DNA of 64,000 nucleotides from Thuidium tamariscinum (Eukaryota; Streptophyta; Bryopsida; Hypnales; Thuidiaceae), in the NCBI GenBank assembly GCA_947034885.2, contig OX344749.2, forward strand, positions 34,963,182 through 35,027,181. Reading direction: 5' to 3'. The number at the start of each line of letters is the position of its first letter. The first letter of the stretch is position 1. Made by a program: the position numbers and the translations under genes. Shown here one piece after another: positions 1 through 64,000 of this stretch. The notes beneath the pieces are model-generated. The model saw nothing but the letters and a program-made list of their open reading frames with translations. It made no database searches and was not told where the DNA came from.

Positions 1-810
1 TAAAGCCTGACAATTTTCGTGACTTTTGACTGCGTGGTTAAAAAGTTATCACATTATATGTTGTTTATTTCTCAACTCGGGCAGTTTGGGCAGATCAGAA
101 AAAATCACTTTTTTCGAAAATAAAATTTTTTAATTGGTTTTATATATTTATATATATGTGGAAAGCTTTGAATCATTCCATTTGGACTAATGAGTCAAAA
201 GTTATGAAGAGTTTTAGTTTGCGGGTAGTTATAGATTCCGTACTCTAAAAAAAACTTCGAAGTCCTTTATTTTACTCAATTTTCAATATTTTTGGAAAAA
301 AATAAAAACATTGGGTGTAGGTTGTTTATTACAACATTTGAACCATTGGGATTGGCAAGTTTCAATTTCACAAATAAATTTTTAACAATTTAGTATTTTG
401 AATCATTCTCTACTTCTTTCTACTTACTATTTTTTTTGTACATGTTGTACAATTCCAAATGATTTGAAAATTTTCAAGAATGTAGCCAACTTGAATTGAA
501 GAATGAATCCAAAGAGTAACAACCATTTTGAAAAAAAATTCATACAAATGTGGCCCTCTGAATCACAGCTGCCCGGATTTTCGCAGTGGTAAAAAAAGGA
601 CTTTTGCAACTTCAAACACTAATATCTTGCAATCTACACGGCAAAACTTTCTGAATTTTTTTTTACATATTCTTGAACTAGTAAAATAAAAGATCCTACG
701 GTTACATTATTCCAAAAATATTTTTTTTATAAAATTTGATAGTTGTCCTAGAAATGACAGTTTTGGAGTAGTTTTGGTGAAAGCATAGTCAAAGAACTTT
801 AGGGGTTAAA
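1..810 (-). mobile_element. TTAA-type MITE, copy A (cut by window edge)
   Basis: The right end is TAGGGGTTAA at 801-810. The body matches, in reverse, the complete copies at 3432-4364 and 58380-59310, including the GAAAGAAGTAGAGAATGATTC-like stretch and the CTGCCCGGATTTTCGCAGTG segment. No coding capacity is seen; the short open frames are shared by chance among the copies. A TTAA target with a CCCC-starting inverted end suggests piggyBac- or Kolobok-type mobilisation (inference). Confidence 0.75.
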
Positions 811-1735
811 TGGAAATAATTTTGCAAAAATAGAGAGAGAACAATATAACAATACAGAGCATCATAAATTTGTAGTACTCTACATTAATATTTGGGTTAC
901 CATTTTAACTCTAAGAATACATTTTCATCATGTATTTCTTTACAAAACACAATATTATTTCAATGTCACAAAGAGTCTATAATTCACATGCAATTTTGGT
1001 ATATGGATTTAATACCAAAAACAAGTGTTCATTCAAAACATTCATGATACTGATATTGTTGATTGAATGAATGATTATAACTAATAGAGTTGAATTTGGG
1101 ATTTAGAATTTTAGAAAAATTATATAGAGGAATAGATTTTGTTGGATTTAGGATGATAGGTGCTATTGCAATAAAATCTTGTTGATTTGTAGCTTTGGAG
1201 AGTAGTATTTGAAGCACCATGGATTGTAGAAAAGTTAATTAATCTAAGAAAATAAGAAAATACTAAAAAAATTAAAAATAACATCCCCAAATAATTAATT
1301 TTAAGATTGTTTTTCGTTAAATCATTATCTACTAAAAAGAATTAATGAAAATTTTGAAAAAGAAAAATACTTTGATGTGTTGTTACCTAAAAAAATGAAG
1401 AACATTAATTAATAAAGATTAAGAAATTCAATCATTCTTATGAACTTACAAGAAATGAAACTCTATTGATTGAATGAATGATAGAAGAATATTTTTGAAT
1501 GTCTAAAAATATTTATAGAAGGGGGATTTTTCACGCTAACAAAAAAACTTGAACATTTCTATTTTCAAAGATATGTAAGCAATTTACATTGTTAAATAAT
1601 TCCTTAGCCTTTACTTAGGGTACTTGGAAGGATACCTTAGATTTTCAAAGAATCTAAAATTCAAAATTTGGTATATTCACAACATTTCATAAAAAGTAAA
1701 AATGGTCAAATTCTTCAAAAATCCCAAAGAAGCAC
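811..1735. other. AT-rich spacer, no gene seen
   Basis: No coding region is recognised. A TTGATTGAATGAATGAT stretch occurs twice (near 1060 and 1457), so this may be decayed repeat DNA. Confidence 0.5.
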
Positions 1736-2049
1736 TCATAAGAGGTTTTCTAGCCATGTTGGGAGACTACAAGTTCCTAGACTGTGGGAACTCGCTAAAA
1801 ACTATCCAGCAACGGATCTAATGTAATTGGATGTGGTAGAAAGACTGCCACATCAGATAATAATATTTAATAAAAAATATTTAATAAAATATTTTATTAA
1901 AAATTAATTAATTAAAAAAAATTCTAAATTTTTTATTATTTTTTCAATATCTTTTCAATTATTTCTTAAATCTGACCAGTAGTCACTGGTTCACAGATTG
2001 GAGAACAAGGTTGAAATAGTCTCTGAGTCCCTGAAAAAACCTCTTATGA
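1736..2049. mobile_element. MITE with TCATAAGAGGTTTT inverted ends
   Basis: Perfect 14-bp inverted ends lie at 1736-1749 and 2036-2049. The inside has a gggagactacaagttcc segment and a GTGGYA...TGCCAC region also found, partly inverted, in the elements at 29097-29426 and 30171-30445, so they look like one loose family. It is non-coding. Confidence 0.6.
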
Positions 2050-2073
2050 TTAGTAAAAAGAAAACTTGTTTTT

Positions 2074-3005
2074 TTAACCCCTAAAGGACCAACATGCATT
2101 TTTTGGGTGTATAGAAATTTTGGGCAGGTACATGTGATTGGAAATTTGAATATTTTGGGCTGAAATTTTAATAGAAGGTGAGGGCGAGGAATATCTTCAT
2201 GTATACCAAATTTCATGACATTTGGAAATATGAGTCAAAAGTTATGGCCTAATATGTTGCTTTTTTTCGTAACTGGGCAGTCCGGGCAGATCAGAAAAAA
2301 TCACTTTTTTCAGAAATAAAAATTTTAAACTAGTTTTCTACATTTATATACAAGTGGAAAGCTTTGAATCATTCCATTTCAATCGAAGAGTCAAAAGTTA
2401 TGAGGTTTTTTTGTTTGCGGGCAGTTATGGATTCTCTACTATTAAAAAAACTTTGAAGTCATTTATTTCACTCAATTTTCAATATTTTTGGAAAAAAATA
2501 AAATCCTAGGATTGAGATTGATTGTTACAACATTACAACCATTGGGATTGGCATTTTTTAATTCCACAATTAAATTCTTAACAATTTAGTGTTATGAATC
2601 ATTCTCTACTTCTTTCTACTTACTATTTTTTTCCTATATGTTGTACAATTCCAAATGATGTGAAATTTTTTGAGCATATCCCCATCTTGTTTAGGAAACT
2701 GAATTCAAAGAAGCACCACCATTTTCAACATTTTTTCTTTGAGAAGTGAGCATTTGAAGTGCAGCTGCCCGGTTTTTTGCAGGATTGAAAAAATGGTTTT
2801 GGTGAATTTGAATGCTTATATCTTTTGATCCACATGGTGGAATTTTCTGAAATTTTTACCACATGTTTTTTAGACATTATACTACGAGATCCTACGGTTA
2901 CATATGTCAAAAATTGTTTTTTTCAAGAAAATTGGTAGTTGTACTAGAAATGGCAGTTTTGGAGCATTTTTGGTGAATACATAGTCATGGAACTTTAGGG
3001 GTTAA
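2074..3005 (-). mobile_element. TTAA-type MITE, copy B (complete)
   Basis: TTAA at 2074-2077 followed by CCCCTAAAGGACCAACATG; the other end is ...CTTTAGGGG followed by TTAA at 3002-3005. It is 932 bp long and inverted relative to copies C and D, and visibly more diverged from them. Its left edge is 24 bp from the MITE at 1736-2049. Confidence 0.8.
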
Positions 3006-3431
3006 CAAAAAGCATTAGAAGAAATTTGGACCCTCAAGGAGACTTCTAGAATGGCCTTAATTGGGGACCTTAATTGAATTTAAATGTGTATTTGTCAAGG
3101 AAGGAATTATATTTTTTCCCTATTTCCATCCATTTTTGACATCATGATGTTTACAAAAGTGCATGCTTTTTATTGGACAATGTTACATTAGGTACTTCTT
3201 GTAATTCAAATCCTAAGCTAGATCCTAAGTACATTGAGGGCATTGAACAGGGAGTACCAGCATTTAGTTACAAGTTAGCCAGTTGAAATCAAGAATTTCC
3301 GAATGAAGTTCAAAATCTTAGGAAAAAATCTGATCATTTTAGAGGGAAAAAATTCTTTATTTTCTTAAGGCCTAGCCAAGAGTATTCTCCAAGCAACCAG
3401 TTGGTGCAAGAAAATGGAGGATTTTAGCTGG
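3006..3431. repeat. Dispersed repeat, split by copy C and continuing at 4365-4800
   Basis: Text such as TTTTTGACATCATGATGTT and TTGGACAATG..ACATTAGGTACTTCTTGT recurs at 29,900-30,600 in the same order. Here the repeat is interrupted by the TTAA element at 3432-4364. No coding region is seen. Confidence 0.5.
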
Positions 3432-4364
3432 TTAACCCCTAAAGTTCCTTCACTATGTTTTAACAAAAACTGCTCCAAAACTGCCATTTTTAGGACAACT
3501 ACCAAATTTTTTTTTAAAAACATTTTTTGACATATGTAACCGTAGGATCTTTTAGTGCAATAGTTTGTAAAGGTGTAGAAAAAATTTCAGAAATTTTCAC
3601 CCTGTAGATTGCAAGATATTAGTGTTTGAAGTTACAAAAGTCATTTTTTTTTCACTGCGAAAATCCGGGCAGCTGCACTTCAGAAGGCCACATTTGTATG
3701 AAAAAATGTTCAAAATGGTTGCAACTCTTTGGGTTCATTCTCCAATTCAAGTTGGCTACATGCTTGAAAATTTTCATATCATTTGGAATTGTACAACATG
3801 TACAAAAAGAATAGTAAGTAGAAAGAAGTAGAGAATGATTCAAAATACTAAAATGGTACAAATTTATTTATTGAATTGAAAATTGCCAATCCCAAAGGTT
3901 CAAATGTTGTAATAAACAACCTACACCCAATGTTTTTAATTTTTTTCAAAAATATTGAAAATTGAGTAAAATAAAGGACTTCAAAGTTTATTTTAGAGAA
4001 GAGAATCCATAACTACCCGCAAACTAAAATTCTTCATAACTTTTGACTCATTAATTCAAATGGAATGATTCAAAGCTTTCCATGTATATATAAATCTATA
4101 AAATCAATTTCAAATTTTTATTTCCAAAAAAAGTGATTTTTTCTGATCTGCCCAAACTGCCCGAGTTGAGAAACAAACAACATTTTATGCGATAACTTTT
4201 CAACCATGTTGTCAAAAGTCACGAAAATTATTGGGCTTTGAAGATACTCCTCGTCCACACCTTCTATTAAAGTTTGGTTCCAAAATATGAAAATCTCTAG
4301 CCACACGTACCTGCCCGAAATCGCTATGTTGCCAAAGAAGGCATGTTGGTCCTTTAGGGGTTAA
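3432..4364 (+). mobile_element. TTAA-type MITE, copy C (complete)
   Basis: TTAA at 3432-3435 with CCCCTAAAG at the left end, and GGTCCTTTAGGGG with TTAA at 4361-4364. It is 933 bp and nearly identical over long stretches to copy D at 58380-59310, so this subfamily moved fairly recently (inference). Confidence 0.85.
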
Positions 4365-6464
4365 GCTATAATTTCTTCCCAGACTGTGATTGAGGGAATT
4401 CTTTATATGGAGAAGGACAAATTTGGTGCATATGAGTACTAATGGCTCATCATTATTCCACAATGAAATGCTTCTTATTGGACAAGGAGACATTAGGTGC
4501 TTCTTGTCATCTAAGTCTTTAGTACTATGAATGATTTCTTTATTTTAAAAAGATCATGGGTACTTGATGCTCATGATGTTTACATAGTGAAATGCCTCTT
4601 ATTGGACAATAAGTCATTAGGTACTTTTTGTCATTCAAATCCTTGGTACTATAATGAATTCTTTCTTTTGACAAGTTCATGTGTACTTGATGAAATTCAT
4701 ACAAGGTAGTGACACAATTATGTACATATTTGTGTACTTAGGCTATCATCTTTAGCCTTCAATAAATAGCTTGGCGTGTCAGTTTTTGAGGGGCTCTTTG
4801 AGGGTTCAAAATTTTTCTAATGAGTCCTCCCTCAATGAATCAAGTAATACTAAAGTAAACCAACCTTTGACATGCAATATGATTGATTTGTCTTGTTCAT
4901 ATTTTTGAAAAAAATTAAAGTTCATTCTATATAAAGACAAATATGAAAAATAGAAAGAGCAATTAAAACTTTGGGAGAAAGCCCATCAATTTGTTATAAA
5001 TTTTTCAAGTTTGCTACTTAGTTGGCCTAAATAGTCTTTAAACTATCCAAAAATCATAAAGAAGTGTACCCAAAGTGGTCATCAGACCACCTAATGTAGT
5101 CACAATATTTACTACCATAGTTTCAATATTTTTTAAGATGGGCATGACATAAAGATGGCAAATTTCATTAAAATGGTGATATTCTTTATGCCATTTTCAA
5201 ATTGTGTGGTCTAAATCATTTAAGACAAGTATATATTTTAGACTACACAACCTAAACTATAAAAGTCCTAATTGAAAGTTGTAGAATGATTTCCATTTTA
5301 ACAAAATTCTCTACAAAGGGATAAAAAAATTAGTTCTTGTAATGAATTTACATTAAAAATAAATAAAAGTTCCTAAAGCAATCACTAACATGTCTATTGC
5401 CATCATCTAAAGTATGGATTTTGACCAATAACTTTCTCAACGCCTAGGCCAAAATGGCTGAAATACATAGACAATGGACATTGACTCAGTTCTGAGACTA
5501 CCACGAGGTCAAAACTAAGATCCGGTGAAGTGAACCATTGAAATTGAGAGGTGACTATGGTGTACAGAGATGTTTGAAATCTAGGGAGGATCCACCGTGT
5601 GGATTAGAATATTATAGTGGTCAAAGTCAGTTTGACTGGGAACTTTTTGCGGATTATCGGTGTGCATGACACTTCGGTGGGGAAAGGCAAGGGACTCAAA
5701 AAGAGACCATCTAAGTGTTGATGTGCCTTTTTTATGTACTTCCTGAGATTAAAATATTTTTATCTTGTTTTTCAATCAAAGACAAATAGTTGAGGAATCT
5801 AACACAAGTTGTTTCATATTTTTTTGAAGCATTATTGAATTAGTTATGAATTTTTAAACACAATTTGGTGTAAGTCCCTATTTGTGATCATAGGCCCTTG
5901 GAACCCCATCCATGCATAGTTTGAAAAAATATCAGGCCTTGTTCAAAAACTAGCATTGCAACATGTGTAAAGTAATTGAAATGGTTTCTAAAAGTGTCCC
6001 ATTCTAAATCTGAAATGAATACTTGATTTAATCATTATATCAGATTTTTCTATACTTGTAAGAAGGTAGTTGAACAACAAATTCTAATTCTGAATTAAAT
6101 TAGTAGACACCTAGCCACTTAGTTAAGAATGAACCAAATGTGGTTCTTAAGCCATCCATTAAAGAAGTATAAACAAATCTCATCAAGCTCCATTGTAATC
6201 CATTGTAATCCAGAGTTCATTTTTCCAAAGTTTACATGTCCATTTCAAAACCCCTACTGGATGGTTGAAAATGCCCGCTTGATTTTAGAGCCCTCTCGTA
6301 TACAACGGACAATGAAAGCTGACTTCAACCCTCCAATTTTGGTAGAGGGTGTGGGCAGCAAGTATTCAAAGGCCTATCAAATTTTGGGACTTACTAAAAT
6401 GTGCAGCATTACATGAATGCACACCAAAAGTTCGAGCAGTCTGTTGCCGAAGCTACAACAGACT
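4365..6464. other. Repeat-derived spacer, no gene seen
   Basis: 4365-4800 continues the dispersed repeat split by copy C. The rest holds no convincing gene. Around 5100-5330 there is text related to the repeats at 19,430-19,700 and 44,490-44,790. 6310-6360 resembles the inside of the TTAA MITE family. Confidence 0.4.
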
Positions 6465-7150
6465 GGCAGTTGAGTACAGGCTTACCTGACATGGTGGACT
6501 GGGCGGTATAAGGGCAAAACATCCATTCTCGCATCTGTTCCTTGCAGTGGACTATAGATTTACTCAAATGCGTCAGTAGACTTTCCTTAATGTATTCGCC
6601 ACATGTATGATTATAATTTGTTGACACAATTGAAGGACACACAGGGAAATTTAGTTGGTTGAGTGCTGATTTTCGCAGGGTTCAATTTTGGGGACACCTA
6701 TAAGATGGTTCCATAGGTCTAGGGAGCCAACACTTTGAAAATTTGTAGAAATTACATACTGTCTCCGAAAAATCTATTTTTTTTAATATTCATGATTTTC
6801 ACTCGCTAATACTAGAAAAATATCATTTTTAGAAAACGTTGCCTCCAACTATGCTGAATTCCTTATTTGGACAGTTTTGGATGTTTCCACTATAGTAGTC
6901 TAGTCAATTCCAAGTTGGCTTTCCCGCCTCCTCGCCAAACGAGCGCTCATGCTAGCTGAAGCCATACTGCAGCTGCGCATCTTTACCCCTTGAAGAAGCA
7001 CTTGCCCACTAACCAAAATAGAGTGCACATAATTGTCTTCCGATTTTGTACCGTGGTGGCAACGTATGCAGAACTCAACTTCAGGCACACAAGAGCTAAA
7101 CCCGGAGCGCATTAAAGAATGAATACCATCGAAGCCCTCGCGAAAAAACA
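6465..7150 (-). mobile_element. LINE-like fragment sharing sequence with the 38-kb LINE
   Basis: 6510-6905 matches 38,310-38,690 in order and orientation, including TAGACTTTCCTTAATGT, GGGAGCCAACACTTTGAAAA and CTCCAACTAYGCTGAATTCC. In the 38-kb copy this segment lies between a LINE-type 3' end and zf-RVT-like coding remains. The part from 6905 on is coding-like on the minus strand (CIRCHHGTKSED) but is not clearly the same protein. Short and broken; family assignment rests on the 38-kb copy. Confidence 0.4.
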
Positions 7151-7321
7151 CTGAAATTTTTAATTTTATTTTTAATTTTTTTAATTTTTTCAAATTCAGA
7201 ATTCAGATTCAGAATCAAAGACCCCAAATTAGCTATGGGGACCCTAAACATACCAAAAAACCCAACACAAATAAAAAACCCAAACCCTTATAAACCCCTA
7301 ATAAAATGAGATTTGCCCCAT

Positions 7322-7352
7322 GTGAGTCCCCGATTCGTCATCGGGGACTCAC
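7322..7352. repeat. Perfect 13-bp-stem hairpin
   Basis: GTGAGTCCCCGAT and its exact reverse complement ATCGGGGACTCAC are separated by the loop TCGTC. Function unknown. Confidence 0.8.
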
Positions 7353-8716
7353 GGGTTCTTTTTTCGAATTCCTACATAAACTAAGGCGTAATTAGGCTTA
7401 TAAAACCCACAAAAGGGCGTTAAACCGGTATGGGCATTACACATACCAATGTGCCATTTGGTCATTAGGTGGGATTTAGGATAGTCTACATCCAAAACGG
7501 GCCTTGTCTTAGCTAAAAAGACGCCAAACTGATAGAGATGTGCAGGATTAGGATAAGAAGCCTAAAAAGGCCCTGTCTAGGCTAGGAAGTCCTCATAGGG
7601 GGATCTAGGAGGAATCCCCCACTCCCCATAGCATCGAAGAGAATACGGGCGGAATACTAACCTTGAAATGCAGGTACCGGGCGATTTCCTAATTCTAGGA
7701 GTACGCAGTGGGGATGCAGATTTGCATCCAAGTGGGGGGATCCCATGGGTGGTCCCCTCTAAAGTTTGGGAATTTTACGACATTGTTTGGATATTTTCCC
7801 AGACGGTCAACCGCGGTGGACTTTGGGTGGGAATTCAAAAGAATATCCCAAAGTGCGATAAAATCCCACTAAAAATCCGGCAAGGCGGTCTCACACCAAC
7901 GGAGCGCTTCCCCAAGTTTCAAGACAAATCGATAGTTGAAAGATCCCGAATCGGCGACATTCCTCCCCAACTGACAAATTAAATGACAGAAGCTGTAGTT
8001 GACCGGCGTACCGGGGCCATACGACATCGGAACGAAGCCTATCTTGGGTCTATTCCTACCCCCTTCCACCTACTTAGAAGATTGGTGAAGGTTTGGGGGT
8101 CCAAAATTGCCGAACTCCAAAAAGTGGGAATTTATCCCAACTTTGATCCCAGCTTACACTAAGATTCCTTGAGAATTTGGACATAGTGTAAGGGGACGGG
8201 GGTTCTTATAAGACTAATTATGGCCTTCCGGATCCAATGGCGCAATCCGTTTGTCATTCGGAGCTAAACTCCAAAAGTTAGCCTTTTGGGGACATCACAT
8301 GGAGAAGAAATGGGGGTTTAAGGCCCCCCAATGCTTTTTTGGGGAGTTTGGGCCCCGATGGCTGTGGGAAACGTGTAGGGAACGTGTGGGGAACTCCGGG
8401 CACATGTGGGAGCAAGTACCACCTCAAAAAGTTAGTGGAGGTGGCTCCAAGTACTTGGTGTAAGTAATTTCAAATTAAGTAGGTGGGAACACATGGGAAC
8501 TTCTCCCATGTGAGAACTTGTAGATTTTGGGGAAGGTAAATTAAGTGGTTTTGCAAGTTCTTGTAAGGTTAGGTAAGATTTGAATTTCTCAATTCAAGTT
8601 GTGTAGATTTTAGGTGGATAAATAGATTTGGGATGGGTAAACATGTACGGACCTCCTAAATTCCCTCATCTAGTTATTCTTAGTAGATTAAGGGAGGGGT
8701 GTTGCTCCGTTTTGAG

Positions 8717-8725
8717 TATAAAAGG
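8717..8725 (+). promoter_or_regulatory. TATA-box-like site with CT-rich start region
   Basis: GAGTATAAAAGGGGC is followed about 20 bp later by a CT-rich run (CTCCTCTCATTCTCTCTC), a common plant core-promoter layout. No gene that it would drive is recognised downstream, so it may belong to an old element. Confidence 0.35.
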
Positions 8726-9048
8726 GGCGACATTCTCCTCTCATTCTCTCTCTTTTTTCACTCCTATCCATTTAAAGGAGGAGCACTATTGGGCCCGAGT
8801 TATGTCGGATTTCCTTTGGCTTTTGATGCCAAAAGAGCCTTTAATAGTTTTGGGGTTGTTGCACCCTTGGTTCTTGTGGTTTACACTTGGGGACTTGAGA
8901 CCCCCCCAAGTCTTGTTGGAACTTTTGTTAATTGATGGTGGTCCACCTTTTGTATTGTGAAACAAGTGAAAGTTGTTGTGGGAGAGACTAGTGAGGAACC
9001 GAGGGGTGACTTGGAATGTGACTTTGAGAGTATGTTTGCAAATTATAT

Positions 9049-9260
9049 CTACCTCCTCCTCCTTTTTTCTTGTGCACAAGGCTAGGCTAGTCCCATGAGG
9101 GACGGCAGAGCCATGACCCTCCTCTAAACACTTAGCCTTAGTGAATAGGAAGCCCCTCTTTTCTCCCCCTTCTCTTGTCCACGGGAATAGACTAGTCCCA
9201 TGAGGGACGGCGGAGCTATGGCCCCCCCAAATCTCTAGGCAAATAGAAGTCTTAGTCAAG
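9049..9260. repeat. Direct duplication, ~110 bp x 2
   Basis: CTAGTCCCATGAGGGACGGC occurs in both halves (near 9087 and 9191) within matching flanks: a C/T-rich run before it and AGAGCCATG / GGAGCTATG after it. Confidence 0.65.
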
Positions 9261-9594
9261 TGTCAAAAATACACCCTCACGGCGAAGTTTTGAACCCCCT
9301 AAGTCTTAGCGGGGTGTCAAATGCAAGTTCCTTTAAAATAGCAACAACGTTTAGTTTCCAACACCTTGGAAATTAACCCAACGTTTAGCTTCCAACAACT
9401 TAGTAAGCAAGACCTCACCTAGATTAGAAAAAACTAGTGTAAACCCAAGCACTTAGCCTAGCACCCTTGCATTGCATTGAGAGTAAAAAACCAAGGTTCA
9501 ATCCAAGTCCAGAGCCAGCCCCAGTTCAGGGTCAGCCCCAGCCAGAGCCAGCCCCACCAGAACTAGCCCCAGCCGGAGCCAGCCCCGCAGAGCC

Positions 9595-9665
9595 GCCGCG
9601 TGGGTATCGGGGAGGGGGTCCGCGGGTATCGGGGGGGTTCGTGGGTATTGGGGGGAGGGCCCCAG
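9595..9665 (+). repeat. G-run region with G-quadruplex potential
   Basis: Several runs of three to seven G lie close together around GGGTATCGGGG-type units, enough to form a G-quadruplex on the plus strand in principle. Confidence 0.5.
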
Positions 9666-9672
9666 CAGTGGG

Positions 9673-9890
9673 GTTAGCCCACAAACTAAATACGCATATT
9701 GGGTAGTTAGAATTAGAATAGAGATAGGTTAGGGGGGGTTAGCCCACAAATTAAATACTCATATTGGGTAGTTAGAATTAGAATAGAGATAGGTTGGGGG
9801 GGGGTAGCCCACAAATTAAATACACATATTGGGTAGTTAGAATTAGAATAGAGATAGGTTAGAGGGGGGTTAGCCCACAAATTAAATACA
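9673..9890. repeat. Tandem array, ~62-bp unit, 3.5 copies
   Basis: Units start with TTAGCCCACAAAYTAAATAC and continue through GGGTAGTTAGAATTAGAATA to a G-run. Unit starts are near 9676, 9738, 9799 and 9861; the G-run length varies. Confidence 0.85.
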
Positions 9891-10139
9891 AGTGTTAGAA
9901 TGGTTTAATGTAGGATAGCAATAGTGAGGAAAAGGTTGGGCCCAATTCACAACCAAGCATACAACATAGCCGAGAGCGCGAAATGGCGATGGTGCGAGAC
10001 GGAGAAGGTCCGGCATGGGACATACACGGAACGGAGGTGGGTCTCTAAAACTCTCCCTTTGAATTAATTAGTTGATACCATTAGGAATCCGTTAGTAGGA
10101 AAAGGTTAGCATCCCAAGTGGGATTAGGGGCCGGTAATT

Positions 10140-10650
10140 AGCAACCACAAATAGGAGAATAATCACAACTAGAATAGAAAGAAGAAGTAGAATAGCACAA
10201 ATACGTAGAGTAGGCCAAAACAAATACAAAGACGTAGAGTAGGGCAAGATAAATATGAATACGTAGGATAGGATAAAAATACGAAGATGTAGTGTAGATC
10301 AATAGAATACCAATACATAGAGTAGGCCAAAACAAATATAAAGACGTAAGGTACACCAAGATAAATACAAATACGTAGGATAGGATAAAAGTACGAAGAC
10401 GTAGTGTAGATCAACAAAATACCAATACGTAGAGTAGGCCAAAATAAATACAAAGACGTAAGGTACACCAAGATAAATACAAATACGTAGGACAGGATAA
10501 ACTACCAAGACGTAGAGATAGGATAGGAAATACCATACGTAAAGAAGTAGGACAAGAGAACGAAACAAACGAACACTTAGAGTAAAACAGAAGGAACATA
10601 GGAGTAGGACAAGAGAACGAAGTACACAAGGTAAGAAGCAATTAGAAGTG
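10140..10650. repeat. Higher-order tandem array (~113-bp unit of ~28-bp subunits)
   Basis: AGAGTAGGCCAAAA recurs near 10206, 10319 and 10431, giving a ~113-bp unit. Each unit is made of ~28-bp subunits with an AATACGTAG or GACGTAG core. The long hydrophobic open frames on the minus strand here come only from the repeat. Confidence 0.8.
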
Positions 10651-11301
10651 GGACAAGAGAACGAAACAAACCATTGGTAGGATAGGTAGGCTAGTAAAGA
10701 AGATCCATTGCTTAGAAGGCACAATGGATTGACGCTTAGACACCCATAGGTAATAGAATCGTTAGGACTAGAGCCTGGTTGTGATTGCTTAATTCCAAGG
10801 GTGGGAATGAAGCGCCCACACCCCACTGGACCCTCTTTTGATGGTATTCTTTAACGTTCTGCAGCTGAACCCCATTCATAATCTAAACCTTCCCAGCAAC
10901 CTCATACAAACCGTTCCTTTGGGTGCTTTGTTTGTTACCTTGGGGCGTTACTTCTCAGCCTGGACCCGGTCACAACTTCTAGGCTCGGATTCAGGAAAAC
11001 TCCCTGTTTCACAAAATTTGTCTTTCCTATTTTTACCTGTACCGCATGATGAGGACTGTCTCCCCACTCCGGACTATCAGTGAAGTACTTCTAAACCCTG
11101 GACCCCTCCTCTGGGCCATTTGACCAAGATCTGGGTTTTGGGGGTCAAATATTAAATTCTAAGTGCCCCAAATTTCGCCCTTGGGGCTCTCAGGGGTTAA
11201 GCAACTTAATGAAGTTCTAATCTCATTTATTAAAGAAAGTTTATCATAGATTGAAGAAAGATGGTATCACTATAATGGGTGATTTTTTAAGCATTTGCAT
11301 T

Positions 11302-12063
11302 AAAGGGTGATTGCAAGAAACACTTGTCCTTTTATTTGTCCCTTTGACCTCTCATAGGTAATTTTTTGCTTATAACTTTACATCTTTTGTCCTTTTGGCT
11401 TAAAATTTGGAATGAAGATACATACAAAATTTTTAGATGTTTAGTAATTTTTGTTTAAATATTAAATTTTTTTAAATCATATTTAACTTGCTTCCGATTG
11501 GATGTCTACCTTAGCCACTTTGGGGGGTGTAGTCCTATTTTTGACTCAAAAATGCAAATTTGAAGCCACAAATTAGACAAGTTGGAGGTCTACTAACATT
11601 AGAAGGATTGACAATAAAATTTTATGAAAATAGCAACATATCTATTGTGCACATGGATTAAAGTGACCTTCCTTGGTATAGAGGCTACAAAGAGGTGAAA
11701 AAATTCCAAGAGAAATTCTTTATTGCAATGTGAGTACAATCTTGTCTAAAAAAATGAATTTTCTTAAAATATTTTTTTGAGTTTTTTTTTAATTACTAAA
11801 AATGAAAAATTCCACAAATCCTTTTGTTACTATTTTCTGCTACCAGTGACTTTTAAAGTACTTTGTATTAGTTTATAATACTATATAGTATTTTTTAGTA
11901 CTAAATTGACGATCAAAATCTGCAATTGCCCTAAATCAACAGTTTAGATTTGCAAGCATTGTGCTAACGTGTGGTTTGGTAGTATCAAATAGTATTCCTA
12001 GTCCTATGGCCAAAAATTGCATTTTTGAGACAAAAACATGAAGTGTTTCTCGCAATCACCTTA
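11302..12063. mobile_element. TIR element with GGTGATTGCAAGAAACACTT ends
   Basis: Left AAGGGTGATTGCAAGAAACA and right TGTTTCTCGCAATCACCTTA are inverted with few mismatches over ~22 bp. The body is non-coding. Similar GGTSATTGCAAGAAAC starts occur near 18344 and 43769, so this is a repeat family. Confidence 0.6.
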
Positions 12064-13719
12064 GAAAATTGGCTTATCACGGGTTGGTTTTCCTTAAAGC
12101 ACGGTTGTTTTTTAGACATATTTTTAGGTTTTGGCGTCATGCAGGACATCCGACATCATATGTCATACTAGACAACATGTCACTATCCCGTCCCATCCCG
12201 TCGCATATGGGTAAAAATTTTTACCACGACATAATTAAATTTGGCCTACATGGCAGGATGTTCACAGTGATGTGGAACTTTAGGTGGGCAACTTTGGATG
12301 GGGTGACTGTGCTTCAAGACAAGGCCATTGTATGTCCAATTTTGATGGCGACTACAAATCAAAGAATTAGGACGAGTGTGGCTTTAGAAGTGACCTCTGG
12401 TCTGAGGGCGACTTCTTGTCAAGGGGCAACCTTGAGTGCACAACCACTTTGTTGCAATTGTCAAAAAAACACTCAAACCACCATTTCTAATGCAAAGAGC
12501 AAAAAAAGTTTAGAAATGGTATTTTTTGCATTTGCAATTGTAGTATCTTGCAATATTATAGTCTGAAAATATGTGGAAAAAAATTCAGAAATTTTCACCA
12601 TATAGATTGCAAGATAATTGCATGTATAATGAAGAAATCATATTTTGGGGAACAATGGCAAACTAAGGTAGACATGCCTATTTTCAATCTAGCTATTTTG
12701 AAGCCAATTCTAAAAGGGGCATATATTTCTTTGAAGTGTGCACATGTTTCTTGAATCAAACCCAAGTAGAATTATAATTTTTCAATCAAAACAATAATTT
12801 CTGTGAATTTTTGAAGTGGACAATCCTAAATTACAAGACTACCTCTAGGCTTGGGTTATAAACAACTCATAAACATCCTATAACCACCTAATCAACAACT
12901 AGAAACTAGATATTTAAGTAGTGACACATTACTCCAACTTGTTATAAAATATTTGGTTTTGTTATAGAATGAAGGGAATTGGGGGGATTTTAGGTAGAAA
13001 TGGGTAGAGTGACGGAAATAGGTTCGTTTAGTTGGTGGAATGGGGTTGCAAACGGAAATGGACTAATCTACTTTAGCTTAAGAGTTATGAATTTTTAACT
13101 TAAAAAGTTTTCACTTTAGATCTTGACTGAGAAGAAATATCATTCAAAATTAAGTTGAGAATGTAAGAAAAATAGAAGTTTGAAAAATAATGTAGTTTTC
13201 ATTTTATTTTAAATTGTTAACTAAAAGGTACATTTAGGAAAAAATTAAATCATTAATAGCTTTAAGGTGGAATTAGAAATGCTAATTCCAATGGTGAGAT
13301 TGTTCTAATAATCAAAAGTTAATACTACAAAACTATTTGCTTAAGAAAAATTAAAAATTGAAGCCAAAAATGAATCCTATCTCAAACAGTTGCAAAATCT
13401 TTTTATTATTGCCCGCAAAACAAAATGCTTCATAATCTTCACATTATAAATCTAAATAAAATGATTCAAAGTTCTAAGTAGACAAAATTACAATCTGTAA
13501 GAAAAAAAAATTTATTTTGTAGATTTCTTTTACTTATAAAATTTAGATCTAAGCTTATTGTGATATGAATCTTGCTTTTAGGTATTGATGAAAATAAAAC
13601 TAAATTTCCAAAAAGCCAATAAGATTTTCTATCTTATAAAAGTGTTTCAAAAAGTTCAATAAAAAATTGACCTTTTAGGAGCTTGTCTAGAATCCATTTT
13701 GACCCCTTGTAGAGACAAT
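12064..13719. other. Spacer with a fragment of a TTAA MITE interior
   Basis: 12,540-12,620 matches the inside of the TTAA family (ATTCAGAAATTTTCACCATATAGATTGCAAGAT). The 165-residue open frame at 12069-12566 has no recognisable domain and I do not count it as a gene. Confidence 0.4.
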
Positions 13720-15290
13720 GAAACTTTAGGAGATTCCAATCTACTCACTTATTACTTATCAAGAAGATTTTGAAGTATAAAATTATGGATTGTGATTTTT
13801 TTTTAAATTGTCTCCATTTGATTTTTTCTAATCTCCAAGCATCATCATATTCTTATATTTCTTAGCAAGTTAGCATCTTCATCTAAAATTTAAAAATGAG
13901 ATGAAATAGATTTGAATTAAAACTTCTCTTTGTGATTTATGTAAAAGTCAAAGAATCATCCTAATGCTGTATTATTAAATAATTCAATTTCAAAATACAA
14001 AATAATAAATGGATATTTGTGTAAGAACTTCATCACTTTAATTTCTTTATTTTTCGAACATCATTATATTCATGTATTACTTATTACCTTCACCAAAAAT
14101 TTAAAGACTAGAGGGAAGAGATTATTTTCACTTAGAACTTCTCTTTTGATTTTATATAAATCTCACAGTCATCCTAATGGTGTAACATTTGTAAAGTGGA
14201 TTCAAGGATACAAAATAATAATTATAATTTTGTATAACTAAAAACTTTTCAATTTGAATTTCTCTATTTTCCAAGCATCAACATTTTTATATACTCTTCA
14301 TTACCTTGACAAAAAACTTAAAAACGTAAAAATTAAAGAGAAGAGATTTAAATAGAAAATTCTTTATTTGATCTATACAAATCTTAAAATCATTCTAATG
14401 GTGTAATATTCATTAAGTGAATTTTAGAATAAAAAATAATGCATGGATATTTTTTGTGAATGATCTTCTCCATTTGAAATTTTCTATTTTCCAAGCATCA
14501 TTATATTTACATACTATTTACCAATTACTACCTTCAACAAGAAATTGAAAATAAAAAGGGAGAAGTTTATATGAAAACTTTTTATTTTTTATTTATACAA
14601 ATGTTATTTGAAGGCTCATTCTAATAGTGAATTATTTATCAAGCAAATTTTAGAACTCAAAATAGTAGATGGAGACTTTAATAATAACTTCCCTATTTCA
14701 GTTTTTCCTATCTCCGAACCATCATCATAATCATGACTTATTTAGGCACTATCTTGATTTCATCCTAAAAATTAGAGGGAATAAATATAAGTAAAACTTC
14801 TCTTTTTGATTTAGACAACTTTATTTTGAAGGCTCAACCTCATGGTGAATCATTTTAGAACTCAAAATAATGGATGGAGACTTCAACAACAACTTGTCTT
14901 TTTAAATTTCTTCAATTTTCAAGCATCATAATACTCATGTCTTATTAAAATACAACCTTTATTTCATCTTTAAAATTAGAAGGAAGAGATTAAAAAGTAA
15001 AACTTCTCTTTTAGATTTATGCAACTATTATTTGAAGGCCCATCTTTTTGGTAAATTATTTGTCAAGCGGATTTTAGAACTCAAAATAGTGGATAGAGAT
15101 TTCAATAACAACATGCCCATTTGAGTTTTTCTATTTTCAAAGTATCATCATACTCATATCTTATTAAGTAACCACCTTCATCTCAATCCTAAGAATTAGT
15201 GGAAAGATATTTAATGAAAACATTTGCTTTTTGCTTTACAAAAATTTCAAAGAGTTGTCTTGACAAAAAAAACTTATCAAATAAATTCTA
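13720..15290. repeat. Tandem array, ~216-bp unit, about seven degenerate copies
   Basis: The anchor CCAAGCATCAT (with variants) occurs near 13838, 14055, 14271, 14491, 14714, 14921 and 15139, a spacing of 207-223 bp. Each unit has the same order: CTTCTCTTTTTGATTTA, CATCCTAATGGTGTA, GATTTTAGAAYWCAAAATAA, then the anchor. The copies are strongly diverged, so it looks like an old small satellite. Confidence 0.75.
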
Positions 15291-15317
15291 GAATACATAA
15301 CTTAATGTTAAGTTAAA

Positions 15318-15700
15318 ATGAGGAATTGTGTTAAAACTAGGACTTTAGACCTCATTGAGGCATAGTATAATGTGTTTTTTCAAAAAAAATTGAACTGACA
15401 TTACTTAGAAAATCAATTAAAATTTTGCCTACAAAAATCTGTTTGACATTTCAAGTTTCCAACAAAAAGTTATGGAATTTCAAAGAAGTGTTTGAAATTG
15501 TTCTTATTATATTTCTTCAAACTTCCTCTTTGAAATCTATCCATAAATTTTGATTGTAAACTTGAAATGTCAAACGGATTTTTGTACTTGAAACTCCAAT
15601 TCATATTCTAACTAGTCTTAGTTCAAATGTTTTTGAAAAAAGACATTCTACTATGATTAAATGAAGTTTGAAATCTTAGTTTTAATACAAAATTTCATGT
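15318..15700. mobile_element. Foldback element
   Basis: Two arms of ~150 bp are inverted about a centre near 15,510: AATCTGTTTGACATTTCAAG on the left faces CTTGAAATGTCAAACGGATT on the right, and outer arms pair GACCTCATTGAGGCATAG with TATGATTAAATGAAG. The same text, diverged, forms the arms of the larger element at 24,493-29,523. Confidence 0.65.
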
Positions 15701-17050
15701 TTTTAACTTAACTATGAGCTCTCACAACTTCAAGAACTCATATATTTTTCACATGGATTGGTCAACCTCCTACCACTCTAAGTATGTAGAGGGAACTTTA
15801 ATCCCCTCTAAACAAGTAATGCTAAGATGTTGATGATGAGTGGTTGAAAATTGCAATGAGGTATATTTTCTCATAGTGTTAGTAAATGGTAACTTCATCA
15901 TTTTGTATCTAAAATAAAAATTATATGTAAAATCTTATTGGGTTTCTAAGAAGACATTGACCTTATTTGTCAAAACTGATTGAGAAATTGACAAGAATTT
16001 GACAAACATTGCAATATTGATCGCATTGACAAAGTGTCAACTTTCAGAAGTTGTGGCTATCATTTCGGACATTAAACTGTCATTTTGGACACTTTTCAAT
16101 CAAAAATTCTGTAGATTAGGGCTAATTTCCCTTGTAGTGTTTTGAAATGGTACAATCTGGCTCCATGGTGCTAGAAAAAAACTGGTCACTGTAGAAAAAG
16201 TTCTAAAGTACACTGGAAGTTTCCCTAGCTTTCTTTTATCAAAAAAGCAATTTTGAGAGGTCAGTGAGACTTGTCACACATCCAAAGAAACTCTAGGAGG
16301 GTTGGGGCTTCACTTGTACCCATTCCAAAAACAAAACCCAAAAGTAAAGTTAGTGCGGTTACAGTAGATGTCTTTAGCAGCAACCACATGCTATAGCTTT
16401 CACAAGGAGAAAATATTAGACAACAATTATTGTATCACTGCCTTACACTTCCAATAACACTCAAAAGATCCAAATATTATCCAAACATCAAACATCAGTC
16501 ATTCAACCACCTGAGTATTGGATTGGGATGAAGCCATGATGCTAGCACAGTAACACAAGAAAAGCCCAGAACACAAACAAGGTCGAATAATTCCAAGCCT
16601 TAGTCCACAAAAAGAGTCCAGAGCAACAACAAGGTCAAATAACTTTAAGACTCAGTCCACAAAGTCCACACTATGTTTACAAATCTAAGTTCATTCACAA
16701 TTCTTTTACCCCACTAAGCTTAGTTATATCCCACCTAATATTCTTCAGAAAAGTGTCCGCAAAGAACTCCTGGTAATGGAATTCCTACTGTGCTCATAGC
16801 TGGTACTAAATTTTGAGGCGCCAGATTACAACATTGGTAACAAAAATAATTTTGCCAACATATGGCAGCTCTTGTCTCATGATACCCTGGTATCAATAAC
16901 CTTCTGTACATAGGCTGTGCAGCCTAATTAAATGATCCTCAAATAATTTCTCAGTCCCTCCAGCTCATGTGTTAACTAGGAAAATCCATAATCAGATCTC
17001 TGTATTAGCCAGGAGAACAGTAATTTGGGTCCATTCAGTTGATATCAACT
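15701..17050. other. Spacer, no gene seen
   Basis: No open frame, RNA gene or clear element boundary is recognised. Confidence 0.4.
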
Positions 17051-17327
17051 TAAGGTAGGTAACACCCAAAATGGCACCTGACCCAAAGCGCTCTGTACAA
17101 CGTGCATAGATTTTCAAAATCAGTCATGTACCCAGACTGTAGATGGCGCTTTCAGAAACACACTTTGACTATTAATAACTTTTGCATATGGTATCCAAAT
17201 CCATTGTTCTTTGGTGCGTTGGAACATGCTTTCACTCACCAACAAGACTGTAAAAAAATCTGAACAATATAATAACAGGAACTAGGCACAGTATGAAAAA
17301 CTGGCGCTTTTGGGTGTACCTACCTTA
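17051..17327. mobile_element. MITE with TAAGGTAGGT ends
   Basis: TAAGGTAGGTAACACCCAAAA on the left pairs with TTTTGGGTGTACCTACCTTA on the right with one extra base. It is 277 bp and non-coding. Flanking duplication is not clear, so the superfamily is open. Confidence 0.65.
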
Positions 17328-17360
17328 CTAATCCAATCAACATCCTGAGTGATCAACCCA

Positions 17361-17591
17361 TTAACCCTGAAATGTCTCAATCCTTTTTAGAATTTTTGCA
17401 CATTTTCGCTTATATGGCTATGAGCTGATATATCATTGACCAGAATTTGATGAATTTGATCATTAAGAAAGGTTGTCTTTTCTAGATTCAAGTGTTACAT
17501 TTGATAAATGCAAAGTTAATTTGATGAAATAGTGCCTTGAAGCCCCCTGTTCATCATTCAGAATATGGACGTCAGAGCACTTCAGGGTTAA
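17361..17591. mobile_element. Second TTAA-type MITE family, 231 bp
   Basis: TTAA-CCCTGAAATG at 17361 and CACTTCAGGG-TTAA ending at 17591. The TTAA flanks and CCC-starting inverted ends match the pattern of the 930-bp family, but the inside is unrelated. Confidence 0.7.
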
Positions 17592-18343
17592 GATAGAGGA
17601 TCAAGCATTCAGCCATGTTGAATACCTTTGTCAGTCCCATTGGGATCCCCAAAATAATTTCATCAATTATTTCATCATTTTGAGTCCATGTAACTAAGTA
17701 TGTCTGGGCATTAGAGTTTGCATATACACACTTTATATTGTGTAAAATGAAAAACTATCAAAATTAAGTTGTAATGAACGGTCAAGTATTTGATGAAACT
17801 AAATTGTAATAAAGCAATTAGTTTTACAATTTATTACCATTTCTTGTGACTCTTACTTAAAATAGGATTCTAGAAAAAAAGAAAAAAAAGAGATCACCTC
17901 TATCCAAGGTTGCCCCATACTAGTAGTCACCTATCTTTGTTAGAGCCACGTGCGCCCTAAAATATAACACGTGGATGCCACATGGCATGTAGTTGGCATT
18001 GTTTATTGCGTGGTAAATTTTTTGAAAGTTCAAGGTAAATTTGACTTTTTTGGACGTCGCGGGGGTTCTACTGGATGTTGCATGATGTCTCCATGTCACA
18101 ATGTTGTGTTGTCTGATAGAACAACCTTGCCGCAAAGGGTTAGTTTTATACATTAGTGATCAACGAAGAACAGTTTCAAAAGCAAAACTTTTGGCTAGAC
18201 ATTAAATCCTACCATAGAAGGGGGCCAACAAGATAAATTTTTGGTTCTCTGAGTAAAAATGAAAAAAAAGACCCCTACACTAGAGAAACTCAGCCCAAGT
18301 GTGGGGCTAATGGATGTATGAGAATGTGCAATTATGGGTCATT
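17592..18343. other. Spacer, no gene seen
   Basis: The overlapping open frames near 17,920-18,156 lie on opposite strands over the same bases and show no domain, so I do not call a gene. Confidence 0.35.
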
Positions 18344-18406
18344 GCAAGAAACAGTGGTCCTATTTGTTGTCACAATTGAAATGACTTCTTTTTCTTGAAG
18401 TGTAAC

Positions 18407-18746
18407 CACTAGAAGAAAACTGCACTATTTATGCCAAAAACTGCATTAAACTTGTCAAATCTATGTTTTACTTAACAAAGACTGTGTTGCAATTGTGTTG
18501 CATTCAACAACAAAGTGTAGAATGAATTTTGTTGAATTCTCTTTTTATAATGCAAAATTCTGTGTTTCAATGTTTCAATACAAATTTGAACAAGTAAAAC
18601 GCAGAATTCAACAAATAAAATGCAGAATTTTGTATTAGAATGAAAAATTCTGCATAACAAAGGGAGACTTCAACACAATCCATTCCACACTTTTATGTTG
18701 ACTACAACACAGTTTTTGTCAAATACAACGTAGTTTTCTTCTAGTG
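18407..18746. mobile_element. CACTA-type MITE (340 bp) with AAC target duplication
   Basis: CACTAGAAGAAAACTGC at the left and GTAGTTTTCTTCTAGTG at the right, flanked by AAC on both sides. A CACTA end plus a 3-bp target duplication is diagnostic of the EnSpm/CACTA superfamily. Non-coding. Confidence 0.9.
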
Positions 18747-19715
18747 AACTTTTAAATCCAAAAAGTTTTGACCTTGAAATTTTTATTGGATATAACTAAC
18801 TTCATGTTGACGGGTTCCATATTTTTTCCAAATTCTAGAAAAAAACTTTTTGTATTTAAAAATTAATTTTTTCCTCTTGTCACAAATTGGGTGAATAAAG
18901 ATTCACAAGTCACAACGTTTGTACTTTGTAGTAATAAAAAAGAATGCTTAAATTGAATTGATATTTTGGTGATGTGTTTCTATACTTAGTAGGCTCATGA
19001 ATACGATTTGGAATCTAATTTTTAGTTATTTTTGGATGATGTACATGCTACATAATACAACTTAGTGGCATGCACATTTACAAATTCTAAAACTACTTTG
19101 ACTCTAATTTTTTTTGGATGAAAGTGATCACAAGGAGCTTTGGAGAAATGTCCATAATTAAAAATAAATAAATAAATCATGTTTGATTTTTTATGAATTA
19201 AAATTAAATCCTTATATTTTCTAAAGAAAACTTTAGTCTCTTATTCCTAAGTATTGCTGCATGGACGTAATAGTGCATAGTACTCCTACATTCAACTTTA
19301 ATTCTACATTCATCCCCTTGTCAAACCTTTTAAATGATGTAATATGTAAGATAATGTTATTCAATGGCCACATTAACTCTTGATTCTAGTACACGTATGT
19401 CAAATTTTGTTAAAGTGGTAGTATTCCATTAATTTGACACTTTTGACAATTTAGACCGTGCGGTCTAAAATCTACATCAATCATAGATTTTTTAAATCTA
19501 TATGTGTTGTAGATGTCTAAAATCTACAAATGTCTAAGATGTTTTAGATCGTGTAGTTTGAAATCTAAATCAGTCATAGATTTTAGAAATCTACATAAAT
19601 TCTAGATGTCTAAAAATCTATACTAGTCCTAGATGTCAATTTTCAATTCAAACTATATTGTCTCAAAAATGGCATTTGGAATACCGCCATTGTAACGAAA
19701 TTCACCATACGTGTC

Positions 19716-19872
19716 AAAAGTATAGTACTTTGGCAGTTTGTTGATGATTTCCGTAGTACTGGCAGTACTACACGTCAAAAGCACAATACATTGGCAGTTT
19801 GTTGATGATTTCCGTAGTACTGGCAGTACTACACGTCAAAAGCACAGTACATTGGCAGTTTTCTTGTGGTAC
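19716..19872. repeat. 61-bp tandem repeat, about 2.5 copies
   Basis: TTGGCAGTTTGTTGATGATT starts units at 19730 and 19791; a third, diverging unit starts at 19852. The first two are almost identical. Confidence 0.85.
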
Positions 19873-19965
19873 TCGCAATATTGGCAGTATGATGCTTCAA
19901 AAATGCATTCCCTAGTAAAATGCTACGAAAAGTGAACAATGTTTCTTACAACCAGTCAGCCACCC

Positions 19966-21777
19966 TTACAACAAAAATTAGTCTAAATTGACGGTTAGGG
20001 AATCTGTGAGGTGAGCAATCAGCTCATGTGCCCTTGTTAGATTTCCAATTAAATAAATATTAGAAAAAGATTTAAAATTTTGTTTTTGGAAAAAAAATTG
20101 AATTTTTAAATTTTTTCATCTAATGGCACATTCATTCAGCCCGCCACAAAGTCTACATTTTCTGTAATGATTATGGGATATTTCTAGAGTATGTTTTAGA
20201 CCCCATCAAGCTAATTAGTGATTTGGGGGTCTGTGATTGCAAATATGAATTCTGAATTTCCAAAAAAATAAAAAATTTCAGCATTCATCCATGTGGTAAA
20301 TCCAGCCCGATGGTCCCACTTCGTGGGATGGGTTTAAACGTCCCGCGATATGAAGTGTGAGGTATAAGATAAAAAAGATAGTTGAATTTAAGCTTGCAAA
20401 TGAAGGCTAAATTACATTTAATTGTATGTTAATTCAGCAGCCCCCACCCTCGTTGAGTGAATCTTTTAATTGATTGAAGCGATAAGCTGTGCACCACTGA
20501 GCCAATGAGCTTTGGCCACATCGGGAGCTCATGAACGGGACTTCAAAAAAATCTGCTGAAAATTTAATCTCACTGGCTTGCAGTAAGAAAATGATGCATG
20601 TAACAATGAAAGCTTTCACACAATTCAATGAAAGTAAACGTTATGTCTGAAACTGGGAGTTGAGGGCACCACAAACAAACCCAGCTCACATGTTGAATCC
20701 CCTGCGTACCTGTGTTGCTTCTCTGTCCAGCCCCTGGGGCTTGGCTTGGCTGTTGTTTCTGTGTTTTTTTCTTTGCAAAGAATTGCATTTGTTTCAAAAA
20801 AGAAAAGAAGAAAAAAAGAATCCCCGATGTGACAAAATGTTCACTGTGCATACATGGTCCCACATATGCATGCACTCGCACAAGTGGGTCAGTTGTACAT
20901 CAGTTTCAAATGCCTTTCATTGAATTCAAGGAAAATGCACTCCTGAATTTAAGTTACTTGATTGCTTTCGACTTCCTCTCAGAGCAAACATTTCTTATTT
21001 AGAGAACTCTGAACATTCCACTGTATATTTCTAGACCAGAAGTGCAGAAGGCAAGCACTCGATCGAGTTACACGTGAGTAACTTTCATCGAAGTAAATCA
21101 CCACGCTTTTGCAAGCTGGCATGGGTAGTTCAATGTATTCCAGGCTTAAGTAATTAACTTAACGCCAATTTCGTCAGTTTGGCGATATTGTGTTCACAAA
21201 GGACTAATTTCAGGTCTCAAACTGGGACAGGAGTATACATACAGAACAGGTACAGATTAGTTTCAGGCCGCGTGGCTGAACCGGACCAATGGACAATTTA
21301 ACGGAATTGACACTCGCCTATTTTCTTACACCAGTCTGTCAGTTTCACCGTTATACAAAAACCACTGCTTTATTTAAATGGATGAAACTCACGACCGCCT
21401 GTGGTACAACATGACACCACACAGTAACCAAGAGCAGTGACATCAATTTTCTGCCCTTGACGGCTGGGGAACATGCAAACGACGCGATCAGGATCCACCC
21501 AAAAACGGAAACAAAACCGGAAACAGCTCTGCACTCTAGCTGTCAACGTCCGGCCTCGATCATCCGATTTTTCGCAGTCACAACTGAAGCATCTGCTAAC
21601 ATACATATCACACGTTCACACAACTAGACATATACAAGTATATATCATCTAGATGTCAAATCTAGATACATCAATATGTATATCCTTCAGTTGACACAGT
21701 AATACTACCAGATGCCACATCTAGGCAAGTCATCTGGACACGATATCAGATAGACACATCGACATTATTCTGTACAT
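19966..21777. other. Lower-repeat region 3' of the HsbA-like gene
   Basis: This stretch is less repetitive than most of the window. Short open frames at 20,434-21,606 overlap on both strands and show no domain. 21,640-21,790 is rich in CTAGATGTCA / ATCTAGACAC-type words. Confidence 0.35.
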
Positions 21778-21780
21778 CTA

Positions 21781-24180
21781 GACCTGATATCTAGACACCT
21801 TGCTGATATAATCTAAACACAAGGTGGGGGGGGGGGAGAAAGTCTGTTCCACTTGCTTCAAGGTGATTCCGATACTCCTGAACTGGGCTTCTGCGGTGGG
21901 CTTCTGCGAGGGGAGGAGTTTCATCAAGCGGGACGCGAACGTATCCACCGACGCCTCCAACGTCGCCAGCGACACTCGGATGGGTTCAAGCAAGGTCACC
22001 AGCGTACGTGGTAATCCCGCGGTTGCCAATCAAGACGTTCAGCAACTCCTGCTGCGCTTGCAGAAACGTCGTCAGAGCCTCCTGCAGCAGGGAACCCGGC
22101 ATGCATTTCGTGACACGAAGGTTAGCTTCATAGCTAGCTAGATCAAGAAAAATTCTTAACATTCCTGAATAATTATGCAGAGAAGGGGTCATAGTGTCAG
22201 TGTCACGAGAAATATTCTGTTACAGATCTGGCCTACAAATCACGGTCAACATTGACTCGATTCAAGATTTTGAGATACGAAGGAAGCTAAGCGTCCCCTT
22301 CCTTGCTTGAAGTTCAAGAATGTTATGTTCTTAGAACTCTGTAGAATTTGTTACTTCAGAAAGTTGTGAGTATGGACTATATATGTCAGGTCTAAAAAGT
22401 ATTTGTTAAAGTGGTGGAACACAATCCCTGCCTACTTTGGGTGAAAGATTCTGTACAGTGACGTACAGGAGCCTTGATTCTTGGGAAACAAAGCGTCCCG
22501 GACTGCCTTGGAAGTTCAAGAGTGTCAGTAGTTCGTGGAACTATGGTCGATTAACTAAAAAAATGTGAGCATGGACCACACCTTCGCCAAAATAATTAAC
22601 AAAGTACATCCATGTATATTTGTGGAAGTAAAAGTTATGCAGAGGTTTTGCGATATTGCGGCAGAAACCAATGTTACTGACCTGGATGGCTTCCACTGGG
22701 GAATCTCCGTGCGGGGTGAGGGGAGTCTTCGACTCGTAGATCTTGATGGTTTTTTTGATTGATTCTTCGATAGTGTGGAACTGCTTTTTCGCATCTTCTT
22801 TTTGAGTTTGGAGCTGTTTGAGCAATGCGGTTTCGAAGGACTTAAACTCAGACTCCAGTTTCCGAAGCGACGCGATAATTGGCTCGAAGTACCTGCGGAG
22901 TGGGTGGATCTTGTGCTTGCCTTGCACCACGTGGATCAATGGCTGCCAGTGCTTCTGCAGTTCAGCCATACAACAACCTTACAGAATTAAGTCACTGTGC
23001 ACCAGTAGAATTAATTAATGGACTCCACTCACATACATACATAATCAACACGTACCTAGATTAATATCATGAGATGCCGACAAATTCAACATTGTTCGAG
23101 CTACAGCTATCTAGCTACATTTCAATGACAGATTGATGTCATTAAACCGCCACAAATGGTGCACTGCTACACAAGTAGCGACATACATGGCCGATACAGA
23201 ACCCAAGTGGAAATTGAAATACACTATTTAAACTGACGAGCTGACCTCGACGAATTTCGTCAGAGCTTCCACAACGAGCTTGTCGTCTTTGTCACTGAGA
23301 GGAGGGAGTTTGGAGATCGATATGGCTCTGGTCACTTCAGTGACCTTGGTGCCGATTGCGTCAAACCCACGAGGAATTAAGATTCCCTTAACGAGCGCAT
23401 TGCCCTCGTTGATGGTCTCGGTCTCTTTTCGGAGGTTGTCCGACGCGGTGGCGATTTCCTTGATCCCCTTCACAATTAGCTCTGCCCTGGGGCCGCCGTC
23501 GCCCTTCAAGCTAGGCTCCGCTGCGGTTATCTGGCAGAGCGCCAGCGATAGGAGGAGGACGGTGACGAAGGCCTTGGAGGTGGGCGCCATGTTGGATTGA
23601 AAGAGCTGAAGGGACCTGTCGAATCGCACATCCAAATCTCAAGGTTTCAGAAAAGCAGTCGGAAACCCGATGGAATTCAGCTTCATCAAATAGTCAATTA
23701 ATGAATAATGTGATATAACTTGCAACAATCACGAGGTATGATTGTGTACTGCTTAAAGGAATTGCGCAAAAGTCTCAAATTTTGCGTTTAAACAGTGAAT
23801 CGGTAGATGAGCTTGTGCACTAGCTAAGGAAGGGTAGCACAAGTCTGAGAACTTCAGAAAAACAGACGGGCATTGAACGCAGCTAAATCGACATCTAATC
23901 AGTGATCGAATGAGGTGACGTGATAAGGTTGCACAAGGCTGGACTGAACTTCAGAACTTCAACGGAAGGAGCATGAGTACAGGTCTCAATTTCGATTCAG
24001 AAAGACAGACGGTGAGCTAAACAAGTACTCAATAGCTAGAAAAATGTAACGCAGTAGCAAATCCTGCTCGGGAGCTCACGTGATCGATGGGGCTTACCTG
24101 TAGATCTGCAGTGAAAATCCTGTCCAGAGGTCAATGAGACTGATAAAGCTCGAGGGTGATGGACTGGGATCAGGATCTCG
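21781..24180 (-). CDS. Secreted HsbA-like (cell-wall mannoprotein-type) protein, spliced
   Basis: Coding exon 1 is 23590-23246: the ATG at 23590 opens a signal peptide (MAPTSKAFVTVLLLSLALC..ITAAEP) and an amphipathic helical region ending EALTKFVE, with donor GAG/GTCAG. Exon 2 is 22954-22682 (CTGCAG/AAG to CAG/GTCAGT), beginning KHWQPLIHVVQGKHK; both exons are phase 0. Exon 3 begins near 22081 (CTGCAG/GAG), repeats the exon-2 fold (EALTTFLQAQQELLNVLIGN) and runs to about 21781, but changes frame once near 22011. A TATA box lies at about 24217-24210 (CTATATAAA) and a 5'-UTR donor CAG/GTAAG at 24097, so a leader intron is likely. The helix pattern, about 170 residues after the signal peptide, resembles fungal HsbA (hydrophobic surface binding); family assignment is by eye. 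It is the only ordinary host gene I see, and may bind surfaces or lipids outside the cell. Splice sites are predicted. Confidence 0.6.
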
Positions 24181-24209
24181 ATCATGCTCGTCCGAGTTTC
24201 GACAGATCG

Positions 24210-24217
24210 TTTATATA
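24210..24217 (-). promoter_or_regulatory. TATA box of the HsbA-like gene
   Basis: On the minus strand the sequence is GTCCTATATAAACGATC, about 110 bp upstream of the leader-intron donor CAG/GTAAG at 24097. Spacing suits a transcription start near 24180. Confidence 0.55.
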
Positions 24218-25849
24218 GGACGTGGACGGTCCGCCCCGTCCATTCAATTCCAGGGTAGGCTAGCTAGGATTGCAGAGATATCGAGGTGAAGGTGGGGATG
24301 CCCTTGGTTCCTTACCTCTGGTTTAATTTTTAATTTTTCTTTGGAAAGAAATGGACTGTTTCCATGGGAAAACGTACACAGAATCAAAGGACAAATTCCC
24401 TGGCGGAATTTTTTATCTATTCTTTGCTCAACTACGACATACTTTACCAACCAAGCATATATCTTACTCCTTTTAGCAACTCCGGAATTGAAAAGACTAC
24501 CTTAAAGGTACGTTCGTACCTATTGTTAGTAAAAATTTAGGTGTCATCGTAGGAGCGTGGTTTGACTGAATGTCTCTATTGAGCATCTGTTGGGGGCAGG
24601 GATGGGATGCGGGCAGATCAAAGTGCTGCTCCACAATCCTATGAGAACCCATCAATCTACTTCTAATTTTGATTTAAATTTAATTTTTGTAACAAAATAG
24701 AAGAGAATGCAATAGCATAGAAGATTATCAATAAGAAAATTGAAGCACTGATGTGGATTTTGTGCCATATAATCATGTGGTTCTTATAGCAAGTCTTGTG
24801 TTCAAATAGGAGAGAAGAGAAACTCTTTAACCTAGGGGACTAGTGGTGGGTGAAACAAACCATGTGGGATATGTAAATTAGGACAAAGAAGAGCTCGTCC
24901 ATTCATGATTATGTGAAGACACATGAATTGTGATAAAAGTCAAATTTTAGACCTCATTTAGATATAGTAGACTATAATTTTTCACAAAACTTCTCACTAA
25001 GAAAAGTTGGGGAATCAAGTACACTTTTACTTCCAAAAATCCGTTTGAGATTTCAATACTCCACCTAAAAGTTATGGACAAATTTCATAGGAGGTGTTTG
25101 AAAATATCCCCCAAAAATGTCCTTTCCACACATTTAGAATTTGTCAAGAACTCCTATATGAGGCTTCAAAATTTCAAGCGGATTTTTATAGATAAATGTT
25201 AGCTTGCTTTTTTCATGAGCAGTACTATTCTATAAGCTTCTGAGCATAGAACAAGGATTCTATGATTGTAAAGTTAGAAATTTAAAGAAGCATTAAAACA
25301 AATTAAAATGTCACAATTTGTATTTTCAGCACTGGAGCTTTGGACTTAGAATTCTTATAGAATTTTGATGAAGAAAACACAACATGTGACATTTTAATTT
25401 GTAAGAAATAGGATTTTTTAAATTCATAAAAATACAACATTTGAAAAAACTTTTTAGTGATGAGATTTCATCAAAAAAACTCACCAAAATTATGTTTTAT
25501 ACCTTTGAAAAAAATGCAAAATGAAGCTCTCTTTATAGACTTCTAGAACATATAAAAATAAATATTTTTAGAATTTTTTTGGACACTACCTAGAAGTCTA
25601 CTAAGAGACCATCTTCTCTACATTTTAAGTCAAAATTCGTTTTTTTGGAGATAAACAGTGCTAAAAAATCCAAAATCAAATATTGTGAAATTTTTTGGGG
25701 GCTATTTGAATTTATTTTTGAAAATCTCAAAAATTCATTATAGATACATAATAGCTATGAGAAGGTTCTCTATATATTTTGAATCATTTAGAGCTAAAAT
25801 ACAAAAGTTATGGCAAAAAAAAAATCAAAAACTAGGGTGTAACAAAATG

Positions 25850-25962
25850 CATTGCTTCTTAGTATCCTTCAGCGCTAAGGGGAGTCTCATGGCTTTGACC
25901 CAAAAAAAAAATTCCGCATCCATGGGACTCCCCTTGGTGTTGAGAGGTACTAAGAAGCAATG
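25850..25962 (+). repeat. Long hairpin, 43-bp stem, 27-nt loop
   Basis: Arms at 25850-25892 and 25920-25962 are inverted copies with seven differences, all transitions. In a plus-strand RNA six of the seven become G-U pairs and one is C-A, so the RNA stem stays nearly intact. It could be a small-RNA precursor or a tiny MITE; no target is known. Confidence 0.7.
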
Positions 25963-26104
25963 TTAAAGAGAGTGCCCATAAAAATCTAAATTTGAATGAA
26001 ATAACCTCATTTGATTTCAAAAAAATTCTAATTAGTCACCAATTTCTTTTCTTCTTAAAATCTAGCAAAGTATAATAAATGGTACAACAAGGTTGTTCAA
26101 GGGA

Positions 26105-26290
26105 CCACGATGATAGGTTCATGATAATAGGTGTACGGTAATAGGCACTAGAATTTACTAAAGTTAATAAAATTTAGCCAAAGAATTTAGATGGAATCTT
26201 TAAAAAAAATAGGTAGGCTCGTAGGCTTGTAGGCTCGTAGGCTCACAAGCTCACGCTCACACTTTCACAAGCTCACACAACAGCAACCCT
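26105..26290. mobile_element. Orphan terminus related to the right end of the 16.6-kb transposon
   Basis: The end AGCAACCCT at 26282-26290 with many AGCTCACAAGCTCAC words matches the right end at 63,183-63,235. Inside it, CCACGATGATAGGTTCATGA matches the subterminal CCACGATCATAGGT repeats near 63,095 and 63,140. Confidence 0.55.
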
Positions 26291-27621
26291 AATTCTCCCA
26301 TTAAAAAAAAATTCTTAAAAGAAACTATTATACTATGTTCAAGTGAAGTTTAAAATTCAACTTCGAGCACATTTCATAAGTTTCTAGTTACATCTCAAAT
26401 TCTTAAGAACTTTAAATCAATATTTAATCATTATTGAAACAACATGACAAACACAAAGTAGCCACTTAAGGTTGTCTTAGCAATGTCACAAATTATATTA
26501 AATCAATGTTGTGAAATCAAAGGTATTGTGTCAATAATTCAAATATGGTGGTATAGGAATATTGAATCCACAATTATTCAAAGGTATTATTTCTACATTT
26601 TTAATATGGTGTTAAAGAATATTGAATCAATAATTAGTCAAAGGTATTGTTTTACATTTTCAATACAGTGGTGTAGAATATTGGATCAATAATTATTGAT
26701 GGTTGAATTCATTAAAATCACCTTTTATAAGGGGTTCTCAAGACTTATCAAAAAAGTGGTCACCTCATTGTGTACTTGTAAGTGCTTGTTCTATTTTAAT
26801 GTATTCATGTTCACAAATTAAAATGTTAAATGTTAATTCAAGAGTATTGTCAAATTTTAGTTTTTTTGCAATAAAAGTGTTCTAAAATTTTGTGACATAG
26901 AGTGTTTTGGGGTTTTAATAGAGGAATGATACCCTTTTATAATTCATACCTTTCAATTGATGATGATATTCTACATCAAAACAACATTCGGATTTATAAA
27001 ATGTTGGTGGATATCTTATGCCAATTGTTCACCCCTTATGTATGCAAGCACTTGATGATAGATTAATGATGATAAAAAAAACTTGTCAATATCCAAAATT
27101 TCAATTACTTGAGAATGCAAAGGAATACTATTTCTTCTTTCAAACTAATTAGATTGGGTTTGAATATTGGGTTGTGATGCAAGTATTTATTTACTTATTT
27201 ATTAGGTTTGTATGAAGAAGGAATTGTACACACAATAACCCTTTTTGTTCAATAGGACGTCAAATCATGTCGGAGCTCTTATCACATAGAGGGTGTTTTA
27301 TAAGAAATGGAACTTCTTCTGAAAAGGTATGAAATATGTATTAATTTCAAATTCAATTGTCTATTGATGACATGATGTTAGAATAATTTAATTTTTATTA
27401 TACATTTTTAAAGCCATTAGATAAACATGGTAAAATATTACATCACTATTTCTAATAACATAAGACTAATTTTTAATTATGAAAACAACTTCAAGAAAGT
27501 GCAGTAGTGCACCAGATGTTGAAACAAACAATGAAACAAGTGGGGAGGAAAATTTGAGGTGTAATTATGAATGACTTCATTTTCTATAAACAAAATTAAA
27601 GAGTGTTAAATATAGTACAAT

Positions 27622-27784
27622 CACTAGAAGAAATCTGCGTTGCCTCAACAAAATCCACTTGATGTGTTTGTTGAGGCAAACACAAAAACTGCATTGAAGA
27701 ATGCAAAAAAATGCAGATTTTGCGTTTGCCTCAACAAACACGTCAAGTGGATTTTGTTGATGCAAACACAATTTTCTTCTAGTG
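27622..27784. mobile_element. CACTA-type MITE (163 bp) with AAT target duplication
   Basis: CACTAGAAGAAATCTGCGTT and AATTTTCTTCTAGTG ends are flanked by AAT on both sides. The inside is itself a strong palindrome (CAACAAAATCCACTTGA against TCAAGTGGATTTTGTTG). Same family as 18407-18746. Confidence 0.9.
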
Positions 27785-29096
27785 AATGTTAGTAGTGGAG
27801 TATTATCACTTCAAACATCTTTAATGATTAGTATTTGTCAAATGAATTAAAAAACACGTAGCTTTTGAATACTTGAAAAGTACAATTTTTATTTCATTGC
27901 TTGAATGAAAGTTTGTTGTGATTGACAAAAATTATGCATTATGTATGTATGTATCTATTTATGTGTGTGTGTGTGAAACAAATATTTACAATGGTGAGTT
28001 GACAATAAAAACATCACTACTTAGATTCTCATAAAGTACCTACGTGTATATGTGATTGAAAATGCAATTGCACATTGTTTGTATAAAAAAACTACCAAAC
28101 TCTTGTAGGATTTTAGTAGAAGTGAGTAGAATACTCTAAAATCTCTAAAAATGCATTTTTTATACAACATAAAAATAAATTATGAATTTTCACAATGCTC
28201 AAAAATTAGTGTTTCTACAACAACATTGTACAAATTAGATAGGAATTTGTGAAGACTATCACCTTGAAAAAAGGATCACAATTGGGTTCACTTACTCAAA
28301 TAGAAAATTATGCACCTCCAAGATTGTACAATTTTCAACACTTCTCAATTTTGTTCATAAAATTGAAAATGAAGGTGCAAATGGTTAAGTGAAAACACAA
28401 GAATTTTGTTTGAAAATGAATTTTAGACTTCATTTGAGCATAGTATTTAATATCTTTTAAGAAAAATAGAACTAAAAGAAATGGGAGAAGCAAGTTAACA
28501 TTTATCTCTAAAAACCCACTTGAAATTTTGAAGCCTCATGTAAAAGTTCTTGACAAATTCTAGATGTGTGTGTGGGAAGGACATTTTTTGGGGACATTTT
28601 CAAACACCTCCTCTGAAAAAAATTTGTAACCTTTAGGTGGAGTATTGAAATCTCAAACGGATTTTTGGAAGTAAAAGTATACTTGATTCCCCAACTATTC
28701 TTAGTTTGAAGTTTTTTTAAAGAATATAGTCTACTATGTCTAAATGAGGCTTGACATTTGACTTTTATCACAATTCCTGTGTTTCCTCATAACCATGAAT
28801 GGAGGAGCTCTTTTTTGTCCTAATTCACATATCCCACATGGTGTATTTCACCCACTACAATTCCACTAGTATAAAGAGTTTCTTTCCTCTCCTACTTAAA
28901 TACAAGATTGGCTATGAGACTTACATGATTATGTTGCATAGAATCCACATCATTGCTTCAATTTTCTTATTGAAAATCTTCTGTGCTATTATATCCTCTT
29001 CTACTTTGTTAGAAAGATCAAATTTAAACCAATATTAGAAGTAGATTAATGGGTCCTCAGAGGGTTGTGGAGTAGCTGTTTGATCTGTCGACATCC

Positions 29097-29426
29097 CCAT
29101 TAGATGAAATTTGAGGGCATTACAGGGCCGTTTCGGGTCTGTTCCCGAAACGGCTCCCAATGCCGCAGATCCCTGTCAGGCCAACTTTTATCGAAAAAAA
29201 AAAAATTGGGTCCTGAAATATGAAAATAAGTCAAAAAAAATTTGAAAAAATAAATAAATAATAAAATTAAATTAAAAATTAAAAATTAAAAAAAATTATA
29301 TATATATATATATATATTATGTGGCAGTGTTCCGACCACGTAGGATTCAGGTTCACAGGGTAGAAATTGCGTTCCCGCAATCTCGGAACTCGTAGTCTCC
29401 TAATGCCCTCAAATTTCTTCTAATGG
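29097..29426. mobile_element. MITE with CCATTAGAWGAAATTTGAGG ends, 330 bp
   Basis: CCATTAGATGAAATTTGAGG at 29097 is matched by CCTCAAATTTCTTCTAATGG ending at 29426. Inside are CGGGAACGCAATTTC-type text, a GTTTCGGG/CCCGAAAC hairpin and a TA microsatellite. It sits in the right arm of the 5-kb element. Confidence 0.75.
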
Positions 29427-29706
29427 TTCTTTCCCCCAACAGATGTTCAATAACTTAGAGACATTTAGTCAAACCACACCCTCTGTAATGACACCTAAAT
29501 TTTTTATAACAAGTGCGAACATACCCTTAGTTTTGAATTTTTTTTCTTCTTCTTTTGGACACTCACCAAGCAAAGTGAACTAGCATCATGCATTCCTGAC
29601 GTGCCCAGAATCATGCTGTAGATGATGTGACCACACTGAAGTCGCAAACTCAAGACACAATGATGACTCCAAAACAATAGAGGATTTTTGAACCCTCTAG
29701 AATGGT

Positions 29707-29897
29707 CTCAATTGAGGACCTTTTTTATTTTTTTGAAACAAATGGAATTCCATTACAAAACACCAAGTACAAAGCAGCCAAACCTAACAGGCTGGACAAA
29801 AAGAGGAGAGAGAGGAGGAGAAAAACTACATAAAGAGACAAGGATCAGGTCTGTGTTTAATCCAAACTATACTATCAGCCACTCAATTGAGGACCTT
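29707..29897 (-). mobile_element. 5'-truncated LINE-type insertion with 16-bp target duplication
   Basis: CTCAATTGAGGACCTT is present at 29707-29722 and 29882-29897. Between them lies a ~159-bp insert that starts with a T-rich run (a poly-A tail on the minus strand), followed by AAACAAATGG..TTCCATTAC, resembling the 3' end of the LINE at 38 kb. The related repeat at 3006-3431 lacks the insert. Confidence 0.8.
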
Positions 29898-31959
29898 AAG
29901 TGGATTTAAATGTATACTTGTCAAGGAATGTACAATTTTTTTCCCCTATTTCCACCCATTTTTGACATCATGATGTTGACAAAAGTACATGCCTTTAATT
30001 GGACAATGGGACACTAGGTACTTCTTGTCATTTAAATCTTAAGTACACTAAGGGATTATTTTATATGGAAAAAGACAAATTTAGTGCAACTAAATACTAA
30101 TGGCTCTTGAATCTTTAGTATAATGAATGAACCTTTTTATTTTTAAAAGATCATGGGTACTTCATGCTCATTAGGAAAAAAATTTGCCCTGGAAGAGGCT
30201 GTTAAGAATTCATTTCCGGCACCCCGTACTGCAATTACAGAACATTAAAAATTACATATATATATATATATATATAAAGTATTAAGAAAATATCAATTTG
30301 ATTGTCTCTGATGTGGCACCAATAGTGCCACGTTAGATTCCAAATTTTAAAGATAAAAAATAATTTTAAATTCTGATTTTTCCTACAATACCACTACAGG
30401 GGATATAGAATTCACGGCCCCTTTGAGAACTTAAATTTTTCCTAATGCATGATGTTTGCACATTGAAATGCATCTTATTGGACAATAAGACATTAAGCAC
30501 TTTTTGTCATTCAAATCCTTGGTATTATAAGTGAATTCTTTATTTTGACAAATTTATTGATACTTGATTAGTATTCACACAAAGTAGCAACATGTATTAT
30601 GTACTTAGACTATTGTATCTAACCTTGAATAATTAGCTTTACATGTCAATTTCTAAAGGCCTCTTTGACTGTTAAAAAATCTTCTAATGTTTAGCTCCTT
30701 TACGAACTTCATTTTTTCACTTTTTGGTTTCATTGGTTTATGGTAGGTGGCTCAAATTCAGACCCTCCCTCTTCAAATGGCCCTAGCTGGCTTTGAAATG
30801 GATATGAGCTTGTCTTGTAATGGACTCCTAGTTGTGTCAAAGCTTTGCAAGGGTTCCTTCATAGTTCTTTAATGGTTGGTTTAAGAGCCATAGTGGATTC
30901 ATTTTTAATTTAGTGAATAGCCATTCATTCAATAATTTCAAAATAAGATTTGATGGACCAACTACCTTCTTAAGTGTACTACAAAATCTGAAATTATTGA
31001 AAGATTTGTTCTTTCCTTTAAGATTTAGGAAGGATCACATTTAGAAACCTTCTCTATCCATTTAAGCATTAATGCCATATCTTTTTTCAGACCACATACG
31101 AGTGGATTTTACAAGGGCTACATGTAACAAATAGGTACCTACTACAAAAATCTTTGAAAATTCATAACTAATTCCAAAATGCTTCAAAAAATATAAAACC
31201 ACCTGTGTTACATTCAGCATCCATTTTTCTTTCTCTGAAAAATTAGTTAAAAATATTCCTGTTCATGCAAACCTATGAAAAGGCAGATCAGCCCTTAAAG
31301 TGTCACTTTTAGAGCCATCTACCCTAGATGGAGTACTTATTGGAGATTAACCGAAGTCTGTATGCATGCTCAACTTGTAGATTGCAAGGGTTGACCCCTT
31401 TGCTCGGCCACAGGCTTGGGAAAATGCTAGAATTTTTTTATTTTTGCAAATAATCTTTTTTGCAAATTCTAACTTCATATTTGCAATCAAAGGCTTCAAA
31501 TTAGCTAGTTGGTGTGTTCAAGATAAATTAGTTAAGGACAAAATAGGGGCTTTTTATTTTACTTGTACCCCTAGAATTACTTTGAAAGGGAACCGGTTCA
31601 CCCTGACCCTCGGGGAAACCTCTAAATTTAAAAAAAAATTCACACATGATAAAATTTGCAAATTTTGAACTAAATTCGTATTTGCAATCACAAGCACCAA
31701 ATTATGGTCAAGGTGAATCCACCGTTCCATGCCGTTTAAATAAAATCCTAGAATATCACCATTTTAACAATATTTTGGATCTAAGCTTAGATAGGGAAAG
31801 ATGTCGCCTACTGTAGTCTAAGTTTTGTCTAATCCCACAAAACCCAGGACTATAGTATAGGGGTTCAAATCTAGGGGAATGATCAAATAGTCTAACGTGT
31901 CATGGCTAAAGTCACTTGTATTCAGAAATGGAATAGGAAATACATAATAATAACACTTC
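29898..31959. other. Dispersed repeat and spacer, no gene seen
   Basis: To about 30,700 this matches 3,060-3,260 plus 4,380-4,800, and is interrupted by the MITE at 30171-30445. 30,700-31,960 has no recognised gene or element boundary. Confidence 0.4.
30171..30445. mobile_element. MITE with TTAGGAAAAA ends, 275 bp
   Basis: TTAGGAAAAAAATTTG and AAATTTTTCCTAA are inverted ends. Comparison with the empty text at about 4563-4580 (TTGATGCTCATGATGTT) shows an insertion at this point. The inside has GTGGCACCAATAGTGCCAC and a TA microsatellite. Confidence 0.7.
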
Positions 31960-34790
31960 AATTCTTAACAATTTGTATCCACTCTTATTCCCAAGTATAC
32001 AAATTTTGTTGGCCAGTCCTTTATTAATGCTATAGACGCATGAATGCAGTCACAGTCCTGGACTAGTGTGTGGCTCAATTCCTAATAAACAATTAGTCGT
32101 GTAGACCCACAATTTGTCATGCATGATCTAGACTTAAATGCAATTTAAATATAATATTATATATAACAATAATTGAGTAACCATATGGTTCTTTAATTAC
32201 TGGTAATTGTTTTTACCAAACAAATTGTTGCTGTCACTACTTAGCTATTCAAATTACTAATTAGGATGCTCAAGGAAATAGTCCCTGTCCTATCTAAAAA
32301 CAATTTGTCACTATCTAAATGCAGGGCATGAGTGTGTGTAATGCAAGCTCCTTTATCTGCACTTCACAACCATAGGTTAAAACATCCTACAATTAGTTTA
32401 CTAATTGGCTAATACCCAAATTCAAACAAGTGGTTGGAACTAAGCCTTGATAAGACCCAATACCAAACACCCAAGGAAAAGACAACTTGTCCTAAACTAA
32501 AATTCCATCTCTAAACCAAATTTTTTATTTCAACGACTAAATCTAACAAACTCAATTCAACAACTTGTTTGCACAATTCCAACTATTAATTACTTCTTTA
32601 CAAATTTCCTTTCTAATCACAAATGGTTTATCAAGTATTATATTAAAAACTATTAGTCTGTAAAGCAACCTAAATGATCAATCACAAATACAGTTTCCCA
32701 CAATTTGTCCAATTTCCCAGGTTACTCACAGAGAAGGAAACCAGTAAGTCCTAACTAATTGTTTTACAAAAGGAATGTCTATCAACAACTAACTGAACTA
32801 CTAATAATCAATAATTAATCCGAAGAACCAAAGTCCAAAACAAATGGTTTCTATAAACTTGAATGATTGAACCACTCGTTTTACAATTTGTTTATGGCTG
32901 TAAAAGTACCTGCTCTATAACTAATCAATTGATTCACAATAACTTACAAGGTATTCAACTACTGTAGTTTCAAAACCATTATGACAATTGATCTGTAATC
33001 AGTTCCAATGGAGAGCATATAATTAACTGACAATTTCCACAACCTGACTAATTGTATTTCACAAAATAAAACCAAGAATCAACCCAACCAAAACAAGTAA
33101 TTAAATTCCAACCAGTTGTTGATGCCGGTTCTCCAAATCAGCTCACAAACACAACCAGGAACCAAAACAATTAGTTTGATACATACAAATCAATCATAAA
33201 CATAGGCATATTATAACGCGATTTGTTTGATATATAAATTAGCAATGTCTAAGACAATTAGTTCCAAATTACCACAGTAGCACACGACTTGTTCAGGCAT
33301 CAGATTAATCCACATCCATTTAACCAATACAAGTGGTCATGACCGTAAGAAATGATCCATTAATATTAGCACATCAAATTACAATTCGTTTTAGTATTCT
33401 TATTATTAATATCCATAATAACCAGGTTTAATGCATCTACAATTTGTCCCAGTTTGATGATCCATAGTATTTAGGACAAAGCTAACCCCACTGGACTAAT
33501 TGTATATCAACAAATAATTCCAAATTAATTATTAGTTCAATACAAACTCCAGCCCAAAATTAATCACAACCATTTAGATGAATCTATTATCTCAACAACT
33601 GGTTGGTAAACTCGGCTACCATAACAGCACAAGTTGTAAATTGGTAGGATTAACAACTTAGTTTTACAATTTGTACTTACTAGTCTCCAAAATCAATTGA
33701 CGAATCACACAAACAACTCAAGAAACAACCAATTGTCATTTTCATTATTTTCAAGATAGAACCACAACAATTAGGTAACAAGTTACTTACCTTCTTCACT
33801 TGAGCGACCTCCCACGAATTGTTTTGTCTGCAAAATCTTCACCGCTGGGACCTGGTGCACTCCAGCGTGGTTTCTCCTGACAAGTTGTTGATCAACTCCG
33901 TGAACAAATCCAGTGCTCCAGCGACCAATAGTTTAATCAAAACAAAGATAACACCCAAAGCATAACCAACTTAAAACACAATTTGTTTTAACTCCGTTCA
34001 ATCCAGAAATTCACTCATTAAATTCCAATCTTACAAAATGAACAATTCCTCAGACTCAATTACTCATCAGCACAAATTGTTTCACACACACAGCCCAAGT
34101 AAATTGACAACTTGTTTACACACCCAAACACACGAAAACAACTGGTTCTGCAAACTCACAATATTCCAATCACACAACGCCCACAAAGACAACTGGTTGG
34201 TACAGTATCCAAACAACAAGACAATTCATTCAATCACAACAACCAAAATCAAACACTAATTCAACATACACAAGTAATTCACAACTTGTTAAATAATCAA
34301 TCACAATAACACAATTGGTCTTTTCAACAAACACAATTACACCAAATATACTCCTTCAAAATCCAATCACTGGATACACAACAAACAATTTAGAATAAGC
34401 CTCCACCTCAAATAACAACAAGTCCAATCACTGGACAACACAAACACAAACACAACTCGTAAAATATACTTATATTAAAAATTGAAGGAGTTCATCATTA
34501 CACAAAAACAATTCGACTGAAAACCGAAATGAAGACCGAGAAAACCGAGAGAGTGGGGGTGGACAACTTCGAATGGAAAGACTATATGCTACGGCGAGGG
34601 AGAGAGGAAGAAAACCGCCTGAACCGCCAGCAAACTAGTGGTCAGCCGATCAAAGACAATTAGTTTCAATAACTACTAGTTAACATTTTACTCAGTAATG
34701 GAAAACTAACACTATTAGTCGATCTTTTTACTTTCAATGGTCCAAAATTGATCATTAACTAATAGTTTTTCACTGAAAAAGACAATTGGT
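31960..34790. repeat. Array of scattered ACAANTNGT motifs
   Basis: I count 32 exact plus-strand matches (for example 31968, 32089, 32109, 32300, 32389, 32426, 32482, 32560, 32700, 33167, 33256, 33440, 33664, 33977, 34109, 34137, 34188, 34281, 34655, 34780) and several in reverse (for example near 32755, 33048, 33112, 33494, 33727, 33815). For this base composition my rough estimate is less than one by chance per strand. Sequence between motifs is not repeated, spacing is irregular (about 20-120 bp), and no coding is seen. Function unknown. Confidence 0.75.
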
Positions 34791-36344
34791 AAAATTTCAA
34801 AAATAAAGGGTGACTACACCTACATTGAAGAATTCATATAGGGAAATTGGGTCAATGTCTTTTTGTATCCAAATTCCATTTCTAGTGTATGCTACATTGC
34901 TACTTGATATATTCAATAATCGTTGAACATTGACTATGGGATTCTTCAAAAATTTCATAGATAGAAATTTTGTATTTCTTTTGTTGTTTAGTATCAAATT
35001 GGAAGCTCTCATCACATTCCCATGCATGGCAATTCACGAGAAACTATTCTATGATATGATGTAAGTAATGGCCTACGAATAGAAGTAGAACTTAGTTAGC
35101 AATTGTTCATGGAGTGTTTTCATCCTCAAGGACTTGAAAAATATAGTTTTGAATCGACAATTTTACAACTTTGTAAGTTTCATCGACAATTTGACAACTT
35201 CCTAAGTTATAGGCTTTATGAAATGTTGATGATTTTTTGAATTTTTTTATTTATTTAAATGTTATTTTCTATATGTTCCCAAATTTTTAGAATTTTTAGA
35301 ATTAGGGGACCTACTAAAAGGAGCCCTTTCAAAAGCTTTTCATACTTACTAAAATATAAAAATGTAGCAAAAAAATCAAACTTGCTTGAATCAAATTTTA
35401 GTGCTAGAATTCATTCATCTAGTACACGTGAAAGAAAACAAAAATATCTATTTAACCGTTGAATGTTGCTGCGGATGTTTAGCATCCTTTGAATGACAAA
35501 GGTTCTTCCCTTCCAGGACCAAAATGCAACTTTTCATCCTTGGTATTAAGGGTAGAAAGGGAAGATCTTCTACAATACTTTGACTTCCAATGAATATATT
35601 TGGCTTTTTCAAAGTAGGTGATATCATACAATATCAAAATGCATGATTTCCACATCCACTAGTCCGTCCTTCAAAGGTTAATTTATAAAAAATTTAATTA
35701 ATTTCTAATCCTTTAATATATGATTAAAATACAAAAACTAAGAAAAATATTTTTGACACTTTGATTCTATATTTAGATTTTTCAAAAAATTGAATTTAAA
35801 AATAATGTCATAATGTAAGATCTACTATATGTGTAATAAATCTCACCTTCTATATCACATCTCCCCTACTTATTTGTGATTTGATTCATTTTCAACTTAT
35901 AAGATTGAAGCACCTATAATAGACCATACCCAATAGCCAAACTATAGAGGTTTGGTATTTACAATTAAGGTTTGGAGGATCATTGCAAGAACACTGAGCG
36001 TTTTGTAAACACTTTAGCCGTACTACATATGAATTTTCAGGATTACTTTAAAAATAAAAAAATAATTTTCTTAAAACATGAAAAATATGTTTAATGTATA
36101 TTCTTTTAAGAAAGTCCCCTAAAAAAGAAAAGTGTAGAAAAAATCTCTAAGTGGGTGAACTAGAAAAGTGCAAAATCTCATGAAAATAGGCACTTTGACA
36201 TTTCTATTTGTAAAAAATAGGAAAAGAAATTTTTTGAAAAATTAAAAAATTGGCCATTTGGGAAAAGTTGATGACAAAATTTCACGAAAAGAATAATCTA
36301 AAAACCATCTTCAATCTTTAAAAATTGTGTGCAATGTATAAGAG
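34791..36344. other. Spacer, no gene seen
   Basis: No convincing gene. 36,100-36,300 matches, inverted, text at 44,220-44,350, so part is dispersed repeat. Confidence 0.4.
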
Positions 36345-36690
36345 GAGTTTTAGGCCTTTGGAAGACTGTTTTAGGATTGTTTCCTGAAACTGTTCCCACT
36401 ACTATAGACCAACCCCTACTGGTCTAAATTTTTGAATTTTGAAAAAGAAAAAACTCAAAAAATTTGAAATTTTCAGCATGCATAAAAAAGCAAAAAATGA
36501 TTAAAAGAAATTCTAATTTTTTCCAATTTAATAATTAATTCATTAATCAACTAATTAAAATTGTATAATGTAGCAATTGCCCAACTATGTTAGCCTACTG
36601 ATGTGGTAAAGTTCTCAACGTTCCCATAGAGTTTCCGATGTTTGGGAACTCATAGTCTTCTAAAACGGCTAGAAAGTTTCTTAAATGAAG
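36345..36690. mobile_element. Degenerate MITE of the 1736/29097 family
   Basis: The GTTTCCTGAAACTGTTCCC hairpin and GGGAACTCATAGTCTTCTAA near the right edge echo the elements at 1736-2049 and 29097-29426. Ends are eroded. Confidence 0.35.
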
Positions 36691-38036
36691 GTATTGTTTG
36701 TACTTTGTCGAGAACTTAAAATAATAAATTTTCAAATTTCCTTTGGTAGATACATGTTTAGGGACTCCTAATATAAAAATTTCAAATTTATGGGGTTCAT
36801 GCTTCAAAAGTTATAGCAAGAAACAACAATGTTACTTCAATCATGATTTGAAATATGACTGGTGTTTTTTTCAATGACCCTAGAATGAATTTTTTTTTCC
36901 AGGTTGAGTTTAACAAGGTTATGACACATGTTCTAAATTAGTGACCAAGAAAATAGGAGGTAGTGAGCAAGACAATAATTTTTGAATGATTTGAATCAAA
37001 AAACTCTAGACATTGGCTATTGGTCAAGAGTACTTTTCCTCGTACTTTTTGGCTCCCAAAATTAGTAGTAAATTCAATTTTGGGAATTGAATTCTAAAAA
37101 TTTTAGAATCTCCATGTATCTTATCTATCTTCTTAGGAAACTAAATTTCCACCACCTCATATTACACAATTTGCTCCAAAATTGCTTAAATGATTGATTG
37201 TTGGTGCTTCAATCTTAGTTGGTGGTTATTTTGAAATAGTTTTGAGAGAGGGGTTCTAAATTCCTATTAAGTCTTTTGCAATAAAATAATTTTTCAATTT
37301 AAATCAACAAATTAACTTATTGAGTGAAGAAAATTTACTTGGTCAATACTTTGGATTGTTATGTAGCTGTTAATAAGCTCTAAGGTAGCCAACCTCTTTC
37401 CAATCACCTCCCCTCGATTTTCAAAGCCATGTAGATTGTTCTATTTTTTGAGTAGAGGAAGTGGGAGTAACTAACCCATTATAATGCATTATGAATTGTG
37501 GATTTCCTTTGGATTTCTTGACCGACCTATGGTCAAAAGTAGTCATAATTATATGTCAAGAATAGGTTGCATAGAATCTTAATGAAAGAAATTTATTGTA
37601 TTTTCAATTTCGGGCAGGAAAATATGAAATAATTTCAAATCCTTCTCAAATATACTTCTCCATACAGGAATAATCCCCCACTCCACCCCACTCCACCAGG
37701 AGCTATGCTTAGGTGATAGGAGACGGGTTGTAAGCCGCTTCTAAATTGTAATTCAAAGTTTTATTCTTTCTTTTCTCATTTCCATTGGGAAAAGGAAACA
37801 ATACTCTAATCCAAAGTTTCAGTACCATGCAGTGGTCTCTCCATGTGTTAAAAAAAACACCCAAAAAAACAGTTTCAGTACCAACACTTGAAGGTATTTG
37901 TGAACAAGTGGAGGAGCTCGCCAAGTATACACGTCAGGTGCATTGTATCTGGACAAGCAGACTGACGTCACAACACCCACAGTGTACCATACGGACTTCT
38001 TTCTTTTCTTCTTTTCTTAAACTAATGAAACCAGAA
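36691..38036. repeat. Dispersed repeat shared with 41,850-42,650
   Basis: Matching text includes GGTTATTTTGAAATAGTTTT with AGTTATTTTGAAACAATTTT, and the GAACAAGTGGAGGAGCTCGC stretch with AAAAAAGTGGAAGAACTTGC. No coding support. Confidence 0.45.
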
Positions 38037-39030
38037 TTTTTTTTTCTTAAACAAATGGGAGACCCATTGCATTAAAAAGAGAAAGAATACTAAGACCACA
38101 CAAACAAGCCTGGTCAGGAAAAGAGACAAGAGAGCACCTGGCATCAGAGCCAAAGACCACCCCTACAAAAACCTGCATTCCAGAAGATGAACGGTGTTTC
38201 AAAGAATTTCATCCCCTCTAATCTACTAGCAAGGATAGGTGATTGAAGCCAAATGTTTTCAAACTTCGTGCAAGTGTTGGCTGCCAAATGAGGATGGAGT
38301 CTAACTAAGGGCAAAACATCCATTCCCGTGCATGTTCCTTGGGATGGAGCATAGATTCACCCAATTCTGTAAGTAGACTTTCCTTAATGTGTTTGCCAGA
38401 TGTGTAATTACAATTAGCTGACACAGTTGAATGACACATAGAAGAATCTGGTTGGTTGAATGCTCATTTTCGCAGGGTTCAGTTTTGGGGGCATCTACTG
38501 GACGGTTTCACAGGTCTAGGGAGCCAACACTTTGAAAATTTGTAAAAATTACATATTGTATCGGAAAAATCTTTTTTTTTTGAATATTCATGATTTTCAC
38601 TCTCTAATACTAGAAAAATGTCATTTTCAGAAAACACTGCCTCCAACTACGCTGAATTCCTTATTTGCACGGTTTTGGGTGTTTCCACTATATACTTTGG
38701 GCTTTCATTAGGGCAACTTTCCCAGTGTCTAGTAATGCTACCCATTGTTCTTTGAATAATGTCTCGCGGCCAAGAAAAATTAGCAAAGGTTAGATTATTG
38801 TGAGCTATCCAAATAATCCAAAGTGGTTGGCCTCAAAGCAAGGTCCATATAAGCTGGAAATTGTTGAGTCTCCGTGGGATTGGGTTGCCCAAGACACATT
38901 GTGTAAATGTGAAACGAGAGTGTGGGCCCAAAACTCATTGAATACCTCTAAGGTGATGTAGAATCAACTAGGCATATTCCCAGACCACTTGCGCTTGGGG
39001 AAAACCGTAGAACCTATGAAATGGAGTTTT
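38037..39030 (-). mobile_element. 5'-truncated LINE, 3' half with zf-RVT-like tail
   Basis: A T-run at 38037-38047 (poly-A on the minus strand) is followed by a 3' region and, at 38,690-38,930 on the minus strand, by protein remains with PLWIIWIAHNNLTFANFSW, matching the LW-IW--RN--F----W tail of plant LINE reverse-transcriptase proteins. FYGFPQAQVVW farther upstream fits the CP-A--VW part of zf-RVT. Several stops interrupt it, including a TGA before GQPLW. The reverse-transcriptase core is absent. Confidence 0.6.
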
Positions 39031-40204
39031 AGAATTTCATTGCCAGAAAATCATCAAATGAAATAAATTCACTGTTTTTCAAAGAGGGGTAAAATATCAG
39101 GCCAGGGTAAACTGACCCATGGCTTGCTCATCCCCTAGGAAAAACATTGATTTTTTTTAAATTTTTTGCTTATGATGAAATTTGCAAACTTGAATTCATG
39201 TTTCCAATTAAAAGTCCCAAATTAATTACAGAAGGTGCACTAGATAAATTTTTCAAGTACAAAATAGGGTGTCATTTTATTTTCTAGCACCCTTGGAGTG
39301 ACTTAGAATGACTTAGGGAGGAATGGAGGATGAGCAAAGAGTCAGCTCAACTAATCAAATTTCATCAAATGTCGATGAAATTGGTAGCACAAACCCCTAA
39401 AGGACCAAGGTCATTTTTCTATCAAAAAACATTCAAAACAGTCATTTGTGTTGCGTTTATTCAAGAAACAAAAAAAATCCATTTTTTTAGAATCTAACTA
39501 TAGGATCTTGTACCTCATTTGTTTGAGATAATGTGGTTAAAATTTCATAAAGTTTTACCATATGGATTGAAAAATATGACCATTCAAAGTTGAAATTTTT
39601 TTTTTGGAATACTTGAGTTATTTGTAAAGTACCCTAAACCAGGGTTTAAACCTATGAATTTTGTGAAAAAGCTGGTTGAGTTAAAAAAGTCAAAATAAAA
39701 GTGGATATGAAACTTATTTTTCCATCAAAATGGTGCCTTAAAAAGTTTGAACCCCACTTTTGAAGTCATGTGACATTAATATCTTGCAAAAAATTTTGAC
39801 AGTTCAACTATAGTTGCCTTCTCAACTTCAAAAAAGTCATGCCCAAAGTGTGGGGGGGACTTTACAAATAACTCAACTACCCTACAAATTTAGCTCACTT
39901 TGACCACCACTACAAGACAAAATTTGCTCTACACAAAGTTGAGCTTTAATTCCTCCATATAGGAGAGTATGTTAGGTATGTGTGGAACAATTTTCAAAAA
40001 AATTGGATTGGTATTAAATGTCAAAAAATTCTTGCCATGTAACACAATGCTAAAAATTTCATATACACTACACAAAACTACAAGCATTATGTACATTTCA
40101 GAAATTTGAATTATTGGAATTCAAATGGTGAAAATTAAGACATGCCATTCTTGTACATCATTGTAGAAAAAAAATTCGAAATTTTGTATTTGACTTGAAA
40201 AAAC

Positions 40205-40780
40205 AAAATAAAGAGTAGACTGCCCTTTTCTCTCCAGAGACAAAGAGAGAGGCTGCAATTTTAGGGCCTTTCGGTAGCTTCCTCGATTTACCCAGGATAG
40301 CCTCAGCCGGGTCAAAGCCCGCTTTCTTTGCTTCGCGAATGAAAAACTTTGGAGGACATGATACGTTTTCTGAAAATGAGGGCGGAAGATGGAAGACGCA
40401 TAGCGGGGTGCAAAGAATCGAACGCAAAGCGCTTTCTTGGAAAACTGGAATAAAGAGCAAAGACACTGAAAACAAAGTCTTTTTTACATTTTTTGTGTCC
40501 TTTTCTTTTCCAAACAAAAAATTCCTACGTGCACTAGAAAACTCATTTCGCTTGGCTCTCGGAGTATATGTAAGTAAGGCTATCCCTTACGGGATTCGAA
40601 CCCGTGTTCTCGCCATGAAAAGACGATGTCCTATACCCCTAGACGAAAGGTGTAAATGGACGAGTGGGCCACGTGGAAGCCAGGCCCTTCCATTCTCCCT
40701 CTCCCATTCAGGCATGGCAAGCCCGGTTGGCACTATCACACCACCCGGCCCTCCTCCCAAAGGTCCAAATGAGAAAAAAA
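40205..40780. other. Nuclear copy of mitochondrial DNA (NUMT)
   Basis: The segment is GC-richer than its surroundings and contains a plant-mitochondrial-type tRNA-Glu gene. The minus-strand open frame around 40,160-40,410 (KKAGFDPAEAILGKSRKLPK) looks like genuine organelle coding or spacer sequence, but I do not recognise the gene. Edges are set by the composition change only. Confidence 0.6.
40581..40653 (-). tRNA. trnE: Mitochondrial-type tRNA-Glu (UUC), nuclear copy
   Basis: The minus strand folds into a 73-nt cloverleaf. D arm GTCT/GGAC, anticodon stem TCGTC/GGCGA with loop TTTTCAT (anticodon TTC), and T arm ACGGG-TTCGAAT-CCCGT are intact. The 3' strand AAGGGAT plus A pairs with the 5' strand ACACCTT with two mismatches, so the acceptor stem has decayed. 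Without mitochondrial transcription it is probably silent. Confidence 0.85.
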
Positions 40781-40905
40781 TTTGACTCTCACATAGCTCT
40801 ACGTCTGGTAAAAGTTTCAGAAAATCTTATACACTAGGATGCCCATAGGTACATACCCAAAATTTCATTTGTCCTCCAAAGGGACAATGGTCCTTTAGGA
40901 GTTAA

Positions 40906-43900
40906 ATTATACCTATCTCACAAAGTTGAACTAGTAGGGTAAAATTTGTATTCTCCGGTGATAAATAAACAAAAACAAATAACCTTGTTTTGTGCCATAT
41001 TTAGGGTATGTTCATCTTAAGACATCCTCATTAATTTGGGACCTTTCATTGCAGATATGAGTTCCAAATCTACAAATTTTATCATGTGTGAATATGAAAA
41101 ATTATGCCAACTGAAGGTAAATCCAACTTGATAATTCCACTTCATGGTTGGAAATGGGAGTTAGTGCCAATTCTAAGTGCATAGTACATAGTGACATAGT
41201 GACAAAAGGTGAGCTTTCAATTAATTGTTGATTAATTTTCAAGTAAATATATTGGTTGTACACATGGCATGTATTGATTGAACATCAAATTTAATTAAAG
41301 ACAACACCCTAACCATGAATTCATGTCAAAGTTTTAGCATTAGATGGTACATTTGTGAATTTGTGAGGTTTGTGAAGTTATCTACACCCCCCTTCCCGCT
41401 TAACTTCAAAGTTTAATCTCAAGAAAAAACAATATGGATTAATGCTTTTGTATTTTTGTATCCATATTATATTCTAATATTTGTATTTGTATTTTTGTGA
41501 TTCTAACTATATTTGAGTCATATTTTTGTGATTGTGACTATATTTGTATGTACACATGTACATATCTATAATTAGTATTAATGAATTTTGTATACACTAA
41601 TTGTATTTTGATCAATGGCAATGGAAGGGAATACTTAATTTCTTCCCAAATTAATCAATGGTTGTCTTTTTTCCATGCCAGGAGGGGAGAGGGAGAAGAA
41701 GGAAGGGGGAGGGGGTTAGACATGTCATAGTGAAATTGATAGGTTGGCTCTTGACATAATTACAATAACATGTGGGTAACATTCAATTACCAATGAAGTA
41801 AGTTGAGGTGTGTAAAACCTCACCTTATATACATTTTTCCTACTTCTTTGTCATTTGTTTCACTTTCAACTTCTATATGACTAGTAGTTATTTTGAAACA
41901 ATTTTGAAAAAGGGGTTAAAAATTCCTTATTAAAACTTTTGTAAAGAAAACTATTTTCCAGTTTTTGCAAAAGAAGGCATAGTTTGTATATACATCAAAG
42001 TTTTTTATATAACAATTTTTATGTTCTTAATTTTGAGAGAACTTATAACAAAATATATTTTTAAATGATCATTTAGTAATGATTTCTCTATGAGCACTAT
42101 ATATACAAAAAATCTAGTCCTAGTTTGGAGGTTAAAGAAATTTGTGAATACAATGCTTCAGATTGTTATGGAGTTCTTGATCAATCACTATGATTCAAAG
42201 TTTCAGTATAAACTTGAGGTAAATACACCTAAAAATTGACCCCTTTCTAAAATCACCTTGTGCATATTCTTGTTTAAAATGTAATCCCACATTTCATGAG
42301 AGTTTAGGATTGATTTTAGAAACACCTATTTTAAACACTTTGAATATTCATAGTTTATTTGTACTTTGTCAAAAAATTACATTCTAAGAGAATCTAGAAT
42401 TCTCTTTTGACTACCAATAGGACCCCACAAAAAGTTTTTCAATCCAATAATGAGAACCACGTACAATTGCTTATTTGGTCGATTTTAGGTGTATTTACCT
42501 TAAACTTAGAAGTGTTTGTAAAAAAGTGGAAGAACTTGCCAAGTACACACTCAAGTGCATTGTATGTGGAAAAGGGAGACAAAAGTTTCAAAACCCATTG
42601 ACACTGTACAACTTCATTAAGTACCAAGTGACCCTTTTTCAATGTGGCAAAACCAAGTAGTGTTTGGGAAAATTCTTAAGTTTAATCGGTCAGGGTCTTC
42701 AATTCTCCAATACAAAGTCTGGGTTTTTTTACTATTTTTACTTAAAGTATAAATCTCATAGATTATTTCACCAATTTTTTGCCAAGGATTTCAAATTGCA
42801 AGCACTTTTTTTCCAATTCCACAAGTTAACTTAGAACTAGGCATTGGTTTCCCTAATATTGGGCAAAACATTGTTAGATGGTGAAATTGATGAGATTTTT
42901 GACATAGATAAAGTTAACATTGTTGAAAACATTGTGTACCAATGAGATAGGGGTCTATCTTTGAAAAGGCCCTTAAATGATGAAAAAGGGTCTTATTGAT
43001 GGCTTTGCAATCAACACCTATCATTGAATTTACTAATAAATTCTTCAGCTCTTCCCAAGCATGTAGCAAAGCATAAACCTTTCTAACTTGGGGGTAACAA
43101 TTGCTCTAGCAATTGCTTGATTTTATAATGCTACTTATAGATAGAACTAAAGGAATGAAAGGAAAAATGGCATTGCATTGACACAAAATTAAACTACTTG
43201 TGGGAAGAATCAATGAATAGGACCTTATTGAATAGCAAGTTAGTAGGAGAATTTCATGCATAGGTCATTGGAAGAAACATTAGCAATTTTTCTCACAAAA
43301 TGGCCTATTTTAGCAAGTACTATGACTTTGGAATAAGTTTTTGTTAAATAAATCACAAGTACATAATTTACAAGTAGTTACTTTAAAAACAATGTGAGAC
43401 CTACTGTCACTACTAGAAAATGGATGCTTTATGATTTCAAAATATGCCAAAATCACTATAGGTGATTTTGAACATGACTAGGTCCATTCATTACCAATGA
43501 GTCGCATTAGACATCAACCATATTAGTAGTGTATATGTGTATAGCCATAATTAACCATTTTTTTCCCAATGTAGCATACAAGTTGGCTATCCTCATAGGC
43601 TTGATTTTTTCTTGATTTGCTTGGGCAAAAACGAAAAAAGTTTGCATGGCATATGAATCCATCTAGTAATATTTTTGGTTGATGTGGATTATGACTATGT
43701 AGAGTCAATTTTTGGCTAAAGTGGCATATGCCTTTGTGCAATCATATTTTTTACTACTAAGAAAGGGGTCATTGCAAGAAATGGTGGTACTATTTTGTTG
43801 TCACAATTGGACATACTCTCTTATTGTCTGCAATAACTTTTGAAGCACAAGTCAAATGAACATGAAATTTGTATTGAAGATGTATAAATTTATTTTTATC

Positions 43901-44829
43901 ACATCTATTATTATTTAGAAATTAAAAAAATCATTTAATATTTAAAAACTCTTTTTGTTAATTTGTCACAAGTTGAGGTTTAGGGGTTTTCACTACGTTA
44001 TGAGCCCCTAAATTTAAATATTTGAAGTTGAAACTTTCATGGTCTACTTGCATAATAAAAAAAATTCATATCTACCAAAGGAAATATAAAAATACATTAC
44101 TTTAAGTCCTCCAAATGAGTACAAATAGCACTTCTGTTGCACACAATTTTTGAACATTGAAGATGGTTCTTGGATCTTTTTTTTTGGTGAAATGTCATCA
44201 ATATCAACTCTTCCTAAATGGCCAATTTTTAGTCTTAAGAAAAATTCCTTACTCTATTTTCTATAAATTAAAATGTGAAATTACAATGACAAAACTACTT
44301 TCATGAGATTTTGCACTTTTCTAATTCACCTACTTAGAAAATTTTTCTATACTTTTCCTTCTTAGGGTATCTTCTTTTTAAAGATATATATATATATATA
44401 TAAATTTTATTTATTTATTTATTTTTAAATTTTAAAAAAAATCCCATTTTCTACAAATTAAAATGTCACAAGTTGTATTTTCTTCACCAGAATTCTATGA
44501 GAATTCTAAGTCCATTTGGGACTACAGTTTAGACCATGAGTTCTAAGATCTAAATCCATCATAGATTTTTGAAATCTCTCTCTATATATGTTGTAAATGT
44601 TTGAACCTATACTTGTCCAACATGTTTCACACCACATAGTTTGAAATCTAAATTTATCATAGATTTTTGAATTCTATAAGTGTCCTAGATGTCTAAAAAT
44701 CTATATCAATAATAGATGTTAGTTTCTAGTTTTGACTATGTAGTTAGAAAAAACGCAATTGGAATACCACCATTTTAATGAAATTTACCATCAAAATATC
44801 AAATCACTATATCTAAGAAATTGCAAATA
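40906..44829. other. Dispersed repeats and spacer, no gene seen
   Basis: 41,850-42,650 matches 36,900-38,000. 43,769 carries another GGTCATTGCAAGAAA element start. 44,220-44,350 matches 36,100-36,300 inverted. 44,490-44,790 is related to 19,430-19,700. No convincing coding region. Confidence 0.4.
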
Positions 44830-45300
44830 AGAAGAAGAGAGTATAGCAATGGTGATAGAAAGACAACTAGCAAAAAATAGGAAGTACTAAGAGCTAATGA
44901 CAAGGAAGAAGTAAAATGCAACAAGATGCAATAAAAGTAAAAATAAGCAAGAATTAAGTATTTAAGATGCAACAAAAAAATATAGGTTTAGATTCAACAA
45001 AATGCAACAAATAACAAAAGGAAGTTGGAACTAAAGTACAACAAGGAGCATAAGTTAAGAAGAAGAAACTAGAAGGAAGAATTAAAGAAAAAACAAGAAG
45101 CAACAAGCAACAAACAATAAGTAGAAATGAAAAACAAAAAATAATAGAATGCAACAAGAAAGAGAAGTAAGAACTAAGAGGTAATAAGAGAAAACTATCA
45201 GTAAAGAGCAAAAACTAAGAAGCAACAAGAAGCGAGAACTAATAAGCAACAAGGATGAACAATTAAGAAACAACAAGAAACAATGAAAAAGAAGTAAAAA
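44830..45300. repeat. Purine-rich degenerate repeat tract
   Basis: Words such as AGAAGCAACAAG and AACAAGAAGC recur irregularly. The Ser/Leu-rich open frames on the minus strand result from this composition. Confidence 0.6.
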
Positions 45301-45494
45301 TAGTTAAATGTTCCACTTTGAAGGGATAGCTACAAACAATGGTGACTACAATTTCAAAACTCTAGGCTACAAAAAAGAGGTGAATAGGGTTTTAAACCCA
45401 AATGATCTAACTTGCCCTAGTCATGTACATGACTTACTCTAGTCATATGTCCGTTGACCAAATATGACTATTAATATTGTACAACCAAGCCAGT

Positions 45495-46587
45495 TTAACC
45501 CCTTGAGTTTTTTGACTACATTTACTCCAAAAATTTATCAAAAGCACCCATTTCTAGTACCAATATCATTTTTTTCCTAAAAAACATTTTTTGAGAATTG
45601 TCACCAATGGTACTTGTAGTAAATTGGTTTGAAAACATGTGGAAAATATTTCAGAGTTTTTCGCCATGTATATTGAAAGATCACTATAACAAAAAGAAGG
45701 ATACAAATTCCTTGTCCACAATGACTACAAGGGCAATAATGACTGCAATATGATTGCAAAATGACGTTTTTGCAATCATTGTTGTCTATATTGTCATTGT
45801 GAACAAGTCATATATACTCTTGTTTCTTTGTAGTTAATGTTAGTGTTAGAATGCTTAGAAATAATTATTTTCACCCTTTAGAAAATAGGGCAGCTGCTCT
45901 TTAGCAGACAACAATCACATGAAAAATAGTTCAAAACAATTGTTCTTCTTTGGATTTGTCATTGAGGCTAAGTAGGATACTTGCTTAAAAAATTTCAAAT
46001 TATTTGGATTTGTACAACATATAGGAAAAAATAGTAAGTAGAAAGAAATAGCAAATGATTCAAAATACAAAATTGTCAAGAATTTATTCATGAAATTGAA
46101 AAATGAAAATCCCAATGGATGAAATGTCATAATGAATAATTTACATCCTATGAATTTTTTTTTTTGAAAAATATTGAAAATTATGTAAAACAAAAGACTT
46201 CAAAGTTCATTTTAGAATAGAGGATCCATAATTGCCCACAAACAAAAACTCCCCACAACTTTTAACTCATTGATCATAATGAAATGAATCAAAATTTTCT
46301 ACACATATATTAATAAAGAAAATCAATTTCAAATTTTTGATTTTGAAAAAAGAGATTTTTTCCAATATGTCTGAACTACCCATTTACAAAAAAAAGTAAC
46401 ATATTAGGCCATTATTTCTGACTTATAGTTCGAAATGTCTTGATTTTTAGTACACACGAAAGATATTTCTTGTCCCCAAATTCTATTAAAATTTGGGCTT
46501 GAAATATAGAAAATCCCACTCATATACATGTATCTGTTCAAAATGGCTATGTTGCCAAATTTAGTAAGCTCGTCTTTTAGGGGTTAT
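45495..46587 (+). mobile_element. TTAA-type MITE, copy F (diverged, with an insert)
   Basis: TTTAACCCCTTGAG at the left and CTTTTAGGGGTTAT at the right are eroded family ends. The body follows copy C in order. A palindromic insert of ~160 bp sits at 45,681-45,841 (CTTGTCCACAATGAC against GTCATTGTGAACAAG). It ends 25 bp before the left target repeat of the 16.6-kb transposon. Confidence 0.7.
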
Positions 46588-46611
46588 CAACAAAATTTGA
46601 TTCAAAATGGA

Positions 46612-46624
46612 TACATGTTGACAC
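46612..46624 (+). repeat. Left target-site duplication, TACATGTTGACAC
   Basis: The identical 13 bases occur at 63236-63248, directly outside the opposite inverted end. Whether the first T belongs to the duplication or to the element end is ambiguous, so the length is 12 or 13 bp. Confidence 0.8.
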
Positions 46625-47159
46625 AACGACGCCAGCGTTCGAGCGTGGAGCGGTGAGCCTGTGAGCTGCGAGCGGGAAAGTTGTGAGCGGTGAGCATGAA
46701 GTAGCCTTTTTTTTAGGAATTTGGACTAGAATTTTTTTTCAATCAGTTTTTTTTCCAAAAAGCAACAAAAAATTACTATTTATAGTAAATTTTGCTACTT
46801 ATGACCATGTCTCCTATAACTGTGGATTTTCATGAAATGTCATATTTTTGGACCATTGATAACATCATTTGTACATTTAAGTTTTGGAATTTAGAGTCCG
46901 GAAGGGAGATTAAATGCAGGTCGAACACTTCAAATACAAAAGACTCGTGTGCCTTGTTTCAGGGTTTAGGGCTTTTTCAAAGTGAATAAAATGAAAATAG
47001 GCAACTTTTAAAACTGGATAGAAAAAGAAAGTTAGCATATATATCTATTGCAAAGAAAGTCAATGTTTGTGATTGTACTCCATCACTTTTTAATTTCATT
47101 TGCAGCGCATGGAGAATAATACAACATGAATGTACGACACTCCAAAGAACTAATCATGG

Positions 47160-50100
47160 CTACTTTGAAATAATGATGATCCCTGCTCGAACTAGGAGTA
47201 GCTTCAACTCATTAAAGCTATAACTAGGTGCATGAATGAATTTGTCATCATGAATATCCATCTTGCAGAAGTACCTATACAAATAATATAAGTGCTTACA
47301 ATTCACGTATTGTGCACGGCCTCCCACAGCAGATACTATCATATTCACAAAGTCAGGGCATGTGCATGTAGGGAAAGTACCCATAGTAACTCAATATACG
47401 TTTTCGTTGGACTCCACTCCAGTCTGCAACACCACTATTGCACCAAGTCCAGAAAGAGGTACGAGGGTCACTCCTAGAATTTCCCCTCTAATATTTGAAG
47501 CACTTTCCCATTTGTTGCGTTGCTCTACGGTTGGAGGATTTGCAAGTCTTTTGATTGTTCGGTTGTTCCTCACTGTGGGGTGCACATCTGCATTTGGTGG
47601 ACATGGTTGGGTAAAGAAGATAGGCTCAAAAATCTTAGACATGGCAAAAAGTTCACGTGGTGATAATGTAGGCCATTCTTGAAGACGGAAGCCTGCATGC
47701 TGTAACAATAAGGTTTCTTCACGATTCAAATTGGTCCCCGTTAGAATAGGCCAAACTTCAGGTAGCTCAGGCCTATCAATGACCCACTTTCTCTTTGTAC
47801 CTTTCACACACCGTTCAATGTCATCCCAACAAAACCAGAAATCCACGACCACCGGGCGCTTAGTTCCATACTCTTCTTTCCTACCGCGATAAGTAGGAGC
47901 AGGGGTTCCTTTTCCACCCTTGGCAATCCTTGAGGTACACTTGATGTTTGATGTCCGTTGTTGAGCCCAACATCTTGCATTTGATTTGTGGTTGATCCTG
48001 GCAATGTGCCACTTGGAGGTGTCACAATCGGTTTCACATGCTACTGTCACATAATTGGAGGTATTGACTTCATTGCGATTTCCAATGCCTTCCATTGAAT
48101 CTTCTGCAACCTTTGTAGACCTAGTTCGGACCCGCGGTTGCGAGAAGTTGACTTTGTCTGGTCTATGTGAATCTCCAGCATCACCAATAGGTACATCAAG
48201 CCTCCTCTTTGTGCTCCCAAAAATTTCTTCTCCTTCTAGATGAGGTACTCGAGTTCCTACACCATGTGCTTCTGGCAATGTATTCAACGCCTCAGCAATT
48301 TTTTTTGGACACCCACTGCGCCTAGCCGCCCTCAACCTCAATTCTCCCTTTGATGGTCCTGACCCACATGCATGTCCTCTAAGGTATGCTCGGTAGTTTG
48401 TCATTTGCATCCAAGCCCGAATACTGTCATCACAAGTAGCGTCGAATAAATTGTTTCCTTTTTTCCCCAACATTTGGAGCCACTTGTTATGGATTGTTTC
48501 CGACAGATTACAAAAAGGCATGTCTGTCATCTCTTCCAAAGTAAGACCCTAGAATTCCAACCATATGCAAACATGAATTAAAATACAATTCACTATTATT
48601 ATACAAATTATATCTCAAATTGCTCTCCATACTTCAAAGAATTTCAGTATGGCTTAGGGTTTAAGGGTTTAGGATCACAAAGAAGAAACATTTAGTATTA
48701 TATAAATTGCAGAATCTAAATATCTCATTTGAGAAAAAAAATTGGAAACCTAGTACCATCAACTAGTGCATCAATGGCAACCAATTTTGATGCAAGTAAC
48801 ATTATATTTTTCTAAAATTAACTAGGTTTGGGAATCCGTCGGATCCGACGGATTTTACATATAATATCACTTTATAGTACAGTAAAAATACTAAATGATT
48901 GAAACTTCAAGCAATTAATATTTCCATGTATGCCATATTGTAAAATTTATAAAAACATACTTATAGCCGTTGGATGCAACAACTGCTCATTGATTCCCTA
49001 TACTACTTTTTTTAGTAAACCTTTCAAATTTCTACTATAAATTATCTTTAAGAAAAATTTGGAATTATTTGTATTCTAATTTTTCATTACAAAGACATTA
49101 AAAGTTAAAAGAATCATTTCCTCTATAATTGAAGTGAACAATTGTCTAATTAAATAAGAATACAAAATATAATTTTGAAACCAAAATAAGATTCACATAA
49201 CATTGTCATGAAGCCTCCCCACTGTAAATACCGAAAATGTCAAAATGCCAAAATGCCAACCAATGCTCCAAGTGATGAAGTGAGTCTTCCGTTGTAGCTC
49301 CAGATGATAACCACCATGACCGAATTGCAAGATAGTGCACCTCTGCTTCATCCAAAGTCTTGGATTCTTTGTACTGCTTACATAGTGCAATGTGTTGATG
49401 TTGTAATCCTTGCTTGATGTGTTTCTGGGTGTGCTTCTGAAGAGAATTACTCCAATGTAGTAGGCATGTTTTCTCACGATTCTTCATAATGTCATTTGCG
49501 GAGCCACTGCCATACACAATGCGAACTGCATTCCAATTGGCCATTGCGCTATCTGCCATAAATCCTTTAAAATTTGGCTTAGTCACTCCGTGCTTCTCCA
49601 TTATAGCATTCAGTGACCTCCAGAACTATACTTGAATCTCTGTATCTTCTGATTGCATATCGCACACTGCAATGGTCATGACCTTCTTGTACTGAGAGTC
49701 GTACACGTGGCATGCCATGGTGGTCCAGTCCTTCACGCGCTTCACGTGGTCGAACATCATCCACGCATTCTGTAGATCACCTTCAGGTTGCATGCGCCTT
49801 ACCAAGTCCACTTCACTTCCAGGCCCTTCAGTGAGCATTTTGAAGATGTAAACCTTCTCTTTGCCTTGGCCTGGGAAGACACTGTCGTGTATGAATTCGA
49901 ACTTCGATTCCTTCTTCATAGTCATAATGTTGTCAATGACCCCTCCTTGGTTGTTTGAGTGGAATGAGGAGATGATATTCCGTATACTGGGACTACTTAA
50001 AAACTGGAAGCGATCCATAACCTCTTCCATTTCCTCTCCCTTCAATATCTTCTTCTCTCCTTCTCCATGGTGAAAAAGATGGTTTGTAAGGAAGTCCTTG

Positions 50101-51367
50101 CTAGCGGATAAGGCTATGGTAGAGTTTGTAGCTGAAGGGGTTTTAGCAACTTGATTTGCAATGAGTTCAGTAATTTCTTTTGCAGAATCTCTATACATGC
50201 CTTTTGCTACTGGGTGAGAGTGATTTCCTAGGTGAATAGCAGCCCTAGTCATATTTGGGTTATCACTGTAGCAATAGTAAATTCTAGCATCACAGGTGAT
50301 GAGGCATGTAGGTATTGTTTTGCAGACTTTACAAACTAGTTTGCAATCTTTTGGTGGAATGACTCCTACTGCAAAAGGAAGTATTGTAGAACCTGTCCAT
50401 TCTATTTCATTTTTCCTAGAAGTCCTAGACAAGTACTCGCACCTAGGATTTTCACAGATAAGATGGCCAACGCAGAAGGACTTACGAAACTTCAGATTGT
50501 CCGAGTTGTTGATGTTTGTTGTCACTAGCTTACACCACCCGTGTCCATCGTATCGCTTGTCCATTCCCTCCAAGTTCTTAGTTGCAGACGAAGAAGAAGA
50601 GGTCCGCCCTAGTGGTAGTTCAAAGATGGCATCTCCATTGTAAGAAGGTGGTAGAAACTCTACTTGGTGGTGCTTCACAACAATCATGTCTAATGTTGAC
50701 AGTTCATTTCTTGAACGGTGAAGACCAGAAAGTCTCTTCAAACATTTCATTATACTAGTTGCACTTGTTAGGCTATGATGACAAACTTCTTGTGAGAAGG
50801 TATGTTGGTGAGAAGTACTAGTGGAGGTACTATGTACGGAGTATGTAGCTTTCATATCATGGGACTTTTTTTAACTGAAGAAGGGTTAGGGTCAAGATTC
50901 AAGGAAGGGGACAAGCCTTCCGACTCACTAGACAACTCTACAATAGTCCCTAACAACTCTACCTTAACCTCAACACACATTTCATTTTGCGCAAATGTTG
51001 GAAAGGATCCTATAGGAATAGTGGGATTAGCATTTTGAAGTCCAGAAGGTCTATTCACAGTAGAATTATCGGATTGACGGCTTGCTATCTCAGTGGAAGA
51101 AGCTAATATAGATAAAGGGAGACCATAAGCCCTGTAGTTCCCGAGACCTAGATACCAACAGTGCCCTTCATCAGAGAGACATTTTGAAAGCGGGATTGAT
51201 TGAAGTAATTCACCAGACTCAGAACGACGCTCTTCCTCAACGTAGATAGACGACTCTACAAACTTGAATCGAACATGAAGCAAGTGGCTAAATACAGTAG
51301 CACGACCTTCTAGGTCTAAAGGAAATACTAAAGGAACCTCATGACCATCTACCCGAACGCTTGCCAT
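47160..51367 (-). CDS. Mutator-like transposase with GCM/WRKY-like zinc region and SWIM finger (damaged)
   Basis: Segments, in order: 51367-50852 N-terminal part, starting MASVRVDG; 50855-49206 zinc region (CKVCKTIPTCLITC then NMTRAAIHLGNHSHPV) and DDE core, D in HVYDSQYKKVMTIAVCD, D in GFMADSAMANWNAV, CxxH in CLLHWSNSL, probable E in DEAEVHYLAIRSWW; 48551-47387 a long domain opening GLTLEEMTDMPFCNLSETIH after acceptor TTCTAG; 47384-47160 a SWIM finger, CTCPDF...NCKH. Cut-and-paste of the whole element is the expected role. Damage: a one-base frame change at an A7 run (~50,866), an in-frame TAG at ~49,624, an 8-bp tandem repeat that shifts frame near 49,228, and an in-frame TGA at ~47,395 just before the SWIM finger. 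The intron at ~48,552-49,200 has no phase-matching donor that I can see. The domain order is clear; exact splicing is not. Confidence 0.7.
48833..48854. promoter_or_regulatory. Palindromic site CCGTCGGATCCGACGG, copy 1
   Basis: A perfect 22-bp palindrome with the 16-bp core shown, centred on GGATCC, lies in the presumed intron of the transposase gene. The same core recurs at 60780-60803. Confidence 0.6.
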
Positions 51368-51829
51368 ATTTCTCACAATCTAGTGTAACATAGAAGTGAA
51401 GGTAGAAATGGCCTCAGAGAGTTAAATAGAGAACCTATGGTCTCATATAGTATTCTCCAAGCATCATTAATTTTTTGGGAATAATGGCGGAAAGGACAAT
51501 ATAGCTTTGGAATTTAACACTGACAACGTGTACAATTGAGAAACTATAAAGGTATGCCCCCATTCCAAAAATGACAATCATATTAGAATAAGTGAATAGA
51601 TACAATCTTGTATTATCATTATTATGGTACAATTAGTTGTATAGCAGATAATTCTTTAAGTACTAATTAGACTTTTAATTATAGCATTCTCTCATATTCT
51701 TAGAAGTTTAGGGTATTAAATATTTTGGTAATTGTGATTGTAGCGTACAACATGATTATTATCTTGGCGACTCACTTGAAACGGCTCCAAAATCTCTCAT
51801 TGAGAATGCAAATCTGTACTTCTACTGAC

Positions 51830-52018
51830 ATTGGCGGCACTGTCTCATGAAGGCGCCTCGGGCAATGAAATTTTAAGAATTTCTGGTAGTGCCGGCGTTG
51901 TGTCACAAAGGTACCTCGGGCAACGCTATTTTTTGAATAACTGTCAGTGCCGGCATACAGTTCACAAAGATGCCTCGGGTACTACTACTTTTTAAATTCC
52001 TGGAAGTTCCGGCGCCGA
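51830..52018. repeat. ~58-bp tandem repeat, three units, between the divergent genes
   Basis: CCTCGGG occurs at 51856, 51914 and 51973. Each unit has the order GTGCCGGC, TCACAAAGG, CCTCGGGYAAYG, then an AT-rich part. It lies upstream of the transposase ATG, so it could hold regulatory or transposase-binding sites (inference). Confidence 0.75.
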
Positions 52019-52071
52019 AATAATAAAGCCATATGACACGCATGAAGTGCACAGGCAGAGTAACATAGAAG

Positions 52072-52080
52072 AGTATATAG
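52072..52080 (-). promoter_or_regulatory. Possible TATA box for the transposase gene
   Basis: On the minus strand the sequence is CCTCTATATACTCTTC, ~700 bp upstream of the ATG at 51367. The leader would be long or spliced. Confidence 0.35.
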
Positions 52081-52291
52081 AGGACTCTTAGAAGAGAAGG
52101 ATTCATTTTACTGTAATGTTTGGATTGTAGTTGTGATTTCTATATAGAGTAGAGGAAGTTTCTTCTTCCATGTGCACATGATTATAGAATGTTCCAGTTC
52201 ACTATCTTTCATTTCTGAAAAGCGAAGTAAGAGGCATAGGAGACATACTTCTTTCTTTTATTCTTCTAGAAGAGCTTTAAGGAGAGCTAAG

Positions 52292-52502
52292 ATGGGTCGC
52301 GCAAAGAGGACATTGTCAAAGAGAGGTCGTGGTGAATCAAGTCAATCACAGAATTTCTCTCTATGTTGAGAGAGAGGGAGGCGACAATTTGGCAAGTGCT
52401 GGGGGCCAGAACTCAGGTCCTATGCAGGAGTACTCTAAGGAGAAGCATGCTGAGGATGAAGCCACAGAATCACAAGACACATCCAACATAAGTCTGTCCT
52501 AA
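52292..52502 (+). pseudogene. Short relic resembling the start of the rightward gene
   Basis: ATG at 52292 gives MGRAKRTLSKRGRGESSQSQ; in the next frame from about 52368 the sequence reads acidic, hydrophilic text (GGDNLASAGGQNSGPMQEYS) to a stop at ~52,502. The basic-then-acidic style and the QNSGP segment recall the N-terminus of the gene at 53571 (MVRATRSRARVSGARDGEDA). It may be a duplicated, decayed first exon. Similarity is by eye and weak. Confidence 0.25.
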
Positions 52503-53570
52503 GCATCTTTGAAGTCATTTTCTTTCCTAGTAGTTAGAATTATAAATAGTGAATCAATTTTGTGTATAACAGATCACTCAAAATGAATGAAATTGTCTTT
52601 GAGATTTTCAAAAATTAGAGATATTGATTAGGATGCAATAATAGAAGGTCGAGATAGAGGAACCACTCCTATGTATGATGTGATTTTTTAGCTTCAAAGA
52701 ATGAACTGCGTCATGTTTTCATTTTCAAATTTGAGAGCAATACATGAATTTTGCTTACAGTGACAATAGAGATAGGCATCACCTAGATTTTATAATCCTC
52801 ACAAAGTTTGACTTCCGACTCAAGCTTTCTTGTCCTTTGTAGATTTTCAAAATCTTTGAGAGATATTAACAAAAAATGCTTTATGAAGGGGAAAAATGCT
52901 AATGATTTCCAAGATTGACTTATCAAATCCAACAAATCTACCAAAAATGCAAGGTTGTAAAATGCATTATTTGCTGTTAACTCAAAGACTTGGGATTTTT
53001 GAATACACTTTCTAAAAGGAGCTAATATCTTGAAGTTCACCCTAAATCCAATGCATAGGAATTCAATGTAGAGTTAGACAATTCAAAACCTCAGAGTATG
53101 TTCATAGAACTTTCTCCATGAGGTACAGAGGCCTGGAAATGATTAGCACCTTCAGTCCTTGGTCTGGAAATGATTACTAAATTCAAATTCAAATGTAATG
53201 AAGAATAACACTCGCCAAACTGGATCAGACCTGGTAGAAGGAGAATCGACCTGGTAATTGAGAAGTCTCCGCTCCGTAACTCGGCCAGTTGGCTACCTTT
53301 CGGTGGGGCCGTGAAATCCTGAACTACTTGGTTACTTTACAGTTGCTGCCAGGTTGACTTCCGTAATCCAGGCAAATTAGCATCTCGGGGAAATTGGCGC
53401 ACTTTGAACATTCTCTTTTCCTCCCCGTAACGTAGGAAGGAATATTGTGTCAGTCTTGGTAGCCACAACCTGCATGGCCTCCATTTCGAAGCTTATCATT
53501 TTACAACAAACCAGGTGTAGCGTGGGAGTTTCAGAGTGTGATCTCGTTAGTACTTTCAAATCTTGTGCAA
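52503..53570. other. Spacer upstream of the rightward gene
   Basis: No gene seen. The last ~400 bp are less AT-rich than the rest and presumably hold the promoter of the gene starting at 53571; no clear TATA box is seen. Confidence 0.4.
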
Positions 53571-56500
53571 ATGGTGAGGGCGACGCGTAGCCGAGCGAGA
53601 GTTTCTGGAGCTCGTGATGGAGAGGACGCTCAGCATCAGGTACTAGTTTCTGAATTTCTCGAAGCCGTCATGACCTACACATGAAATTTTCTTCTCTTTT
53701 CCTTTCCGAACTAGCTAGAGTGCGCATTGCAAACTGGGAAGATCACAGTCGCACGCTTCGTAGGAGCTTCTGTACGTTTCCGAGAACTTTGATTCAGTAG
53801 ACTTCAGTGAATTCGCTCTGTCGCACCACCAGTTCCAGGTTGTATTGACTGCGTCACTGAAGATTTCATGGCTTACTGCCAACACGCCATCCGGATGTGG
53901 ATGCAGTCTGAGCGCGCCTCAAGTAAGACGTACGCGCGGTTTTAGAGCGTCCCTGATTGTCACATTTTGGATCCATTTTTTTTTCTTCACGCTAGACGCG
54001 CCACCACGGACGCGTCACCACGCATGGGCGCGTTAGTCACCACGGGCGCGTCAGCACCTCGCGGCACCTCACATGGTGACGCGCCACCACCTCGGGCGCG
54101 TCACCACGTACTGGGCGCGTTAGTCACCACGGGCGCGCAAGCACCTTGCGGCACCTCACGTGGTGACGTGCCACCACGGACGCGTCACCACGTGATGGGC
54201 GCATCAGTCACCACGGGTGCGTTAGTCGCCACTGGGCGCGTCAGTCACCACGGGACCCGCTGGGATGAGAATTTGGACAGGAGTCTCATAGGACAGATCA
54301 ATTCCGGTAGTCAATGCCAAATGGTAAGCCATATACACTTCAAGGTTGGAGATTCTGAATCCGCAACAAACTCCCTGACTTCGGGTGATTTTGATTTCCG
54401 CACCTCATGAAAAAAAAAACGGGATTTTTGCGGGTACCACGAGCCCCGCCGAAAAATCAAGTCGGACCCGACTTGATTTTTCGGTGGGGCTCGTGGTACC
54501 CTCAAAAATCCCGAAATTTTCAACTTACATATAGTACGTCAATTCCAACGTTCTCTGCATCTGTCAGCGGTGTTTTCTCAAGACTCGTTGTAGTAAGGTT
54601 TCATGAAGAATGTCTGTGTTTTTGGTATTAATTGAGTCGCAAAGTTTTTTGTAAGCTTCGATTCGTTGCCCGCGGGGAATCCAGGAGAGGAGGCGTTGGA
54701 CTCCAGAGTTATCATGAAGATCTAGATTGCTGGACTTGAAATCACCGCAGCACGATCGATCTCGAAGGCTGCTCATATTATCATGTGCGACATGAAGACT
54801 GAGAACTCCCTAGTGCTTGCGCGAGCTGCCTGCTCTTTTCCCAATTTGCGTGTTTGATTCATTGCAGGGAAGGAGTTCGTGGGGTACCACGAGGCACCCC
54901 ACAAAATCAAGTCGGACCCGACTTGAATTTGTCGAATGGCTCGTGGTACCCCCGAACTCTTTCACTTTTCCGTACCGTAGATCCAATTCCAAAAGTACTC
55001 TTGTTTTTTTTTATGTAATTGCAACTTATTCTTGGCAGAGATTTGACTTCGAAGAACACTCCAGGTGGAACAGAAGTGTTGCCTTCAGCTAAGAGCACCC
55101 AAAGTTTTGATTTTTTTATGAAATGCTGATGTCTTGGGTTGATTTTGTGTTGCATAATGCTAGGATTGGTAATGATTCATTAAATTGTTCGTATTATTTG
55201 GGTACCACGAGCTTCTTCATAAAAGCCCGTCGGACCCGACTTAATTTTCTCTCTCAGCTCGTACTACTCTCAAACGCTGTCCTTCTTTTGAATCCTGCTT
55301 GTTTCTTATGAATCAAGTACTACGCAGTGTTTGACTTTGTTGGCACTTTATGATTGGTTTTTTGAAAAAGTTCTTTTTTCTTTGAAGACCTCATGTGGTT
55401 GCACGTTTTGCACCATTTATGTTTGTCACTAATTGTATATTTTTTATTCTAATGGGTTTAGTCCAAATGATTGAATCATTTATTCCATTGAAATTTTCAT
55501 AGAGGTGGTACTTACCTTATATGTTTTGTTCAGGCTACTGCTGAAGCTACTAGTGTTGGTGAGGGTAGTGAACAATCGAATCAATGGGTATGCAAACCAT
55601 AACCCCTAAAAGTTTTTGTAATAATGTCTTATTTTCCTCATTGTTTTATTATCTTTAATTGTATTTCTTTTGGTGATGCAATTGGAAACTTGACTTTGCC
55701 ATTGAACATAGAGTTTTCTTCTTCATTATTCAGGTTGGTAAAGGAAGGGGCAAGCGTCAGAAGGTGTCATCTTCAGGGCCCCAAAATCCTACAGAGCAGA
55801 GTGGCCATGCAATGGAGCTCGGTGGACCCTCAAAGAAGGCAGAAGTTGGTGTCTCTTTTTCCACGGACCAGAGTGATCCAGACCTCAATTTGGTGAGTTT
55901 TGATGACGTCCTTGATGCTGCAGAGCGTGCCGTTGACGCATTTGAGCATAGTGTACTCAATGGTACTAGGAGAGATGGCCCATGGTTTTCATCCTTTAGT
56001 GAAGAGATGGAGTACCCCACAGACATGGAGCTGTCAAACTCTAGCAGTGTTGAATTCTTAGAGCTGTACAGTGGGGAGAGCGTTGTGAATATGGACTTAT
56101 TTCAGTCTGACGAAATCATCATCCTTTCGTCAGAGTCTGATGAAGACATTCAAATTTTAGATTAGATAGAGTTCTAATCTCAAAACCATCATATATGATA
56201 TCAGGATTTCTACTCACTAAGGGGTTCTTTTTTGGTAGTTGTGCTGGACGCCTCATTTGCAAGTACCATTTTCTTCTTGAAGTAAAGGTTTATATTTTGA
56301 CCATATCATCCATTTTGTTGCAATTCTTGGTGCTTTTATTCTCTACAAACTTGTCGCTTATTGTAATTGATATTGTATTCCTAGATGGATATTTCACCTG
56401 CCCAAAACACGATCGAAGCAACTATCTTCGAAACTCCAGACTCTCGAAACATAAGGCAGCCACAGATTGAAGAGGGAGTAGATGAACAAGATCAGGGAGA

Positions 56501-59500
56501 AGGAGATGAAGACATGGAAGTAGTCATTCATGATCATGAGGAAGAGAAGTTGATGACGGAAGCAGAACTCCGCCAAATTCAGAAAGGAGATGTAGTGAAC
56601 ATACTTGCACAACTGCGGATGAAGCCCGAAGACTCATTTCGTTTGCACATTCCATTGTGTAGGCTTGTTGCAATGCCAATGGTGAGACCGGCTTTGGCTT
56701 CTGATATAGCAAAGCTAGAGCAAGACTTTGCTGGTGGAGGGTACATGGATGGAGCTGTAGTATTCTACTTATCAGCTACCAATGAGGAAGGAAACACTGA
56801 AGAATTCACAGAGGAGGAGATGAACAACTCGGATCCTATCTAGCAGGAGAAGAACCGAATCTTCTGTCAGAAGTTGGAGGAAATTCCAGAGCGCAAGTTC
56901 TTGAAGAACTTGAAGTTTTTCATCTGCGATGGGAACCATCGCCGTGGTGCATGGATGAATTTCATTTCGAAGCATGGCAGGTGGCACTGCAATGTGGACT
57001 CCATCATCTTGGATACGAAAGGGAAGAATGAGCTTGTCATGCAGGTTATACATCACATTAATAAGTAAGGGTTCTATTATATCTTGTTTTTATTTTCAAA
57101 GGCATTATCTCCTTCAATTCTGTCCTTGTTTCAAGATTTTCAAGATCCTTGTTCTAATACAAACCTTTATTGTCTTCTAGGTCAGTTGAAGATTCTCATG
57201 TGAAGACGAACTTGGTACACACCTTGTACCAAGTTCAAAAGTATGGAATGTTACCAATCAATAAGTTCGCGGCTTTGCTTAGGCCTGCTGAAAGGAAGAG
57301 GTGTCTGGAGAATAAGGTCACAAAGAAATGGTATTCCGTTCAGCCCGAGGTCTTCACATCGTTCATCTTCAGGGTAAGCTCATTCAAATAATTATGAAAA
57401 AGTGTATTTTTGGCTTCCAAAATGTATAATTATGGGTGTCATTTTCTAATTATCCGTGGTGCTTTTGTAGCAAGGAATATCACAAGCTACAGATACTGCT
57501 GTGAGAAGGTACATGGAGGCTACACAAGAGACACAAAATAAACCAGTTGAGGCAGCTAAAGCAATGAGGATTGGAGCAAGGGAACGCACGAAAACTGTCA
57601 TGGTGAAGATGTTTAAATTGCTTGCGGAGCCAACCCAGCGAATGGAGTGGACTTTCTTACAGAGGTATATTAATTTGACATCTTTGTGTTTGCCTTTTTT
57701 TTTGGCTCTAAAATCAATCTCACACTCTTAAAAAATGCTTCTCATCTTTTTGTAGGTGGAAAAGCATTGGGGCAACTTTGAGGTGCCTGAAATGACCTTG
57801 GAAAAGCTCCAGTTGGTGGCTACGTGCAAAATGACAGGCACACACAAAACAAAGATCTTGAAATGGTGGAACTCTTCTTCACTTTCTCATGAAGCACGGA
57901 AGTTGCCCCCAAAACCAGTGTCAGAGAATCTCCTCCCTCAGTTTCTGGTCAAATGCACTTGGTATGCCAGGGTAAGTGTCAAATTACTTAATATTATGTG
58001 TTTGTGTACATTGAAGTACATTGAAGGATTATTTTATCAGTAGGACCCATTTGATGCAATTTAGTACCAATGGATCATATGTTTATTGACTTACTATGAA
58101 AAGGGGTATTTTTTTATAAGATCATAGTTACTTTGTGGTCATGATGTTTGTACCATAAAATAGTAGGTACTTTTAGGCATTGAAGTCCTAAGTACAAGAA
58201 AGGAAGTTTTTGAATTGAAAATCTTAAAAATACTTCATAAGATAATTACAAAGTATAACAAAGAATTTTGAATTAGCCTATCAATTTTGAATAATTAGGC
58301 CATTCAATAAATAAATGTGCATATCAATTATTTGGGGCCTATTTGACATTCAAATTTTCTGTAATAATTGAAGTGGACATTAACCCCTAAAGGACCACAA
58401 CTATATTTTCATCAAAACTGCTCCAAAATTGTCATTTCTAGGGCAGCTACCAAATTTCAGAAAAAAACATTTTTTGACATATGTAACCACAGGATCTTTT
58501 AGTGCACTAGTTTGGGAAGATGTAGAAAAAATTTCAGAAATTTCCACCTTGTAGATTGCAAGATATTAGTGTTTGAAGTTACAAAAATCATTTTTTTTCC
58601 ACTGCGAAAATCCGGGCAGCTGCACTTCAGAAGGCCACATTTGTATGAAAAAATGTTCAAAATGGTTGCGACTCTTTGGATTCATTCCCCAATTCAAGTT
58701 GGATACATGCTTGAAATTTTCATATCATTTGGAATTGTACAACATGTACCAAAAAAATAGTAAGTAGAAAGAAGTAGAGAATGATTCAAAATACAAAAAT
58801 GGTAACAATTTATTTATTGAATTAAAAAATGCCAATCTCAATGGTTCAAATGTTGTAATAAACAACCTACAGCCAATGTTTTTATTTTTTTTCAAAAATA
58901 TTGAAAATTGAGTGAAATAAAGGACTTCAAAGTTCATTTTAGAGAAGAGAATCCATAACTACCCGCAAACTAAAATTCTTCATAACTTTTGATTCATTAA
59001 TCCAAATGGAATGATTCAAAGCTTTCTATGTATGTATGAATCTCTAAAACCAATTTCAAATTTTTATTTCCAAAAAAAGTGATTATTTTTTATCTGCCCA
59101 AACTGCCCGAATTGAGAAACGAACAACATTTTATGCAATAACTTTTCAACCATGTAGTCAAAAGTCACAAAAATTGTTGGGCTTTGAAGACACTCCTCGT
59201 CTACACCTTCTATTAAAGTTTGGTTCCAAAATATGGAAATCTCTAGCCACACGTACTTGCCCAAAATTGTTATGTTGCCAAAAAAGGCATATTGGTCCTT
59301 TAGGGGTTAATGAAATATTGCTTGCATCAATTCTACCTCAATGTTGTAAATGTAGAAATTCCTTCATACTGAGAGTGTGGTACATGTTTCAGATAGAGGA
59401 TGCTTTAGTAAAATTCTTCAACAAAATTGTAAAGGAAGACAACCTTTCCATCAACTACAACACCCAACCAGCACCAGAGCGACTGCTGGAGTACATAGAA

Positions 59501-62411
59501 GGATGGAGGCAGAAGATTTGGGAACATGGCTTCATGAATTACTTCAAGGGGCAGAAGTACTTCAAGAAGGGGCAAACTTTTTCATCTTACGAAGGCTCTA
59601 CTGCTGTGGTGCGCAGAGTCCTTTATCGGTATGTAATTTTCTTTGCTACTTGAAATTTTGTAACATCATCATGTAGTTTGTAATTATAGAAATTCTATAG
59701 CATCTTGTCATTTTTTATATACCTAAAATTTGTATTGTATTGGCCACTTTTCTAGATTCAATGGAATGTAGTACAACTTCTACATAATATTATGTTCTTT
59801 CTCTTTCATTTTCGTGATGAAAAATGATTTGTATAACTCATTCGTGTTGAATTGCAGGTATTTCAAGTTAGAACTTGAAGCAAAGGGGGCCATTGCCAAA
59901 TTGGACCTTCCTCAATTCCTTTCAGGGTTCCTCGACCGCAACTCACCTTCATGCATGTTTAGCCCACATCAGTTGCGCACTTATACTACTGCTCATCTCT
60001 CTAGTGCGGGCTGGTACTTGGACTGTACATTGGACTTCACTCATAATTCGGAGGTTGAGCTCAGGGCATCATTGGAGGGCAAGGGGATCATAGATTTGGA
60101 GGCTGTTGACGAGTTCATGGACTTGGACGGCGATGCCAAGAAGAAGGCCATCAACAAGAGGGATGCAGTGGACCGAAAGAAAGAAGTGAAGAATCAACTC
60201 ATTGTGGAGGCCAAGGAGAAAAAGCAGGCGGAGAAATCAGCAAAGAAGGCGGAGAAAGAGGCAGAGAAGGCGGAGAAAGAAGCAGAGAAGGAGAAGGAAG
60301 AAAAGACCAAGACCAAAGGCAAGAAGAAGGTGGAAGAGCAAGGGCAGGTATTGACTTCCTCCACTGTGGATCAAACAGGGCAAACACAAGGCGGAATACC
60401 AAGGAAAGTGACCATCTCACAGCTCACCGAAGATGTCATTTCGCGAGTCACACAAGCCATGGTCCTCAGTGATGATGATGTTCCAAAGACTGAGGATTTA
60501 ATTCTTAATGTTTGCATTGAGGACGTTTCCGTGGATATGGAGGAAAAAAGACAGGGCGCCTATGATGATGTCTTGAACTACTTGGTTAAGGTAATCTCTT
60601 CAAACGTCTTTGCTTAAATTTTGTGGTACTATTGTCAATGACATGGATGCTATCATTACTATGTTCGTAGGTGGCTACAAAAATACATTGAAGTGAAATT
60701 TCTCTATGGTCTACAAATGCAGTTTCTACTTATAGATTGCTATATTTTAAAATTAGTAAAACAATAAGGTAGAGCTTACAATTCCGTCGGATCCGACGGA
60801 ATTAAATATACTGTTTTTTGGTTCTTTCTTTCCCTTTCAACAATTTTCCACGTTCCTATGGTTTTGTTTTCTCTAGAAATAGTAGGTCATATCACCAAAT
60901 ATATTTTCTATTTTGATTGAGCTTCTTAAAGAAATGAGCAAATAATTGTAAATGTTATACTAAATGTTATGAATTTGCATTCAAAAACAGAAAACTATGC
61001 AATACTAATATATTGAAATTCTATTGAATTATGCTTTTGCAGATGGCAGTGGGCAAAACTCACATGTTTGAAGGTGTGGCAAATGCAAGAGCTGGAGTTG
61101 ATGTCATCTTTATTGACTGCCCAGAGAACTTGCCTGTGCCAGGAATCTCTCTCACGTCAAAGGAGGTGCCCAACTGGAATGCAGATTTAGATGCTAACAC
61201 TTTGCAATCCGCATGCACCTTTGCAGTGGAACATCTTCATAATGATGGTTGCATCATCGTGTTTCACTCGTTTAGCATTGCATCTAGGGAAGATCTGGCA
61301 GGAGTTTGCGAGGCATTCGACTTCAAAAAGAAGAAGGACTGGCTAGGCATGAACCGCATGCATCTCACCTCACCAATGGACACCACAAAGACGGTATATT
61401 CAATTCAACCCCTTAAGCTTTTGTCACCTAATTTTTTTTAATATCATTCATTTCTCTCTAATGTTCTTGTGTTGTATATGTTGCAGACACAGAAGTTTGG
61501 AGTCACTCTCCTTGTGAAGGACCTCAAATCAAATGGCGAATCCAAATTTGCCTTCAAGCGTACTCAGATGATGAAGAAGGCTGGGGTGGATGTCGAGAAT
61601 GATGACATGCTCATGAATTATATGCATGCAGACAACATCTCCATGAATGGGAAGAAGCCATGGAGAGGCCCATATGAAAAAGACCCGAGGTTCTTCACTC
61701 TCCTCCTTGAAGCCACAAGCAATGAAGGCAATGTCATTGTGGACTGCACGGCATCCACAGGTGTGTCTTGAATTTGAATAGTTTTCAATTCTATGTCATT
61801 CTTACAATTTTGTCATCTCTCTGACACAATTTCATTACATGAATGCTATAGGTGCTTGCATTACGGCTTGTAGAGGAACTGGACGCAACATTTTAGCTCT
61901 TGAGGGGGACAAAGACGTTTTCAATGCCATTTTGAAGCCCATGAAGAAGTCATCAACATCAGTGGCAGTGGCTCCAACCCCGGAGACAACAGTGGACTTG
62001 ACAATGGATGTACAGGACGTGCCTATTGTTCCTTGCAAGTTTGTTCGCAAGGGAAAATCCAGTAAGTAAGTGGAAACTTCTTTCATTCTTTATTATTTTT
62101 CTTCATATTACATTTGCAAAGACTAATATAATGTCTTCAATTTTTGCAGAGGTTGTGGATTGATCTTAAGAGAGGTCATGGAACAAAATCAAAGGCTTGT
62201 TGTTAGTCCAGAGAAGCCTTTCGAGCTACCACCTTATGCTGAGCAGATGGCAAGTGCCTTTGCAAATTTTGGTTGTTCCAAATCAAAACGACGCAAAGAC
62301 ACTTACGCCCTCAATGTCTTACAGTTTATAGATGCTTCTGCATCTGAGGGACGGGAGTCCTCAGAGTCCTCTACAGGGTCAGATTCAATGACTGAGTCCA
62401 CAACCACTTAG
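53571..62411 (+). CDS. ParB/Srx-like - coiled coil - DNA methyltransferase-like protein, multi-exon (damaged)
   Basis: Leader exons 53571-53639, 55534-55587 and 55734-55892 (all phase 0) can splice to 56385-57064; then 57181-57373, 57471-57664, 57756-57971, 59393-59628, 59858-60590, 61043-61393, 61487-61760, 61852-62061 and 62152-62411, about 1,200 residues. All introns are GT-AG. The 56.4-57.7 kb exons encode a ParB/sulfiredoxin-type domain (FFICDGNHRRGAWM). 59.9-60.6 kb holds a Lys/Glu coiled coil. 61.0-62.0 kb has the beta-class layout of N6/N4 methylases: DVIFIDCPENLP at the motif IV (DPPY) position, and NVIVDCTASTG...NILALEGD at motif I. The changed DPPY and FxGxG residues suggest weak or lost catalysis. 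Defects: an in-frame TAG at 56841 and a one-base phase mismatch between exons 57471 and 57756. Fold calls are by motif; a phage-like ParB-methylase origin is inference. Confidence 0.65.
53997..54255. repeat. CpG-rich minisatellite, ~85-bp unit x 3, in intron 1
   Basis: Units start with GCGCCACCACGGACGCGTCA or variants at about 53998, 54081 and 54168, and are built from GTCACCACGGGCGCG-type words. This is the GC-richest stretch of the window. The open frame across it is a product of the repeat. Confidence 0.8.
54420..54513. promoter_or_regulatory. Hairpin site 1: 46-bp arms around GTCGGACCCGAC
   Basis: The arms at 54420-54465 and 54468-54513 differ at two of 46 positions, with a two-base centre. 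Landmarks: GGGTACCACGAG outside and AAATCAAGTCGG inside. It lies in intron 1 of the rightward gene. Confidence 0.8.
54872..54958. promoter_or_regulatory. Hairpin site 2, same layout
   Basis: GAGTTCGTGGGGTACCACGAG-like outer arms, and a perfect inner AAGTCGGACCCGACTT with flanking TCAA/TTGA. The middle of the arms is more diverged than in site 1. Confidence 0.75.
55199..55275. promoter_or_regulatory. Hairpin site 3, degenerate
   Basis: GGGTACCACGAGC and GCTCGTACTACTC outer arms with GTCGGACCCGACTTAATTTT in the centre. It is clearly the same repeat as sites 1 and 2 but eroded. Centres are spaced ~450 and ~320 bp. Confidence 0.65.
55893..56165 (+). CDS. Alternative 3' exon encoding an acidic tail with a SUMO-interaction-like motif
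   Basis: If the donor TTG/GTGAGT at 55892 is not used, exon 55734 reads on for ~90 residues to the TAG at 56163, giving a 184-residue basic-then-acidic protein with the three leader exons. The tail ends DEIIILSSESDEDIQIL, a good hydrophobic-core-plus-acidic SUMO-interaction motif. The sustained frame and amphipathic SFDDVLDAAERAVDAFEHSV segment suggest real coding use. It may be a separate small protein or a splice form. Confidence 0.45.
   Translation: MSFDDVLDAAERAVDAFEHSVLNGTRRDGPWFSSFSEEMEYPTDMELSNSSSVEFLELYSGESVVNMDLFQSDEIIILSSESDEDIQILD
58380..59310 (+). mobile_element. TTAA-type MITE, copy D (complete), inside an intron
   Basis: TTAA at 58380-58383 with CCCCTAAAGGACCA, and TGGTCCTTTAGGGG with TTAA at 59307-59310; 931 bp. 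It lies between the exons at 57756-57971 and 59393-59628, only 82 bp before the latter, so it arrived after the transposon. Confidence 0.9.
60780..60803. promoter_or_regulatory. Palindromic site CCGTCGGATCCGACGG, copy 2
   Basis: A perfect 24-bp palindrome (AATT + the 16-bp core + AATT) in the intron between exons 59858-60590 and 61043-61393. Confidence 0.7.
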
Positions 62412-62640
62412 ATTCTTGAGATTGACTAATCTCTTGAATCTTACTATTGTGTATTATTTGGATTGGATTTGAATTGGATTTGTGTGTTTTATGGCTACTT
62501 CTGGAAGTCTCAAATTTCTCTTTCTATTTATTAGATTTTTGTTTTGAAAACATCTAAGGCAATGGCTCTTGCTAGTTCTCCCAAAACCTACACCAAAAAT
62601 AATAAATAAATAAATTTTGAGGCAAGAAGGCAACACGTAC

Positions 62641-62660
62641 AATTCCGTCAGATCTGACAA
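62641..62660. promoter_or_regulatory. Palindromic site, degenerate copy 3
   Basis: ATTCCGTCAGATCTGACAAA, 230 bp after the stop of the rightward gene, keeps the palindrome with compensating changes in both halves (TCAGATCTGA). Confidence 0.45.
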
Positions 62661-63180
62661 ACCCTTACATATTGACCATCCAATTCTTTCTCTTCATTAT
62701 ACATCTCAAAATCAATCTTCTTTCAACAACATCTAGATTGACTTATTTAGTGAATGAGTTGCATCAAATTAGAGTATTTCAAATTGATGCCTTTTGTGAT
62801 TTCAAGGTTTGGGTATTTATGAGATGTCCTTTTCTGTTTTCATTTTGCCTTCACATTCCTTAATTTATCTCTATATAAAAAAGATTTAATATTCTAAATT
62901 ACAGCTAATCGACAATATAACCCTAAGTGCTTTGGTTCTCACAATTAGATTTTATATCCCTACTCTTGTGTATACAATGTCCATGATCATAGGTGTATGC
63001 AAAGAGAAAATGAAGAAGAAAACAAAAAGTGACTTCTGTAGTCACATCTTTGAAATAGACATCATATCTTCTTCGTCGCCTAAACGTTGAAAGTCCACGA
63101 TCATAGGTACTAAACTCTAATTTCTGTCACCCTAAAATCCACGATCATAGGTAGTCAACTCAAATTTTTTTCAAAATAAA

Positions 63181-63235
63181 TTTCCTGCTCACAAGCTCAC
63201 AGGTTCCTGCTCCCCCGCTCGCCTGCTAGCAACCC
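63181..63235. repeat. Right terminal inverted repeat of the 16.6-kb transposon
   Basis: Reversed, it starts GGGTTGCTAGCAGGCGAGCG and contains CCTGTGAGCTTGTGAGC. It pairs with 46625-46679. Confidence 0.75.
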
Positions 63236-63248
63236 TACATGTTGACAC
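63236..63248 (+). repeat. Right target-site duplication, TACATGTTGACAC
   Basis: Identical to 46612-46624. Confidence 0.8.
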
Positions 63249-64000
63249 TTTAAGTCGACAAAATTCTTGGAGGAATGTTATAAGGCCTTAAGCACCTACA
63301 ATTATAGAATAATAAAGACATTGAAGCACATATCATGCATCTATCAATATAATTATGTCCATGCACAAAGTGTGTGGGAGCAAAGGTATTTACACAGGCA
63401 CTATTAAAAATATTTTTGAAGCAAAAAAAAGGGGTATGTTTTTGTAGTCTTTGTTCTAGTAAGAACATCCAAACAACCATCTTGTCATTTCAATACAAGT
63501 GTGCACGTATGTATGATGAGCCTCAATCTTCATATGAATAATTTTGTGACTTTTATAGGGCCTATAGAGACCTATAAATGTGACTTATATGACATCTTTG
63601 AGAACCTTTTTGAAAAAAAATTAAGTCTAATATATGATGTATTAGAGAGTTTTATCTATATTCTTGAGAGAAAGCATACACAACCATGTTTTTTTGTTGT
63701 TGGGCTTTGAATTCTAAATTGATTGTTTAAAAGTTGTTCATTTCTCATTTTATGTAATGATCCATTTTTTTCTAACATTAAACTATAGGTCATTCACATC
63801 TTAATTGAAACTCACTCAAATTTTTTTATTTGCTTAAGTTGAATGTGCAACTCAATATTCCTACTTTAAAATAATAAAATCTTTACAATAGAATATTTTA
63901 AAAGAAAATATGGATGGTTGAAGTATTACGTGTTTAAAGATGGAGATGAAATTACACTTAATGCAACACCTAGACTTGGCAAATGCTCAAAGGGTGTCAT
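63249..64000. other. Spacer, no gene seen
   Basis: AT-rich flank outside the transposon; no domain-bearing frame or element end is recognised. Confidence 0.4.

Follow-up and report, generated by a model that had tools for sequence, protein, structure and literature searches.

VANC21 binds short motifs in non-coding parts (introns, intergenic and terminal DNA) of the element to which it belongs and, according to the available text, these motifs form dense tandem arrays in one orientation (PMC5735166). The VANDALs are described as non-TIR MULEs in the accessible part of another account (PMC13317346), and a target-site duplication of 8-11 bp is given for MULEs (PMC6446971). In the portions of the open-access literature that were available, we recognised no plant DNA transposon described as carrying a methylase-like or ParB-like gene.

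A 16.6-kb transposon-like unit is present at positions 46612-63248 of a 64-kb stretch of DNA from Thuidium tamariscinum (the whole stretch analysed, hereafter the window). As in the VANDAL/VANC system, the unit is a DNA transposon in which an accessory gene (gene B) accompanies the transposase-like gene (gene A), and short motifs are repeated in introns and intergenic non-coding DNA. Unlike the VANDALs, which lack a TIR, it has inverted ends. The available text on VANC (PMC5735166) mentions no methylase-like domain, whereas gene B contains one. The unit is bounded by the following features.

46612 to 46624, unstranded: left copy of the 13-bp direct repeat TACATGTTGACAC (target-site duplication), an exact match with 63236-63248
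63236 to 63248, unstranded: right copy of the 13-bp direct repeat TACATGTTGACAC, an exact match with the left copy
46631 to 46682, plus strand: left inverted end, GC-rich, aligned to the reverse complement of 63178-63230
63178 to 63230, minus strand: right inverted end, pairing with 46631-46682

The direct repeat, put at 12-13 bp in an earlier note on this DNA, is an exact 13 bp, and none of 5000 random pairs of 51-bp boxes from the window shared at least 13 bp; in a smaller sample of such pairs at least 11 bp were shared in 5 of 1493, the longest match being 21. The duplication itself might be shorter and extended by chance matches. The inverted ends begin 18-19 bases inward from both edges of the unit and are in register, with 36 of 45 columns of their core identical. 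Among 360 pairs of left-maximal exact direct repeats (at least 12 bp, 1-40 kb apart, low-complexity strings removed) the 46612/63236 pair had the second-best inverted-end score; the top-scoring pair, 464/3764, falls within a large inverted repeat whose arms are 2-809 and 3432-4239. None of 5000 mononucleotide shuffles and none of 5000 dinucleotide shuffles reached the score of the unit; of 1000 random 200-bp pairs, a cruder null, 48 reached it. The unit has terminal inverted repeats, as MULEs do, yet they are short for MULEs. The earlier proposal that matching ends define one unit is borne out by these results. The inverted subterminal repeats proposed alongside are not: random pairs equalled the score beyond the ends in 137 of 500 cases, and the right end instead carries three copies of GATCATAGGT in direct orientation.

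An origin of the stretch as a mosaic of nested repeats, with coincidental ends and with genes A and B contributed by different elements, is improbable. Gene B does contain a small nested TTAA-flanked element (58380-59310) with related copies elsewhere, the middle of the unit holds GC-rich tandem repeats and the 64-kb window offers no second copy of it, but the rank of the ends among the 360 pairs, their absence from the shuffles and the confinement of one palindrome family to the unit all argue against such an origin. The Rfam and tRNA search returned a single tRNA-Glu, located outside the unit.

Two large divergent genes lie within the unit, as had been proposed; both are represented by long open pieces, and gene B by an exon chain.

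47163 to 51368, minus strand: gene A, transposase-like, in pieces 51368-50855, 50870-49209 and 48548-47163, from ORFs and the DNA
55534 to 56165, plus strand: candidate 5' exons for gene B, at 55534-55587 and at 55734 to 55892 or 56165, from splice sites
56385 to 62411, plus strand: gene B, a splice-consistent chain of 10 exons
61043 to 62065, plus strand: DNA-methylase-like domain in the C-terminal part of gene B, from PHROG, PDB, NCBIfam and alignment

Gene A looks transposase-like by its motif, a C-terminal CxCx(n)CxH pattern spotted by eye. A SWIM or another zinc finger is frequent in MULEs; here the Pfam SWIM profile scores 8.4 bits (cut-off 19.6). No Pfam transposase or MULE match was found down to E 5 and no PDB match down to E 10, and a structure model of the middle piece was unusable (pLDDT 32.7). 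Of the Mutator-like transposase that the earlier note had seen here, the long open pieces and the transposase-like motif stand, while a Pfam transposase match is absent. The maize mudrA/mudrB Mutator elements, as far as they are covered in the available text (PMC6446971), resemble the unit in having an extra ORF beside the transposase, inverted ends and a direct repeat; the Thuidium unit departs from them in the length of its duplication (13 bp as against 8-11 bp), in its short inverted ends and in having no Pfam match to MULEs. The length of the duplication and the lack of a Pfam transposase or MULE match both speak against a MULE-like reading.

The exons of gene B are 56385-57064, 57181-57373, 57471-57664, 57756-57971, 59393-59628, 59858-60590, 61043-61393, 61487-61760, 61852-62065 and 62150-62411. 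All nine introns were chosen as GT-AG and the frame is kept across eight of them, so gene B was a eukaryotic gene. The join of the candidate 5' exons to the 56385 exon is tentative, and the 5' exons around the central palindromes are uncertain. Both genes are damaged: gene A has a frame change near 50860 and in-frame stops near 49628 and 47391, and gene B has an in-frame stop at 56841 and a frame change at the 57664/57756 junction. The present copy is therefore dead. Neither this damage nor the element nested in gene B is mentioned in the earlier note. None of the gene A and gene B pieces compared with the window has a second copy at E ≤ 1 there, outside the unit itself.

Gene B could also be a host gene, or a gene of another element, captured by accident and playing no part in transposition or silencing. 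MULEs, like other plant elements, are known to capture host sequence, according to the accessible parts of two accounts (PMC6446971; PMC13317346), and the single copy seen in the window, with both genes broken, would suit this possibility, which we consider real though rather doubtful: gene B is long, multi-exon and divergent to gene A, not a short fragment, and one palindrome family occupies the gaps of both genes.

Beta-class N6/N4 methylases carry a catalytic (D/N/S)PP(Y/F) motif and a glycine-rich SAM motif. The C-terminal domain of gene B matched a PHROG methyltransferase (E 5.2e-5), DpnA in PDB (E 0.0099), CcrM in NCBIfam (E 0.0071, far under the CcrM cut-off) and Pfam N6_N4_Mtase (14.7 bits; cut-off 26.7). 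It aligns collinearly with the enzymes of Lactococcus phages LW81 and AM9 at 27% identity and, as in these beta-class enzymes, a motif IV-like DCPEN precedes a motif I-like DCTASTG. These similarities support a relationship of this part of gene B to prokaryotic beta-class DNA methylases, in agreement with the N6/N4 methylase-like domain first noticed. In contrast to those enzymes, the domain sits in a long intron-containing gene and its key residues are replaced. DPPYN is found in all three aligned phage enzymes where gene B has DCPEN; motif I is DPFMGSG in two of them and DLFGGSG in the third, where gene B has DCTASTG; and the HPTxKP box, HPTQKP in two and HPTMKP in the third, is GPYEKD. Neither the catalytic (D/N/S)PP(Y/F) nor the glycine-rich SAM motif occurs in gene B, which suggests that catalysis was lost. 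The substitutions are probably older than the death of the gene, since one stop and one frame change are the only lesions seen in its roughly 1,100 codons. Searches with a few 8-residue patterns, whose reach is limited to close relatives, gave no confirmed relatives in viral contigs of the methylase part, of the part of gene B around DGNHRR or of two gene A pieces; prokaryotic genomes, searched for the methylase part, likewise yielded none.

The earlier note had coupled the methylase to a ParB/Srx-like half and suggested that the element marks itself. The methylase half is upheld by homology; the ParB/Srx half is not, as a profile of 13 phage ParB-like proteins scored this region no better than shuffles (0.4 bits; among 1546 reported entries it ranked 289th, and all others were shuffles). 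Gene B has no Pfam ParB match, the sole PDB match of the 56385 exon is an uncharacterised protein (E 0.3), a phage tblastn with the part in this exon gave a best E of 0.4, and its structure model was unusable (pLDDT 36.6). One 14-residue stretch around DGNHRR resembles ParB box II (GxxR), and a very divergent ParB/Srx fold is possible. Fusions of a ParB-CTPase fold with an N6_N4 methylase are known in phages from the available text of one report (PMC12704722); what gene B has in common with them is the proposed domain pairing and the likeness of its DGNHRR stretch to box II, and it differs in having neither a ParB profile match nor a Pfam ParB match. These fusions and the methylase homology would favour an active ParB-methylase that marks the DNA of the element by N6 or N4 methylation. 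Such self-marking is very improbable, given the substitutions in motif IV, in motif I and in the HPTxKP box, besides the failure of the ParB profile.

A family of palindromes, with perfect palindromes of up to 24 bp, is confined to the unit and is a new observation.

48833 to 48854, unstranded: perfect palindrome AATCCGTCGGATCCGACGGATT of 22 bp, in a non-coding gap between pieces of gene A
54413 to 54520, unstranded: long palindrome 1, core GTCGGACCCGAC, 53-nt arms 91% complementary, RNA fold -86.5 kcal/mol
54867 to 54966, unstranded: long palindrome 2, core GTCGGACCCGAC, RNA fold -65.6 kcal/mol
55190 to 55280, unstranded: degraded palindrome 3, core GTCGGACCCGAC, RNA fold -20 kcal/mol
60780 to 60803, unstranded: perfect palindrome AATTCCGTCGGATCCGACGGAATT of 24 bp, within an intron of gene B; the longest such palindrome in the window
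62647 to 62658, unstranded: variant palindrome GTCAGATCTGAC, downstream of gene B

The palindrome core GTCGGAYCCGAC has five sites (10 strand matches) in the 64 kb, against a shuffle mean of 0.62 strand matches, and 10 were reached in 0 of 100 shuffles; all five sites lie within the unit and outside modelled exons. An 18-bp palindrome searched for in viral contigs was found in two contigs of 55% GC, in one stretch common to both, and was taken as chance.

The palindromes might instead serve the gene A transposase, a host factor or small-RNA hairpin transcripts and have nothing to do with gene B. Folds as stable as those of long palindromes 1 and 2 were found in 0 of 200 shuffles each (3 of 200 for palindrome 3), and the flanks of the long palindromes differ, yet remain self-complementary, both of which suit a hairpin. 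By contrast, the 48833 and 60780 palindromes, with lengths of only 22-24 bp, match the long ones in little more than a 12-bp core (11 of 12 bases). This pattern speaks for a protein site, and we regard partners other than gene B as unlikely. The three long palindromes also have outer arms GGGTACCACGAG in common, which would be superfluous for a dimer site alone.

Base composition adds a further feature between the genes.

53500 to 54999, unstranded: CpG-rich block between genes A and B, CpG observed/expected 1.05-1.16

CpG is undepleted here, which counts for the reading that we prefer below; observed/expected values are 0.46 in modelled exons and 0.49 in the whole window. The GC-rich tandem repeats, at 54000-54258, lie inside this block and could be a young insertion, which weakens an argument from undepleted CpG.

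Our preferred reading, held tentatively, is of a decayed autonomous-type MULE-like DNA transposon whose gene B protein, its catalysis lost, bound the palindromes of the element and gave it VANC-like protection of expression or from methylation. The gene A product would be a transposase acting on the ends, and the gene B product an accessory protein with a methylase-related C-terminal part that, most likely as a dimer, bound the GTCGGAYCCGAC palindromes in non-coding DNA. By analogy with the Arabidopsis VANDAL factor VANC, this protein may have kept the element expressed or unmethylated; an anti-silencing role is possible and is made more concrete by palindromes in non-coding DNA. The Thuidium unit has palindromes in place of tandem motif arrays, and five or six scattered palindromes, set against the dense same-orientation arrays described in the available text (PMC5735166), speak against a VANC-like reading, as does the single copy seen in the 64-kb window. 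The wider proposal, that a plant transposon recast a prokaryote-type methylase as a catalytically dead self-recognition protein on parS-like palindromes spread over its introns and promoter, with anti-silencing independent of VANC, is speculative and on balance unlikely.

The palindromes of the unit could have let the element recognise its own DNA and, if the reading is true, with sites visible in the sequence, protein and site would form a directly testable pair. Also, a plant-type genome would have retained a bacterial-type beta-class methylase that lacks its catalytic residues. The unit would then hold a second anti-silencing system besides VANC, based on a methylase fold, and such factors would have arisen more than once.

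The putative 16.6-kb DNA transposon at 46612-63248 of the window (the unit) is best explained as a decayed MULE-like element and contains the following features:

46612-46624 and 63236-63248: direct repeat TACATGTTGACAC, exact, 13 bp
46631-46682 and 63178-63230: GC-rich inverted ends, aligned in register, directly inside the direct repeat
51368 to 47163, minus strand: gene A, likely transposase gene, three long open pieces
56385 to 62411, plus strand: gene B, ten exons and nine introns
48838, 54461, 54911, 55229 and 60786: sites with the core GTCGGACCCGAC, all five inside the unit and none in modelled exons
62647: variant palindrome GTCAGATCTGAC
58380-59310: unrelated small element nested in a gene B intron, with TTAA and CCCCTAAAGG inverted ends

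The direct repeat and matching inverted ends that the earlier note had proposed for the two edges were confirmed. When 51-bp boxes of the window were paired at random, none of 5000 pairs had 13 bp or more in common, and in a separate sample at least 11 bp was shared by 5 of 1493 pairs (longest 21). The core of the inverted ends is identical in 36 of 45 columns, with three columns being gaps. With low-complexity strings excluded, 360 left-maximal exact direct-repeat pairs with a length of 12 bp or more and a spacing of 1-40 kb were ranked by inverted-end score, and the TACATGTTGACAC pair came second, after the pair 464/3764, which lies inside a large inverted repeat. The TACATGTTGACAC pair's score of 42 was reached by none of 5000 mononucleotide and none of 5000 dinucleotide shuffles. 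Under a cruder null of random 200-bp pairs with different scoring, 48 of 1000 pairs did as well; this null takes no account of register and includes stretches that are AT-rich or truly repeated. The inverted subterminal repeats claimed in the same note were not confirmed, as none beyond the ends was above chance (score 25; of 500 random pairs, 137 scored as high). At the right end, GATCATAGGT is present in three direct copies.

Two large genes do lie within the unit, gene A as minus-strand open pieces and gene B as a plus-strand exon chain. The middle piece of gene A has stretches that we take to be typical of MULE transposases, and there is a CxCx(n)CxH pattern at the C-terminal end of the gene. 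The Pfam search of gene A gave no transposase match and SWIM scored 8.4 bits (cut-off 19.6), so that a transposase is only likely; of the Mutator-like transposase gene described previously, the long open pieces stand. Gene A is no longer intact: its frame shifts near 50860, and in-frame stop codons interrupt it near 49628 and 47391. Gene B exons were picked from open frames and GT-AG sites; eight of the nine introns keep the frame, and there are one or two further candidate exons before the one at 56385. In gene B, a stop codon falls in frame at 56841, and the frame changes at one exon junction. As both genes are damaged, this copy is dead, and no second copy of the tested gene A and B pieces was found elsewhere in the window.

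Hydrophobic-plus-LSSES stretches, which resemble SUMO-interacting motifs, occur in the N-terminal region of gene A (IVELSSES; 51379-50855, minus strand) and in an exon upstream of gene B (IIILSSES; 55734-56165, plus strand). Copies related to the nested element, whose TTAA ends we take to recall piggyBac-type elements, are located within 1-4364 and at about 45528-46586, the latter just outside the left edge of the unit.

Database comparisons of the C-terminal part of gene B gave matches to phage DNA methyltransferases (PHROG, E 5.2e-5), to DpnA (PDB, E 0.0099) and, over 92% of the query, to a Lactococcus phage methylase (tblastn E 0.1), which is 27% identical in the alignment. Scores for Pfam N6_N4_Mtase (14.7 bits, cut-off 26.7) and NCBIfam CcrM (15.3 bits, cut-off 830) were below threshold. 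These comparisons support a distant homology to DNA methyltransferases, and the methylase-like domain is retained on that footing. Alignment with three phage enzymes revealed DCPEN at motif IV (DPPYN in all three), DCTASTG at motif I (DPFMGSG in two, DLFGGSG in one) and GPYEKD in place of HPTQKP (two) or HPTMKP (one). Gene B carries just two disruptions over roughly 1,100 codons, so that the substitutions probably predate its death, which makes catalytic DNA marking, and hence the suggested self-marking through methylation, unlikely.

ParB-methylase fusions are known in phages, and the survey describing them lists sulfiredoxin as the most common representative of the fold in eukaryotes (PMC12704722). 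The ParB/Srx-like domain attributed to gene B was based on a short DGNHRR motif and found no backing: a profile built from 13 phage ParB-like N-terminal domains, chosen among 50 listed records, gave 0.4 bits for a 226-residue gene B exon, which ranked 289th among the 1546 sequences reported; all the rest were shuffles of that exon (2000 made). hhalign matched only 14 columns, and the Pfam search of gene B gave no ParB match. Since single-sequence structure prediction of the exon reached a pLDDT of only 36.6, gene B may still contain a very divergent ParB/Srx fold.

Allowing up to two mismatches, the five core sites account for 10 strand matches in the 64 kb (mean in shuffles 0.62; 10 reached by 0 of 100). 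Two are perfect palindromes, one of 24 bp, the longest of the window, and one of 22 bp, which shares second place with an A/T-only palindrome at 1880. Perfect palindromes of at least 12 bp and any composition are not enriched in the unit (9 of 75, vs 26% of the length), and two unrelated palindromes of the unit, at 52169 and 50288, lack the core; it is the GC-containing core family, not palindromes generally, that sets the unit apart. The three core sites between the genes are embedded in longer palindromes with a common arm, GGGTACCACGAG. Two of these form very stable folds (-86.5 and -65.6 kcal/mol, each equalled by 0 of 200 shuffles), and the third folds weakly (-20; 3 of 200). The flanks differ between the long palindromes at 54413-54520 and 54867-54966 and are self-complementary in each; simple duplication of one site does not explain them. 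CpG is undepleted at 53500-54999 (1.05-1.16); for the modelled exons of the unit the value is 0.46, and for the remainder of its DNA 0.71.

The window as a whole appears plant-like and eukaryotic, with a GC of 0.354, a CpG observed/expected ratio of 0.49 and genes with introns. Outside the unit, GC (0.435) and CpG (0.78) are both raised at 20000-24000, perhaps a host gene, with minus-strand open frames at 22541-23638. Tandem repeats occur at 13797-15185, where units of about 219 bp have diverged, and at 9670-9868, where the copies of a 65-bp unit are 94-96% alike. A tRNA-Glu (TTC) at 40578-40654 (minus strand), with matches of about 81-83% to stretches of bacterial records, is possibly organelle-derived DNA within nuclear sequence.

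Extra genes in MULEs, namely mudrB, VANB and VANC, are already known (PMC6446971). Searches of an open-access library turned up no earlier description of a plant DNA transposon with a methylase-like accessory gene. Arabidopsis VANC21, encoded by a VANDAL element, binds a short motif that lies in the introns of this element, between its genes and in its terminal non-coding DNA, and binding is accompanied by loss of DNA methylation (PMC5735166, PMC10398659). The VANC system has dense tandem motifs, whereas the unit has palindromes and few sites; unlike that system the unit has inverted ends, and unlike VANC gene B has a methylase-like part. By analogy, the gene B protein would have bound the core palindromes of its own element as a dimer and may have protected it. 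Consistent with this proposal are the family of sites, its location in non-coding DNA of the unit, the altered catalytic motifs and the richness of the centre in CpG.
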